From Hydnum rufescens UP504 (taxonomy: Eukaryota > Basidiomycota > Agaricomycetes > Cantharellales > Hydnaceae), in NCBI GenBank assembly GCA_014904985.1, contig MU128950.1:85252-149251 (forward strand): 64,000 nucleotides of DNA. Reading direction: 5' to 3'. Both the position numbers and the translations under genes were made by a program. Below, in pieces: positions 1-64,000 of the stretch (position 1 is the first letter of the stretch; each line of letters starts with the position of its first letter). The notes under the pieces are model-generated. The model did no database searches and was not told the origin of the DNA. It saw nothing but the letters and a program-made list of their open reading frames with translations.

Positions 1-265
1 TCCCCTCGGGGAATCCCACGGCCACCTGGCCTCATGCGAGGACTCTGGAATTGATCGTGAAGGATAAGGGAAGGAAAGGGCGCGACGGCACCCGGCCATG
101 TCATGTGGCACATGGAAACTGGGTGCCAATCAACGAGACACTTTTTCGCAGTCACTTGGGTCCACAACTTGCGGAGCGTCGTGAGAATGAAGAACAAAAT
201 CTATTTCACCAAAATAATAAATAGGGCCTGAAATCGGAACACTGAGATATAGTGATCAGGGATTT

Positions 266-590
266 TTCTCATTCTCATTCTCTCCCCCATGATTCCTTGA
301 TCCTTATTCTCGTTCCCATTCTTATTCCCATTCCCATTCTTCATTCTCGTTCTCTGTTCCGTCCACATGCCCGTTCCTGTTCCCGTTCCCGTTCCGTTCC
401 CATTCCCGTCCCCGTCCCCGTTCCATTCCCATTCCCGTCCCCGTTCCCGTCCCTGTTCCCATTCCCGTTCCCGTCCCCATTCTCATTCTCGCGCCCGTGC
501 CCGTTCTCCCCTCCCAGATTCTCATCTTCCCCCCAATCGCCACCGTCCTCCCCATCCCTATTCTCGTTCCCGTTCTCGATCTGGCTCCCC
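266..590. repeat. Polypyrimidine low-complexity tract
   Basis: The + strand is almost entirely C and T with scattered G/A, built from degenerate hexamer-like units such as CATTCC, CGTTCC and CGTCCC. It is open in several frames on both strands, giving artificial Ser/Pro/Arg-rich or Gly/Glu-rich translations. I see no splice or start signal that would make it a convincing exon, although it could be a 5' leader of the downstream gene. Confidence 0.8.
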
Positions 591-1022
591 TTCCCATCAC
601 TCTCATCATCCCAGGGTTCCCCACAATTCTTCTGAGCTCTGTTCTTCCCAGCATGATGCTCCACATCCCTCTGTTACTTCTTCAGCTCCAAGCCTACAAC
701 CCGGCAAGCCAATACCAACCGGTCCCAGGGCACTTCCAGACCCTTCGAACCCTCGGTCTATTCCACCAACTGGCCCAAGGCACAATGGCTCCTATCGCCT
801 GATCGGAACTTGGATCCTCGAACCCACGAGCTTACCAGGAGCCTAGAACATCTAGTCCAAGGGAATTAACTACTGGAGAAGCCTCTGAAGTGACTTCTAT
901 GTCTATGAAATCAAAATGGTGAGGGTTATCATGATCCCTATAGAGTTAGAGCGAGGTATTAACAGCTCTATAGGTCATACGCATTTAAGAATGGCTCGAG
1001 GGACTCCCGTGGTACATCGCCC
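591..1022. other. Non-repetitive stretch, no gene assigned
   Basis: A + strand frame stays open from the polypyrimidine tract to about 845 (Ser/Pro/His-rich, ending in TAG). A second frame is open from about 803 to 920. Neither joins the 1023-2090 frame through a phase-compatible intron that I could establish. They may be decayed 5' exons of that gene. Confidence 0.35.
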
Positions 1023-2090
1023 TTGAATACGCCCTCGTTACAGGAAGAGGGGGTGCAAACTTCCCTGAACTTTAAGAAGTCTCTACCAGTCCCATCCGCT
1101 GTGGGGACATTGATTATGCCGCCCTTCCCTGTGAAAGCATCAAACTCTACGGCTCCCCCAGTAGAGCACCCATCGTCATCTGCCGAGCCATTTGAATGGG
1201 TTCCATTGGGTCAATGGTTCTACATCGAGTGGGGGCCGCTGACGGTGGGCCAGAGCAACATCAAAGATATTGCGAATGGCCTCATGACGGAGTTTACCCA
1301 TCGAGGAGTCCTTGGGATCCACTGTACGAGACGAAAACACATCGCGGGTCAGCCCTACCTTTGCTCCTTGTATTTCAAGAGCGAATTGCAGAGGGACAGT
1401 GTTCTTGCTGACTTCTCACAGGAGATGAACAAGAACAGGTTCAAGAATCTGAAGACATCCACAGCCAATGCGGTAGCACACCCATACATTGCCCCAGTGG
1501 ACCTGTTGTATGTTGACAAGGTTTATGCATGCGCTGGTAGCAAGCTGGAACGCGATGCTCTCCTTGCTTGTGGCCCTCCACCTATAAAGACTCCAGAGGA
1601 CTTTAAAATGGAGTTTCTTGATTATGTCCGACATCCTCCTCGTCTACCTGAAGCCATCACTCAATATCCTCCCACCAATTTTCCTGCTCGAAAACGGGAT
1701 ATGCAAATGATTGAATTCACAACTGTATGGCTCATGAACAGGATAGAACAAATCCATGACGTTCCTATTGACCTCAAGCGGCTGGAAATCTTTCTCCATA
1801 TCCATGCGCGCACTGGATTCAAGCAGGCATTCATTGCTCCAATCTGGCCAAACACCGGCCAAGTCAACACCATCATCCGCCAGATTGTGAGGTGGGCAGA
1901 AACTGATGGATTGAAACAGGGCAAGAACCGTTTGGAGCTTCGGGAGACACTTGGATTCACTCTCCATAAATGTTGGAGATTGACACTCGAGATGGATTTA
2001 CCTGAACCCTTTTTCTTGAAAGATCCACGAGAGGAAACAGTTCCTGGTATTATTCATTCAAAAACCATACCCCACACTACCATTTATTGA
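1023..2090 (+). CDS. Hypothetical protein, about 325-355 aa
   Basis: Uninterrupted frame of 356 codons, with the first in-frame ATG at 1116 and a TGA stop at 2088-2090. The frame is already open at 1023 without an ATG, so an upstream exon is possible. The N-terminal 45 residues are Ser/Pro-rich. The rest looks globular, with aromatic and acidic segments such as 'PLGQWFYIEWGPLTVGQ' near residue 60 and 'LYVDKVYACAGSKLERDALL' near residue 165. There is no signal peptide, membrane segment or catalytic motif I recognise. Composition and length look like a real protein rather than a shadow frame. It lies 457 bp upstream of another + strand gene, and the two could belong to one larger gene or element. 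Function unknown. Confidence 0.6.
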   Translation: MNTPSLQEEGVQTSLNFKKSLPVPSAVGTLIMPPFPVKASNSTAPPVEHPSSSAEPFEWVPLGQWFYIEWGPLTVGQSNIKDIANGLMTEFTHRGVLGIHCTRRKHIAGQPYLCSLYFKSELQRDSVLADFSQEMNKNRFKNLKTSTANAVAHPYIAPVDLLYVDKVYACAGSKLERDALLACGPPPIKTPEDFKMEFLDYVRHPPRLPEAITQYPPTNFPARKRDMQMIEFTTVWLMNRIEQIHDVPIDLKRLEIFLHIHARTGFKQAFIAPIWPNTGQVNTIIRQIVRWAETDGLKQGKNRLELRETLGFTLHKCWRLTLEMDLPEPFFLKDPREETVPGIIHSKTIPHTTIY

Positions 2091-2547
2091 TTTTCTTGTG
2101 CGGTTTGTACTCTGAAAATGTAATGGTTTCGGATATTACTGATCGACTTTCTTGATGCCCAATTCCAGATGTGTTTTTTTCTCACTTCCTTCCCACACAG
2201 AATGCACCTTGAGTCCAGTGCTGAACGTTCGGCTTCACTGACATTCGGTGTCCTCTCTTGCGTCCTTGTGGAGCAGTCTTGTGGCCCCATTGCTACCACG
2301 AGCATCAATTTTATCTCATTCACATATTCATAAGTTAAAGTCAGTTGAATCCAGTTCCGAATGTCACTCTAATGACCTTATGGTGCTTTCTGTATCAAAC
2401 TTTCATCCACTCCGGTACTGGTCGTCGACACATTCAGACGTCCAGTCTCCTGTCTGGCATCCCTCGGGAAAACCATCCTTGTTGAGCTCAGTGCTGGAGG
2501 TCGGCATTCTCTGACCTCTGGTATCCTGTCCGACAGTATCCGTCAAC
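2091..2547. other. Intergenic stretch
   Basis: No convincing exon. It could hold the promoter and leader of the gene starting at 2548, but I see no clear TATA box or repeat. Confidence 0.4.
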
Positions 2548-3366
2548 ATGGTTAGAACACGGGCCCACCCTGAATCGTTAGATTCATCACAATCATCCAC
2601 CAAGCGCCCACGCCCCTCTATGAAAGGTTCCTCATCTAATCCAAAGCCACCCTCGCCTAAAGCTAAATGCCCTCTATCAAAAGCAAAAGTTCTTTCATCC
2701 AAAGGAACACCGGCTTCCTCTAGTGCAAAGACAGCTTCGAATGCACCAGCCTCTTCCTCCCCAGCGGTACCATCCAAGGCCTCGGATCCTCTACGGGCTG
2801 TTGCCAAGGCTCCGACGTTTGCATCTACCAGCAGACAAACACTCGTCTCTGTCGACATTCATTCTCGTATCTCCACAAACCCACCCTCGAAGGTCTCCAC
2901 ATCCTCTGTCCAGCGTATTCTACCCTCATCTTCGCCCAACTTGCCAAATCCCCTGGATATTACATCCACAAAGAAAGACCATGCCCTCACATCTGCTGAT
3001 GTATTAGCGTTGCTTGATCAAGGCCAGAAACTATCCCACCAACTTCCTCTGAATGTCCCTGAATGGGATCAGAAGGACGATAGGGCTACATGTCTCTGGG
3101 ATGCGAGACACCCGGAGACTATACCTTTGTCCTTCGCAGGTGGTGGCGAAGACCGTGATGAGGACTGGGAGAATCTGGATCCAGTTCTTAATCGTGTGCT
3201 CCATGTGGACGTACCAATGGATGTACTTGTGAAAGGCATCAGGAGAGGATCCAGTGGTACTCTCGGGATTGTAGAAGGGCTCGCCTTCTTTGTTGAAAAG
3301 TGTAGCTTGAATCCAGTCTACTTTGGAACCAAGTTACAATGTCTTGTGGAGGCCCTGGAAGTGTGA
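2548..3366 (+). CDS. Hypothetical Ser/Pro/Lys-rich protein, first exon
   Basis: ATG at 2548 begins a 272-codon frame ending TGA at 3364-3366. The first 120 residues are low-complexity Ser/Pro/Lys/Ala and probably disordered. The C-terminal 120 residues look folded ('LDPVLNRVLHVDVPMDVLVKG'). The frame may not truly stop: GTGTGA at 3361 can act as a weak 5' splice site and AG at 3433-3434 as acceptor, both phase 0, joining it to the next reading frame into one protein of roughly 970 aa. That splice is inferred; the donor is non-consensus. Function unknown. Confidence 0.5.
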   Translation: MVRTRAHPESLDSSQSSTKRPRPSMKGSSSNPKPPSPKAKCPLSKAKVLSSKGTPASSSAKTASNAPASSSPAVPSKASDPLRAVAKAPTFASTSRQTLVSVDIHSRISTNPPSKVSTSSVQRILPSSSPNLPNPLDITSTKKDHALTSADVLALLDQGQKLSHQLPLNVPEWDQKDDRATCLWDARHPETIPLSFAGGGEDRDEDWENLDPVLNRVLHVDVPMDVLVKGIRRGSSGTLGIVEGLAFFVEKCSLNPVYFGTKLQCLVEALEV

Positions 3367-3461
3367 ATTAAGTGAGTAGTTTATTGGAGATTATATCTAC
3401 ACTGTTGCTTATTATCCGGTACTCCAGACTAGAGACCACCAATGCGACAAGTGATAAAATC

Positions 3462-5563
3462 ATGGCTCAGGAAGTCACCCCACCCTCCGGTCCGGGTTTC
3501 GGTTTGCGGGATGGATGGTCCCCTGAGTCCCCAGTCGACCACTCCATCCCCATTCACCGACCATCACTGGAACCCCCTGACTGCCCTAGGGTGAAAGACT
3601 CCAGAGGACATCGAGACCATGATTCTGATGAATCGAACCCTGGTTGGCAATCGCCCCCTTCCCGGTCTCAAAAATCTCAACGCCAAATGGTGTCATTTGA
3701 TGATTCCCTTGATGATTGCAATGAGGATGATGATCATAGTGATGAAGACGGCGAGGATGGAGATGATACTGCAGACATACAATGTCGAAGGCGCAAATTC
3801 CGGAATGACGAAATCGACGAAGTTGTAGAAATGTTCCGCCAGTTTGAAGAGACGAAAGTTAAACCATGTGCCCAGCGCCTGGGTTGTACCATCACACGCT
3901 TGATGAGAATTGGGAAATGGTCACTGAATACGAGTGAGCGCCGACAGCGCGGGAATCCTTGGAATGCGTACCTCAACCTTCTCAAAGGTTCGTGATCTCG
4001 ATGTCACAATTTCCCTTCGTTTCTCATTCTGATCTCTGGAACATAGAGAAAGATGAGTTTGTGTTGAAGTCAGAAGCACGCAACTCGTATGCAAAACTCA
4101 AAAACGATATGGGCAGCAGTGATACTGAAGCCTGGGCGGCAGAGATGGAGCGTTTGACGTCTGAACTTCGTGGGAGGAAGACTGCGGTAGGAAAGAAGAA
4201 AGGAGAATCAGGAGGGGATGTGGCGAAGCTCATGGAACAGACACAGCGCTGGTGGAATGCGGATGGCAAAACTTTGCTGAACACTGGCATCCATACCTTC
4301 TACATGATGGTCTCCGATATGGCATCTTCATTGGCTGCTCATAGTCAGAATACCTCCTCTATGAACTCACCCCAAATGGAATCGTGGTACAAGTCTCACT
4401 TTGACCCCACCCAGCACATTGGTGACATCTACAAATACATTCTTGCTCAGCAACTACAGTCGAAGGAGGTTGAGGCTTTGGAAGAAGGAGAGTCACACCG
4501 GCAGCATATAATGGAAACACAAGACATGCACCATACGAAAGCTGCTTGTGCACAGAGAATGTGCAAGCTCCTGGGCCCCTATATGCCAGCAAAGGTCAAA
4601 GTAACGAAGTGGATGGAGATACCAAAGTTGTTGAGGCTTAATCCACTTCGGTTGGAGGGGCTTCCTACTGTGGATGAATTCCCACTCTTAGGGAGTTGGA
4701 TAGCCGATAAGTACCGAACGTCCCACTGGAACAAGATGTACGAGGCCTTTACTCATCCTGAAGATCATTGGATCCGCCTAGAAGAACTCCCAGAGTCTCC
4801 TCTCGACTCTGATGAGTCCATGTTGCTGGTCATGATCGATCACCGTGGGCAAGTCCAGCATACCATCGGGAGTGTAGATCATGCTAGAGCTTCGAACGAC
4901 TGGTCTGGGGGTGCCACGCTGGGGGGAGAAGGAATCAACAGTCCAGTTCTGGATGAAGTCCGGGAGGAGAATGTGGAGAGCACAATGGGGAAATGGAAGT
5001 ATAGTGAATTGGGTAGAAGTCGGGACTCTACAGGAATTGGGCCTGGTCATGCGGCTGAGGATGCTGGGGAGCATGACAGTGACATAGAGGAGGATGAGAG
5101 GCCAGTGAGAAGGAGAAGGAAGTTACGACTCCCAAGAAGATCGACATCTACAATTCCAGACGAACTCGACAAGTTGCCAACTCCTCTTTCTCCCAACTCG
5201 CTCATCCGTGCTCAGGCTAACCAGAGCCCTCCACCTTTTCTCGCAACAACTTCTGCATCAAGCCATGTGGGAGCCACAGTACCTTTGGTCAACAGCCGGG
5301 TCGCGCAACTACATAGGATGCCAACATATTCGACAAACTCAGGGGCCTTGACACCCTTGGATAATTTCCCTACGTCTACGTCTCCACCTATACAAGTTCT
5401 TAGGGATAGCTCAGCATCATCATCTTCCACTCCCAACTCTGGTCCTGACATGATGAGCACTCACCCAAATGGACCCTCGCAGGCCTCATTTTCACTGCCC
5501 AGTGCACAGGTTCATCTCAGTGCTGCAGACTTTGACGCACTTCAAATGAGCTTTGCTACTTAG
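3462..5563 (+). CDS. Hypothetical protein, exons 3462-3987 and 4047-5563
   Basis: Two long frames are joined by a 59-nt intron (3988-4046; donor GTTCGT, CTGAT branch-like sequence, acceptor CATAG) whose ends are phase-compatible. ATG at 3462 is the first in the upstream exon, though the frame may continue from the 2548 gene. The joined protein has an acidic stretch near residue 90-105 (Asp/Glu run). A basic helical segment crosses the splice: 'RRRKFRNDEIDEVVEMFRQF' upstream and 'GNPWNAYLNLLK' then 'EKDEFVLKSEARNSYAKLK' downstream. The WN-x-Y-L pattern is loosely like HMG-box or transposon-associated proteins of basidiomycetes. The last 180 residues are Ser/Thr/Pro-rich. No catalytic motif recognised; function unknown. 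Confidence 0.6.
3988..4046 (+). other. Spliceosomal intron
   Basis: GTTCGT at the 5' end, ACATAG at the 3' end, 59 nt, phase 1. Removal joins two long open frames (G|AG codon), and the unspliced upstream frame stops shortly after the donor. Confidence 0.75.
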
Positions 5564-5857
5564 GCAGGAAATGGTGCTGGGCTCTTGTAGATACGAGACT
5601 ACTCATGTCCATATCATTCCATTCCTATCATAATACATTGCTCTTGTCATCATTAATAGTGTTCTAAGTTTTCAACATGAATGTTAGGTTTCTAGTGAGG
5701 TTTAAGGATCTGCCGTTCAAGTGTGCAAGTTCCCCAAGTTGGGCCCAAGGTAGCCACAAATGGGCCCAAGTTGGGCACAGTTGGGCCCAAAGACTGTAAG
5801 CCACCGGGTATCAAAGACCCTGAGTTGGACCCAATTATGTTCCATATTGCTTGGGAC
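5564..5857. other. 3' region with repeated TTGGGCCCAA
   Basis: No gene. Between 5733 and 5792 the palindromic word TTGGGCCCAA or a close variant occurs three to four times in about 60 bp. Confidence 0.5.
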
Positions 5858-6403
5858 CTAGTTAGGTATTAAAAATGCCTCATTTTTTGACCTAAGGTAG
5901 GTGTCATAACCGGCTGACCGAGGTGGTAAAACATGGGCTTTATGAATATGCTCCACCTCTTCCTGAGAAGGCAGCACCACCATGGGGGTAGGTTTCACCC
6001 AATTCAAGCCCCAGTCTGGCAGAATCACACAACTGTACCCCCTCAGTTGAGGAGGGACTGTGGTACTACTTCCTGTTGGGGGTACATCACTGGGAAGGGG
6101 CAATGGGTGGGAATCGGGTGAAGAATAAGACCTGGCTACATGGCTGGTGCTCGGCGAGGCTGTCTGAGAGCTGAATGGATGCGCAGTGGTAAAAACAGAG
6201 GCTGAGGAATTGAGTAGAATTGGGCATGCATGGGCCACACACTCAGAGGCCCCAGCAGCCTGAGCTGCAAGACAGTGTGTCCTGCACTGGTGCCGAGAGC
6301 ACTTTTGATGTGCCTTACACAGCTTACCATTCTTGAGAGAACAGCCCAGTTCCGCACAGTCATGACCATGTTCAGATGTGGCAGTAGACATTGAGTCTGC
6401 CAT
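5858..6403 (-). CDS. Cys/His-rich hypothetical protein, 181 aa
   Basis: Minus-strand frame with ATG at 6401-6403. Residues about 13-60 hold regularly spaced cysteines and histidines ('HDCAELGCSLKNGKLC' then 'HQKCSRHQCRTHC' then 'CVAHAC'), consistent with a small zinc-binding module. The rest is Ser/Pro-rich, then a charged tail. No known domain could be named. Transcription would start close to the F1 LTR whose edge lies about 60 bp upstream, so the gene's own promoter may have been displaced by that insertion. It could also be the remnant of a longer transposon-encoded protein. Confidence 0.45.
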   Translation of the reverse strand: MADSMSTATSEHGHDCAELGCSLKNGKLCKAHQKCSRHQCRTHCLAAQAAGASECVAHACPILLNSSASVFTTAHPFSSQTASPSTSHVARSYSSPDSHPLPLPSDVPPTGSSTTVPPQLRGYSCVILPDWGLNWVKPTPMVVLPSQEEVEHIHKAHVLPPRSAGYDTYLRSKNEAFLIPN

Positions 6404-6461
6404 TGCAATCTTGATATGGTGATCCTCTGGGAATTTTTCAATATTAATCTTCTCAGTGCGC

Positions 6462-7826
6462 TGGAAGTGGGAAACAGAAGGGGAATCCAGCTACAGTCTG
6501 TGAAATGGAAATGAGGACAAAGAATGGGGATCATGGGGCCAATTCGAACGTTAGGGTCTGAGGGAAGGAAGGGTCTTGGGATGGGTAGAATTGTCCTGTA
6601 TAGACAGAGCCTATCCAGACAATAAATGAAGGGGTTGTTAAATCAGGGAATCACACCCTAGGTCCTCCTCTTGAGAGCCTATCAAAAGTGTGATAAGTTG
6701 GGTTTGAGATGTGGAATTTACCCTAACACCAGCAGCAGTTCAACTAGCTTTTCAACTGGAGATGGGGGGAAAGATGATAGAAATTCGCATCTCCTGCACT
6801 TAATATACATCACAGAAAAATGCTATGGTAACCGGCGGAAAGGTGGGATTAAGGTGAAAATGATGAAAAAGAAATCAAGTCCAAAGCTTCAAAACTGAAG
6901 GAGATATTCATTTAACAAGTCAGAATAGGGGAATATAGCTTAACCAAGGTATTCCTCCTCTCCTACTGAACAGAATCCCTTGGGGAAAGGTGGAACTGGT
7001 CGCCCTAGACATACCCTCCATCGGACATAGGGTGCCGGAACCATAATTGCCTTTAATAATCAGAAAGCGGAGGTAAAAGTGAAATGAGACATGGGGAGAC
7101 TAAATTGCAGAAAGCCGAGTTCTAATCCGCTCGTTTTCCCCTTGGTACCATTCGATGCGGATTTCCATCTTATTTCCAGGGGTGGTCGTTAATAATGAAT
7201 ATGATTGAAACTGGTGGAGATATTCGCAAAATACTGAAGGATGGTGTGGAGCATGAGGTAAAATCAACCTGGAGGATGCAGTTCGCATCCGATAAACGCG
7301 TATGTGGTACCGTTAGATAGGTATTGATCGTAGCTTTCTGGGCGCTATCTTGCCGAGTCGATCCGATTAAAAATGAGGGAGATATTTGCGAAATACACCT
7401 TGAGAGTATGGGAATAGCCCCTATTTAACATGTGACTAATCCGTGAGTTGGATCCAAAGGATTAGGCAATCTTGATTATATAATTGGGACTCGTATATCC
7501 CCACCGAGGCAATGAGCAATGCATAATGGATTGAGTACCAAACAAACAGGGCAAGTTGAATTGCCTGAGCCACAGTTGGCTGGGCTTGAAGTAACTACAA
7601 TTTGAGGTAGTCTGTTGAAGACTTGGTGATGGACAAATAAATGTCTTGTGTACAAGGTGGAGGAAAGAGAAATAAAATGGGTCTTGGAGAATTGAAATCC
7701 ACGTCGTATGGCAATCAAAGGAATGATAGGTATTTGAAGGATTGGAATTGAATAAATTGAATTTGTTTGAAGAGGTAGTTGGGTCCTGAAGCAGAATATA
7801 TGTAGTAGGGTTTTATCCCTCCAACA
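6462..7826. mobile_element. Solo LTR, family F1 (copy a), about 1.36 kb
   Basis: Terminal TG...CA (TGGAAGTGGGAAACAG at the left, CCCTCCAACA at the right), flanked by GTGCG at 6456-6460 and again at 7827-7831, consistent with a target-site duplication (one extra C sits at the left edge). A second copy is at 35340-36686 and a truncated inverted one at 51856-52852. Read from the other side it starts TGTTGGAGGGATAAAACC, the usual look of a copia-type LTR start, so its sense orientation is probably minus here. No internal coding region is attached. Confidence 0.75.
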
Positions 7827-9083
7827 GTGCGAATGACTGAGACAGCAAATTATGTGTCATTGAGTCCTGTGCCGATCTCATGGGGAGAGGCCCACCAGAT
7901 ATTTGGCCACCTGTCAATCTCAGGGCTCAAAACCCTATTCAATTCCAATATGGTAATGGGAATCAAAGTTGATCCCGATTCAAATCAAGATCTTGCGTGT
8001 GAGGCTTGTATCCAAGCCAAATTACATCATCAATCATTTCCCAAATCGAGTGATAACCAAGCCAGGAAACCCGGTGATCTCACACATTCTGACTTGTGGG
8101 GACCAGCAAGAACTGCTTCCATTGGAGGATCATGGTATTATATATCATTCATTGATGACCATTCGAGACAAATCACCATCAAATTCCTTAAGGAAAAGTC
8201 AGAGGCACAGCAACCAATCCAAAACTATGTTGCATGGATTGAAACCCAATTAAATCGACTGCCAAAAGCATTTAAATTTGATAATGGCAGTGAATTTATT
8301 GATCAGGATCTCCAAAAATGGTTAGCTGAAAAAGGAATAGAATCCAAATTTACTGTGCCCCATTCACCCCAACAACATGGAATGGCTGAGTGGCTGAACT
8401 GGACTTTACTCGAGATCATGCGAGCTATGCTAATTGCCAAGGGTTTACCTAAGAACCTATGGGCGGAGGCAGTTTTATATGCCGTGTACATCCAAGCACG
8501 AAGCCCTACAAGGGCATTACATAATAAAACCCCAATGGAGGTATGGACAGGTATAAAGCCAGACATATCTAATCTCCATGAATTTGGATCTGATGTATGG
8601 GTCCTAGATAAGGGCAACCAATCAAAATTAGACCCGAAGGCAAATAAATTCTTTTTTGTCAGCATTGAAGAGGGACTGAGGGCCATTAAGTACTACAACC
8701 CAAAAACTCACAAAATTTTAATTTCCTGGAACTTCAAATTCAATAATAGCCCCAACACCCCAAGCCAGGTCAATCTCGATCTCCCCATCCCTTCCAATAA
8801 TTCTAATTCAGGCTTGGAACATGCTCAAATTGAGGGGGAGCTCCAGGAACCCAAGACTCATGATACCAATTCTCTGCATATTCAAAACAATTCAATATCA
8901 CCCCTTGTAATAATGTGGTCCTCAACTTTGAGGGACCGCAGTATTTGTTGTCATTGGACAAGGCAGATTCAAGGGACCTGTGAACAGAAGGAGGAAAGTA
9001 ATCCAACTGCTCTAAGCACTGGCTTCGCTTTGGATGGGGGAGAAGCAAGAGGAGAGAGGGGAATGGGTAAGGGAAGATGGTAG
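7827..9083 (+). pseudogene. Ty1/copia Pol fragment (integrase)
   Basis: An open frame encodes a copia-type GAG-pre-integrase zinc region (H near 'EAHQIFGHLSISGL', then 'CEACIQAK') followed by an integrase core: first Asp in 'HSDLWGPA', second Asp in 'KFDNGSEF', and the Glu position in 'PHSPQQHGMAEWLNWTLLE'. It continues through 'MEVWTGIKPDISNLHEFGSDVW'. There is no reverse transcriptase or RNase H, and the 5' side begins abruptly at the edge of the F1 LTR, so this is a truncated element. The last 100 codons are unrelated-looking and probably run past the true domain. Catalysis is unlikely because no complete Pol is present. Confidence 0.85.
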
Positions 9084-9550
9084 TAGCTGGCCAAAGGGCT
9101 CAGCTACTATCTATGGGGGGAAAGGGTAGTTAGTGGGTGCACTAGAGGAGTGTACTTACCTAACTGAGTTGCACTCATATGCGACTCCCTTTATCCATCT
9201 CTGCCCCGTGCTCTATGGTGACAGATTGCAGGTCTTGATGCAGTTGATTCATTACACAACTTGGTTGCATAGTTGCTGTGTGGCTACATTGATTTCACAG
9301 TTCAAGCGGGAGCTACAAGGTCTGGGCAAAAGAGTGATTTGATTCTGGTGCAACTGGGCCACACTATTACATAAGGTACTAGAGGGGACAGGACTTGTAT
9401 ATACTCTATGTAGCATGGCCCTATATTACAGTGCCCCCCAGCGCAGCATCAGGATTCTATTGGGAGGACACCCATGTCCTCGAGATCTAGATCCTCTAGC
9501 ATGATCTCATAATGCTTGAACCATCCATTCCACCGGAATTGCTCACCTGC
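9084..9550. other. Stretch without recognisable gene
   Basis: AT/GC-mixed sequence with only a short + strand frame (9133-9342). It may be the tail of the copia remnant. No LTR ends recognised. Confidence 0.35.
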
Positions 9551-10493
9551 TGTGGAAGATAAAAACATCCAGTATCAGAAAATGCGAAATCACACCACTC
9601 CCAGCCTTTGGATGATCACATGACCAATTATGAAATTAATTATGGCTATGCACAGAAATCAAATTCATTCTATAACTCCATCAGTTTTGATCGGATAGGT
9701 ACGCCCATATAATGCTTAGAAAGCTACGATTCACACCTTTCGAACGGTACCAAACACAAGTTGAACGGACCAAGACTGCACTCTCCAGACCAATTTTACT
9801 ATCAAAATCCGGAATTTCCAGTAAACAACAAATTTCTCTGTCAGTTCGCATCCAATACTCTTGGAACAACTGCGCCTAGAAATATATAAGAAATCCGCAT
9901 CCAACGGTACTGAGCATGCGAAGAACAGATCAAAACTGAACTCTACAGAATGATATTACTATCAGAATCAACACCCATCAGTAAAAAATGAATTTCTCTG
10001 TCAGTTTACACTGGATCTGCTCGGAACCACTGTGCCCAGAAAGCTGTTAAAAATACGCATCTAATGATACCAAGAACGTCTATTATGGATGCAAACTGCT
10101 GTTTCTGCATTGAATCCCATCCCATGCACTTGTCCCCATTATCAACCAGCAACAAAACACCTTAACCATTGGACTATGCTCAAATTAATCTCCAAAACCC
10201 AGAGATATCCTTTCATTTCGCCTCCAGAATGCTCCACATGGTCAGTGACCTCATGCTCCAAGCATTCCACATGCTCAGCAAATTGGTGACATCACCCCTC
10301 CTCATGATTCCTTTTGCTCTCTTTATGAATGACATCACTATGACATCACCTCCTCATGATTCCTTTTGTTCTCCTTATGCACGACTCAGCTATGACTGCA
10401 TTATTACATCATCTTGTTATTTTTCTTTTGTTCTCACCTATGACTCACCCATGAGGGAGTCATATTTCTTAAACACAGCCACCTTCAGAAAGG

Positions 10494-10500
10494 TATAAAA
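10494..10500 (+). promoter_or_regulatory. TATA box of the F2 LTR
   Basis: TATAAAAG in the context AGGTATAAAAGCTGG, conserved in all five F2 LTR copies (for example 28651, 54000 and, inverted, near 61135). The pyrimidine-rich sequence following it is a plausible transcription start region. Confidence 0.65.
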
Positions 10501-10899
10501 GCTGGTAGATTTCCTGTATCCCCCATCATCTCCTCTCTGGAAATCATCTCTGTCAACCACTGTCAACTTTTCTGCTTGCCTCTAAAGAACAGTCTATCTA
10601 TAAGCCATCTGGAGCTAAGTCATCTTCAAGGTTGTTGAGACAAAGCCACTGGTAGCCCTCTACACAAATCACTAAAGCCAAGGATAGTTGCAGGACCTAA
10701 GGTTAGAGTTGCTGGACATCCAAGGAAAAGTAAGCATAATGAAATATGAATCAGGTTTTGAAGAAAGAAGGAAGAAAGATACTAACAAGACTAACCAAGC
10801 ACTGACCAGTCTGTAGCCCACAGATATCTGCATTTTGACCAGGAGAATGTAAACAAGAATACACAAATATCAGTAAACGAACCAACACAACACAAACAA

Positions 10900-11010
10900 C
10901 GTATAAGCCTTTCCACAAGCATCCCAGACATATAAGCCTTTCCATAAGCATCCCACATGATGTATAAGCCTTCCTACAAGCATCACAGACATATAAGCCT
11001 TTCTATAAGC
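10900..11010 (+). repeat. Tandem TATAAGCC repeats inside the F2 LTR
   Basis: Four imperfect units of about 27-32 bp, each with TATAAGCCTT followed by ACAAGCATC or ATAAGCATC. The same array occurs at about 29055-29170, 16375-16440 (shorter) and inverted at about 60680-60735. Copy number differs between LTRs, so it may vary by slippage. Confidence 0.7.
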
Positions 11011-11216
11011 ATCCCAAACGATATATCATTGACTACAGCTAGTCCATATCCCTTCCTATTCTCCACTGAACACCATACACATCTTGCAGAGTGTGATCAA
11101 CCATTGAAGTGAACCAACCCAATGAATAACAACAGAAATAACAGTCTCCCATCTACACACTGGCTGAACCAGATTTTGATTTGACAGTCATCGGAGCTCC
11201 CAACCCTTCTTCTATA

Positions 11217-13499
11217 ACTGGTGGTCCTTACAGGGGTAACTCTCACTTCAATAAACCTTTCACCTCTCCAAAGACATTCCACACCAACAATGTGATGACA
11301 TCCACATACTCAGAAACAATGGCCAGAGTAGCAAATCCATGAGCTATGCCTTGGCCTACTGGTAGAGATGCTCTGCATTTTAAGGGAAAACATCTCGACA
11401 ACTTCCTCCTTGACTATGAAGCTTGCTGCAATGATGCCCTCTACGATGACCACAAGAAGTGCAAGCACATTATACAATTTTGCAGCAACAAAGAAGCTGA
11501 ACTTCTCAAGAATCTCCCAGAAGTTAAGAACCCAACAACCTTTGAAGCCCTGGCTACTTGTCTCAGGAAACTTTATGGACAGACAGACAGGTGACAATGA
11601 TACACTCGAGAACGACTAGCAGACTTCTCCAACAGAAGAGAATGATTGTCAATGAGGCAGACCTGGACAAATACTATTGTGAATTTATCACTCAAGTGCA
11701 GTGTCTCAATGAAAAGAAAGTCCTAGCTGAACAAGACCGAGATGACCTTTTCTGGCAAGGGATTCCATGACGTCTCCAGAAGATTGTACTCCCATTGTTT
11801 CGCTATGTCCCAGGATTTGATGACACAAAACCTTTGGACTGCACAACAGCCTATGACACTATGAAGACCATACTCAAAGAGGATCTCTATTACAACTTCA
11901 GACATCTCAACAAGGATAGACCACAAACCACAACAAAGGCCAAGAAGTCTAAACCTAGGATCAGTTATTACAAATTGCACAGCAGATATAGTGATTCCTC
12001 AGACAAATCAGAAGCCTCAGAAAGTGCAGAGGAAGACAGCAGCTCTGATAGCAAAAGTGAAGAAGAACCAGTGGCCATATCACCTTCCTCCATTAAAAAG
12101 GTCTCCACCAAATTGAAGCCTATAGTCATCCCATCACTTCACAATGTGACAGAACAAATCAGTGACCTCACAATCCTTCAACGAAATGAAAATCTACATG
12201 GCACAGTCACAGCAGAATGGGCAAGCTCCTAGTCCTTATATGCAGCCTACCCATCCAGAAACATGGATACAAGGAAGTCCGGCTACCTATCCAAACAATC
12301 AGCCACTCAGATCTAATTGCACCCAAGGTCCAAACATGTCTGCTGGTGCAACTCTCTGTTGGTTCTGTGACAAGACTGGAGCACATAACATTGGAATGAA
12401 GAACTGCCCAGATGCTCAGGCTATGGTTTGACAAGGCATCATCAAGTACTATATTGAAGCAAGGCTTGTGAAGATGGATGACACCCAATTGCCACAAGGA
12501 ATAGCAGGAAAAGGAGGAATCAAACAAGCCATTGTGGACAACATCAAACAGATCAGAGAGGAATCTTCTCATCAACAAACCACTGGAGCAATCAGTATTG
12601 TTGACAAAAATGGACATTCTCCCTTCACAACACACTCATATGTGATAGCAGCAGGCCCCTTTATATCTGCACCAGCTGCCAAGATGAACAAACCTGATTA
12701 TTGTCATAACCCAATGGGAGACAAAGCCAATCAACGTCCTAAACATTGAATGTATGTTGATGTGCCTCCGTGCGGCCCAACACAAGACAAACCTCCTATT
12801 AACCAGCCAGACTCATTACCAATGAACCCAGAACCAGTACAACCAGCTCCAGAAAATCCTCTGCAACCAAGTTATCCACCTGGAATACTGCCATCCTCAG
12901 TTCTGAATGAGCCTGCCACAGAGAAACCTGCTCATCAAAGACCCCATCCTCCTCAAACCAATCCCCAAGAAGAAATGATAGACATCGAAGTAGCTCGACC
13001 AGAAAAACGAATTCCCAAGAATCCTCCAACATATTGTTTTACCATGGACTTTCAAGATGCCTGTGAAGACAAGGAGATAGCAAAGAAGGTGCTAAACCAA
13101 ACAGTCGAAATAACTCTTGGAGACTTCCTTGGGACAGCCCATGGACCTGCCAAAATACTTGCAGCTGGACTAAAGCTCAAACATGAATATAATCCTAAAC
13201 ATCGAGAGCCACTCACAGTCAATCATGCTACTCTAAAACTGCGTTTTCCCATGATGGAAGCCTCTGACTATGACTCTGATGATGAAGCAGAATTGGAGGA
13301 CTACTATGATCTCATGATGACCAAAGACCTTGATGAAGAGCCATATCCACAAACACAACGATCGCAAAATCATCATCGAGCACAAGTAAATCTTGTAGGA
13401 ATCCTTGGACCAAATCCTTTATTTGCCATGGACACAGGAAAGATCGCAGCCAAGGCCACAGGACAAAATGGAACTAAAGATGTTGTACTCATGATCAGT
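11217..13499 (+). pseudogene. F2 Gag region (decayed)
   Basis: Consecutive + strand frames form one Gag-like protein broken by stops and shifts. A helical capsid-like part lies at 11346-11770 ('DYEACCNDALYDDHKKCKHI' onwards). A Ser/Asp/Glu-rich linker is near 12000-12080. A CX2C...H...C zinc-knuckle-like segment is at about 12355-12410 ('CWFCDKTGAHNIGMKNC'). A Pro/Gln-rich part follows, then 'PPTYCFTMDFQDACEDKEIA' near 13040. The frame reaches the protease active-site region at 13499 and is cut there by the minus-strand F3. Several stops are TGA (11768, 12429, 12747), consistent with CGA decay. The family is gypsy by its downstream RT. Confidence 0.7.
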
Positions 13500-15002
13500 T
13501 CAATCTCCGGGTTGTGATGGTGAGCCCATGTGTGCCCTATGATCAGCTTGGTTTTCCCCCAGTCCGATCACAGAGAACACTACCCGCTCAGAGTGATCAT
13601 TGATTCGGAGGATGACCTCAACCTCTTCACGGACAGACCCCATTTCATTCAGTGTTCCATCAACATTGTAGACTGGGATCGGGCGTGCAAGGGGTCGTAT
13701 GTCTAGACCATTTTCCTTTGCGAAGGTCGGGTCCATGAACATTCCGGTGGCTCCGGAGTCCAGTAGGGCCTTTCCGGCACAGATCGCTCCAGTCCGCGGT
13801 GATTGGATTTTCACCTTGATCTCTGTGGCTCGTCTGGGGTCTTCGGAAAGGAGGCGGATAGAAGGGGGGGGGTTGTAGACAGGGTCAACCTCAGTTGATA
13901 CGCTTTCAGATTCGTCACTCTCATCGTCGGAGAAAAACATGTCATTTCCAACTCCGTATGTACAGTTTTCGAGAGAGGAGAATCTGTTGGTCAGGCAGGA
14001 CGCATCCTTCACTGCTGACCATTGGGAAAATCCTGCGGAGGCGATCCCTGAGCTTCTGAGGCATTCTTCGGAGCTGGGAACAGTTTCCGTAACTCCTCGC
14101 GGATGATTGCTCCAATGTCTTCCGTGGCGCGGATGAATTGTTGTGGCTTCCGCGGGTGGGGGCAGTCACGAGAGATGTGTCCCAACTCTTGACAGTTATA
14201 ACACCGTCGTGCCTCTCGTTTCCGAGTCGAGTCTACATCCATGGGAGTGAATGAAGTCGATGAGGAGGGTGTCGGTGCAGGAGGGAGTGTGGTCGGTCTA
14301 GGAGTGATGGGTGCTGCTGTCCGGGGTTTCTCCGATGGATGTCGGGGGTTTCTCGGAGTGTATGGGGTTGTACCGGATGTGGCTTGTCGGAACCGGAGAT
14401 ATAGGTTATCCAGACGCCGTGCTGTGTCCTGCCATCCTCCGAGTGTCTCCGGCAGATCACTGAGGTGCATTTTTTCCAACAGTCTTTCGTTGAGGCCCTG
14501 CTGATACGCATCAATCAACGCTTCCTCTCCGAATCCGGTTCGTCCTGCCAAGGCGTCAAAGTGCGCGGTGTATTCCTCTGCGGACATCTTCCCTTGTTTC
14601 AGATTCCGGAGTTGGGATCTTGCAGTGAACTCCCGGTCCGGTTCTCCGAAAGCACTTTCAAAGGCAACCAGGAACCCTTCAAAGGTCTCGTATGGATTGT
14701 GGGTTTCCGGATCTAGGAAGGAGGTGGAGAGACTTTCCGCCCATGCTCCGGCAGTTCCATCCTTCATCCAGGAGAGTGTGTACAGGATTTTGTGCAACTC
14801 TGTTGGATAGACTCTAGGTTGGAGGGCAATGTTCAGCCGGACGGAGCGTAGGAAACTCTCTGTTTTCTTCCGATCGCCAGAGAATGGTTCGGGGTCAGCT
14901 CCCTTGGCCTCGCGAGCAGACTGGGTAGGCGGAGGGTGCTGCTGGAGTGTCTGCTGGACTGCAGCTGACACAAAGCCAGCGACATGTGTCCCTTGGTTCC
15001 GC
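13500..15002 (-). pseudogene. F3 gag-protease fragment, rearranged duplicate
   Basis: Minus-strand Gag frame (15002 to 14009) with 'GTHVAGFVSAAVQQTLQQH', a capsid-like part, and the zinc knuckle 'CYNCQELGHISRDC'. It ends TGA and overlaps the pol frame in -1, which runs 14012-13500 with the protease motif 'LLDSGATGMFMDP'. It matches the segment 19046-20560 of the F3 copy just to the right. So it is a second copy of gag-PR only, abruptly bounded by an F2 LTR on the right and by F2 gag-protease sequence on the left. Of the F3 copies in the window, this fragment is the least decayed over gag. Confidence 0.85.
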
Positions 15003-16545
15003 TGTGGAAGATAAAAAACATCCAGTATCAGAAAATGCGAAATCACACCACTTCCAGCCATTGGAGGATCACATGACCAATTACGAAATTAATTACGGCT
15101 ACGCGCGGAAATCGAATTCGTTCTATAACTCCGTCAGTTTTGATCGGAGAGGTACGCCCATATAACTCTTAGAAAGCTACGATTCACACCTTTCGAACGG
15201 TACCAAACACAAGTCGAACGGACCAGAACTGCACTCTCCAGGCCAATTTTACTACCAAGAATCCGGAATTTCCAGTAAAAAACGAATTTCTCCGTCAGTT
15301 CGCATTCAATCCTTTCGGAACAACCGCGCTTAGAAAGATATAAAAAATCCGCATCCGACGGTACTGAGCACGCGAAGAACAGATCAAAACTGAACTCTAC
15401 AGAGCGATATTACTATCAGAATCAACACCCATCAGTAAAAAACGAATTTCTCTGTCAGTTTACACCGGATCTTCTCGGAACCACCGCGCCCAGAAAGCTG
15501 TGAAAATCCGCATCTAATGATACCAAGAACGTCTATTACGGATGCAAACTGCTGTTTCTGCATCGAATCCCATCCTATGCACTTGTTCCCATTATCAACC
15601 AACAACAAAACACCTTAACCACTGGACTATGCTCAAATTAATCTCCAAAACCCGGAGATATCCTTTCATTTCGCCTCCAGAATGCTCCACATGGTCAGTG
15701 ACCACATGCTCCAAGCATTCCACATGCTCAGCAAATTGGTGACATCACCCCCCCTCATGATTCTTTTGTTCTCCTTATGAATGACATCACTATGACATCA
15801 CCCTCATGATTCCTTTTGTTCTCTTTATGAATGACTCAGCTATGACCGCATTATTACATCATCTTGTTATTTTTCTTTTGTTCTCACCTATGACTCACAT
15901 ATGACTCACCCATGGGGGAGTCATATTTCTTAAACACAGCCACCTTCAGAAAGGTATAAAAGCTGGTAGATTTCCTGTACCCCACACAATAATCTCCTCT
16001 CTGGAATCATTACTGTCAACCACTGTCAACTTTTCTGCTTGCCTCTAAAGAACAGTCTATCTATAAGCCATCTGGAGCTAAGTCATCTTCAAGGTTGTTG
16101 AGACAAAGCCACTGGTAGCCCTCTACGCGAATCACAAAGCCAAGGATAGTTGCAGGACCTAAGGTTAGAGTTGCTGGACATCCAAGGAAAAGTAAGCATA
16201 ACGAATACGTATCAGGTTTGAAGAAGAGAAAGAAAACATACTAACAAGACTAACAAGCACTGACCAGTCTAAACCCACAGATATCCGCATTTTGACCAGG
16301 AGAACATAAACAAGAATACACAAATATCAGTAACAACAACACAACACGAACGACTATAAGCTTCTACAAGCATCCCAGACGTATAAGCCTTTCTATAAGC
16401 CATCCACACGACGTATAAAGCCTTCTATAAGCATCCTACACGATATATCATTGACTATACAGCTAGTCATATCCCTCCTATTCTCCACTGAACACCATAC
16501 CACGTCTTACAGAGTGTGATCAACCATTGAAGGAACCAGCCAACG
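15003..16545 (+). mobile_element. F2 LTR (copy b), 3' end truncated
   Basis: Starts TGTGGAAGATAAAAAAC inside F3 gag sequence and follows the F2 LTR to the words ATCAACCATTGAAGG. It then stops short of the usual last 100 bp and runs straight into F3 integrase. The TATAAAA box is at about 15956. It retains many CpG sites that are TpG or CpA in copies a and c, so it looks younger. Confidence 0.8.
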
Positions 16546-19500
16546 ATACGTCTGTCTGGGGTGGAATGCTGTGGAGAAGTTGGTTTTAACTCCAAGGAGT
16601 GAATTGAGTTCCTTCATGAACTTCGAGGTGAATGTGGTGCCCCGATCGCTGATGATGGTCTCTGGAAGGCCATGGTGCCTCCAGACATTGTCTCGGAAAA
16701 GGCGGGTGACTCCGGCAGAGTCCACTGTGGTCGTTGTGGGCATCACATGAATCCGTTTGGAGAGTCGGTCGACGACGATCATCACACTGTCAAATCCATG
16801 CGACTCTGGGAGCTCCGTGATCATGTCCACTGATATGACTTGCCATCAGCGGTCCGGAACCGGATTAGGGTGGAGAGTTCCGGACGGTTTGGATGGGAAG
16901 GTTTTGGTCCGATTGCAGGTGTCACAGGTGGAGACATAGGTTGCGACATACCGTGACATCCCTGGCCACCAGTAGTGGCGAGACACAAGTTCATATGTCT
17001 TCCATCGTCCAGGGTGGCCTGTGGTTGGGGTGTCGTGGTGTTCACGGACTAGGTCATGATGGAGTTTGGAGTCCAGTGGAACATAGACACGTCTGCAGAA
17101 AAGGACCAGAGACCCTTGGAGTTCCCAATCTTTCAGGTGAGCCTTCGGGCCATCTCCGTTTAACTCCTTGATGATCTGGACTACTTTGTCATCAATCTCC
17201 GTGGCCCTTTTGATCCGAGCCATCAAGCTCCGACTAGGTCCTTCCACTGCCACAACCTCTGTGGTGTCTAGGGCATGGGACTGGAAAGCAGTCGGCTTCA
17301 GTAGGACTACATCGGAGTTATCGGAGTCTCCTCGCGGATGGTCTGGGCGCCGTGAAAGAGCATCCGGTTTCCCAGACTGTGATCCGGAGCGGTGCTGGAG
17401 GGTGAAGTTGAACCGGGAAAGGAAAATATTCCAGCGGGCTTGTCTCCGATTCAGCTTCTGTGCAGTCCGGAAGTACTGAAGGTTCTGGTGGTCTGTCAAG
17501 ATCTCAATCGGATGTGGAGAGCCCTCTAGGTAATGTCTCCATGCCTCCAGAGCTCGGATAATGGCCATGAGCTCCTTGTCATAGATGTCATAATTCCTCT
17601 CAGCCTCTGACAGACTTTTCGATAGGAAACCTACTGGGTGCCACTTTCCATCCTCTTGGAGCTGTGAGAGTACTGCTCCGGTTGCATATCCGGAGGCATC
17701 GGCTTCCACTCGGAAGCGTCCGGACTCAGAGGGAAAGACTAGGATCGGTGCGGAGGTGACAAGGGATTTCAGTTTGATGAAGGCATTACGTTCAGCATTG
17801 GCCCATTGGAAGGGAGTGTCCTTCCGGGTGAGATCATTCAAAGGTCTGGCAACCTTAGCGAAATCCTGGATGAACCGGCAGTAGAAGTTGATGAATCCAA
17901 GGAATGACTGCGTCTCCTTCAGGTTCTTGGGTTCTGGCCATTCCATTACACCTGCAACCTTGATAGGGTCCATCTCCACATGATCCGGGGTGAACACCAT
18001 CCCTAGATACTCAATCCGGTCCCGGAAGAACTCACACTTTTCAGGTTTCAAGAAGAGGTTGTTCTCCCTGGAGTGTCTGCAGGATCCCTCGGACACCGTG
18101 GACGTACTCCTCCCGGGTCTTGGCAAAGCTTAGGATGTCATCCAGATACACGATGCACACTCCATTGTCGATCCATTCCCGGAGGACATCATTGATCATG
18201 TTCTGGAAGGTACCCGGAGAGTTGCAAAGTCCAAAGAACATGACCAAGGGTTCAAACAGTCCTCGGTTAGTCCGGAAAGCCGCTTTCCATTCTTCTCCGT
18301 CTGCCATCCGGATATTCTGGAAGCCCCACCGCAAGTCCAGTTTCCCAAACACTTTGGCTCCTCAGAGTCGGTCAATGACATCAGAGATCAGAGGTAAGGG
18401 GTATGCATTCTTGACCGTGATGTCATTGAGTTTCCGGTAGTCCTGGACTAGCCGAAAACCTCCATCTTTTTTCTTCACAAAGAACACTGGGGCAGCCATA
18501 GGGGATTTGGAAGGGCGGATCCGACCGGAGGCCAGGTTTTCCTTCAGGAAGTCATCGAGTTCCTTTTGCTCTGCTGGGGAGAGTGGGAAGAGTTTGGCTG
18601 GGGGAGGCAGCTGGGCTCCCTTGTTAAACTCGATGTGGTGATCCCATGGTTTCCGGCCAGGGAGCTGATCAAAGGAGTCCTTGGAAAACACATCTCGGAA
18701 GTCACGGAATTCCTCTGGGACAAGCTCCTCGAAATGTCTTCACTGGCTCATTTGCTTTGGCTTTCGCAGCCTCTGCCAGTCTCTGGGAAGGGGTGCTCAT
18801 TGCTCGGACAATCTCGGAGTGCTCAGTGTCACTGGGGAAGTAAGCTGCAAAGATGGCATCTCCTTTTTCCAGTGTCAGGGACTCATTAATGTCATCAGCA
18901 TCATCCTCCATAGGAGTGGGAGGTGTCCGGGGTTCTTCCAGTGTCTTCCTGGAGATTCTCCCTCGCCGACGCTCCGCGTTCCGCATCTTCCGGATCACTA
19001 CACGACAGTCAGATGGGCACCGGGTCAGTGTGACTACCCCAGTTGTCCAGTCAATCTCCGGGTTGTGATGGTGAAGCCATGTGTGCCCTATGATCAGCTT
19101 GGTTTTCCCCAGTCCGATCACAGAGAACACTACCCGCTCGGAGTGATCATTGATTCGGAGGATGACCTCAACCTCTTCACGGACAGACCCCATTTCATTC
19201 AGTGTTCCATCAACATTGTAGACTGGGATTGGGCGTGCAAGGGGTCATATGTCTAGACCATTTTCCTTTGCGAAGGTCGGGTCCATGAACATTCCGGTGG
19301 CTCCGGAGTCCAGTAGGGCCTTTCCGGCACAGATCGCTCCAGTCCTGCAGTGATTGGATTTTCACCTTGATCTCTGTGGCTCGTCTGGGGTCTTCGGAAA
19401 GGAGGCGGATAGAAGGGGGAGGGTTGTAGACAGGGTCAACCTCAGTTGATACGCTTTCAGATTCGTCACTCTCATCGTCGGAGAAAAACATGTCATTTCC

Positions 19501-19565
19501 AACTCCGTATGTACAGTTTTCGAGAGAGGAGAATCTGTTGGTCAGGCAGGACGCATCCTTCACTG
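16546..19565 (-). pseudogene. F3 pol (protease-RT-RNase H-integrase), 3' truncated
   Basis: Minus-strand frames from right to left. Protease region at 19565-19193 has a frameshift in the DSG area. RT at about 18690-18040 carries '[20 protein letters not shown]', 'FGLCNSPGTFQNMINDVL' and the YLDD catalytic motif in 'CIVYLDDILSFAKT'. RNase H is at about 17760-17400 ('EADASGYATGAVLSQ', 'YDKELMAIIRALEAW'). The integrase HHCC zinc region is at about 17080-16900 ('CDTCNRTK') and the core at 16830-16551 ('IISDRGTTFTSKF'). The integrase C-terminus, chromodomain and 3' LTR are missing because the copy is joined to an F2 LTR at 16545. There are several frameshifts but few CpG-type stops. Confidence 0.85.
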
Positions 19566-20661
19566 CTGACCATTGGGAAAATCCTGCGGAGGCAATCCCT
19601 GAGCTTCTGAGGCATTCTTCGGAGCTGGGAATAGTTTCCGTAACTCCTCACGGATGATTGCTCCAATGTCTTCCATGGCGCAGGATGAATTGTTGTGGCT
19701 TCCATGGGTGGGGACAGTCATGAGAGATGTGTCCCAACTCTTGACAGTTATAACACCAGTCATGCCTCTCGTTTCCGAGTCGAGTCTACATCCATGGGAG
19801 TGAATGAAGTCGATGAGGAGGGTGTCGGTGCAGGAGGGAGTGTGGTCGGTCTAGGAGTGATGGGTGCTGCTGTCCGGGGTTTCTCCGTGGATGTTGGGGG
19901 GTTTCTCAGAGTGTATGGGGTTGTACCGGATGTGGCTTGTCGGAACCGGAGATATAGGTTATCCAGATGCCGTGCTGTGTCCTGCCATCCTCCGAGTGTC
20001 TCCGGCAGATCACTGAGGTGCATTTTTTCCAACAGTCTTTCGTTGAGGCCCCGCTGATACGCATCAATCAACGCTTCCTCTCCGAATCCGGTTCGTCCTG
20101 CCAAGGCATCAAAGTGCGCGGTGTATTCCTCTGCAGACATCTTCCCTTGTTTCAGATTCCAGGAGTTGGGATCGTGCAGTGAACTCCCGGTCCGGTTCTC
20201 CGAAAGCGCTTTCAAAGGCAACCAGGAACCCTTCAAAGGTCTCGTATGGATTGTGGGTTTCCGGATCTAGGAAGGAGGTGGAGAGACTTTCTGCCCATGC
20301 TCCAGCAGTTCCATCCTTCATCCAGGAGAGTGTGTACAGGATTTTGTGCAACTCTGTCAGATAGACTCTAGGTTGGAGGGCAATGTTCAGCCAGATGGAG
20401 CATAGGAAACTCTCCGTTTTCTTCCGATCGCCAGAGAATGGTTCGGGGTCGGCTCCCTTGGCCTCGCGAGCAGACTGGGTAGGCGGAGGGTGCTGCTGGA
20501 GTGTCTGCTGGACTGCAGCTGACACAAAGCCAGCGACGTGCGTCCCTTGGTTCCGCATGTCATCCAGCTCCTCACTGGAGGGCAGCATTTTGTTGTTGGA
20601 GTTGGGTGAGGAGGTGTTGGAGGTGGTCGGCGGTAATGGCTACTGGAGCACCGTCGGACAT
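19566..20661 (-). pseudogene. F3 gag (minus copy)
   Basis: The start is taken at the ATG at 20661 ('MSDGAPVAITADHLQHLLTQ'). The more upstream ATG of the plus copy is ACG here, so the upstream ATG probably arose by CpG decay. A capsid-like part follows, then a frameshift near 20160 and the zinc-knuckle region with a further small insertion near 19760. The coiled-coil N-terminus (Gln/Leu-rich) is typical of chromovirus Gag. Confidence 0.8.
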
Positions 20662-20727
20662 TTCAGAATGAGGAGTGGGAGGGAAATCGGCGATACTAAG
20701 CAATCCAGATGGTGGGCTCGTGAGAGA

Positions 20728-20738
20728 GCTTTGGTCTT
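20728..20738 (-). other. Self-primer binding site of F3 (minus copy)
   Basis: Eleven bases, AGACCAAAGCT on the minus strand, 2 nt inside the LTR end. They equal the + strand word at 21047-21057 in the LTR, so they are complementary to the predicted 5' end of the minus-strand transcript, as in Tf1-type self-priming. Confidence 0.7.
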
Positions 20739-20739
20739 C

Positions 20740-21377
20740 TGTCAGGGCCACGCTGCGACGAGGGCACCAAACAAATGTAAACACAAATAATTCTGGCTAA
20801 GTCTGGTGTAAGTCCAGCTAAGTCCGCAAGAATCCGGGCAAGAATGAGATAAGGAGGTTAGGGATGTCGGAGGAGCAGTCCAGCAGCCCGGAAGGGACTA
20901 GGCGGAAATGAGCACAGCGGTCCTTAAGCTCATGGAGTCGACTGGATGATACTCGGAGCTGTAGTAACAGAAATCCTGAGATTATGTAATATGAATACGG
21001 ATACATGAAGCTGACTGTAGTCCGGAGTAACAGCAGAAATCCTGAGAGACCAAAGCTGGGGTCTCTGGACTTCGCTCTCGGACTACTTATACATGATGAC
21101 TATACTACGGGGGAGTGATCGCTAAACTGTGGGTGGTTACAAGGGGGACAGGAACAGGAACAGGAACTCGGCCAGGGGACAAACCGGAAGCAATGGGAAA
21201 TGAAAGGGAAATGAAACCAAGATAGGGTTGGATTGGAGTCAAACCAGAATCAAGCCAGAAGCAAAGTGGACTTGGGAGAAGGAACTAAGCGGAGAACTGG
21301 ACTGGAGGTGGGTGGACAAGGACCAGAGTGATACGGAGTGGACCAGAGTGGACTGGAGTAAGGGACAAACCCTGACA
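20740..21377 (-). mobile_element. F3 5' LTR (minus copy), 638 bp
   Basis: Ends TGTCAGGG and CCCTGACA. It matches the LTR at 54617-55293. The TATA-like TATAAGTA and the transcript start word lie inside it on the minus strand. The right edge abuts GGATCCGAATTAAACC, which resumes the F2 protease. No partner 3' LTR exists because the far end of this element was lost. Confidence 0.85.
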
Positions 21378-23280
21378 GGATCCGAATTAAACCTCATCTC
21401 CCAGGAAGTTCAGCAGAGGTTAAACATCCCAATAGACTACGATGGACAAAACTGGTCATTGCAAGGAATCAATAGTGGACCTGAACCCCTAGTTGGATGC
21501 TGTTGAAATGTCCCAATTGAAATAGTAGGAATATGATTCAATCATCACTTCTTTGTCAAAAAGGGAAGCTTTGAAGGCCATGATATACTTCTTGGACAAC
21601 CCTGGCTAGTAGGAGTTGGTGCTCAAATCAAATACGAAGGAGCTACAAACAGAATCCATGGAATGGACATTCAAGTCTATGAAAAAGGGAACCCATCAGG
21701 ATCATCAGTCTCTCTCCATGCCCTTATGAATGAATCCAGGGAACAGGTCAAACTCGTTCTTGCAGCAGCAGTGATACCACCAAATGAATGGCCTCCAGAT
21801 ACAAGCAAACCAGGTCCAGTGCAGCCGCAATATCGATATAAAACAAATGGAGTATCATTGGTTCGAATGGCACCCAAACCCCCACTACAAAATTATGAAT
21901 ACTATCACACAGAGGCAACCCCATCTGACCAATTGTTACAAGGAAACTTGCCATTTGTTCCAATGTTTGGCAGGGAATTGTCAGAGGCCTTATGACTCCC
22001 AGAAATGCACACAAAGGATTTCAGTCCAAGCACAAACAAGTACCTCATGGATGCTGTCATAAACAAGGAAAGCGTATCTGCATGGTATCTTCATGAAACT
22101 TGGAAATTGTCTTCTGCAGCATCAGGAAATCAGCTTGAGGACAACCTTGTGTGCATTTACAACAAATTGAAGCCAACCCTCATCAACAAATATCCCAAAA
22201 AAGCGGAAAACTTCAGCTATCGCATTGGCCAGGTCATCAGGAATGCAAAGAAGACAAAGTACAAGACTGTGGATAAGAAGAAAAATCCAATACCCCTAGG
22301 AGTTACTTGAAAACCAGTCATTCGTCTTCCCTACAAGGATCTTCCATTGATAACACCTCTCATTCTCCCCACACATCCCCTCAGCTTGAAGGATTTCCAG
22401 TACACCAAGAAGCTTACCCCAGAATGAGTCAAAAAGATAATTGACAATATCCCCAACGACTTCCTTTCAGAAGAAGAACTGGACTTGCTGCTCTATATGG
22501 TTGCTCAAAGGGAAAGGGGTCTTGCATTTGATGAATCTGAATGAGGAATCTTCAAGACAGAATACTTCCCAGATTATGTTATGGAAACAGTCCCTCACAT
22601 TCCATGGGAACTGCCTCCTATTCGTCCACCAAAAGCTATTGTTGCCACATTCATCAAGATGATTAAGGATCAATTGGCAGCTGGGAAATACAAAACATTG
22701 TGGTCCTCCTATCATTTCCAAATGTTCACAGTAGCAAAACCTAAAGGAGGTATTCAAATTGTCCATGATTTACAACCCCTAAACGCAGTCTCAGTTAAAG
22801 ACTCAGGATTGCCACCAAACATCAATGACTTTGCAGACAGCTTTGTGGGACACTCGGTCTATATTGTTGCAGATCTCTATGCAGGATATGATGGACGATG
22901 ACTAGCAGAAGAATCCCAAGAACTCACAACAAGTGATTCACCATTGGGTCCTGTAAAGCTCACAACACTGCCCCAAGGATACACAAACTCCATGCAAGAA
23001 TTCATGAAAACAGTCACACACATGATTAGGCCTATGAATCCAGAAAAAGGACCAAAAATGTGGGAACCTATCTCTGAAAATCCAAAGATTTGGCATTACA
23101 TATGGAATCAATTAAAGACCTATCTTTGGCCACTGCCAAGAGCTACAGATTTGTGGGGCTATTGGGAAAACAAGATTGTGGAGTGGAAACAAAGGAACCT
23201 TCTCCAAGAACTCCTAGGGAACCCCTTGCAGGAGCCCCAGATCTCCAAAACCACTTACGAATCCCCTGAAGAGACTCCAT
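21378..23280 (+). pseudogene. F2 protease and reverse transcriptase (decayed)
   Basis: The F2 frame resumes directly at the protease flap ('GSELNLISQEVQQRLNIPID'), then 'GHDILLGQPWLVGVGAQI'-like sequence at about 21570-21640. RT motifs run from about 22580: 'AKPKGGIQIVHDLQPLN', 'VADLYAGYDGR' followed by TGA, and 'TLPQGYTNSMQEFMKTVTHM'. After that the frame passes directly to 'PISENPKIWHYIWNQL', with no xxDD catalytic box, so the active site appears deleted. No RNase H or integrase is visible downstream. Several TGA/TAA stops are present. Gypsy-type by RT motif order. Confidence 0.7.
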
Positions 23281-24222
23281 AAAAGGAAAATTCAATTCTC
23301 AAAAAGGAAATCCCTGAAATATTTTCTACAAGCCGCATCACAAGACCACAACTAAAAAACTATAGATTCAAGACAACCCTAGAGACATGAGGCAAAGAAA
23401 ATCCTGAATTAATGCCCCTAGAGCCACAAAATGTTGAATCACAGAATGTGCTGAAACCCACGAAAACTCTTTCCAACCATCTTAAAAAACCTGCAGCTGC
23501 ATCAAAAATCAACACCCCTCTTCTTCTGGCTCCTTTCTTTATATGGCTATGTGATCCTCTGCACTCCTGACCAACTGTCACGAAGTCTAAACTTAATAAT
23601 ATGGCGTAACAAACCTGGTGACCCTTCATCTTCCATCTCTTCTCATTCTCATTCCATTTGGTATCTATTGTCGACATGCAACAACTCCATCAACCTGTCA
23701 ACTAAATCATCACAGCTAATATCTAAACTATGGCAAGGAATGGTTAAATAATGTCAAATGCGAGTATAGTAAGCCCAATGAGTATAAAAATGACACAACA
23801 GCTAACCAACAATATCCAAGCCTGTTTTTTGTGTCCTATCATACCCCATCAAAACCATCCTATCTTGACATGTCTGACTCCACTCATTTCGACTCAACCG
23901 CAAGCTCTGTTCAAAGCTACACATTTGAATACATCCACACACCTGCTCCCTCTCTGACTCCACCCACACCACTTGTAGAACTCAACCTGGATGGCAACAT
24001 CTTCCTTTCATCTCAAGTCAAAAGGAACAAAACGTAACTGACGAGGTATGGAAAGCAGGACATCTGCAAAAGACATCACTAACAATAAAACAGACCTTTT
24101 GGCCTGACTCTATCTCCTCTTCGCATGCTATTGTCAAGAATTACAATATCAACGAATCTTCTACCAATGCGCAGCCACTTGCAGGGCTCAAAACCCAGCG
24201 AACCATCAACCCTTGTCTTGCA
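23281..24222. other. F2 internal region, fragmentary frames
   Basis: Short + strand frames with Pro/Thr/Ser/His-rich content (23751-24037) but no recognised domain. Around 23607 there is AACAAACCTGGTGACCC, which resembles the sequence just after a 5' LTR in some retroelements, so a different element could begin here. Confidence 0.3.
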
Positions 24223-24549
24223 TTGCATCCCCAGACCATTAATCTTTACCCACATGCCATACTTCCTCCATTCATTCCTCTTCCCACTCAGCTCTTGAAA
24301 GAACCTGAATCAACTCAGGACATTGTCAGTCGCCAAGCAACCCCTACCATGCAGCAGTTGCATGAATCCTCAGACTCTCCCACAGGGTCTCTCACCTCGA
24401 AAAGCACTCATTCTTCGTATCATCCTTCTCATTGGTCCTATTCTCCTTCCCAGCCTCCTTGCGTGCCCCGCAGCCTTCGTAAAATCAGTATACCGCGACC
24501 AGTAAAAATGCCAACTCTTACTGCACATGGCCATCCTATCGACAAGTGA
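24223..24549 (+). CDS. Hypothetical Pro/Ser-rich frame, 108 aa
   Basis: Starts ATG at 24223 and ends TGA at 24547-24549, overlapping the next frame in another phase. Composition is Pro/Ser/Thr/His-rich. It probably forms the N-terminal part of the same decayed protein as the 24546-25211 frame, separated by a frameshift. No domain recognised. Confidence 0.35.
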   Translation: MHPQTINLYPHAILPPFIPLPTQLLKEPESTQDIVSRQATPTMQQLHESSDSPTGSLTSKSTHSSYHPSHWSYSPSQPPCVPRSLRKISIPRPVKMPTLTAHGHPIDK

Positions 24550-25211
24550 TTATAGATCATGAGTACAATGCAGTGCAGAAACTTGACAAGATCCAATGCA
24601 AGTATGAAGAGAAGCAAAAGGAGGATATAAAGGACAATGCGGAACTACTTGACCAGTTAAGTCGTACCATCGCCAATCACAACCTCCAAATGGATTCTCT
24701 CATGCCACCCCTCTCTCTTCTTTCAGCAACCCTACATCAACGAGAAGCTGACCTCAAGGCAAAAGCCAAGGACCTTGACAAATGTGACCTCAAACTCTTA
24801 CAACACAAGCAGTGTGTAACCAATTGGCGCGATCAGCTACTCTATCCATCTATGTATCACCATGTTACCCAAGTCGACCATCTCACTAAAATATTTATCC
24901 AAGCAGCAGATATCGTGCGACAGCAGCATCACTTAGACACCCTGTATACAGCATTCCTCCTTCATCGTTGTATTGCTCCTGCACTCGCCAAGCTATCCAA
25001 ATCCCTCTGCACTTTGCATGATCTCGCCCCTTCCATCTTGACCGATGACCGAGCCATCAAATATTACAAGAAATATGTGCATGACATTCAGTATGACTTA
25101 AAGGACAATGAATGGGCTGAATTCAAGGACACCCTGACTACATATGAACTAACAGACCTTCCATCCAACCCAGTGACTGATGAATCGGACAACGACGTGA
25201 ATGGTTGGTAG
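24546..25211 (+). CDS. Hypothetical coiled-coil protein
   Basis: Open frame of 221 codons without an ATG at its start (first ATG at about 24690), so it probably continues an upstream frame. Residues 1-95 are rich in Lys, Gln, Glu, Asp and Leu in a heptad-like pattern and should form a coiled coil. The middle is His/Leu/Ala-rich helical, and the C-terminus is acidic ('DLPSNPVTDESDNDVNGW'). It is followed 320 bp later by an 18-nt A run. No enzymatic motif. It could be a Gag-like or accessory protein of a retroelement. Function unknown. Confidence 0.45.
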   Translation: MIIDHEYNAVQKLDKIQCKYEEKQKEDIKDNAELLDQLSRTIANHNLQMDSLMPPLSLLSATLHQREADLKAKAKDLDKCDLKLLQHKQCVTNWRDQLLYPSMYHHVTQVDHLTKIFIQAADIVRQQHHLDTLYTAFLLHRCIAPALAKLSKSLCTLHDLAPSILTDDRAIKYYKKYVHDIQYDLKDNEWAEFKDTLTTYELTDLPSNPVTDESDNDVNGW

Positions 25212-25529
25212 CCTGTCACCATGACTTGTCCTCATCTCGCAGTACATATGCCTTGTGCAGTCCTCCATCCTCTCCCCTTCCTGTCCCATCCTCTTTCTCT
25301 CTCTCATTAAAAACAAAAAGAAATATGTGCTTGCCCCAGTGTACCATCTCTCTTGCCTGAAGGAAAAACCCCTCCTTTGCCCTGTTTTCTCTCCATGTAA
25401 AAACCATGTCACCTGTTGGCAAAACAATGTTCATTTCTCCTAACTCTCATTTCTCTCAAAGTCTGAAAGCCTCTATGTCACTTGAATCCTTTTCTTAAGA
25501 CTGACCTCACCTGGTGATGTGGACTTGTC

Positions 25530-25547
25530 AAAAAAAAAAAAAAAAAA
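25530..25547 (+). repeat. Poly(A) run of 18
   Basis: Uninterrupted A run after ...GGACTTGTC, followed by A-rich sequence with repeated 'ACAAGTC' words. It lies 320 bp after the stop of the coiled-coil frame. Confidence 0.8.
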
Positions 25548-25859
25548 TCAATCAAAATCAAAAGAAAAACAACAAGTCAAAAGAAAAACAAAAGAAACAA
25601 GTCATAGCCCACATAAAAACAAAAAAATTCCACAAGTCCATAACAACAAAACCACACTAATTAGAAAACTCGCAACTTAACTGGCAAACAAAAATTAATC
25701 AGAATTTTGCCGAACCCAAACCCAAAACTGAACTGAGTGCCCTGAAAATCCAAAGGTCCTCTCAAGTCTAGACCATCTCAAATCCATTCATAAAAGCACT
25801 TCTCACACAAAAATTCCCTTCCTCATCCCATCCACTGACTCTAAAAGAACATATGTCAA

Positions 25860-27645
25860 AAACAATGCGACTTGTATAAATGCTTACCTAAAAAGGGGTA
25901 GAACACCATTGATTATGCCTACCAATGCATTTATCAACACCATTTCTGAAACCCACACAGAACTCTCATCCAACCTCAATGACGTATACATCCCGGATGA
26001 TACAATAGGACACATGATTTTCTTTGTGCAGCACATCAGGGACCAGAACGACCCAATTATAAATCTCCATGTTGGATGAAGAGGTTACTTTTGCCCCAAT
26101 GCAACAACCACAGTCCAAATGTATATGATCACCTGTATTGAATCATACTGCATAACCTGAGACTACTCCGATGACTCCAATTTTCATGTGAGGGTGGAGA
26201 TAAGAATGCTCATATATGGAAATGTCAATAGGAGGACAGTCTACCTTCCTACATTCACCCACTGACCTCCCGAATAAACCATCATTGTTGTTGTTGAATT
26301 GCCTCTAAAAATAAAAATCTTCCTCCATCATGAAAATGCCAGGCAAATGAAAAACACCAAAAATGGAAAAGGAGAACATAAACAGCAGGTCTGGTCATGT
26401 GTCAAAACCGAACAACTGGATACAAAAGTCATTGAAAAACACAGACCAAACGCCTTCATCTGCAATTCTAAAAACTCCCACTACAACCTTGAAAAAGCCA
26501 TGAGTTCAACCAGTATGTAAAAACCGCAATCATCAAGGACATTCATTAAACATTCAGGAACTCAGGCGATAATTCGAATTTGATGGATCAAATTCCTCTC
26601 TCATGTCAGGACTTTCAAATGTTGGGAGAAACTGAAATCAGCCTTGGAGCCTTCGTGACCAACTGCAATTCGCACTACCTGGCATAATGTGTAGGAGAAT
26701 TTGGCGTATTCTACCCCAACATCGAAAATGACACCGATCACTTCTATTATGCCTACTTAAGCCAAATCTGAATCAAGGACCTCAGTTCAGATGGTCACCT
26801 TCTCGTTCGAATCCACCTCATCCTCATAGTATTTGGTGAAATGGACAACAAGTGCCCAGACCCATACTTCACCCACACAATCCCCATCACCATTTGATCC
26901 TCTACGAAATAAAACACTGCCTCTGCCTGCACCCTGATGACATTGACATATGAGAAGATGACAGTGAAATATGAATGGAAGTGACCCTGCCAATCAATGA
27001 AGGAATCTGAATCCATGGAAAGCCTAAGTGAAATTAAAATGGACACATGATCAATTGGTCTATGGATGCAAAAGTGACATAAAAGCAAATTGAACGACTA
27101 TCCTCAAGGCACAAATCAAAAAGTGTTCACCATGCCATTGGAACTTCACATGATTATATATCAGCAATTTGATTACCCATACCCCAAACCATTCACTCAT
27201 CTCAAACCCCACACGATTATCCACTATTATCCAAATCCCCAAGTCGCATTTGATGGTGTTATAAAGACAAAAAGAGTCGACTGGACAACATACAAGTTCA
27301 GAGAACCGCATAACAATCGACCCTCGATATGCCATGATCTTGAAATTCAATTTGCCCTTCTCTGTGTTCCAGAAAACATGACTGTGCCCCATCGAACCTT
27401 CTCCACAGATGCTCTTGACCTCCACCCTAATGATATCATTCAAAGTGGGTATTCGCTTAAAAATCCTAGGACAATACAAAGGAAAAACTATTAAAAACGC
27501 GGATATTAAAGACCCTTACCCAACAATAAGTGACTTCTATCACCAAATTCAAAGCATAAACTTGCAGGAAATCTCGCTTTGGTTCGAAGGATGGACATGG
27601 TGGTTCTACACAAGGAGGCACAATCAGATCTCAATCGTATAACTG
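25860..27645 (+). pseudogene. F2 downstream ORF, decayed
   Basis: A chain of + strand frames broken by TGA/TAA. The best part is 27090-27494, then in another phase 27409-27642 ending 'ISLWFEGWTWWFYTRR'. The last 200 bp recur at 52879-53080 beside another F2 LTR, with the same Trp-rich motif (WFEGWKWWYYTR in the equivalent frame) despite base changes. This suggests a third ORF at the 3' end of the F2 family, between pol and the 3' LTR. No similarity to a named domain seen. Confidence 0.4.
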
Positions 27646-27662
27646 TGGAAAAAGGCAAATGA

Positions 27663-27698
27663 CATTGCAAGGGGCTGCAATTAAAAGTGTTCACCATC
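27663..27698 (+). other. Purine-rich tract before the F2 3' LTR
   Basis: CATTGCAAGGGGCTGCAATT followed by AAAAGTGTTCACCATC immediately precedes TGTGGAAG. The same words precede the LTR at 53140. It is a candidate polypurine-type primer region, although only AAGGGG is truly purine. Confidence 0.45.
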
Positions 27699-29369
27699 TG
27701 TGGAAGATAAAAACATCCAGTATCAGAAAATGCGAAATCACACCACTCCCAGCCTTTGGACAATCACATGACCAATTATGAAATTAATTATGGCTATGCA
27801 CAGAAATCAAATTCATTCTATAACTCCATCAGTTTTGATCAGAGAGGTACACCCATATAACGCTTAGAAAGCTATGATTCACACCTTTTGAACGGTACCA
27901 AACACAAGTTGAATGGACCAAAACTGCACTCTCCAGACCAATTTTACTATCAAAATATGGAATTTCCAGTAAAAAACAAATTTCTCCGTCAGTTCGCATC
28001 CAATCCTCTCAGAACAACCGCACCTAGAAAGATATAAAAGATCCGCATCCAACGGTACCGAGCACACGAAGAACAGATCAAAACCGACCTCTACAGAATG
28101 ATCTTACTATCAGAATCAACACCCATCAGTAAAAAATGAATTTCTCTGTCAGTTTACACTGGATCTGCTCGGAACCACTGCGCCAGAAAGCTGTTAAAAA
28201 TACGCATCTAATGATACCAAGAAAGTCTATATGGATGCAAACTGCTGTTTCTGCATCAAATCCCATCCCATGCACTTGTCCCCATTATCAACCAGCAACA
28301 AAACACCTTAACCATTGGACTATGCTCAAATTAATCTCCAAAACCCAGAGATATCCTTTCATTTCGCCTCCAGAATGCTCCACATGGTCAGTGACCTCAT
28401 GCTCCAAGCATTCCACATGCTCTGCAAATTGGTGACATCACCCCTCCTCATGATTCCTTTTGTTCTCTTTATGAATGACATCACTATGACATCACCTCCT
28501 CATGATTCCTTTTGTTCTCCTTATGCATGACTCAGCTATGACCGCATTATGACATCATCTTGTTATTTTTCTTTTGTTCTCACCTATGACTCACATATGA
28601 CTCACCCATGAGGGAGTCATATTTCTTAAACACAGCCACCTTCAGAAAGGTATAAAAGCTGGTAGATTTCCTGTATCCCCCATCATCTCCTCTCTGGAAA
28701 TCATCTCTGTCAACCACTGTCAACTTTTCTGCTTGCCTCTAAAGAACAGTCTATCTATAAGCCATCTGGAGCTAAGTCATCTTCAAGGTTGTTGAGACAA
28801 AGCCACTGGTAGCCCTCTATGCAAATCACTAAAGCCAAGGACAGCTGCAGGACCTAAGGTTAGAGTTGCTGGACATCCAAGGAAAAGTAAGCATAACAAA
28901 ATACAAATCAGGTTTTGAAGAAAGGAAGAAAGATACTAACAAGACTAACCAAGCACTGACCAGTCTGTAGCCCACAGATATCTGCATTTTGACCAGGAGA
29001 ACGTAAACAAGAATACACAAATATCAGTAAATGAACCAACACAACACAAACAATGTATAAGCCTTTCCACAAGCATCCAGATGTATAAGCCTTTCCATAA
29101 GCATCCCACACGATGTATAAGCCTTCCTACAAGCATCACAGACATATAAGCCTTTCTATAAGCATCCCAAATGATATATCATTGACTACAGCTAGTCCAT
29201 ATCCCTTCCTATTCTCCACTGAACACCATACACATCTTGCAGAGTGTGATCAACCATTGAAGTGAACCAACCCAATGAATAACAACAGAAATAACAGTCT
29301 CCCATCTACACACTGGCTGAACCAGATTTTGATTTGACAGTCATTGGAGCTCCCAACCCTTCTTCTATA
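27699..29369 (+). mobile_element. F2 LTR (copy c), probable 3' LTR
   Basis: TGTGGAAGATAAAAAC...CTTCTTCTATA, full length, TATAAAA at 28651. It is preceded by F2 internal sequence and followed directly by unrelated pseudogene sequence (CCGTGTAAG). Confidence 0.8.
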
Positions 29370-30111
29370 CCGTGTAAGTGCTGTGAGTGGTAAGGGAAGT
29401 GGGATTGACTTCTGGGGTAGCTTGGGTGAGCCATTTGAGCATAGTCCGGTGGTGGCCCCCAAAAGGTATCTGGACATTGAACTTAATGGGGTCCTGGTAG
29501 GATAGGTGCCTCCTAAGTAGTGAATCCAATTTTCGCATGGCCTTGAGTAATTCTTTGGTGTTGAAAGCCATGGGTAGGCATAGATACTCAATTCATCTGG
29601 AGAAGAGTGTCAGGATCTCCTTCAGGGTGAGAAGGTACCTGGACATTAAACTCTGAGACAGCCCTTGAACCTGTGGGGGGCCATTGGGGTGGAAAAGCTT
29701 AATTAGATCGGCAGATTTGAAGTTCGCGCCCAGGGGTCATGAAGGGCTGCCTTTTACTAGGATAGGTTGAGGGGGTGGGCAGAGTCCTAGTCTCTCACAG
29801 ATCCTTGCAGATAGTACCTCGAGTACTCGTTCCAAGACTTCAGGGCTCCAGGGGTGGTAGAGGCTTTCATCGTATCGCCATGCTTGCACTGAGGGCTTGG
29901 AGGGATAGAACTTGGCAGCTAATTTTTGACTTTCCAATGCCCTATGTGCATGATCTCTTTCCATGAAGATGAGAGTGAGATGGGGCTCCTTGTAGAGCCA
30001 TTGCTTAACCCCTGAGCCATATTGTTTGAGTAGTTCCTCCTCTAAGCATCCTTCTGACTTCAGGTACACAAATGGGTAGAATTCCAATCTCTTATGGGGC
30101 ATAAATAACAC
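29370..30111 (-). pseudogene. Unknown conserved-looking protein, truncated
   Basis: One minus-strand frame runs from 30111 to the F2 LTR edge, interrupted by only two stops (TGA at 29739-29737 and 29595-29593). Both are TGA where CGA would restore the frame. Residues include 'HLTLIFMERDHAHRALESQK', 'YDESLYHPWSPEVLERVLEV' and 'RHLSYQDPIKFNVQIPFGGH'. It looks like an ordinary folded protein of about 250 codons cut at its C-terminus by the LTR. I cannot name the family. Confidence 0.55.
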
Positions 30112-30210
30112 TCTTATTTACTGCACTCTAGGGTTTTTCAATCATGTCTGGGTAGCCTTATCTCTATTTTCCCCTGGTCCCCTGCTGCAGTATGGAGGAC
30201 CCCCCACACC

Positions 30211-30690
30211 AATTTGGCTGAAAATTGGTGGAAACATTCTACCCATCCCTCTCATCATTCCCTTAAAATTTCACCCAATTCCCATGCACAGATCTTGTGT
30301 AATTCACACTGCAATCTTTCAATTCCAAGCCTTCCAGTCACTTTAGGGGATATAATATTCCTGGCACCAATTTGGCTGAAAATTCGTGAAAACTTTCCAG
30401 ATACTATTGTCATCATCTCCTTAAAATTTCAGCCAATTCCTATGCATAGACCTTGTGCAATGGACAGGGGAAGGTTTCTATAACACACCTTTCAATCACT
30501 TTGGGGGATGCAAGTTCCCCCTCACTAATTCAGTTGAAAATTGGTGGAAATTTTCTACATACTATCCTCATCATCTCCCAGAAATTTCAACAAATTCAAA
30601 TGCATGGATCTTGTGTAATGGATGAGGCAAGGTCTCTAGGACAAGCCTTCCCATCACTTCAGGGCTGGCACTTTGTGTTCTTTGCTCTTC
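30211..30690. repeat. Three degenerate tandem repeats of about 155 bp
   Basis: Units start near 30211, 30365 and 30524. Each begins CCAATTTGGCTGAAAATT or a variant, continues with ATCATC/TCATTC..AAATTTCA and ATGCAyAGAyCTTGTG, and ends in CACTTyrGGG. Similarity drops from unit 1 to unit 3. Confidence 0.75.
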
Positions 30691-30799
30691 ACCAGGTTTT
30701 ATTATATTTCTGAGGCCCTCAGGAACTAAGGGTGGGGTGGCTGTGCTGGTTAAAACAGATAAGGCTATGTCACTTAAAAAAAAATCAACTACAGTATGT

Positions 30800-30960
30800 G
30801 GCAAAGGGAACTACTGTCTGGGCCATGCTGCAATGTGGGCACCAAAGAAATATAAATACAAATGAATCAAACTAAATCTTTCCTAATCTGACAAATCTGG
30901 GCAAGGAAGGAAGAGAGAGGGTGGATAGATTATCCACTGGTGTTAATCCAGGAGTATCCA
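30800..30960 (-). mobile_element. Diverged F3-like LTR fragment
   Basis: GGGCCATGCTGCAATGTGGG, then CACCAAAGAAATATAAATAC and TCTGGGCAAGGAAGG, parallels the 3' end of the F3 LTR (read on minus) with many substitutions. The fragment may extend to about 31330 but similarity is not clear there. Confidence 0.45.
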
Positions 30961-31339
30961 AATTAGTAGTTGAATGGCAGCCCAAGGAGGGAATTACAAA
31001 TTGGCCTTTATCCTGTAGCCTGTTAATAATAGGTGACAGGTAGTCCCATGGGAAGTCAATTGATGGAGAGAAATTGGCTTCAGGCCCTTGGGGATTGGAG
31101 AGATCTCAGGGACCAGTGTAGACAGGAGTATTCATGTATCCAGGTCACACTGTGAACAGCAGGTAAAAAGATACATTGTTGTGTCCTGCTGTGACTAGCT
31201 ATCATGAAGCTGCTTATGTAATAAGAGACAAATCAGCTAGAAGCAGGCTGGTGAACCATATTTCCTATGGTATGTATCAAATCTCTGGCACTATTTGATC
31301 CCTAGCTAGGCATAGGAACAATGGGAAATTGGTATTTAA

Positions 31340-31640
31340 ATACCAGAAAATGAGCATGAATAATGTCAAGATGGGTATTCCATTTGATATTCCATCTCCT
31401 GTTTCACCAATTTTTTATTTACTCCTATTCCTTATTTGGCTAGCATGATTCATGGCACCTGGAGATTAATCTCCTAATGCCTTATATACACCTCAGAGAT
31501 CCAGAGGATCTCCCTCAGTTTGACACCTGGGAACTCTAGGTATTTCCTCTTTTGTCCTTCCTTCTGTATCTGTCCATTTCCTTAGTTTGACACCTCAGAA
31601 CTCTGGATATCACCCTCTGTGTGATTTCACTGTAGATATT
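31340..31640 (+). repeat. Dispersed repeat, pairs with 37960-38240
   Basis: ATTCCATCTCCTG, CTATTCCTTATTTGGCTAG, GAGATTAATC, CAGTTTGACACC and AACTCTGGATATCACCC occur in the same order and orientation in both places, so this is likely an old LTR or SINE-like fragment. No ends defined. Confidence 0.55.
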
Positions 31641-32040
31641 TCACACATGGGGCCCCATTGCACCCAAACAAGGCCCCAGAATGAGCCCTTAACCAAACCA
31701 GTCAGCCATAATTGTATATCTAGTTAGGCCCTTTTGCCTTGCTTTTATTCAGTCTAAGAGTGGGCTTTTAGGTGGGGCCCCCTGGGGTCCACTGGGTGAT
31801 TTCATGGCATGAGACAAGGGACCCCATGGAGCCCCTAGGGGCCCCTCACCTTAGACTGGGACTTAGAGATTCTCAGACTTGCAGGACAGTGGGTCATATG
31901 GGCTTATCAGGGATAATATGCTCCGTCTATAATTATTTATTTATTATCACTATATTATACATATGTACCCCCAGTTTCATTCAGTAGTCCCATGTTTTGT
32001 TCTTATTTACTTGTTTATTTATTTATTTATTTAAAAAACA
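31641..32040. other. Flank of the hairpin array
   Basis: No gene seen. It contains GGGGCCCCCTGG near 31775, the same word that begins the sequence after the last right-hand intron at 37193 (mirrored), plus ATTT-rich sequence at 32010-32035. Confidence 0.3.
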
Positions 32041-32155
32041 ACTATCTAATAGCACCACACCCACTTGGGTGGGTGTGTGGTACTAGGGGTGTGCCTTGGC
32101 ACTTCACCATTGGGTGTGGGTCATGGGTTGTGTTTGCCATGCTTCAATTTGGATC

Positions 32156-32250
32156 CTAGTTAGTAAAAAAACTAAGTGATGCAAAAGGAGCAACTTGCAC
32201 TGCTCCTTTTGCATTGTTGCAGATATAGAAATTTAAAAAAAAATGGCTTG
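32156..32250 (-). other. Array intron L1 (decayed donor)
   Basis: The acceptor and branch point read ACTAACTAG on minus. Type A hairpin at 32181-32212 has perfect 12-bp arms (GCAAAAGGAGCA/TGCTCCTTTTGC). No good donor follows the B hairpin at 32254-32285, so this module looks dead. B hairpin of the next unit out is at 32053-32080. Confidence 0.55.
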
Positions 32251-32420
32251 TAGTACCACACACCCACCAAAGTGGGTATGTGGTACTGTTTTGTACTGTG
32301 GTCATGCAGTTTGTACTCAGTACTGGGGCTGGTCATCATCTAGGGGGTTTGCAGGTTTTGTTTGGGGGGTGCATGTTTGTATGGTGGGGTCTCAGGTCTT
32401 GATTGAGGGCTCAAAAGATA

Positions 32421-32526
32421 CTTATGATAATAAGTAATAAGTTAGTAAAAAAAGAAAAACCACACAAAAGGAGCAGCACATGCTGCTCCTTTTGTGCAGT
32501 CACACTAATAGAGGGCAAATACTTAC
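32421..32526 (-). other. Array intron L2, 106 nt
   Basis: Donor GTAAGTATTT, branch ACTAAC, acceptor ATCATAAG. Type A hairpin at 32463-32496 with 16-bp perfect arms around CA. Exon B hairpin at 32537-32561. Confidence 0.75.
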
Positions 32527-32641
32527 TTTAAAAATTACCACACCTGCTGAAGTGGGTGTGGGGTTCATCCCAGGCTTCTGTGGCCTCACGTTGTGTTCTG
32601 TCATTCTCAGGTTTCATATTGGGGGTGGGGGCAGATGAAAC

Positions 32642-32736
32642 CTATGGTACAGAATAATATGTTAGTAAAAAAAAAAGAAAAGCTACACCACAGGAGCAGC
32701 ATATGCTGCTCCTTTGGTGCAATTGTATTTATTTAC
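32642..32736 (-). other. Array intron L3, 95 nt
   Basis: Donor GTAAAT, branch ACTAAC, acceptor ACCATAG. Type A hairpin at 32686-32719, one mismatch. Exon B hairpin at 32744-32772. Confidence 0.75.
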
Positions 32737-32944
32737 CTTAATTACCACATACCTGCTTTGGTGGGTGTGTGGTTCATCTTGGGGTTCTGCAGTCTTGCAT
32801 TGTGGGTCCCTGTTCCTGGGTTTTGTCTGGTGGGTGTCTCTTGGCTGGTTGTTGTTGGCGGGCTTCATTTGGCATTTGCTTGGCTGGTCGTGGTGTCATT
32901 TCCTAGGGGGGGGGGTTCATGTGGCAGGTGGTTGAGGTGATAAC

Positions 32945-33050
32945 CTAGAATAAATGTAAGGTGTTAGTTAAAAATTAAAATTACAATGTATGCAAAAAGA
33001 GCAGCAAGAGCTGCTCTTTTTGCATCATTGGGGGGTGCACTATTACATAC
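32945..33050 (-). other. Array intron L4, 106 nt
   Basis: Donor GTATGT, branch ACTAAC, acceptor TTCTAG. Type A hairpin at 32991-33024, perfect 15-bp arms. Exon B hairpin at 33062-33089, perfect 12-bp arms. Confidence 0.85.
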
Positions 33051-33178
33051 CTTGTATAGAACCACACACCTGCTACTGCAGGTGTGTGGCTCTTCTCTTC
33101 ATGTGGTGCATCATCATTTGCAGGGGTGTTGTTGTTCTGGGGGGGGCTTGCTTTGTGGGTCTTCATTTGCAATGATAC

Positions 33179-33272
33179 CTAGAATAAAAAATCATTAGTT
33201 AAAAAATTAAAAGCAACACAAAAAGAGCAGCTTTTGCTGCTCTTTTTGTGTCATTGGGGGTACATTACATAC
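33179..33272 (-). other. Array intron L5, 94 nt
   Basis: Donor GTATGT, branch ACTAAT, acceptor TTCTAG. Type A hairpin at 33216-33251, perfect 16-bp arms. B hairpin at 33287-33314 pairs a CCTGC arm with a GTGGG arm, a mixed state between the two B forms. Confidence 0.85.
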
Positions 33273-33413
33273 CAACAAGTATAGAACCACACACCTGCTA
33301 CTGTGGGTGTGTGGTTTGTCTCTTCATGTGGCATGTCATCATTTGCAGACCCTGTTTGCAGGCATGTTATCATTCTGGGGGGTTGCTTCATGGGTCTTCA
33401 TTTGTGACAATAC

Positions 33414-33522
33414 CTATAATATTATATTATATTATTAGTTAGAAAATGCAAAGTGATGCAAAAAGAGCAGCCAAAGCTGCTCTTGTTGCATGGCTGCATC
33501 TATTGGGGGGGAGGAGACTCAC
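33414..33522 (-). other. Array intron L6, 109 nt
   Basis: Donor GTGAGT, branch CTAACTAAT, acceptor TTATAG. Type A hairpin at 33456-33491, one mismatch. B hairpin at 33533-33558, perfect with no loop. Confidence 0.85.
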
Positions 33523-33605
33523 CTTAAATAGTACCACACCCACTGCAGTGGGTGTGGTTCCTGGGCCCACTCATTGGGCAGCCTGTCATTTGTTTTGGTT
33601 TTGAT

Positions 33606-33710
33606 CTGGAGTAATAAAGGCTATGTTAGTACAAAAATTCACAGCCATGCAAAAAGAGTAGCTTGTGCTACTCTTTTGCACTATTGTATTGACTGAGACA
33701 AAACTCTTAC
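33606..33710 (-). other. Array intron L7, 105 nt, nearest the centre
   Basis: Donor GTAAGA, branch ACTAAC, acceptor CTCCAG. Type A hairpin at 33648-33680 carries the compensated pair GAGTAGC/GCTACTC instead of GAGCAGC/GCTGCTC. B hairpin at 33718-33745. Confidence 0.8.
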
Positions 33711-33847
33711 CTTATGACCATACACCCACATCAGTGGGTGTGTGGTTGTGTGGTCATGGTTGTGTGGTTGTGGTTGTGTGCTGTTGCTGTTGTGTTGTGG
33801 TCATGCAGTCACATTTCTGTTGCTGGGTGTGGCTGCATAGTTGTGAA

Positions 33848-34491
33848 ATTCAATGCTGGCAATTGCTGATATTCAAGAAGCACCCAAGTGCTGGTGCTGC
33901 AAGCACAGTACACAATAGTACCAAGCATGTATATTTAAAAATAAATACTATATAATAAACATTTGTCCACAAAAACCTGAAGAAGATGATGATAATGAGT
34001 CAGAGCTCAATGAGATGGCTAATTGCAGAGTGGATTGGGCCACTTCTACACATCAGAATTGGCCCAAATTTAAATATAGTAGTGTTATATATACACTCTA
34101 CATGAGCAATTGATTATCTCAGATGATTCTTGCATTTTTCAATTTTTCATGCCTTCAATTCCCTAAATAGGGAATTGAAGGTGTCAAAAATTGCAAAATG
34201 CAAGAATCATCTGAGATAATCAATCACCCATGTAGAGTGTATATATAACACTACTATATTGAAATTTGGGCCAATTCTGATGTGTAGAAGTGGCCCAATC
34301 CACTCTGCAATTAGCCATCTCATGCCTTATTGAGCTCTGACTCATTATCATTGTCTTCTTCAGGTTTTCCTGGACAAATATTTATTATATAGTATTTATT
34401 TTAAATATACATGCTTGGTACTATTGTGTACTGTGCTTGCAGTGCCAGCACTTGGGGCACTTCTTGAATATTGGCAATTGCCAGTGTTGAA
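33848..34491. repeat. Central palindrome of about 640 bp
   Basis: Arms of about 320 bp are inverted copies with a few substitutions and small indels, meeting at CCCTAAATAGGG (34161-34172). Shared landmarks include TGAGTCAGAGCTCAAT, GGATTGGGCCACTTCTACAC, GTGTTATATATACACTC and TTGGTACTATTGTGTACTG. Beyond the arms the sequences diverge but both lead into the first B hairpin and intron of each array. A shared bidirectional promoter inside the palindrome would explain the layout; TATATATA is present in both arms. Confidence 0.85.
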
Positions 34492-34590
34492 TCTGCATCT
34501 TGCTTCCTGTCTCCACAACCACAACAAGCAGCCACCCAAAAAGGCAAGCACATGACCACACACCCACTGCTGCAGGTGTGTGGTCACAAG

Positions 34591-34695
34591 GTGAGTCCTT
34601 TTTTCCAGTAGATACAATGGCACAAAAGAGCAGTGAAAGCTGCTCTTTTTGTGCTGCTTTGGAATTTTTTACTAATGTGCCTTTATTTATTTTAG
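34591..34695 (+). other. Array intron R1, 105 nt
   Basis: Donor GTGAGT, branch ACTAAT, acceptor TTTTAG. Type A hairpin at 34620-34654. Exon B hairpin at 34554-34585. Confidence 0.85.
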
Positions 34696-34902
34696 ATTGA
34701 CGCCTCACCCAATGCATGATGAGAGCCCAAATGGGAACATGACCCATGGGAACACGACACAGCAGCGCAACATATGGCAATGCAACACAGCAATGTGCCA
34801 ACAATGCGATATACAGTGCTGCACCAAACAAGGATGTGACCATGTCAAATGATGTGCCAGGAATCACACACCTGCCACAGCAGGTGTGTGGTTCCATATC
34901 AG

Positions 34903-35008
34903 GTGAGTTCCTCCCCCCCACTACCTACAACCATGCAAAAAGAGCAGCGAAAGCTGCTCTTTTTGCATGTTGTTTAACTCTTAACTAATATATAATCTTA
35001 TATTATAG
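34903..35008 (+). other. Array intron R2, 106 nt
   Basis: Donor GTGAGT, branch ACTAAT, acceptor TTATAG. Type A hairpin at 34932-34969 has perfect 17-bp arms capped by GAAA. B hairpin at 34865-34890, perfect. The exon before it (34696-34902) is open in the frame of HTPATAGVW except for one TGA, and splices in phase into a fully open next exon. Confidence 0.85.
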
Positions 35009-35212
35009 GTCATCACTTCCTGCACAAACAAATACCCATGCAAGAACCCCCATAACCCCACCCATCAACACCCAAACAACATGGTACAGGGACAAAATGA
35101 ATGACCCAACAAATGAACAAACAAATGATGACACACACAGGAGGCCACAGAGAAGACAAGCAGGGAAACAGAGAGCCACACACCTGCTGTGGCAGGTGTG
35201 TGGCTACATAAG

Positions 35213-35314
35213 GTATGTATATTTTTAATAGCTATGAATGCACAAAGAGAGCAGCAGTCACTGCTCTCTTTGCATGACTTTTGATTTTAACTAACACATT
35301 GTTCTCTGTTCTAG
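35213..35314 (+). other. Array intron R3, 102 nt
   Basis: Donor GTATGT, branch ACTAAC, acceptor TTCTAG. Type A hairpin at 35240-35273 with compensated arms CAAAGAGAGCAG/CTGCTCTCTTTG. B hairpin at 35175-35204, perfect 13-bp arms. Confidence 0.85.
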
Positions 35315-35339
35315 GTTGGGGTGTCCAACCCCAATGTGC

Positions 35340-36686
35340 TGTAAGTGGGAAACAGGAGTTGAATCCAGCTACAGTCTGCAAAATGGAAATGAGGACAAAG
35401 AGAGGGGATCACAGGAATCTGAACGTTAAGGTCCAAGGGGAGGGAGGTCTTTGGATGGGTGAAATTGTCCTGTATAGACTGAGCCTATCCAGACAATAAA
35501 TGAAGGAGTTGTTAAATTGGGGAATCACACTCTAGGTCCTCTTGAGAGCCTATCAAAAGTGTGATTAGTGGGGGTTGAGTTGTGGAATTTACCCTAACAC
35601 CACCAGCAGTTCAACTAGCTTTTCAACTGGGGATGGGGGGAAAGATGATAGAAATTTTCATCTCCTGCACCTAATATACATTAAAAAAAAATGCCATGGT
35701 AACCGGCAGAAAGGTGGGATTAAGGCGAAAATGATAAAAAAGAAATCAAGTCAAAAGCTTCAAAAATGAAGGAGATATTCCAATATCACATCAGAATAGG
35801 GGAATATGGCTTAACCAAGGTATTCCGCCTCTCCTACTGAACAAAATCCCTTGGGAAAAGGTGGAACTGGTCGTCCTAAATGTACCCTCCATCAGATATG
35901 GGGTGCCGGAACCATAATTGCCTTTAGTAATTAGAAAAAGCGGAGGTAAAAGTGAAATGAGACATGGGGAGACTAAATTACAGGAAGCCGAGTTCTAATC
36001 TGCTCATTTTTCCCTTGCTACCATTTGATGTGGATGTTCAGCGTCTTTCCAGGCGTGGTTGTAGTTAATGAATTGGATAAAAACTGGCGGAGATATTTGA
36101 AAAATACTGAAGGATAGTGTGAAATACAAGGTAAAATCGACCTGGAGAGTGCAATTCGCATCCGATAGATGCGTGTGTGGTACCGTTGGATAGTTATTGA
36201 TCACAGCTTTCTGGGAGATATCTTGCCGAATCGAACTGAGCAAAACTGAGGGAGATATTCCACATTTACTGCTTTAGAGTGTTGCAATAGCCCCTATTTA
36301 ACATGTGACAAGTCCATGTGAAGTGGAGTTGCGTTACATAATCCCAGGTCAAATACCGCCCTTGAGGCAATTGGATATGCTGATAGTGATACAATAGGTG
36401 GACAAAAGTAAGCAAGTTGAATTGCTGGAGCCTTGTTGAACTGGCTTGAAATAAGTACAATTTGGATGGCCTGTTGAAGTGCCATAGACAGACAAGTAAT
36501 TCTCTCATATACAGGGTGGAGGAAAAGTAAAAGGACCACCATCCCTGGAATGTGGAATTCATACTGTTTGACAGCCAAGGGAATAACAAGTGTGGATATG
36601 AGACAAATGTAGAAATATGGATTTGTTTGAGGAGGTAGTTGGGTCCAGATGAGGTATGTACATAGTGGGATTTTATCCCTCCAACA
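35340..36686. mobile_element. Solo LTR F1 (copy b) inside an array exon
   Basis: TGTAAGTGGGAAACAG...CCCTCCAACA flanked by GTGC (35336-35339 and 36687-36690). It is collinear with copy a at 6462-7826 with scattered differences. It splits the exon between introns R3 and R4; removing it leaves a 114-bp exon. Confidence 0.8.
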
Positions 36687-36779
36687 GTGCAAACACACAC
36701 ACCCACCCAAATCAACCCATCAACCCACCAACCAGCCCAGTACCCCACACCCCCTGCAGCAGGTGTGGGGTACTACCAG

Positions 36780-36892
36780 GTAAGTGTTATTTATTTATTT
36801 ATTTATTTATTCTTGTGGTGAAAAAAGAGCAGTGTAAGCTGCTCTTTTTGCACTGCATTAATGTCCAACTAATCTATTATTTATTTATCTAG
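36780..36892 (+). other. Array intron R4, 113 nt
   Basis: Donor GTAAGT, branch ACTAAT, acceptor ATCTAG, with an ATTT microsatellite after the donor. Type A hairpin at 36819-36852. B hairpin at 36740-36773 with compensated arms GTACCCCACACC/GGTGTGGGGTAC. Confidence 0.85.
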
Positions 36893-37013
36893 ATCTTGTA
36901 GCAGAACCCATGCAAACCCCCAACCACAAACCCACTGAATGACACACAATGAACAAAACCTGTGATGAAACCCACAAATGAAACTGGTGAATGGCACCCC
37001 AACTGGGGTGGAG

Positions 37014-37140
37014 GTAAGTATCCCCTTTAGGTAAGTATTTTTTTCTTTTAGCTATAATTGTGAAAGAAGAGCAGCCTCTGGCTGCTCTTCTTGGGATGGG
37101 GTGAGCTGATGGATGTATATACTAATATAATAACAATAAC

Positions 37141-37171
<31 letters not shown>

Positions 37172-37192
37172 TAATAAATAATGATTTGGCAG
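37014..37192 (+). other. Array intron R5, 179 nt
   Basis: Donor GTAAGT (a second GTAAGT follows at 37031), branch ACTAAT at 37121, acceptor TTGGCAG. Type A hairpin at 37064-37092 with compensated arms AAGAAGAGC/GCTCTTCTT. Length is inflated by an AAT repeat. B hairpin reduced to CACCCC/GGGGTG at 36993-37011. Confidence 0.75.
37136..37175 (+). repeat. AAT microsatellite
   Basis: About ten AAT units plus interruptions, between branch point and acceptor of intron R5. Confidence 0.85.
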
Positions 37193-37358
37193 GGGCCCCC
37201 TGGTGTAAGCATCTAATAAATGCAAGGCTCATGATATCTAATATGATGCAGAAAAGTGGCTGACCAGCCTGCCCTTAACACTCTTTCATATTTTCTGCAT
37301 CACTTGGGGCCCAAATGAGGCCCCACTATGTGACCTTCAGACCTTTCTCTCAGCCAAG

Positions 37359-37775
37359 TATGGTTGCCAAAGTCAGGTTCAGGTCAGATTTTTCCCCATT
37401 TGGGCAAAACATGAATCTGACCACAAGTTAGGTTCTGGTTTAAACCAGGTTTGAACCTGAAATCATGAACCCCCTCAAACATGAGGGATATCTGACCTGA
37501 ATACTGGTGTTGACCATAATCCAGAATTATGTAAGCAGGTTCCTTGGTTGAGAAATGTATTACTTTGAAGCAAAACTAAACACACAACCTCATGCAAAGT
37601 GTATTTAGGCCATTATAGTCCTTAACAACAACAACACTTAGCCCATGAGTCATTGAAGCACTTGTTCCATCTACTGTGAAGGCTACTAGAGCTTTAGGTT
37701 TGAACCTGAACCTGACCATAGGTCAGGTTCAGGTTCAAACTCAAGTTTTCCAGGTTTGTAACTTTGGCAACCATA
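37359..37775. mobile_element. hAT-like miniature element, 417 bp
   Basis: Terminal inverted repeats TATGGTTGCCAAAGT and ACTTTGGCAACCATA, flanked by identical 8-bp CAGCCAAG at 37351-37358 and 37776-37783. The 8-bp duplication is the hAT hallmark. Non-coding. The interior carries repeated AGGTTCAGGTT/AACCTGAACCT words in both orientations, so it can fold extensively. Confidence 0.85.
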
Positions 37776-37860
37776 CAGCCAAGCATAGTATATTGTAGTG
37801 TGCTGGCAGAAATATGAATTTTCAGTGTCTAAGGTCAATAGCATGTGTTGAGTATGATAG

Positions 37861-37955
37861 GATTAATCCAGACTCCTATCCAGTCATTGATTAAGTAACC
37901 CAATTTCTCTGAAGAATAGCCAAAGAGTTAAAATGGGCGTAACTTAATCAACAAC
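37861..37955 (+). repeat. Short inverted-repeat element (copy 1)
   Basis: Contains TTGATTAAGTAAC near one end and GTAACTTAATCAACAAC at the other with about 50 bp between, so it is itself a small foldback. A diverged inverted copy is at 41269-41365. Confidence 0.65.
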
Positions 37956-37959
37956 CTGT

Positions 37960-38240
37960 TGAGATGTGACAGTTATTCAATTTGATCTTCCATCTCCTGC
38001 TTCACATCATTTGTTATTTCCCCTATTCCCTATTTGGCTAGTGCAGTTATAGCATCCAGAGATTAATCACCAGATGCCCTATATATACCTGAGAGGTATC
38101 AAGGATGTCCCCCAGTTTGACACAAAACTCCAGGTGTTTTCCTTTTTCATCCCCTCATGTATCTATCTATTGTTCATAGTTTGACACCTTGGAACTCCAC
38201 ATATCACCCCTCATGTGATTCCACTGTAGATGCTTCCCAC
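37960..38240 (+). repeat. Dispersed repeat, partner of 31340-31640
   Basis: Shares TTCCATCTCCTG, CCCTATTTGGCTAG, AGAGATTAATC, CCAGTTTGACAC and GGAACTCCACATATCACCCC in the same order. Confidence 0.55.
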
Positions 38241-38500
38241 AACTGGCAAATTTTATATTATGGCTTGTTTGGCCCAAGAATTTATGTCAAGACCTCTAGA
38301 ATACACACCTCAAGCATGGAAATTATCAACTTAAAAGATCAAAATAACAAGAGCATGCTCATAAACATGAAGATTTGTTCCTTAGGTTAGAAAAAATACC
38401 CCTATAGGTGTCTCATCATTTCTGGGTTTTGCCAACATCAAAACATGTGATATCTAGGTCTCAGTGAGGTGGGAAAGGATGGCATCTCTTATTATGTGTT

Positions 38501-39085
38501 TATGGATGCTGCAGTTCAGGTTTAAACCTGTGGAACCTGAGTTTAAACCTGAACCTGACCCAGGTCAGGTTCCATTGGGGTCAGGTTTCATTTCATTTTC
38601 TTCAGGTCAGGTTCAAGTTTTGCCCTTGCCCTGAGTCCAAAAACCAGTCAGAACCAGGTTTAAACCTGAACCTGAAAGGTAGGGTGTAGGTTCCATTCCA
38701 TGTAAATTGGCCATTATTCTGGCAAATCTGGCAATTTACAGATGTGACTATAGTTCTGGAGTCAGAAGTCACATGACTCAGCAATCAAATGAGGTAATTG
38801 GTGCAGGTCACAAGTCACATGACAGAATGTAGTGACTAAATACCATCTCCAGAAGATGTGTGAGCCATATAAATTGAAGTGAAAGGGGCCTAGGAAGGAG
38901 ATGTGGATCTAAAGCAGGATGTAAAGGAGTGGCAGAGGCAGAGACTTGAGCAGAGGGTCTAGATATTCTGTAGTACCCCTGAAAATGTTGGCTTCTCCCA
39001 TACCTCAGGTTTCAGGTTAAACACAGTTTAAACCTGAACCTGACCTGAATGGAACTGAACCTCAGGTCAGGTTTCAGGTTTTGCC
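38501..39085. mobile_element. hAT-like non-autonomous element, right end degraded
   Basis: Begins TATGGATGCTGCAGTTCAGG and is collinear, inverted, with 41751-42374 through landmarks such as GGTAGGGTGTAG, GTCACATGACT and AGAGGGTCTAGATA. It ends in repeated AACCTGAACCTGACC words without a clear terminal repeat. Confidence 0.6.
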
Positions 39086-40239
39086 CCCCACTTATTGGCT
39101 TGCATTTTTGGGTACCGGCCAATCGTTTAGGAATATTCGCCATAATTTGGGTTCAAAAACGCTGTACCTAACTTTACAAACTCTGATTCTGTGGCAACCT
39201 CAACAATCAGGGACTCTTTCCACCAAAAACGTTTGCACATGCGTGCCATCTCTTGAACCCTTCATTGGTTATTCATACCTCCCCCAGGGCTACCATGGCC
39301 TTCAAAAAATTTGAAAAATATGCTCAAAATAGAGAGAGGATACCTAGTCAATTCCTCCTTGAAGGGCTATAAGAAGCGTTGCTCACAAATTTCATGGAGG
39401 CAATATGGCCATTAACATTTGCCAGAGATAAAAGCCCATCAGAGCTAGATATCATCCTATTGTCATTGTTGCAGAACAGTTTTAAGCTTGGGATGACCAT
39501 TCTAATCAAGATCCATGTGAGAAACATGACACTAGGACCTGTTCATTAAGTTTGACATTGTTTATTACAACCAACAGGTACAAACATCATTACGCAACAA
39601 TAAATCAAAAACATCCTGGAAATTGTTCATAAAATAGATACCAGCATCCCAGGCTATATAGACATAACCCCCCAATCAAAATGCATCGCTTTATCACAAT
39701 GCCACAAACCTTGCAATGTCCTCATAATCATTTGACTCCAAGCATCCTGCCCACAAAATCCTCCTCCAAATCCTAACAGGTCTCCTCCACACTTCTACTA
39801 ATCACCCGTGTCTGGTCCAAAAACCATCGCCCCATGTTCCAAGTCCGTCTTGGTGGTTCAGTGTGCTCGAGGTTCATCTCGTCCCATCAACTAGGTTCCC
39901 CACTGATGTCGCCATGCCATGCACCATCTTCTAATCCAGCACCTTGTGGTGAAAGGCTACCACCTGCACCGCCACAAAGTTTGCCCCATTAAGTCCCACT
40001 CCAATCCATCACCAAACCCAGCGTCACCTCCTCCAACTGAACCATATGTCCGCTGAACAACTATCCTAATAGAGGGCTAGAGGTTTATAAGGACTGTGGG
40101 TGAAGAAAAGAATAACTCCCCCTGCTTCTCCCCAGCGCGCCCACAAGCGTCGACTCGAGAGACTGGACTCTTGCCCCTACCAGGAGAACCATTATAGAGC
40201 TGCGGACTGTGGATAGAATGGAAAAGACCGATTGTTGTG
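39086..40239. other. Unassigned region upstream of the Tc1 remnant
   Basis: Several short frames on both strands, with no domain recognised. The left part of the Tc1 element should lie here but its terminal repeat was not found. Confidence 0.3.
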
Positions 40240-40818
40240 TGGTCAATGATAGAACCCAATAGTATAAACTTGCCTGGGCTCTGAATGGGCAAACACACAC
40301 TGGGTTGTTGTGTATATTATAAGCTAGGTTGAGCGGAGCCTCTCCCCTGATCGCTCCTGGTGGAAGGGAGAACCTACTGAAGTTTGGTGGGGTTCCTTGA
40401 TGATGTGGGGTGGTACTTGAACATGGGAGGGCTGGATATTGAAGATGGTCGCAACTGCAACACTATGAAAGGCAAGATGGATGATTCCAACCTCCCCTAC
40501 CAGCCAAAACTCTGGACGTATGGAGATCACAATGGAATCGCCTCGTATTTCTTATCTGAACCAAAGGTGCACCTGGCACTAGTGGTTATCTACAGCAGGA
40601 CACAATCAACGGCCCAAAGACACACAGCCAAAATGGCCCAAGCCTGGTTCAAAGACCATGGTTTCAATGTCATGAAGTGGCCTGCCCAGTCCCCAGACCT
40701 CAATCCAATTGAACACCTCTGGCATCACATCAAAACAAAGCTTGGAGGATATGAAGAACCCCCAAAGGCATCCATGAGCTATGGGAAGCGAGTAGAGGCA
40801 GAGTGGGAGAAGATTTGA
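40240..40818 (+). pseudogene. Tc1/mariner-like transposase remnant
   Basis: The 3' part of a Tc1-type DDE transposase. Its last 70 residues read 'TAKMAQAWFKDHGFNVMKW', 'PAQSPDLNPIEHLWHHIKTK' then 'LGGYEEPPK', a textbook Tc1 C-terminus with the D34-region 'SPDLNPIE' intact. The preceding QQD-x-DPKHT region is frameshifted, reading 'YLQQDTINGPKTHS' in another frame, so the second catalytic Asp sits in broken sequence. The N-terminal DNA-binding part was not found. It acts by cut-and-paste at TA sites when intact; this copy cannot be active. Confidence 0.8.
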
Positions 40819-40936
40819 AGCAGGGGTGTGTCAAAATTTGATAGAAAGTATGCCTAGGAGGGTGGAAGCAGTGTGGAAGGCAAAGGGGGGGTACACAAAA
40901 TACTGAACTGTAATGATTTGTGTCACAATTTCATGT

Positions 40937-41148
40937 GCCACAAAACCGTTGCAATGATATAGGTGGCTTGTTAAGGGCATATCTCTGTCAAATATTGATG
41001 GATTGCTGTGAAATTTGGCACATGTGTAGCCAAGAAGCATATACATCTTGAACATATTTTTTCAAATTTTTTAAATGGCTGGTTGGGGAGGTATAAACAA
41101 AGAGAGTCAAAAGTGGCAAACATTGCAACGGTTTTGTGGGTCACTGTA
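40937..41148. mobile_element. Tc1-like 3' end with subterminal inverted repeat
   Basis: CCACAAAACCGTTGCAATG at 40938-40956 is repeated inverted as CATTGCAACGGTTTTGTGGG at 41121-41140, followed by TCACTGTA. The outer copy resembles a Tc1 terminal repeat ending at a TA dinucleotide (41147-41148). The arrangement fits an IR/DR-type end, or a small element nested next to the transposase. Confidence 0.6.
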
Positions 41149-41268
41149 TGTGTCATATGTCATTTCAGCCAATGCTTTGTTGACTACATAATTCCAGAGC
41201 TCATAGAGGATGGTATCAATGAGGTCACAAATTCCCAGGCCAAACAAACCACAATACAAAGTTTGCCA

Positions 41269-41365
41269 GTCATTGATTAAGTTAAGCCTGTTTTGACTCC
41301 TTGGCTATTCTTCAGAGAAATGAGTTACTTAATCAACAACTGGGTAGGAGCCTGGAGTTAATCCT
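41269..41365 (-). repeat. Short inverted-repeat element (copy 2)
   Basis: Inverted, diverged copy of 37861-37955. TTGTTGATTAAGTAACTC on minus pairs with TTAACTTAATCAATGAC at the other end. Confidence 0.65.
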
Positions 41366-41750
41366 CATCCAAGAACAAGATCACAAGAGGCTAAGAATGC
41401 ATGATCTTCTAGCACATTGCATTGAGAACCATGTTGGCAGGAGAGAAAAACCCTTTTGGAATTTTGGGGAACCCCAAGCTATATACATCATATGGATTAT
41501 GTAGTCAAGGCAAGATTGATCCAATCCCAACACAGAGATCAGATCTCCATCAGAACAGAGAAAAATTCCATCAGCAGTGAATGAAAAAAAGGAGTGGGGG
41601 GGGGGGGGTTACCTAAGGGATACCCAGGCAGCAACCAATGAATGGAGGGTGTGAACCTGATGGGTGACAATGGGATACAACAGCATCACAGTGCACAGAT
41701 TATGGATTCTGGGTATGGGTATGGGTTATGGTTATGGTTGCAGGTATGGG

Positions 41751-42374
41751 TAGGATGCCTAGGTTTGGTTCCATTCAGGTCAGGTTCAGGTTTAAACCTG
41801 AGACCTGAGATACAGGAGAAGCAAAACATTTTAGTAGGTACTACAGAGTATCTGGACCCTCTGCTTGACTCTCTGCCTTGACCACTTCCTTTGCATCCCA
41901 TTTTCCGTCCACATCTCATTCATACCCCTCCTCCACATCAATTTTCTGCTTAGACATATTCAGGGATGGCATTAGCTACCTGAATTGGGTCATGTGACTA
42001 ACAGTAATCTGTACAAATATCCAGGTTTGATTCCAGAGTCATGTGACCTATAACCTGCACAAATTACCACATTAGATTCCAGGGTCATGTGACTGTTGAC
42101 TCTGAAATTACAGGGCTGTGTGCAAATTGCTAGGTTTACTTCCAGAATTGAATGTATGGAACAATGACAATGATGATATGAACAAGGGTGAAAGTACATA
42201 AACTGGAAGCTACACCCTACCATTCAGGTTCAGATTTAAATCTGGGTTCAGACCAGGTTTTGGATTCAGGGCCAGGGCAAAACCTGAACCTGACCTGAAG
42301 AAAACCAAATGAAACCTGACCCATTGGAACCAGACCTGGGTCTCAAGGTTTAACCCTGAACCTAGGCATCCATA
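41751..42374. mobile_element. hAT-like non-autonomous element, 624 bp
   Basis: Ends TAGGATGCCTAGGTT and AACCTAGGCATCCATA, flanked by GGTATGGG (41743-41750) and GGTAAGGG (42375-42382), 7 of 8 identical. Non-coding, with palindromic CAGGTTTAAACCTG words. It shares the TATGGwTGCC terminus with the element at 37359, so both are probably one hAT lineage. Confidence 0.75.
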
Positions 42375-42439
42375 GGTAAGGGCACAGGCACAAGTACAGG
42401 TACAGGTTATGGTCATGGGTTAGCCATGGTATGGTGTAA

Positions 42440-43190
42440 GCAAGGAGAATCAAAGAAATCTCTGCCACAGTCAACTCTATTTGATAAAGGACAAAGGAAG
42501 GGACCACAGAATCAATTTGAGAGGATGAGGTTTGGATGGCAAAGGTCTTTCCCACAAATTGTGAATTGCTGTAAGCAAGTGTTGCTCAAGCAATAAAAGA
42601 ATAGGGGAAAAGCCTAGTGAGACTTTAGCAACAGTTTTAGTGTGGAAATCACCCTTGAACCAGCAGCAACTTCAGTTCTTCAGACTGGGAAAGGGGGAAG
42701 ACAATGGAATTTTCACCACAGTTCACTTAATATACAACCTAGAAATGGAAGTGCACAGAGAAAAAAGCAAAGTCAAAAGCTTCAAAACTGACAGAGATAT
42801 TCAATCTGCAAATCAAAACAAGGAAGTAAGGCATAAAATGGCATTCCCTCCCTCCCCCTTGGACAGATTAGAGGAATGGTGGAATGAGTTGTTCTGAATG
42901 TCCTCTCTGTCAGATATAAGACTACCAGACAATATTCAATATTTGAAAATTGGAAGGGGGAATGATGTTCTCCTGAGACATGAGGGGATTCATATGTAGA
43001 ACACCAAGTTCTTCATCATTCACAATTCCCTTAGTGCAGTTGGATAGGAATTTTCAATACCTTCCTAGGCTCACCATGATGGAATTGGATGAGAAATGAC
43101 AAAGAAAATTGAAAAATACTCCTTGAATGCTGCAAATAGCCCATATTTGATCATGCAACCAATCTGCAGGTCAGAATAAAAGGCCTTGTA
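42440..43190. mobile_element. Diverged F1-like LTR
   Basis: Order of words parallels F1 copy a: ACCAGCAGCAACTTCAGTTC, TTCACTTAATATACA, AAGCTTCAAAACTGACAGAG, CTCTGTCAGATA, CTGCAAATAGCCC. Many substitutions and indels; ends not defined. Confidence 0.6.
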
Positions 43191-43213
43191 CCACCCATAC
43201 TCTGGATTATCAT

Positions 43214-43283
43214 CAGGGCCATGCTGTGACAAGGGCACCACACAAACATAAACATGGATAGGTCTGGCTAAGTCCAGTGTAGA
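43214..43283 (-). mobile_element. F3 LTR end fragment
   Basis: CAGGGCCATGCTGTGACAAG, then GGCACCACACAAACATAAAC and GGCTAAGTCCAGTG, corresponds to the last 70 bp of the F3 LTR read on minus. Confidence 0.65.
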
Positions 43284-44720
43284 AGAGACCAATGGGCTTT
43301 ATGTGTTTGATTGGTTGAAATGTTATGAAATGTTTGTTAGATTGTTCTGAGATGAGGACAGATCAGTTTTGATGGGTTATGTGCCACTCAACTGTCATTT
43401 CATACTAGTTTGTTGTTGGTTTTGATTCCAGACTTTCACAGCAAGACTCCAAGACACATGATGCCTAGACCCAGGCAAGCATGTTCATGGAACATGTGGC
43501 TTTTGCTGGAGTCACATGCTTTTTCAGAGACATACCATGATGGTACATGTCAAGATGCACCTATCATTGGATCAAATCACTCCTGACCCTGAGCAGAGTA
43601 TCTCTGGCCAACTCTGTGATGAACTTGATGCATCTTTGATTCCATGGGCTTCATTTTCCACCCTAGAAGTCTACAAACCCATGAATTCTGGTTTAGAACC
43701 TGTTCTTGCTGCCTTCAGATGTGCTATTCACTGTGGAATCAACATACCCCTTCCTGCTCAGCAGCCTTGCTTTCTCCAATGGTCCCTCTTTGTTCTTGAA
43801 GTATGGAGTTGGGCTCTTGGGGGATTACATTGTTGTTGAAGATGAAGTGGGTACCATGGTGAAGGATGCCATCACTTCAGATGCTTTCAGGCTTCAGCAG
43901 TATCCTATGAGGTGTACAGACATCTGTGGACTCTCCAGAATCCCACCTTTCCCCCAACAACTCTGTAGTCTTGAGAAAAGCCCATCATCTCCATCATTTT
44001 GACCACCTTGATCAGTTGGACTGGAACTTTCAACATTACATTACTGGGCCAATCAAAAGTCCCATCATATCCCTCATCCATCAAATGTCATGACCTTTGT
44101 CCCAAAAAAAAGATGACAGAAGATGATGGTGATCTAATGCAGTGAAGCACTCACCTCTTGGACAGCTTGCTCTGTGGTGATAGTGATGTGCCACAGGTGG
44201 TACCTCATAACTCATCTATTGCTGCACTGAGATCCACAATGTGGAATGCTGGAGACAGCACAAAGTAGGTCAGCAACATCCCTATTGCCCAGTATGAGTG
44301 CATAAAACACATGCTTTGGGGGGCAATGCACAACAACAGCCCAGATCATCACTTTATGGGGACTCATGTGGAGAGAGTTGAGAGATGAATGGACAAGGGA
44401 TTGGGGATGAAATGGACCTAAGCACATGGACTAGAGAGATTCATTACATCCACTAAGATCAAGGTAGACAAGGGACAATATAGGAGAACACTCTCCCAGC
44501 ACCTCTCCTTTAGAGGACTGCAATATCCCAGGCTGTTATGCTAACAGCAGGTCAATCTTAGCAGGCATAACCATTGCCCCAGCAACAAGCAAAGGATTGG
44601 ACCAAGATGTGGTGTGCACTGTAGCAGTGGTGTTGGGTCTTGATAGAGGCAGAGTGAAGTCAAATCTTCACATGTGCATTAATATTGTCTACAAGAGGAC
44701 TTCTCTGCATCAGAGTCAGG
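43284..44720. other. Unassigned, possible decayed coding sequence
   Basis: Two overlapping + strand frames at 43516-44002 have protein-like stretches ('FLKYGVGLLGDYIVVEDEVG') but no recognised domain. The remainder shows nothing recognisable. Confidence 0.3.
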
Positions 44721-44739
44721 GTCTAAAGTAGGGTGAAAG

Positions 44740-45655
44740 TGGTCAAGGAATTACCCAAAACCCACATGCATGTTGCCAAACTCACAATCACCTCCAAGAC
44801 AGCAGGTCCCAATTGTCCATGAATCTCCAGTAGGCAAGAGCAGGCTATGTTGGCAGTACTCCATGACTTGGGCTCTACCATTCCCCAAGTTGCTCTCCAG
44901 ATGCTCATGAAGTTCTCAACACCTCCCCAGCCCAGTTTTGATAAGAAACCATGATTAATATGCTAACATCAATGTCCCATCCTCTCTCTAGTTCAGGTCA
45001 ATGGAAAGCTTTTGACAAAGAGCCTAAAGATCAGCCTAGTATGGAAGATGCAGTGTTCAAGCCAATGGCAGAAATCTTCAAGAGGGTTGTTGGTGTGGTG
45101 ATTGCAAGCTCAAGATCGAATCCAACTGTGCATGACTGCTCTATCAAACTGGTGCACAATCCATCCATAGTGCTGACATCCACTGACAGGTATATGCTGC
45201 CAGGCCTGACCCCCATATGCTGGTCAAAGACAGACCAGGCAGGGTGAATACATATTGGGCAGATGTGGTTCTCTTGGACGAATACAAGCAGAAGGATGAA
45301 ATTGAAGAATTGGACAATGCAAGTACTCTTTGCAAACTCTAAGCTGTGGTCCTTACAATTTTCCCTAGGATGTACAGAAGTGTCTATGGAGTATGCAACA
45401 CATCATGAGAGACAATCCATGCCAGCATGCAACATTTGGTCTAATGATCAAAAATACCACAATGAGGACATGGTTCTGTTGTCACTCTTCATTTGTGTTC
45501 ACTGATAGGAGATTGCCTGGCTTCAACCCTACCATGGCCGGTGTCCCAGGAGATCTGACACCATTCATCATTACTGTTCACTCCCATGACAATGAGAAAC
45601 CAAGGAAGTTCTGTCTCAGAAAGAGGACATCTTTTGATCTTGATCTCTGACCTAG
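44740..45655 (+). pseudogene. FunK1-family kinase pseudogene (copy A), N-terminal part
   Basis: Parallels copy B: 'DAVFKPMAEIFKRVVGVV' at about 45048, then 'HDCSIKLVHNPSI'. An intron-like GTACTC...CCCTAG is at 45322-45369, followed by 'DVQKCLWSMQHIMRDNPC' and 'FNPTMAGVPGDLTPFII'. These belong to the N-terminal half that precedes the catalytic domain in fungal FunK1 kinases. The catalytic half was not found after 45655. Frames are broken, so non-functional. Confidence 0.65.
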
Positions 45656-46640
45656 TGAGGCTACTATTTAGCATGGATGGCTGGCACTGAGGGTTTTACT
45701 GTATTTTCGGCTGCACAGAAAATCAACATTGAATGAGGAACCTAAATCAGCTCCCTATCTGGTTCCCTTCATTCAGTCATACCAGCTGTGTCATGGTTCA
45801 TCCAGTATTTGAGATGGCTTAAATTTAATCTGTTATCATGCCTCTCAGACAACTCAGAATTGTCGATTCAATACCTGATCCTATAGTTGCCAAGAAGATG
45901 GACAATTCCAACTTTTGCCACTAGCACTTTCCCAGCAGTCTTAAGTACTGTGCTTGTGTTCTGATGGCACTGTTTTCTTGGTTGGAAGTATGATCACATG
46001 GGAAGATCTGAAGCAGATTCAGCAAACAGTGCAATGTATCATCTTTACACAAGAATCCTCATGTCAAAGTTGTTCTTCACATCTCACCTATGGATGGCGC
46101 ATTTGGGCTGAAGCTTTTAAAATGGTGTGATATTGTAGCATCAAGCAGGAAGCCTATGTGTCAAATATTCATGAACCATGGATTCCAAGGAGAGAGAATG
46201 TCACACAAGGAATGGGCTAATGTCTCCAAGGTCATTCAGATCAAATTGGTATGTTTTATGGATAACTTGACTGTTCTTCCATTGAAAATTCTGTCACAAT
46301 ACAGTATCAGCCTCTGGTCACATTTGATTCTCAGATTGCACCCAGGATGATTTCTGGCAACTGTACAATCACACTCTAGTCTATCAAATACAAGCTGCCC
46401 TTCTGCTGTGCCCAAGTGTCTGTACTGACTTGATGTACTAGAATTGTGCATCAAGGACTTGTGTCATGCTGACTGTTGATAGCTTATGGTCTTCACTGGT
46501 TCTTGGGGATACATTACTTCAGGAAATATTCTCCTGGTCACATCAGCAATGGCAACTGGAGTTTTGAAGGATCTTGGGTCTCTTTAATGCCCCACCCCCA
46601 TCTGTCATACCCTCACAAAGCATCTGACTCTGGCATGGGG
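45656..46640. other. Unassigned region between kinase copies
   Basis: Short broken + strand frames, for example 46090-46350 ('QIFMNHGFQGERMSHKEWAN'). They could be further decayed coding sequence. No domain named. Confidence 0.3.
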
Positions 46641-46949
46641 GGTCCTAGGAAGGACAGTCCCTAATAATATTGTGACACCCCATCCTCCCATCATCCTGCC
46701 TTTGCCCAACCATGATGCCAATCTGATGATGACGATGAAGAATATGCTGAGTATTGGGCACATCTGATTGTTCTGGCTCTTGAGGGTTTATTATATGTGC
46801 TTTCAAACCTTCTGAGTTCCATGACTGCCACCATTCCTTATGCACTAATGATCTATGTTTTTATGTTACATATAGACCCTTAGCCTTATTATTGCACTAC
46901 AACTACAGTGCCACTGCTACCAAGTGGTGGGGACATGGTGTGAAATTGT

Positions 46950-48211
46950 TTGAGACATGAGAATTGTGCCCATCAAGAAGGCATGAATTGGCTTTGATTC
47001 AGAAAAATGATTCTAAGCTGTGTAGTAAGGCAATCAACTGCCATGAACAGCACAGTCCCTGTAATTTTGTACAAGCTGGGGCTATGGCAAAACAACATGC
47101 TGCCACTGTCTGTTACAGTCACAAGGTTGAAATTGATGATGAGACCATGTATTAAACCTTGTCCCTCACATCGAAACATGTTGTTTGGGCTGATATAATG
47201 ATGAAGGATCTTTGGTTCCTCACAATGCACTTGGTGGCCTGGAAATGACCATAAGTGTGAGCTTGAAATGAAGAGAATTGACAGTCTACTAACATTAGCC
47301 CACATCTATAATCACTTTACAAAGTCTTTTAGGGTCCTGATTATAGAAACATTCCATGGGAATCACTCAGAGCATGTGGCTTCTACCCCCATGGTCAGAG
47401 GTAGGAGTTGTCAAATAATCTTTTGCATGAAGGACTTCTGGGATGTGGTTGAGCATTGCATGGTTATTATTCTTTGCCATGCATATGCATGCCACATTGA
47501 TGATATCAGATTCTCTCACTCTGTCTGTTGATGGCCAACTGATCTTGATCATGAGACCCCAGCCCACTAGATCTGGAGGATCAGCATGGCCCCCAATCAC
47601 AACTGTTCCTCGGCCTACAAGAGTGTACTGGCAGTGAGTCATGACTGTGCCCAGCTGTATTCTGGCATTGTGAACAGTTATCATAGAGCTAAAGGAATAG
47701 TCTGGGACAGTCTTGTCCTGATTGTACTGGGCATTGTTCTTTGCTTTGTGGCTGGGTTGTACATGGGATCCCATTGGCACCCTTTCTAGTGCCAGAGGCA
47801 TGTCATGATATGTGATGAATGGATGGACACCCCATTGCTCCAGTGTAAGGCACATCATTTGAACAGTGACATTGATGAACAGCAAAAATCACCATTACTG
47901 ACCAAAGCAATGAACTCCAATACTGCAATACCACCATGATGGTAGTACCAGAGGCAACACTCCATTCCATCAGTTGTAATGTTGATAATGTGGCTGCAGA
48001 TTTGGCCAGAAGAGATCATTTCAAGAGTGCAACTAGCACTCTGTTTCTGTTTGTCCACATTCAGGGTGGGATTTGGCTTGTGGCTCATCAGGAAGGTCAT
48101 CTGCTGGTCGCTTTGAACTTGATCCGGACCCAGACATGGACCTAAAATTGGATTGTGACTTGGAGACTTCCCCATCTCAGGTGATGGATGAAGGTAGTTG
48201 TTTGGAGCCAT
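46950..48211 (-). pseudogene. FunK1-like kinase pseudogene (copy C)
   Basis: Reading leftwards, the N-terminal part comes first ('EMISSGQICSHIINI', about 48080). Then 'YTLVGRGTVV' and 'LMIKISWPSTDRVRESDIIN' follow at about 47640-47510, the N-lobe with the VAIK-like Lys in 'MIKIS'. 'HIPEVLHAKDY' comes next. Further on, 'NFNLVTVTDSGS' and 'TGTVLFMAVDCLTT' at about 47110-47020 match the FunK1 DFD/activation and 'TGT-FMA-D' segments. The DFD position reads NFN, the HRD motif is not intact, and frames are shifted, so it is dead. Confidence 0.6.
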
Positions 48212-49335
48212 TACTCCCTTGAGGTACAGTTAAGGATTGTCAGGTTGAATTTTTCTTCTCTGGAGCATCAGAAGACATCAATCCCTTAAACTCAACACAG
48301 CAATAGAGATCATCCCAGTAGAAAGGTGAGGAATAGCTCCCACTGCCATACTTAATTACAGGTGTGGCTCTGGGATTTGTGTTTCAGGGTCCATCTGGTT
48401 AGCTGAGCTTGACAACTGTGAGGCTATCATTTGCATCTAGGACATGAGCACCTCACCTTGTCAGATCAGAGCATATTTGCAGATCACATAGGGACCAAGG
48501 ATGAGATCAGCCATCGACTGTGGTTGTTACACCAACTGATGGGTGAACAGACTCTAGCTGAAAAGTCTGTCTGTAATTAGGATCAGTGGTGGAATGTTCA
48601 TGGCTCCCTGGAAGTATTGGTGTCATGATTATGAATGAAAAGGCTTGGGTGGAGCATGAGAGGTGAAGGGAATAAGTCATGATGGGTGAGGAACATCAGA
48701 ACATTGTATAAAATCCCCAAGCCTGACCAGCCAGGTCACAATACTCATCAGAAAGTGAATGATGACAAGTGCATGTGTTGAGGACCATCAGTGTGATTAT
48801 GAGGGTGAGAAGGGTTCAGTGGACTAGGGGGATGAAGAAAACAAGCTGGGGGTGTCATGGTGGCTGATGGATATCAGATTGCTGGATGAAACCCAAGCCT
48901 CGTCAGTAAGGCTTGTGATACTCATGAGGAACAAAACCACTGTGAGCCATCAAGTCCACTAGTTCAGACTTTATGATACCTACATGGTTGTAAATATAAA
49001 GGGCACAAAATTGAACCTGGATTGTAACTCATATAGCATCCATAGGCAAAGGATTTGAGGGCATATGAGGCAAGCCACAGATTGACTGGGTTGGGATCAC
49101 TATCCATGTTCCTGGGGTGATCAGCATGTATATAACTACCTGGCCTACATTCTCTTTCTGCAACTGCTGCCACCACTGGGGATGGATCCAGGATGAGATG
49201 AGCCACAAAAGCACATTTGAGATCATCAGCTAATCCAAGAGTATCAGGGTTCATAACATGAGAAGAAAGAGGAGGCTAGGAGGGTGATTTCATGGTTATG
49301 GCATCTTCTGATAGTGTGCCTCTTGGTTCATGTCC
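48212..49335. other. Unassigned region
   Basis: No convincing coding frame. Around 48717-48745 and 48893-48920 the words AAGCCTsrcCAG..GT and ATACTCAT recur, a weak direct repeat. Confidence 0.3.
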
Positions 49336-49339
49336 CTGA

Positions 49340-51730
49340 ATTCACAGTCAACTCCAAGACAGCAGGCCCCAGTTGTCCATGAGTATCCTGTTCATGCAAA
49401 GAAAGTTCCATTCCCATCACTCCTACCAAAATGACATCCTTGAGGAAGCTCGATTGGATGTTCTCCATGACTTGGGTTCCTCGGTGCCCCAAGTCACTTT
49501 CCAGACCTTTATGAAGTTTTTAGCACCACCTCAACTGGATTTTGATATCAATACCACTATGAATGCACTCAAGTCGATGCCTGATGGCACCCTTTCTGCT
49601 TCAGGTTGATGGAAAGCATTTGACAAGAGCTTACAGATAATGGGGAAAGCACAGTGTTTAAACTGATGACTCACATCTTTGATAATATTGTTGACATGAT
49701 AATTGCTAACTCAAACTTGAAGCTACCTGCAAAGGATTGCTTGGTGAATCTTGACCAGAATCCATCAAGGGGACTGATGTCAGGTGCCAGGTACAATGCC
49801 ACCAGGCCCAATGGCTATCTGTTGCTCAAGGACAGGTTCAATGAAACAGTTATATCATGGGTGGACATTGCTCTCTTGTGTGAATACAAGCAGGAGGATG
49901 GAATGGATGAATTAGATGATGCAAGTATTCTTCTAGGATTTTGAGATGCTATGGGATACTGATGATTTGCCCTAGGATGTGTGGAAGTGTATATGGAGTA
50001 TGCAACATGTCAGGAGAGACAACCCATGTCATTGAGCAACATATGGGATGACAATCGAAAATACCACAACCAGGGTATGGTTCTGTTGTCAGTCTTCAGT
50101 CATTGTCAGCATGCCATTCAACTTCATTTCAGTACATCTGCTTGTATTTGCAAGTAATTCCATGCCCTGAACTTTATTTAGGAACCAGAAGCCCTTGTTG
50201 AGTTGTTTGCTGCCTTTGCATTTGCCAACAGGAGATCCCTCAGCTTTGATCCTACTGTGATGCATCCACCAGGAGATCTGACACAATTCATCATAATGGT
50301 TCACCCTCATGACAGTAAGAAACCAAGGAGATTCCATACCAGACAGATCATTTTGTTGTTTGGTGCGGAGCCACTTCAAGGTCCAGGGACTCATGTTTTT
50401 GAAGCCATTGAAGTTGATGAAGGTGGAAAGGAGAAGGGCAATTCTGTTTTCCTAAGGGACATCTGGATTGACCATGATCACCTAAGGGAAGGTGCCATTC
50501 TCACCCAATTGTAGGACAAGGCAGACAAGAAGGATAAAAAGCTTGTGAAAAGGTATTTCCTTACTACTGTCTGTCACAGAGATGTCTTGATGAAGCCTGG
50601 TGTTGCAGACAATACTCAGGATCTCATGCACCAATTGAACACTACTCAAGATAGCATGTTTGAGTTGCACAAGAGACTAGTGATAGACTCAAAACATAAA
50701 GTTGCCTCTGGCTTGCAAGGACTTGCAAGGCCTTCATGAGCCAAGCCAGCTCCATGTCCCACACCTGGACTTGATGTACTCATGCAAGACACACTACCAG
50801 ATCATTTTTGAGGAAAAGGGAGTTACAATCAATCTTGTCCTGAGCCTTCATGATGTAATGAAGGCTCTCACTCACATTATCACTGGTGAGTTTTCCCCTT
50901 GTTATTCACAGCCATGATTCTCAACATTCTGGCAATGCAGCTTTGCAACTTCTTTGAAAATTGGGATTGGGCCATGGGGACATTAGCATCAGCAATATAT
51001 TGTGGTACAACAGAGGTGGCAAGCTATCAGATCTGGAATATGCAAGAGAATAGATGACAAGATGAGTCATGACACATGGATGGCAAGTCAAACTCAGTTT
51101 GTTATCTGGCAGCACACTGAATGTTTTTGACAGGACATGATATACCCCATGTTTGTTGAGGTTTCTGCACAAGGATTTCCTTCTGTTCCTTGATCTGCAC
51201 CTTCTGAGACTTTAGACCTTGAGTGGCTGTGAAGACAACCCCAAATCCAAGAGGCCATACAAAAGAATGGACCCCCCCTGTTTGTTTGTATTCATTTGCA
51301 TGACCTTGAATCATGGTGGTGGGTGGCAGTTTGGATCATCTTTTAGAACAATTTCTGTGTACCCCAGAAATTAGCTGCACCTCCTGAGCTCCCAACCATT
51401 CAACACCAACTTGACCAGGCCATGATCCTTTTCCCTTCCATCATAGAGAGCACTTGCCATCATGATGCTTTCCAGTCCCATTTCTCCAGTATTTGCAAGG
51501 CAGTGACTGGGGGGACTACCAAGCAAGAGCAACATTTACACTGACTCAATCTTCTTCAAAGAGATCTTGTCAATCATTATATGTTGGTTGATGCAATGCT
51601 GCCACACTCTATTAATCTGTCTACATCCAAGGACCAAATATATGACAATTTTAGGACCATTTTCATGTTATACCAGAAATCAGCATTTACTTGCACTTTT
51701 ATTCCAGACCTTGAGTGAGAATTATTGGGG
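49340..51730 (+). pseudogene. FunK1-family kinase pseudogene (copy B), nearly full length
   Basis: Segments follow FunK1 order. Start region 49440-49610. 'ATRPNGYLLLKDR' and 'SWVDIALLCEYKQEDGMDEL' lie at 49800-49930. The intron GTATTC...CCCTAG at 49930-49974 leads into 'DVWKCIWSMQHVRRDNPC'. 'FDPTVMHPPGDLTQFIIMVH' is at about 50245, then 'GPGTHVFEAIEVDEGGKEKG' and 'FLTTVCHRDVLMKPGV'. The catalytic loop at about 50970 reads HGD-I-S-I-S-N-I-L, with HRD changed to HGD. 'GGKLSDLEYARE' takes the DFG-equivalent place, and 'LHDLESWWWVAVW' is at about 51305. The helical tail runs to 51715. Multiple stops and frameshifts. FunK1 kinases are a fungal-specific expanded family; substrate unknown. Confidence 0.75.
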
Positions 51731-51855
51731 ATGCTGAAATGGCTAAGGGCAGAAATGGCTAGTGACATTGAAGTCGCCACTCGAAAGAGAAGGCAATCAT
51801 TGCTGTTACAAGGGATAGTATAGGGGGTAATTGGCCTAGTATTGTCACCATACAT

Positions 51856-52852
51856 TGTTGGAGGGATAAAACCCTACTACATAGATTCTGCTTCAGGACC
51901 CAACTACCTCCTCAAACAAATCCAATTTACTCAATTCCAATCCTTCAATTACCTATCATTCCTTTGATTGCCATACAACATGGATTTCAATTCTCCAAGA
52001 CCCATTTTATATCTCTTTCCTCCACCTTGTACATGAGACATTTATTGTCCATCTCCAAGTCTTCAACAGACTACCTCAAATTGTAGTTACTTCAAGCCCA
52101 GCCATCTGTGGCTCAGGCAATTCAACTTGCCTTGTTTGTTTGGTACTCAATCCATTATGCATTGCTCATTGCCTTAGCAGCAATATATGAGTCTGGATTA
52201 TATAAACAAAATCACCTAAGCCACTGCATCCAACTTGTGGACTGGTCACATGTTAAATAGGGGCTATTACAACACTCTCAAGGAATAAACATGGAATATC
52301 TTGCTCAGTTTTCATCGGATCAACTTGGAAAAATAGTGCTCAGAAGGCCACGATTCAGCTCTTTCGAACTACACCAAATTCATGTCTATCGGACACGAAC
52401 TCCATCCTCCAAGTTGATTTTATTATAAGTTTCATATTTCCCTTCAGTATTTCACAGATTTCTCTGTCGGTTTTGATCCGATTCATTGGAGATGACCACC
52501 CCTGGAAAGACGCTGAAAATCCGCATCGAATGGTACCAAGGGAAAAACGAGCAGATTAGAACTCAGCCTTCTGTGATTTAGTCTCCCCATGTCTCACTTC
52601 ATCTTTATCTCCACTTTTTCTGATTACTAAGGACATTTATTATTCCGGAAATTGATGTCCGATGGAGGGTACATCTAGGATGACTAGTATCACCATTCCC
52701 CAAGGGATTCTGTTCAGTAGGAGAGGAGGAATAACTTGGTTAAGCCATATTCCCCTATTCTGACTTAATTCTTGAATATCTCTTTCAGTTTTGAAGCTTT
52801 TGACTTGATCTCTTTTTCATCATTTTTGCCTTAACCCCACCTTTCTGCCAGT
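51856..52852. mobile_element. F1 LTR (copy c), inverted and truncated
   Basis: Starts TGTTGGAGGGATAAAACCC, inverted relative to copies a and b, and runs collinear with them to about CCACCTTTCTGCCAGTT. The remaining 370 bp are missing, replaced by F2 internal sequence. Confidence 0.8.
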
Positions 52853-52878
52853 TTTGACCTCCGCCTGAAAAATGCAAC

Positions 52879-53139
52879 CCAAAGTGGGTATTCACTTAAT
52901 AATTCAGGACTTATACAAAGAAAAACCTATTGAAAAATGTGGATATTAAAAGATCCATACCCAACAATAAGTGAATTCTACCATCAAAATTGAAGTATAA
53001 ACTTGCAGGAGATCTCACTATGGTTTGAAGGATGGAAATGGTGGTACTACACAAGGAAAGGCAATTTGGGTTCAGTTGTATAAGGCAGAAGAAGATGAAA
53101 AGACATTGCAAGGGGCTGCAATTAAAAGTGTTCACCATC
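52879..53139 (+). pseudogene. F2 3' internal remnant
   Basis: Matches 27441-27698: AAAGTGGGTATTC, then a Trp-rich coding stretch equivalent to 'ISLWFEGWTWWFYTRR', then CATTGCAAGGGGCTGC and the junction GTTCACCATC with the LTR. Confidence 0.7.
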
Positions 53140-54607
53140 TGTGGAGGATAAAAACATCCAGTATCAGAAAATGTGAATATCCATTGATCCCATCCTAAGA
53201 AATGATCATGCGAACTATGACAAAATTAATTACAGCTATGCATGAAAACAGAATTCATTCGATTACTCCGTCAGTTTTGATCAAAGAGGTACGCCCATAT
53301 AACGCTTGGAAAGCCGCAATTCACACCTTTCAAATGATACCAAACACAAGTTGAATGGACCAAAACTGCACTCTCCAGACCAATATTACTATCAAAATTC
53401 AGAATCTCCAGTAAAAAATAAATTTCTCTGTCAGTTCACATCCAATTCTCTCGGAACAGCTGTGCCTAGAAAGATATAAAAAATATGCATCCAACGGTAC
53501 TGAGCATGCAAAGAACAGATCAAAACTGAGCTCTCCAAACCAATATTACTATCAGAATCAACACCCATTAGTATTTTACGAATTTCTCTGTCAGTTTGCA
53601 TCTGATCTGCTCAGAACCACTGCACCCAGAAAGCTGTTAAAACTCTGCATCAAATTATACCAATAATGTCTATTATGGATGCAAAGTGTTGTTTCTGCAT
53701 CAAATCCCATCCCATGCACTTGTCCCCATTATCAACCAGCAACAAAAACATCTTAACCACTGGACTACAAAGAAATTAATCTCCAAGAACTCAGAAATAT
53801 CCTTTGATTTCATCTCCCATTGCCACAAATAACTTCTAGAACTTCACAGATAAGAAAGATAACACCTTCTTGGCAACCCTTTTGTTCTGTTTATGAATGA
53901 CTCACCCTCCTTGACAACCCTATTGTTCTCACCTATGACTCACATATGACTCACCTAGGAGTGAGTCATATTCTTTAAACACAGCCACCTTCAGAAAGGT
54001 ATAAAAGCTGGTAGATTTTCCTGTATCCCCCCATCTCCTCACTACTGGGAATATACTACTGTCTATAAATCTGCTTGCATCTGAAGGGAGTACTGATCTA
54101 AAGCCATCTGGAGCTAAGTCATATACAAAGTTGTTAAGACTAAGTCACTGGAAGCCCTCTATGCAAAATACTGAGCCAAGGATAGTTGCAGGACCTAAGG
54201 TTAGAGTTGCTGGACATCCAAGGAAAAGTGAGTAATAACAAAGTCAAGTCAGAAGAAGAAAGAAACACATTGACACACTGAACCAAGCTTAAACCAGTCT
54301 AGAACCCTCTTTAGAATCCGCATTTTGACCAGGAGGACACAAATAGGTACATACAAATAGCAGTAAACAATCCAATACAAAACATATAAGCCTTTCACAA
54401 GCATCCATGATATATCATTGACTATAGCTAGTCCATACCATCACCTTATCCCTCACTGAATTCCATACACAACTTGTTAGAGAGTGATCAACCATCAGAA
54501 CAAACCAGCCCATTGAATAAAAAACAGAAATACAGTCTCCCATCCACACACTGGCTGAACCAGAGTTTGATTTGACAGTCATCGGAGCTCCCAATCCTTC
54601 TTCTATA
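53140..54607 (+). mobile_element. F2 LTR (copy d), 3' LTR
   Basis: TGTGGAGGATAAAAAC...CAATCCTTCTTCTATA, with a TATAAAA box near 54001. It is shorter than other copies through internal deletions near 53810-53950 and in the TATAAGCC array. It follows F2 internal sequence and abuts the F3 insertion by 4 bp plus the GCACA duplication. Confidence 0.75.
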
Positions 54608-54616
54608 GTGGGCACA

Positions 54617-55293
54617 TGTCAGGGTTTGTCCCTCACTCCGGTCCACTCCAGTCCACTCTGGTCCACTCTGGTCCACTCCGGATCACTCCAGTCCTTGTCC
54701 ACCCACCTCCAGTCCAGTTCTCCGCTTAGTTCCTTTGCCCAAGTCCACTTTGCTTCCGGCTTGATTCTGGTTTGACTCCAATCCAACCCTATCTTGGTTT
54801 CATTTCCCTTTCATTTCCCATTGCTTCTGGTTTGCCCCCTGGCCAAGTTCCTGTTCCTGTTCCTGTTCCCGTCCCCCTTGTAACCACCGACAGTTTAGCG
54901 ATCACTCCCCTGTAGTATAGTCATCATGTATAAGTAGTCCAAGAGCAAAGTCCAGAGACCCCAGCTTTGGTCTCTCAGGATTTCCGCTGTTACTCCAGAC
55001 TACAGGTCAGCCTTCATGTATTCCGTATTCATATTACATAATCTCAGGATTTCCGCTGTTACTCCGGACTACAGCTCCGAGTATTATCCAGTCGACTCCA
55101 CGAGCTTAAGGACTGCTGTGCTCATTTCCGCCTAGTCCCTTCTGGGCTGCTGGACCACTCCTCCGACATCCCTAACCTCCTTATCTCATTCTTGCCCGGA
55201 TTCTTGCGGACTTAGCCGGACTTACACCAGACTTAGCCAGAATTATTTGTGTTTACATTTGTTTGGTGCCCTTGTCGCAGCGTGGCCCTGACA
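54617..55293 (+). mobile_element. F3 5' LTR, 677 bp
   Basis: TGTCAGGG...CCCTGACA. It includes repeated CACTCCGGTC-like decamers at 54635-54690, absent or shorter in the minus copy, the promoter at 54929, and the predicted R start at 54963. Confidence 0.92.
54929..54973 (+). promoter_or_regulatory. F3 TATA box and predicted transcript start
   Basis: TATAAGTA at 54929, then AGCTTTGGTCT at 54963-54973, 34 nt downstream. The start is assigned because these 11 bases are exactly complementary to the primer-binding site at 55296, as the self-priming mechanism requires of the RNA 5' end. Confidence 0.75.
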
Positions 55294-55295
55294 GA

Positions 55296-55306
55296 AGACC
55301 AAAGCT
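55296..55306 (+). other. F3 self-primer binding site
   Basis: AGACCAAAGCT, two bases (GA) after the LTR end, is the exact reverse complement of AGCTTTGGTCT at 54963-54973. Complementarity stops after 11 bp. No tRNA-type TGG start is present. This spacing and length match the Tf1 self-priming arrangement. Confidence 0.8.
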
Positions 55307-55371
55307 CTCTCATGAGCCCACCATCTGGATTGCTTAGTATCGCCGATTTCGCTCCCACTCCTTGTTCCAAA

Positions 55372-56469
55372 ATGTCCGATGGTGCTCCAGTAGCCATTAC
55401 TGCCAACCACCTCCAACACCTCCTCACCCAACTCCAACAACAAAATGCCGCCCTCTGTGAGGAGCTGGATGACATGCGGAACCAAGGGACACATGTTGCT
55501 GGCTTTGTGTCAGCTGCAGTCCAGCAGACACTCCAGCAGCACCCTCCGCCTACCCAGTCTGCTCGCGAGGCCAAGGGAGCTGACCCCGAACCATTCTCTG
55601 GCGATCGGAAGAAAATGGAGAGTTTCCTATGCTCCATCTGGCTGAACATTGCCCTCCAACCTAGAGTCTATCCAACAGAGTTGCACAAAATCCTGTACAC
55701 ACTCTCCTGGATGAAGGATGGAACTGCCGGAGCATGGGCGGAAAGTCTCTCCACCTCCTTCCTAGATCCGGAAACCCACAATCCATACGAGACCTTTGAA
55801 GGGTTCCTGGTTGCCTTTGAAAGCGCTTTCAGAGAACCAGACCGGGAGTTCACTGCACGATCCCAACTCCAGAATCTGAAACAAGGGAAGATGTCCATGG
55901 AGGAATACACCACGCACTTTGATGCCTTGGCAGGACGAACCAGATTTGGAGAGGAAGCATTGATTGATGTGTATCAGCGGGGCCTCAACGAAAGACTGTT
56001 GGAAAAAATGCACCTCAGTGATCTGCCAGAGACACTTGGAGGATGGCAGGACACAGCACGGCATCTGGATAACCTATCTCTCCGGTTCCGACAAGCCACA
56101 TCCGGTACAACCCCATACACTCCGAGAAACCCCCGGACATCCATGGAGAAACCCCAGACAGCAGCACCTGTCACTCCTAGACTGACCACACTCCCTCCTG
56201 CACTGACACCCTCCTCATTGACTTCATTCACTCCCATGGATGTAGACTCAACTCGGAAATGAGAGGCATGATGGTGTTATAACTGTCAAGAGTTGGGACA
56301 CATCTCTCATGACTGTCCCCACCCGCAGAAGCCACAACAATTCATCCGCGCCATGGAAGACATTGGAGCAATCATCCGCGAGGAGTTATGGAAACTATTC
56401 CCAGCTCCGAAGAATGCCTCAGAAGCTCAGGGATCGCCTCCGCAGGATTTTCCCAACAGTCAGCAGTGA
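55372..56469 (+). pseudogene. F3 gag
   Basis: ATG at 55372 ('MSDGAPVAITANHLQHLLTQ') is chosen over the in-frame ATG at 55312 because the minus copy has ACG at that place. Gln/Leu-rich coiled coil (residues 5-35), a capsid-like helical domain (about 60-240), a Pro/Thr-rich linker, then the CCHC knuckle 'CYNCQELGHISHDC' at 56275-56316. TGA stops at 56260 and 56269 interrupt it just before the knuckle. The natural stop is TGA at 56467-56469, overlapping pol in the -1 frame. Gag packages element RNA in cytoplasmic particles; this copy is dead. Confidence 0.85.
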
Positions 56470-59400
56470 AGGATGCGTCCTGCCTGACCAACAGACTCTC
56501 CTCTCTCGAAAACTGTACAAACGGAGTTGGAAATGACATGTTTTTCTCTGATGATGAGAGTGACGAATCTGAAAGCATATCAACTGAGGTTGACCCTGTC
56601 TACAACCCCCCCCCTTCTATCCGCCTCCTTTCCGAAGACCCCAGATGAGCCACAGAGATCAAAGTGAAAATCCAATCACCACGGACTGGAGCGATCTGTG
56701 CTGGAAAGGCCCTACTGGACTCTGGAGCCACCAGAATGTTCATGGACCCGACCTTTGCAAAGGAAAATGGTCTAGACATATGACCCCTTGCATGCCTGAT
56801 CCCAGTCTACAATGTTGATGGAACACTGAATGAAATGGGGTCTGTCCGTGAAGAGGTTGAGGTCATCCTCCAAATCAATGATCACTCCGAGCGGGTAGTG
56901 TTCTCTGTGATCGGACTGGGGAAAACCAAGCTGATCATAGGGCACACATGGCTTCACCATCACAACCCAGAGATTGACTGGACAACTGGGGTAGTCACAC
57001 TGACCCGGTGCCCATCTGACTGTCATGTAGTGATCTGGAAGATGCGGAACGCAGAGCATCAGCGAGGGAGAATCTCCAGGAAGACACTGGAAGAACCCCG
57101 GACACCTCCCACTCCTATGGAGGATGATGCTGACGACATTAATGAGTCCCTGACACTGGAAAAAGGAGATGCCATCTTTGCAGCTTACTTCCCCAGTGAC
57201 ACTGAGCACTCTGAGATTGTCCAAGCAACGAGCACCCCTTCCCAGAGGCTGGCAGAGGCTGTGAAAGCCAAAGCAGATGAGCCAGTGAAGACATTCGAGG
57301 AGCTTGTCCCAGAGGAATTCCGTGACTTCCGAGATGTGTTTTCCAAGGACTCCTTTGATCAGCTCCCTGGCCAGAAACCATGGGATCACCTCATCGAGTT
57401 TAACAAGGGAGCCCAGCTGCCTCCCCCAGCCAAACTCTTCCCACTCTCCCCAGCAGAGCAAAAGGAACTCGATGACTTCCTGAAGGAAAACCTGGCCTCT
57501 GGTTGGATCCACCCTTCCAAATCCCCTATGGCTGCCCCAGTGTTCTTTGTGAAGAAAAAAGTTGGAGGTTTTTGGCTAGTCCAGGACTACTGGAAACTCA
57601 ATGACATCACGGTCAAGAATGCATACCCTTACCTCTGATCTCTGACGTCATTGACCGACTCCGAGGAGCCAAAGTATTTGGGAAACTGGACTTGCAGTGG
57701 GGCTTCCAGAATATCCGGATGGCAGACAGAGAAGAATGGAAAGCGGCTTTCCGGACTAACCGAGGACTGTTTGAACCCTTGGTCATGTTCTTTGGACTTT
57801 GCAACTCTCCGGGTACCTTCCAGAACATGATCAATGATGTCTTCCAGGAATGGATCGACAATGGAGTGTGCATCGTGTATCTGGATGACATCCTAAGCTT
57901 TGCCAAGACCCAGGAGGAGTACGTCCATGGTGTCTGAGGGATCCTGCAGACACTCTGGGAGAACAACCTCTTCTTGAAACCCGAGAAGTGTGAGTTCTTC
58001 TGGGACCGGATTGAGTATCTAGGGATGGTGTTCACCCCGGATCATGTGGAGATGGACCCTATCAAGGTTGCAGGTGTAATGGAATGGCCGGAACCCAAGA
58101 ACCTGAAGGAGACGCAGTCATTCCTTGGATTCATCAACTTCTACCACCGGTTCATCCAGGATTTCGCTAAGGTTGCCAGACCTTTCAATGATCTCACCCG
58201 GAAGGACACCCCCTTCCAATGGGCCGATGCCGAACGTAATGCCTTCATCAAACTGAAATCCCTTGTCACCTCCGCACTGATCCTAGTCTTTCCTTCTGAG
58301 TCTGGATGCTTCTGAGTGGAAGCCGATGCCTCCAGATATGCAACCGGAGCAGTACTCTCACAGCTTCAAGAGGATGGAAAGTGGCACCCAGTAGGTTTCC
58401 TATCGAAAAGTCTGTCAGAGGCTGAGAGGAATTATGACATCTATGACAAGGAGCTCATGGCCATTATCCGAGCTCTGGAGGCATGGAGACATTACCTAGA
58501 GGGCTCTCCACATCCGATTGAGATCTTGACGGACCACCAGAACCTTCAGTACTTCTGGACTGCACAGAAGCTGAATTGGAGACAAGCCTGCTGGAATATT
58601 TTCCTTTCCCGGTTCAACTTCACCCTCCAGCACCACTCCGGATCACAGTCTGGGAAACCGGATGCTCTTTCATGGCGCCCAGACCATCCGCAAGGAGACT
58701 CCGATAACTCCGATGTAGTCCTACTGAAGCCGACTGCTTTCCAGTCCTGTGCCCTAGACACCACAGAGGTTGTGGCAGTGGAAGGACCTAGTCGGAGCTT
58801 GATGGCTCGGATCAAAAGGGCCACGGAGATTGATGACAAAGTAGTCCAGATCATCAAGGAGTTAAACAGAGATGGCCCGAAGGCTCACCTGAAAGATTGG
58901 GAACTCCAAGGGTCTCTGGTCCTTTTCTGTGGACATGTCTATGTTCCACTGGACTCCAAACTCCGTCATGACCTAGTCCGTGAACACCACGACACCCCAA
59001 CCACAGGCCACCCTGGACAATGGAAGACATACGAACTTGTGTCTCGCCACTACTGGTGGCCAGGGATGTCACGGTATGTCGCAACCTATGTCTCCACCTG
59101 TGACACCTGCAATCAGACCAAAACCTTCCCATCCAAACTGTCCAGAACTCTCCACCCTAATCCAGTTCCAGACTGCCGATGGCAAGTCATATCAGTGGAC
59201 ATGATCATGGAGCTCCCAGAGTCACATGGATTTGACAGTGTGATGATCGTCATCGACCGACTCTCCAAACAGATTCATGTGATGCCCACAATGACCACAG
59301 TGGACTCCACTGGAGTCGCCCGCCTTTTCCGAGACAATGTCTGGAGGCACCATGGCCTTCCAGAGACCATCATCAGCGATTGGGGCACCACATTCACCTC

Positions 59401-60190
59401 GAAGTTCATGAAGGAACTCAATTCACTCCTTGGAGTTAAAACCAACTTCTCCACAGCATTCCACCCCCAGACAGACAGACAGACGGAGCAAGTCAATCAG
59501 GAGATCGAGCAGTACCTCCGGATCTTTGTCAACCACAGACAAAATGATTGGGCAGACTGGCTCCCTATGGCGGAGTTTGCATACAATAACTGGATTCACT
59601 CCTCCACCTGGGAAACCCCATTCCGCCTTGACTCTGGCCAAGATCCTCGCCTCAGTACTGAACCAATCCGCCCTGGAGTTGTTGAAGCAGCCATGGACTT
59701 TGTCACACGGATGCAGAAAACCTCTGAGGAAGCCCAGTCTGCTCTCTGCCAAGCAGCCGAGGATGTGGCTCGTCACTATGATGCACACTGGACAGAAGCC
59801 CCAGAGTATGCAGTTGGAGACTCAGTATGGCTGGATGCTCACAACATTTCCATTGACCGCCCAGCCCAGAAACTCTTGGACAAGTGGTTAGGCCCATACA
59901 AAGTGGACAAGGTGATCTCCTGCTCTGCTATCTGGCTCAAACTTCCCCCCTCCATGTGAGTCCACCCGGTGTTCCATGTCTCGAAACTCCGCCCTTTCTG
60001 GCCTGACCCAATTATGGATTGTGTTGCACATCCTCCGCCTCCTCCTATCCTCCATGTGGTGAAGAGAGTATGAGGTGGAATGGATTGAAAACTCCCACTA
60101 TTTCCCGAGCCGACTCCAGTACTTGGTGAAATGGAAAGGCTACCCACCCTCAGAGAAACCAATGGCTTCCAGAGACCAATCTAGGTAATG
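56468..60190 (+). pseudogene. F3 pol: protease, RT, RNase H, integrase, chromodomain
   Basis: Protease at about 56700-56960 ('LLDSGATRMFMD', DSG intact). RT at about 57430-57960 with 'FGLCNSPGTFQNMINDVF' and YLDD in 'CIVYLDDILSFAKT'. RNase H at 58316-58690 ('YDKELMAIIRALEAW'). Integrase has an HHCC zinc region ('HHDTPTTGH', 'CDTCNQTK'), core Asp in 'VDMIMELPESH', second Asp in 'SDWGTTFTSKF', and Glu within 'TEQVNQEIEQ'. Chromodomain at 60065-60165. Defects are TGA at 56646, 56779, 57935, 58313 and 59957, and a one-base loss near 57628. Compared with the minus copy, most Arg are Trp, Gln, Cys or His, which is CpG decay. Confidence 0.9.
60065..60170 (+). pseudogene. Chromodomain at the integrase C-terminus
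   Basis: Translates as 'YEVEWIENSHYFPSRLQYLV' followed by 'KWKGYPPSE'. The W-I-x-x-S-x(6)-L-Q-Y-L-V-K-W-K-G-Y pattern, with two of the aromatic-cage positions, is the integrase chromodomain of chromoviruses. It directs integration to histone-H3K9-methylated chromatin in the family. Confidence 0.8.
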
Positions 60191-60370
60191 CCCCAGAAGT
60201 CATCATGGAGTTCCACCTTGCTCATCCGGAGCTCCACAGTGATCAGCGCCATGACTTCTCCTCCATTGGGTTCCGGACATGTCCACTCCTAACTGAACCC
60301 CCTGCAGACCTCCAGACTGGTCGACCCATTGATCCCTGGCTCCCTCCCGGCCAATCGGGATGATCGCCCT

Positions 60371-60381
60371 AAGAGGGGGTG
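60371..60381 (+). other. F3 polypurine tract
   Basis: AAGAGGGGGTG directly before TGTCAGGG of the 3' LTR. The mostly purine run is the expected plus-strand primer. Confidence 0.7.
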
Positions 60382-62694
60382 TGTCAGGGTTTGTCCTCAC
60401 TCCGGGTCCACTCCAGTCCACTCCGGTCCACTCCAGTCCACTCCGGTCCACTCTTGGTCCACTCCGGATCACTCCGGTATAGAAGAAGGGTTGGGAGCTC
60501 CGATGACTGTCAAATCAAAATCTGTCAGCCAGTATGTGGATGGGAGACTGTATTTCTGTTGTTATTCGTTGGGCTGGTTCGCTTCAATGGTTGATCACAC
60601 TCTGTAAGATGTGTATGGTGTTCAGTGGAGAATAGGAAGGGATATGGACTAGCTGTAGTCAATGATATATCGTGTAGGATGCTTATAGAAAGGCTTATAC
60701 GTCTGTGATGCTTGTGGAAAGGCTTATACGTCGTTCGTGTTGTGTTGGTCTGTTTACTGATATTTGTGTATTCTTGTTTATGTTCTCCTGGTCAAAATGC
60801 GGATATCTGTGGGTTATAGACTGGTCAGTGCTTGGTTAGTCTTGTTAGTATGTTTCTTTCTTCTTTCTTCAAAACCTGATACGTATTTCGTTATGCTTAC
60901 TTTTCCTTGGATGTCCAGCAACTCTAACCTTAGGTCCTGCAACTATCCTTGGCTTTAGTGATTCGCGTAGAGGGCTACCAGTGGCTTTGTCTCAACAACC
61001 TTGAAGATGACTTAGCTCCAGATGGCTTATAGATAGACTGTTCTTTAGAGGCAAGCAGAAAAGTTGACAGTGGTTGACAGTAATGATTTCCAGAGAGGAG
61101 ATTATTGTGTGGGGGTACAGGAAATCTACCAGCTTTTATACCTTTCTGAAGGTGGCTGTGTTTAAGAAATATGACTCCCCCATGGGTGAGTCATATGTGA
61201 GTCATAGGTGAGAACAAAAGAAAAATAACAAGATGATGTAATAATGCGGTCATAGCTGAGTCATTCATAAAGAGAACAAAAGGAATCATGAGGGGTGATG
61301 TCATAGTGATGTCATTCATAAGGAGAACAAAAGAAATCATGAGGGGGGGTGATGTCACCAATTTGCTGAGCATGTGGAATGCTTGGAGCATGTGGTCACT
61401 GACCATGTGGAGCATTCTGGAGGCGAAATGAAAGGATATCTCCGGGTTTTGGAGATTAATTTGAGCATAGTCCAGTGGTTAAGGTGTTTTGTTGTTGGTT
61501 GATAATGGGAACAAGTGCATAGGATGGGATTCGATGCAGAAACAGCAGTTTGCATCCGTAATAGACGTTCTTGGTATCATTAGATGCGGATTTTTCACAG
61601 CTTTTTGGACGCGGTGGTTCCGAGAAGATCCGGTGTAAACTGACAGAGAAATTCGTTTTTTACTGATGGGTGTTGATTCTGATAGTAATATCGCTCTGTA
61701 GAGTTCAGTTTTGATCTGTTCTTCGCGTGCTCAGTACCGTCGGATGCGGATTTTTTATATCTTTCTAAGCGCGGTTGTTCCGAAAGGATTGAATGCGAAC
61801 TGATGGAGAAATTCGTTTTTTACTGGAAATTCCGGATTTTGGTAGTAAAATTGGCCTGGAGAGTGCAGTTCTGGTCCGTTCGACTTGTGTTTGGTACCGT
61901 TCGAAAGGTGTGAATCGTAGCTTTCTAAGAGTTATATGGGCGTACCTCTCCGATCAAAACTGACGGAGTTATAGAACGAATTCGATTTCCGCGCGTAGCC
62001 GTAATTAATTTCGTAATTGGTCATGTGATCCTCCAATGGCTGGAAGTGGTGTGATTTCGCATTTTCTGATACTGGATGTTTTTATCTTCCACACTGGTCC
62101 TTGTCCACCCACCTCCAGTCCAGTTCTCCACTTAGTTCCTTTGCCCAAGTCCACTTTGCTTCCGGCTTGATTCTGGTTTGACTCCAATCCAACCCTATCT
62201 TGGTTTCATTTCCCTTTCATTTCCCATTGCTTCTGGTTTGCCCCTGGCCGAGTTCCTGTTCCTTCCTGTTCCCGTCCCCTTGTAACCACCGACAGTTTAG
62301 CGATCACTCCCCCATAGTATAGTCATCATGTATAAGTAGTCCGAGAGCAAAGTCCAGAGACCCCAGCTTTGGTCTCTCAGGATTTCCGCTGTTACTCTGG
62401 ACTACAGGTCAGCCTCATGTATTCTGTATTCATATTACATAATCTCAGGATTTCCACTGTTACTCCAGACTACAGCTCCGAGTATTATCCAGTCGACTCC
62501 ACGAGCTTAAGGACCGCTGTGCTCATTTCCGCCTAGTCCCTTCCGGGCTGCTGGACTGCTCCTCCAACATCCCTAACCTCCTTATCTCATTCTTGCCCGG
62601 ATTCTTGCAGACTTAGCTGGACTTACACCGGACTTAGCCGGAATTATTTGTGTTTACATTTGTTTGGTGCCCTCGTCACAGCGTGGCCCTGACA
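60382..62694 (+). mobile_element. F3 3' LTR, split by nested F2 LTR
   Basis: LTR halves 60382-60477 and 62094-62694 rejoin to match the 5' LTR. The downstream half keeps TATAAGTA, AGCTTTGGTCT and CCCTGACA. Differences from the 5' LTR include several CpG sites. Confidence 0.9.
60478..62093 (-). mobile_element. F2 LTR (copy e), solo, nested in the F3 3' LTR
   Basis: TATAGAAGAAGGGTTGGG...TTTTATCTTCCACA, 1616 bp, inverted relative to the other F2 copies. Left flank CACTCCGG and right flank CTGGTCC suggest a 4-5 bp duplication of CCGG with one later change. It is the copy with most CpG retained, comparable with copy b. Confidence 0.85.
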
Positions 62695-62794
62695 GCACAG
62701 GCAAAGGATGCAACACAGACAGAGGCAATGCCAATGCATGGGGCACCAACAAAGGTGGCACTGATGAAGTTAGAGTCACTGGATCAACAGTGAC
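62695..62794 (-). pseudogene. 3' continuation of the four-exon gene, cut by F3
   Basis: The same minus frame continues after the TGA at 62795 without further stops up to the GCACA duplication. So the gene once extended into, or beyond, the F3 insertion site. Confidence 0.45.
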
Positions 62795-64000
62795 TCAAAC
62801 CTCATTGACAGGCAATGAGGGTTTCATTACCAGGGGCTCTAGTGTCAAGATTGTGGGTGTCAAACTCATACCCACTGTAGGGCTTGAATGAGGTGGGACT
62901 GGAGATGGAGTGCCAGGCCCAGTAGGTGGTCCAATCAGCAGGCCTGCAGATGAAGCAAGAGGACCTACTGAAGTATCACCTGAAACATCTTGCACAGGTG
63001 CAACAGGAGTTGGGGGAATAGTGGGGAAAGCAGTGCTATTTGCTATCTGCCGAGCCCATGTATTAGGACAGGTGCTGCCCTCAGGAATGTCAGCTGCCCT
63101 GCATTTGAAACTATGGTCAGCCTTTTTCTTCCCCTTATCCATTGGGGATGGAATGAGAGGCTCTTTGAGACCTAGCTCTTTGATGAGCTCTTTGTTTTGT
63201 GCTATATTTCATTGCCGAATCATCTCCAAATCAAGGGGAGGCTCCGTGAGCTCATCCAACTCACCACACTCTCTATTGATCAGCATCTTGTCTTCAGGCA
63301 GAGCAGCATGATCGACAGTGGTTGACAAACAAAGTGGAGAGGGTGTAACAGGTGAAAAACATGAGAGGGGTGCAAATGATGAGGAAGGAGTATGGGGCAT
63401 GACTGGCAAAGTGTGACCAGAGGGACCAGGTGTTGGTGATTGCTCAGGGCCAGGCGAAAATCGTGATAAGCATTCAGATTGCACTGAAGCATGTTGTCAA
63501 TGATGCATCAGCAAGGGGTGAAAAATTACTTACAATAAACAAGCTTCAGAAATTCAACATATGAAGGGATTATAGAAGACAGGAAAAGATTGTGCACATG
63601 GGAACCAGGTTGATCACCAACTGTTTTTCCTTCATGAAGACTAAGCAGTGTGAGAATCAACAACAACAGCAACAGGCAAGGAATCTGAACTTACTGAGTC
63701 ACAGTGAGCTCTCCTTCTGTAGCTAATGAAGGCCCTCCAACAATAACTGAGCATGACATGCCTGTCAGTGTTCTCAAGTCACACATGAACTCTGTGATGA
63801 AAGGAATCATGTTGTTGATTCCTCTGAAAGGAAAAATTAGATGAATGCAAGTTGCTCAGGCAATTAAACTCACTTTTGGAGCTGCTCCACTGTCTCTGGC
63901 ACCTTCTGAGCTTCATCCCACACTGCCAGAGCCTCCTCATGCTGTTAATTCGGTCATATCTGAATTAAGGAGTGGGGAGGGACCAGAGGATGGAGGAGGT
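62795..64000 (-). pseudogene. Four-exon gene of unknown function, 5' cut by window edge
   Basis: Exons on minus: 64000-63874, 63823-63695, 63640-63534, 63483-62795. The introns have donors GTGAGT, GTAAGT and GTAAGT and acceptors TTCAG, CTTAG and TTCAG, all phase-compatible. The spliced protein reads '...PETVEQLQK', 'GINNMIPFITEFMCDLRTL', 'TGMSCSVIVGGPSLATEGE', then 'HEGKTVGDQPGSHVHNLF' and 'PSYVEFLKLVY'. A Pro/Ser-rich tail follows with 'NIAQNKELIKELGL' and a basic 'DKGKKKADHSFKC'. In-frame TGA at 63211-63209 (CGA-type) and at 62797-62795; beyond the latter the frame stays open to the F3 insertion. I believe this is a repeated agaricomycete protein family but cannot name a function. Confidence 0.65.

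Follow-up and report, generated by a model that had tools for sequence, protein, structure and literature searches.

What kind of gene or mobile element places one hairpin at the end of an exon and another inside the following intron, module after module, was the question raised by a window of 64,000 nucleotides from contig MU128950.1 of Hydnum rufescens UP504. The earlier note, made from the letters of the window, had taken positions 32041–37200 as the unit; the modules were found there, but the real unit was a 5.6-kb element at 31694–37271. With a probability of approximately 0.7, we read this element as a copy of a large non-autonomous transposon family that carries two putative divergent, spliced noncoding RNAs composed of hairpin-bearing modules.

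The element, 5578 bp long with its nested 1.35-kb insert, had inverted ends (CAAACCAGTCAGCCA and CAGGCTGGTCAGCCA) flanked by an exact 8-bp target-site duplication (TSD), CCCTTAAC, on the plus strand at 31686–31693 and 37272–37279, as determined by an end/TSD scan and sequence reading. The end scan placed the left terminal inverted repeat (TIR) at 31694–31715 (plus strand) and the right one at 37227–37271 (minus strand); the left-end form GTCAGCCATAATTGTATATCTA recurred among the genome end matches listed. Facing ends with exact 8-bp TSDs were present at four of the 21 loci scanned (the window, L018, L027 and L033). At L025, the fifth locus to have facing ends (left at 1504, right at 5973 and 7611), no matching duplication was present, and no facing pair was detected in the other 16. 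The TSD was thus exactly 8 bp in four of the five loci with facing ends, its length constant, and each end of the four elements had an imperfect TIR around GTCAGYCA. Genome-wide, the two end searches gave 476 (control 0) and 532 matches (control 31), in overlapping sets. Having both TIRs and a TSD of constant length, the element at 31694–37271 is a Class II (TIR) DNA transposon. The nested repeat (35340–36686, plus strand; TG..CA ends, flanking GTGC) was unrelated, did not belong to the element proper and separated the third and fourth plus-strand modules.

The middle of the element was occupied by a palindrome of approximately 650 nt (33848–34492, centre near 34166), whose arm pieces (inverted-repeat pairs I1, I2, I3 and I15) were 84–97% complementary. 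The modules had been described as a single run on one strand; instead, two arrays diverged from this palindrome, with seven introns on the minus strand (33710–32179) and five on the plus strand (34591–37192), the left half thus being read in the minus-strand direction. Sequence reading revealed a candidate TATA box for the rightward transcript, TATATATAA (34240–34248, plus strand), at the place of which 16 of 24 arms had TATATAT or TATATAA. Sequence reading together with arm comparison gave a candidate for the leftward transcript, TATATATA (34086–34093, minus strand). A genome motif search located a 33-nt centre motif in the right arm (34266–34298, plus strand) and left arm (34035–34067, minus strand), and in 552 copies genome-wide at no more than three mismatches (control 0). 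Foldback or long-palindrome transposons also have a long internal inverted repeat; the Hydnum element differs from them by its short TIRs, separate central palindrome and outward-reading arrays.

Within each module, the order of exon-end hairpin (B), donor, intronic hairpin (A), branch point and acceptor held as first described, with exons of approximately 165 nt and introns of approximately 105 nt. On the minus strand, the module scan delimited introns L1 (33606–33710; A 33652–33677, with B at 33717–33746 in the exon) and L2 (33414–33522; A 33456–33491, B 33531–33560). For L3 (33179–33272; A 33216–33251, B 33285–33316) and L4 (32945–33050; A 32990–33025, B 33058–33093), the scripted acceptor was combined with a donor, GTATGT, assigned by hand; the scripted donor call for L3 was a pseudo-donor in the B arm. 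L5 (32642–32736; A 32686–32719, B 32744–32773; scripted acceptor, donor by hand) had a weakened donor, GTAAAT, at 32736. L6 was traceable from donor to A hairpin (32463–32526; B 32538–32561), its acceptor after A (32463) having decayed, and L7 consisted of the A hairpin only (32179–32214; B 32252–32287), with a decayed donor. An eighth left-side B hairpin (32056–32077) had no partner A. On the plus strand, R1 (34591–34695; B 34553–34586, A 34624–34649), R2 (34903–35008; B 34860–34895, A 34930–34971) and R4 (36780–36892; B 36739–36774, A 36818–36853) came from the module scan, and R3 (35213–35314; B 35174–35205, A 35243–35272) from a scripted acceptor and a GTATGT donor set by hand. R5 (37014–37192; A 37064–37092) had a weak B (36995–37010), a second donor at 37032 and an acceptor adjoining GGGGCCCC; a similar end layout occurred in L027 and L035. 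The hairpins reported earlier were all recovered, 12 A and 12 B at 32056–37092 (13 B counting the weak one of R5). By manual reading, nine of the 12 introns credited with good signals retained donor, branch point and acceptor, but one had a weakened donor and two had lost a signal. For R2, the predicted fold from B through the acceptor reached −68.8 kcal/mol (z −11.5 relative to 200 shuffled sequences), and left donor and branch point outside both hairpins, each partly in a small weak stem.

The modules are not a local satellite, an outcome that the earlier note had allowed for. The element minus its insert contained 23 hairpins of at least 12 pairs, against a mean of 0.2 and a maximum of 1 in 40 dinucleotide shuffles, and the remaining 58.4 kb of the window contained eight. 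Genome-wide, the 63-Mb assembly had 5,993 B cores, 1,263 exact A hairpins and, 5' of an A arm, 758 strong donors (control 0 in each case), and these roughly 6,000 copies exclude a local satellite. Both B palindrome classes distinguished before were seen, but not as two designs: CCTGC/GCAGG and CCCAC/GTGGG are CpG-decay forms of a single core, CCCGC/GCGGG, the commonest among the copies read (33 of 111 scored).

Splice signals were assessed in 197 B–A pairs chosen without a splice filter, with mononucleotide shuffles as background. A strong donor (GGTRAGT) lay between B and A in 92 pairs in the sense and 0 in the antisense direction (shuffled mean 0.7), and ACTAAY followed by YAG lay 3' of A in 135 and 0, respectively (shuffled mean 5.0). 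A weaker donor form gave 147 sense, 10 antisense and 22 shuffled matches; for branch point and acceptor, the weakest form (YTRAY followed by YAG) was also common in antisense (169 sense, 88 antisense, 54 shuffled). The strong signals are thus confined to one strand and follow a consistent order, as would be expected of a spliced noncoding RNA gene. In six module groups (65 modules), identity was 0.87–0.95 at donor, branch point, acceptor and both stems, and 0.55–0.75 in loops, exon bodies and the remaining stretches of intron, although stem conservation is partly a selection artefact because modules were picked by the presence of hairpins. Exons contained 12% T and introns 45%. The donor-to-branch distance was 81 nt, or 43 nt without the A hairpin. 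A therefore places a conserved stem between the donor and the branch point and shortens their distance, as zipper stems do, with a putative role in splicing. The yeast RPS17B intron has such a stem, which shortens the effective distance (PMC2536676). The Hydnum A hairpin differs in being strong and local and often capped by a GNRA loop; it recurs in intron after intron of a transposon and has a partner hairpin at the exon end.

Both stems covaried. At pair 8 of the A stem, A-T, G-C and C-G occurred 115, 29 and 4 times (n = 152), and at pair 10 of the B stem, A-T and C-G occurred 118 and 35 times (n = 159). The loops were strand-specific, favouring the predicted spliced direction: GNRA loops in A numbered 64 sense versus 2 antisense (n = 178) and UNCG loops in B 27 versus 8 (n = 169), counts that represent non-independent events since loops and modules share ancestry. 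Genome-wide, GNRA A loops with a donor upstream numbered 464, versus 27 in the opposite direction. The suggestion that RNA folds bring splice sites together gains support from the strand-specific signals, the covariation and the loop types on the predicted spliced strand. Stem mismatches showed no clear strand preference (G-U versus A-C: 76 versus 55 in A, 72 versus 72 in B; 29 versus 20 outside CpG-type contexts), so the stems alone cannot tell an RNA from a DNA role. Folding of A was only slightly more stable in sense (−25.7 versus −25.1), with no difference for B.

The mismatch pattern agrees with hairpins acting in DNA, where they would form arrays of palindromes, comparable to subterminal repeats, that a transposase or another protein recognizes; the splice-like signals would then be incidental. 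Subterminal sites of transposons are often inversely arranged, as are the arrays here about the centre, and the central arms are near-perfect palindromes. We consider this unlikely, however, given that the strong donor, branch and acceptor motifs occupy fixed positions, are confined to a single strand and equal the stems in conservation, that GNRA and UNCG loops prefer that same strand, and that the array fills most of the window element and not its ends alone. That the modules are a passive relic, carried without function since the transposon captured a multi-exon gene or RNA, appears quite improbable. Heavy CpG decay of the window copy (CpG observed/expected 0.12, insert included) and its three impaired introns fit such a history, but the L018 copy had a ratio of 0.99, conservation was concentrated in signals and stems, and, among the modules listed, those ungrouped at 70% identity (129 of 194 outside the six groups) still kept the order.

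The exons look noncoding. Lengths of 111 exons were spread evenly over the three remainders modulo 3 (35/39/37), and their frames were less open in sense (75 of 333) than in antisense (110 of 333). The longest stop-free stretches of the four complete elements reached 161–211 amino acids, and a Pfam scan of six of the longest gave nothing above the cut-off except a nested Tc1/mariner-type fragment. These results contradict a protein-coding repeat gene, proposed earlier, in which the B hairpins would encode a repeated peptide; 56 of the 111 exons were open in at least one frame, and we nonetheless regard this reading as highly improbable. The long noncoding gene named alongside it is favoured by the look of the exons together with the one-stranded strong signals, covarying stems and loops. 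Most arms had, in their first exon, a weak stretch of approximately 27 codons opening with ATG, and a small peptide from it is possible.

Similar introns with good splice sites number in the hundreds to thousands, which also recalls introners, and an introner-like module spreading as an exon–intron unit had been put forward. Were the exon–intron or intron unit itself mobile and seeding host genes, solitary modules would be its mark; none was found among 46 A and 52 B places listed. All 46 exact A hairpins in fetched loci (of 50 listed) had at least four further hairpins of A or B type within 2.5 kb, and all 52 B hairpins listed on contig C1 had a neighbour within 1.1 kb. The modules are thus not introners at the places checked, and the TIRs and TSDs bound whole elements of 4.7–6.2 kb with many introns, not intron ends; independent mobility of the unit is very unlikely indeed. 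Some introners do possess TIRs and TSDs, and the fungal introners named in the cited part of that account are from Pezizomycotina/ascomycetes only (PMC9860276). The Hydnum element is like them in that mobile DNA has multiplied a large number of similar introns, and unlike them in that its introns multiply inside a larger element with its own exons. Separately, at L021, modules stood directly after an open frame.

As to which transposase moves the element, hAT termini begin with CA/CAG, and the element resembles hAT in such termini and in its 8-bp duplication, a length usual for hAT in the cited part of one study (PMC12730594). Membership by common ends was not borne out: none of eight hAT places sampled, of 90 found, had a right-hand end of this type or motifs of the A or B hairpins within approximately 1.2 kb downstream, and one weak left-type end match was seen in L040. 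In the same part of that study, Zisupton and one Dileera element are given 8-bp duplications, two Kyakuja families have CA..TG ends, and Kyakuja is described with 7-bp duplications and without TIRs (PMC12730594). The element shares with this KDZ (Kyakuja-Dileera-Zisupton) group the 8-bp TSD and CA..TG ends, and KDZ transposases are abundant in the Hydnum genome (at least 154 matches). It differs in that no transposase was found inside it, and in its palindrome and noncoding exon–intron arrays, which that part of the account does not contain. Among the matches listed, six of 26 KDZ places on contigs C1–C41 had a GTCAGYCA-type end facing them at no more than 3.5 kb, in three cases 2633–2651 bp downstream, and two of 26 had one facing away. 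No KDZ place in the list fell inside the window or any of the 20 stretches fetched. No KDZ match occurred in the six stop-free stretches from four elements, and no element read carried both modules and a KDZ gene. The element is at most a non-autonomous KDZ relative.

For the non-autonomous transposon with two spliced RNAs that we favour, two noncoding transcription units would start within the central palindrome, each from the TATA-like box of one arm, and run outward through the exons and putative spliceosomal introns (in the window copy, seven to the left and five to the right). These RNAs would be made and spliced. A would act as a zipper stem, looping out a portion of the intron to bring donor and branch point closer together, and B would be retained in the mature RNA as a stable mark of the exon end. 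A transposase supplied from elsewhere, most likely KDZ (Zisupton-like), would move the ends. Our guess at the pay-off is that a strong, efficiently spliced RNA keeps the promoter active and avoids host silencing. More tentatively, the element may be a selfish gene of a new kind, the product being, in place of a protein, a pair of divergent, heavily spliced RNAs with a row of stable exon-end hairpins and a GNRA-type hairpin in each excised intron. What lets the element survive would then be the RNA or its splicing, for example through mimicry of intron-rich host genes against genome surveillance or titration of a hairpin-binding splicing or silencing protein.

If the modules are spliced as predicted, their approximately 6,000 natural variants, in which stems, loops and signals vary together, would amount to a comparative experiment on RNA structure and splicing in a basidiomycete. 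A transposon investing in introns instead of protein would, if true, bear on the question of whether transcripts are recognized as 'self' by their introns. HUSH silencing reportedly targets intronless mobile elements in mammals. In Cryptococcus, mRNA accumulation depends on introns, as the cited part of one study describes (PMC3744415), and the two cases together make the question of introns as a mark of 'self' concrete.

The window copy of the hairpin–intron array and its relatives are a transposon. Each module runs, in the sense direction, from a B hairpin at the exon end through the donor, an intronic A hairpin and the branch point to the acceptor. From the 63.2-Mb genome (539 contigs; the window is C42:85252-149251), 20 stretches were fetched around A hairpins on contigs C1–C6 and compared together with the window. 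Related hairpin arrays were present in these stretches, and in all 20 one or more segments longer than 150 nt aligned with the window element (one segment only in L021, L023 and L029). A scan for the common end motif detected facing ends in 5 of the 21 loci and no facing end pair in the remaining 16. Exact 8-bp duplications flanked four of the five, with elements of 4.7–6.2 kb: the window copy at 31694-37271 (CCCTTAAC) and the elements in the fetched stretches L018 (GGTTACCA), L027 (GCTATGTG) and L033 (GCCATTCC). No matching 8-bp duplication was found at the fifth locus, L025. One form of the end occurred in 476 exact copies genome-wide (control 0). A 33-nt motif beside the centre had 552 copies at up to three mismatches (control 0) and, for many among the matches listed, formed facing pairs 229–232 nt apart, which puts the number of centres or half-centres at this mismatch level at 276 or more. 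In the fetched stretch L020, two element ends (5945 and 6385) had the same flanking exon sequence (ATGAAAAC / GTTTTCAT), suggesting that elements nest in one another's exons.

Direct reading of 31500-38000 and a hairpin scan confirmed the A palindromes (GCAAAAAGAGCAGC/GCTGCTCTTTTTGC and variants) and B palindromes (CACACC..GGTGTG) described in the earlier note. The scan placed 12 A hairpins in the window copy, seven in the left half (32179-33677) within minus-strand introns and five in the right half (34624-37092) within plus-strand introns. The two array halves run outward from a central palindrome of approximately 650 nt with its midpoint near 34166. Without its nested insert, the element contained 23 hairpins of at least 12 pairs; 40 dinucleotide-shuffled versions averaged 0.2, which upheld a hairpin excess over shuffled sequence. 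A 1.35-kb repeat with TG..CA ends and the look of a solo LTR was located at 35340-36686, nested within the window transposon, and at 6462-7826, with copies also in other fetched loci; its 4-bp flanking repeats were exact at 35340 (GTGC) and in L016 (GCGT) and inexact in three other copies with flanks examined. Ty3-type gag and RNase H/integrase matches were observed at 14012-18126 (minus strand) and 55249-59956 (plus strand); the minus-strand pair is wrongly ordered for a single element and therefore probably represents fragments. The window also contained a Ty1/copia-like open frame with integrase-core and gag-pre-integrase matches (7827-9083) and a 158-bp unit in tandem (30201-30664, 2.9 copies). 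Scanning the window gave no Rfam matches at gathering thresholds and no tRNAs. A flanking protein had its best match at 92%; among matches with a named source, the best (57–64%) came from Tephrocybe, Sphagnurus, Cyclocybe, Amanita, Athelia and Tricholoma, which are mushroom-forming fungi or related to them.

Genome-wide pattern counts revealed thousands of further copies of the hairpin modules. There were 5,993 B cores and 1,263 exact A hairpins; strong donors preceded an exact A arm by 6–36 nt in 758 cases, and a strong donor came after 571 CpG-intact B cores. The backward-read control was 0 for each of the four patterns. The modules were clustered. All 46 exact A places within fetched stretches (among 50 A places listed) had four or more further hairpins of A or B type no more than 2.5 kb away, the A/B class being set by short words. 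For the 52 B places among the matches listed on C1, the distance to the nearest neighbour had a median of 260 nt and never exceeded 1,087 nt. No solitary module was found among these 46 A and 52 B places. The proposal of an introner-like module spreading as an exon–intron unit was not supported: modules were never alone at the places checked, and the element failed the introner tests made here. Approximately 18 short hairpins in L029 (7017-8871) were classed as A by the script and apparently belong to a separate repetitive stretch.

Splice signals were scored in all 197 B–A pairs from the window and the 20 fetched loci; the B-then-A order alone set the orientation. GGTRAGT was present between B and A in 92 of 197 pairs on the sense strand versus none on the antisense strand (mononucleotide-shuffled mean 0.7), and ACTAAY followed by YAG was present beyond A in 135 versus none (shuffled mean 5.0). 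Outside the expected positions, the donor was found on the sense strand in 0/197 pairs before B and 0/197 after A, and ACTAAY-YAG in 7/197 before B (shuffled 3.8). Looser forms were less clean, both for the donor (147 sense, 10 antisense) and for the branch point and acceptor (169 sense, 88 antisense, 54 shuffled). The median intron was 105 nt (170 modules, splice-filtered set) and the median exon 165 nt (n=111). The T content on the sense strand was 12% in exon bodies and 45% in introns.

The stems of both hairpins change in pairs. The A pair eight positions from the loop was A-T in 115, G-C in 29, C-G in 4 and not Watson-Crick in 4 of 152 distinct hairpins, and B pair 10 was A-T in 118, C-G in 35 and not Watson-Crick in 6 (n=159). 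Where both CpG positions of a B pair had changed, matched and unmatched outcomes were nearly equal in number (21 versus 18), so the two B classes are attributed to CpG decay and not to compensation. These classes, given as two palindromes in the earlier note, are both fully decayed, still paired forms of CCCGC/GCGGG, the most frequent core among the B hairpins (33 of 111 cores scored). The CpG observed/expected ratio was 0.12 in the window copy and 0.99 in L018.

Conservation was scored on six homologous groups with at least four members, comprising 65 of the 194 modules entered (three of the 197 pairs lay too near the locus end). Identity was 0.87–0.95 in stems, donor, branch point and acceptor, the stem values being biased upward because stems served to find the modules, and 0.55–0.75 in exon bodies, next-exon starts, other intron stretches, the B–donor gap and loops. 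Splice signals played no part in picking pairs, although the group consensus determined which columns were scored as signals. G-U and A-C stem mismatches were about equal, with no clear strand preference (128 modules in one set), which argues against interpreting the stems simply in terms of RNA alone. The loops were strand-specific, which favours an RNA reading: GNRA accounted for 64 sense versus 2 antisense of 178 distinct A tetraloops, UNCG for 27 versus 8 of 169 B tetraloops, and GNRA with a strong donor upstream occurred 464 times genome-wide versus 27 for the reverse complement. GNRA and UNCG are classical stable RNA tetraloops. For the second rightward module of the window copy (plus-strand intron 34903..35008), the predicted fold from B to the acceptor had −68.8 kcal/mol (z −11.5) and placed the donor and branch point outside both hairpins, each partly in a small weak stem.

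Exon lengths, frame counts and a Pfam scan led us to reject protein-coding exons, and the repeat-protein gene suggested earlier was not borne out. Lengths modulo 3 were distributed 35/39/37 (n=111), and 75 of 333 frames were open in the sense direction versus 110 of 333 in antisense. The longest stop-free stretches of the four complete elements were 161–211 aa. A Pfam scan of six stop-free stretches gave nothing above the cut-off except for the 211-aa stretch of L027 (1461-2093), a Tc1/mariner-type transposase fragment (HTH_Tnp_Tc3_2, E 1.8e-15) that is evidently a nested insert in the element. An ATG-opening stretch in the first exon was similar across most of 24 arms; a small conserved exon-1 protein was rejected, the codon-position signal being weak (0.11/0.13/0.17) and gaps common. 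Similar-looking open frames without a Pfam match adjoined modules in L021 (2849-5529, modules after the frame) and L030 (2903-4748, modules before it); these may represent a related, partly coding element or reflect insertion into a multicopy gene.

The evidence on the transposase source leans, not firmly, towards KDZ. According to PMC12730594, duplications of 8 bp are made by hAT and Zisupton elements and also by one Dileera element, and two Kyakuja families have 7-bp duplications without TIRs. hAT was rejected as the source: none of 8 sampled places (of 90 hAT-domain places in the genome) had the right-hand end of the element, although the domain match at one of them, L041, was partial and its true end may lie farther on. 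KDZ transposase matches numbered at least 154 (150 of 584 candidates scored). Among the matches listed, 26 KDZ places were on C1–C41. At six of these, a GTCAGYCA-type end faced the place from no more than 3.5 kb away, in three cases 2633–2651 bp downstream as counted from the start of the domain; at two of the 26, such an end faced away. At C26:395837-395908, a KDZ-facing end and a B hairpin with a donor were separated by 9 nt, an arrangement resembling the insertion of a KDZ element at a module.

The chassis is a known one, a non-autonomous TIR transposon. Titles and abstract openings in the open-licence literature yielded no like element or cargo, and the element might be categorically new. 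Transcription would begin at TATA-like boxes on both palindrome arms (16 of 24 arms carry TATATAT or TATATAA) and proceed outward. The A hairpin would loop out approximately 38 nt and shorten the donor–branch distance (median 81 nt, 43 nt without the hairpin), a proposed action like that of zipper stems in yeast introns (PMC2536676). The B hairpins would be retained in the mature RNA, one in each exon. In Cryptococcus, intron removal lowers mRNA and intron number acts cumulatively (PMC3744415); by analogy, the intron array could keep the RNA of the element abundant and make the element resemble a host gene.
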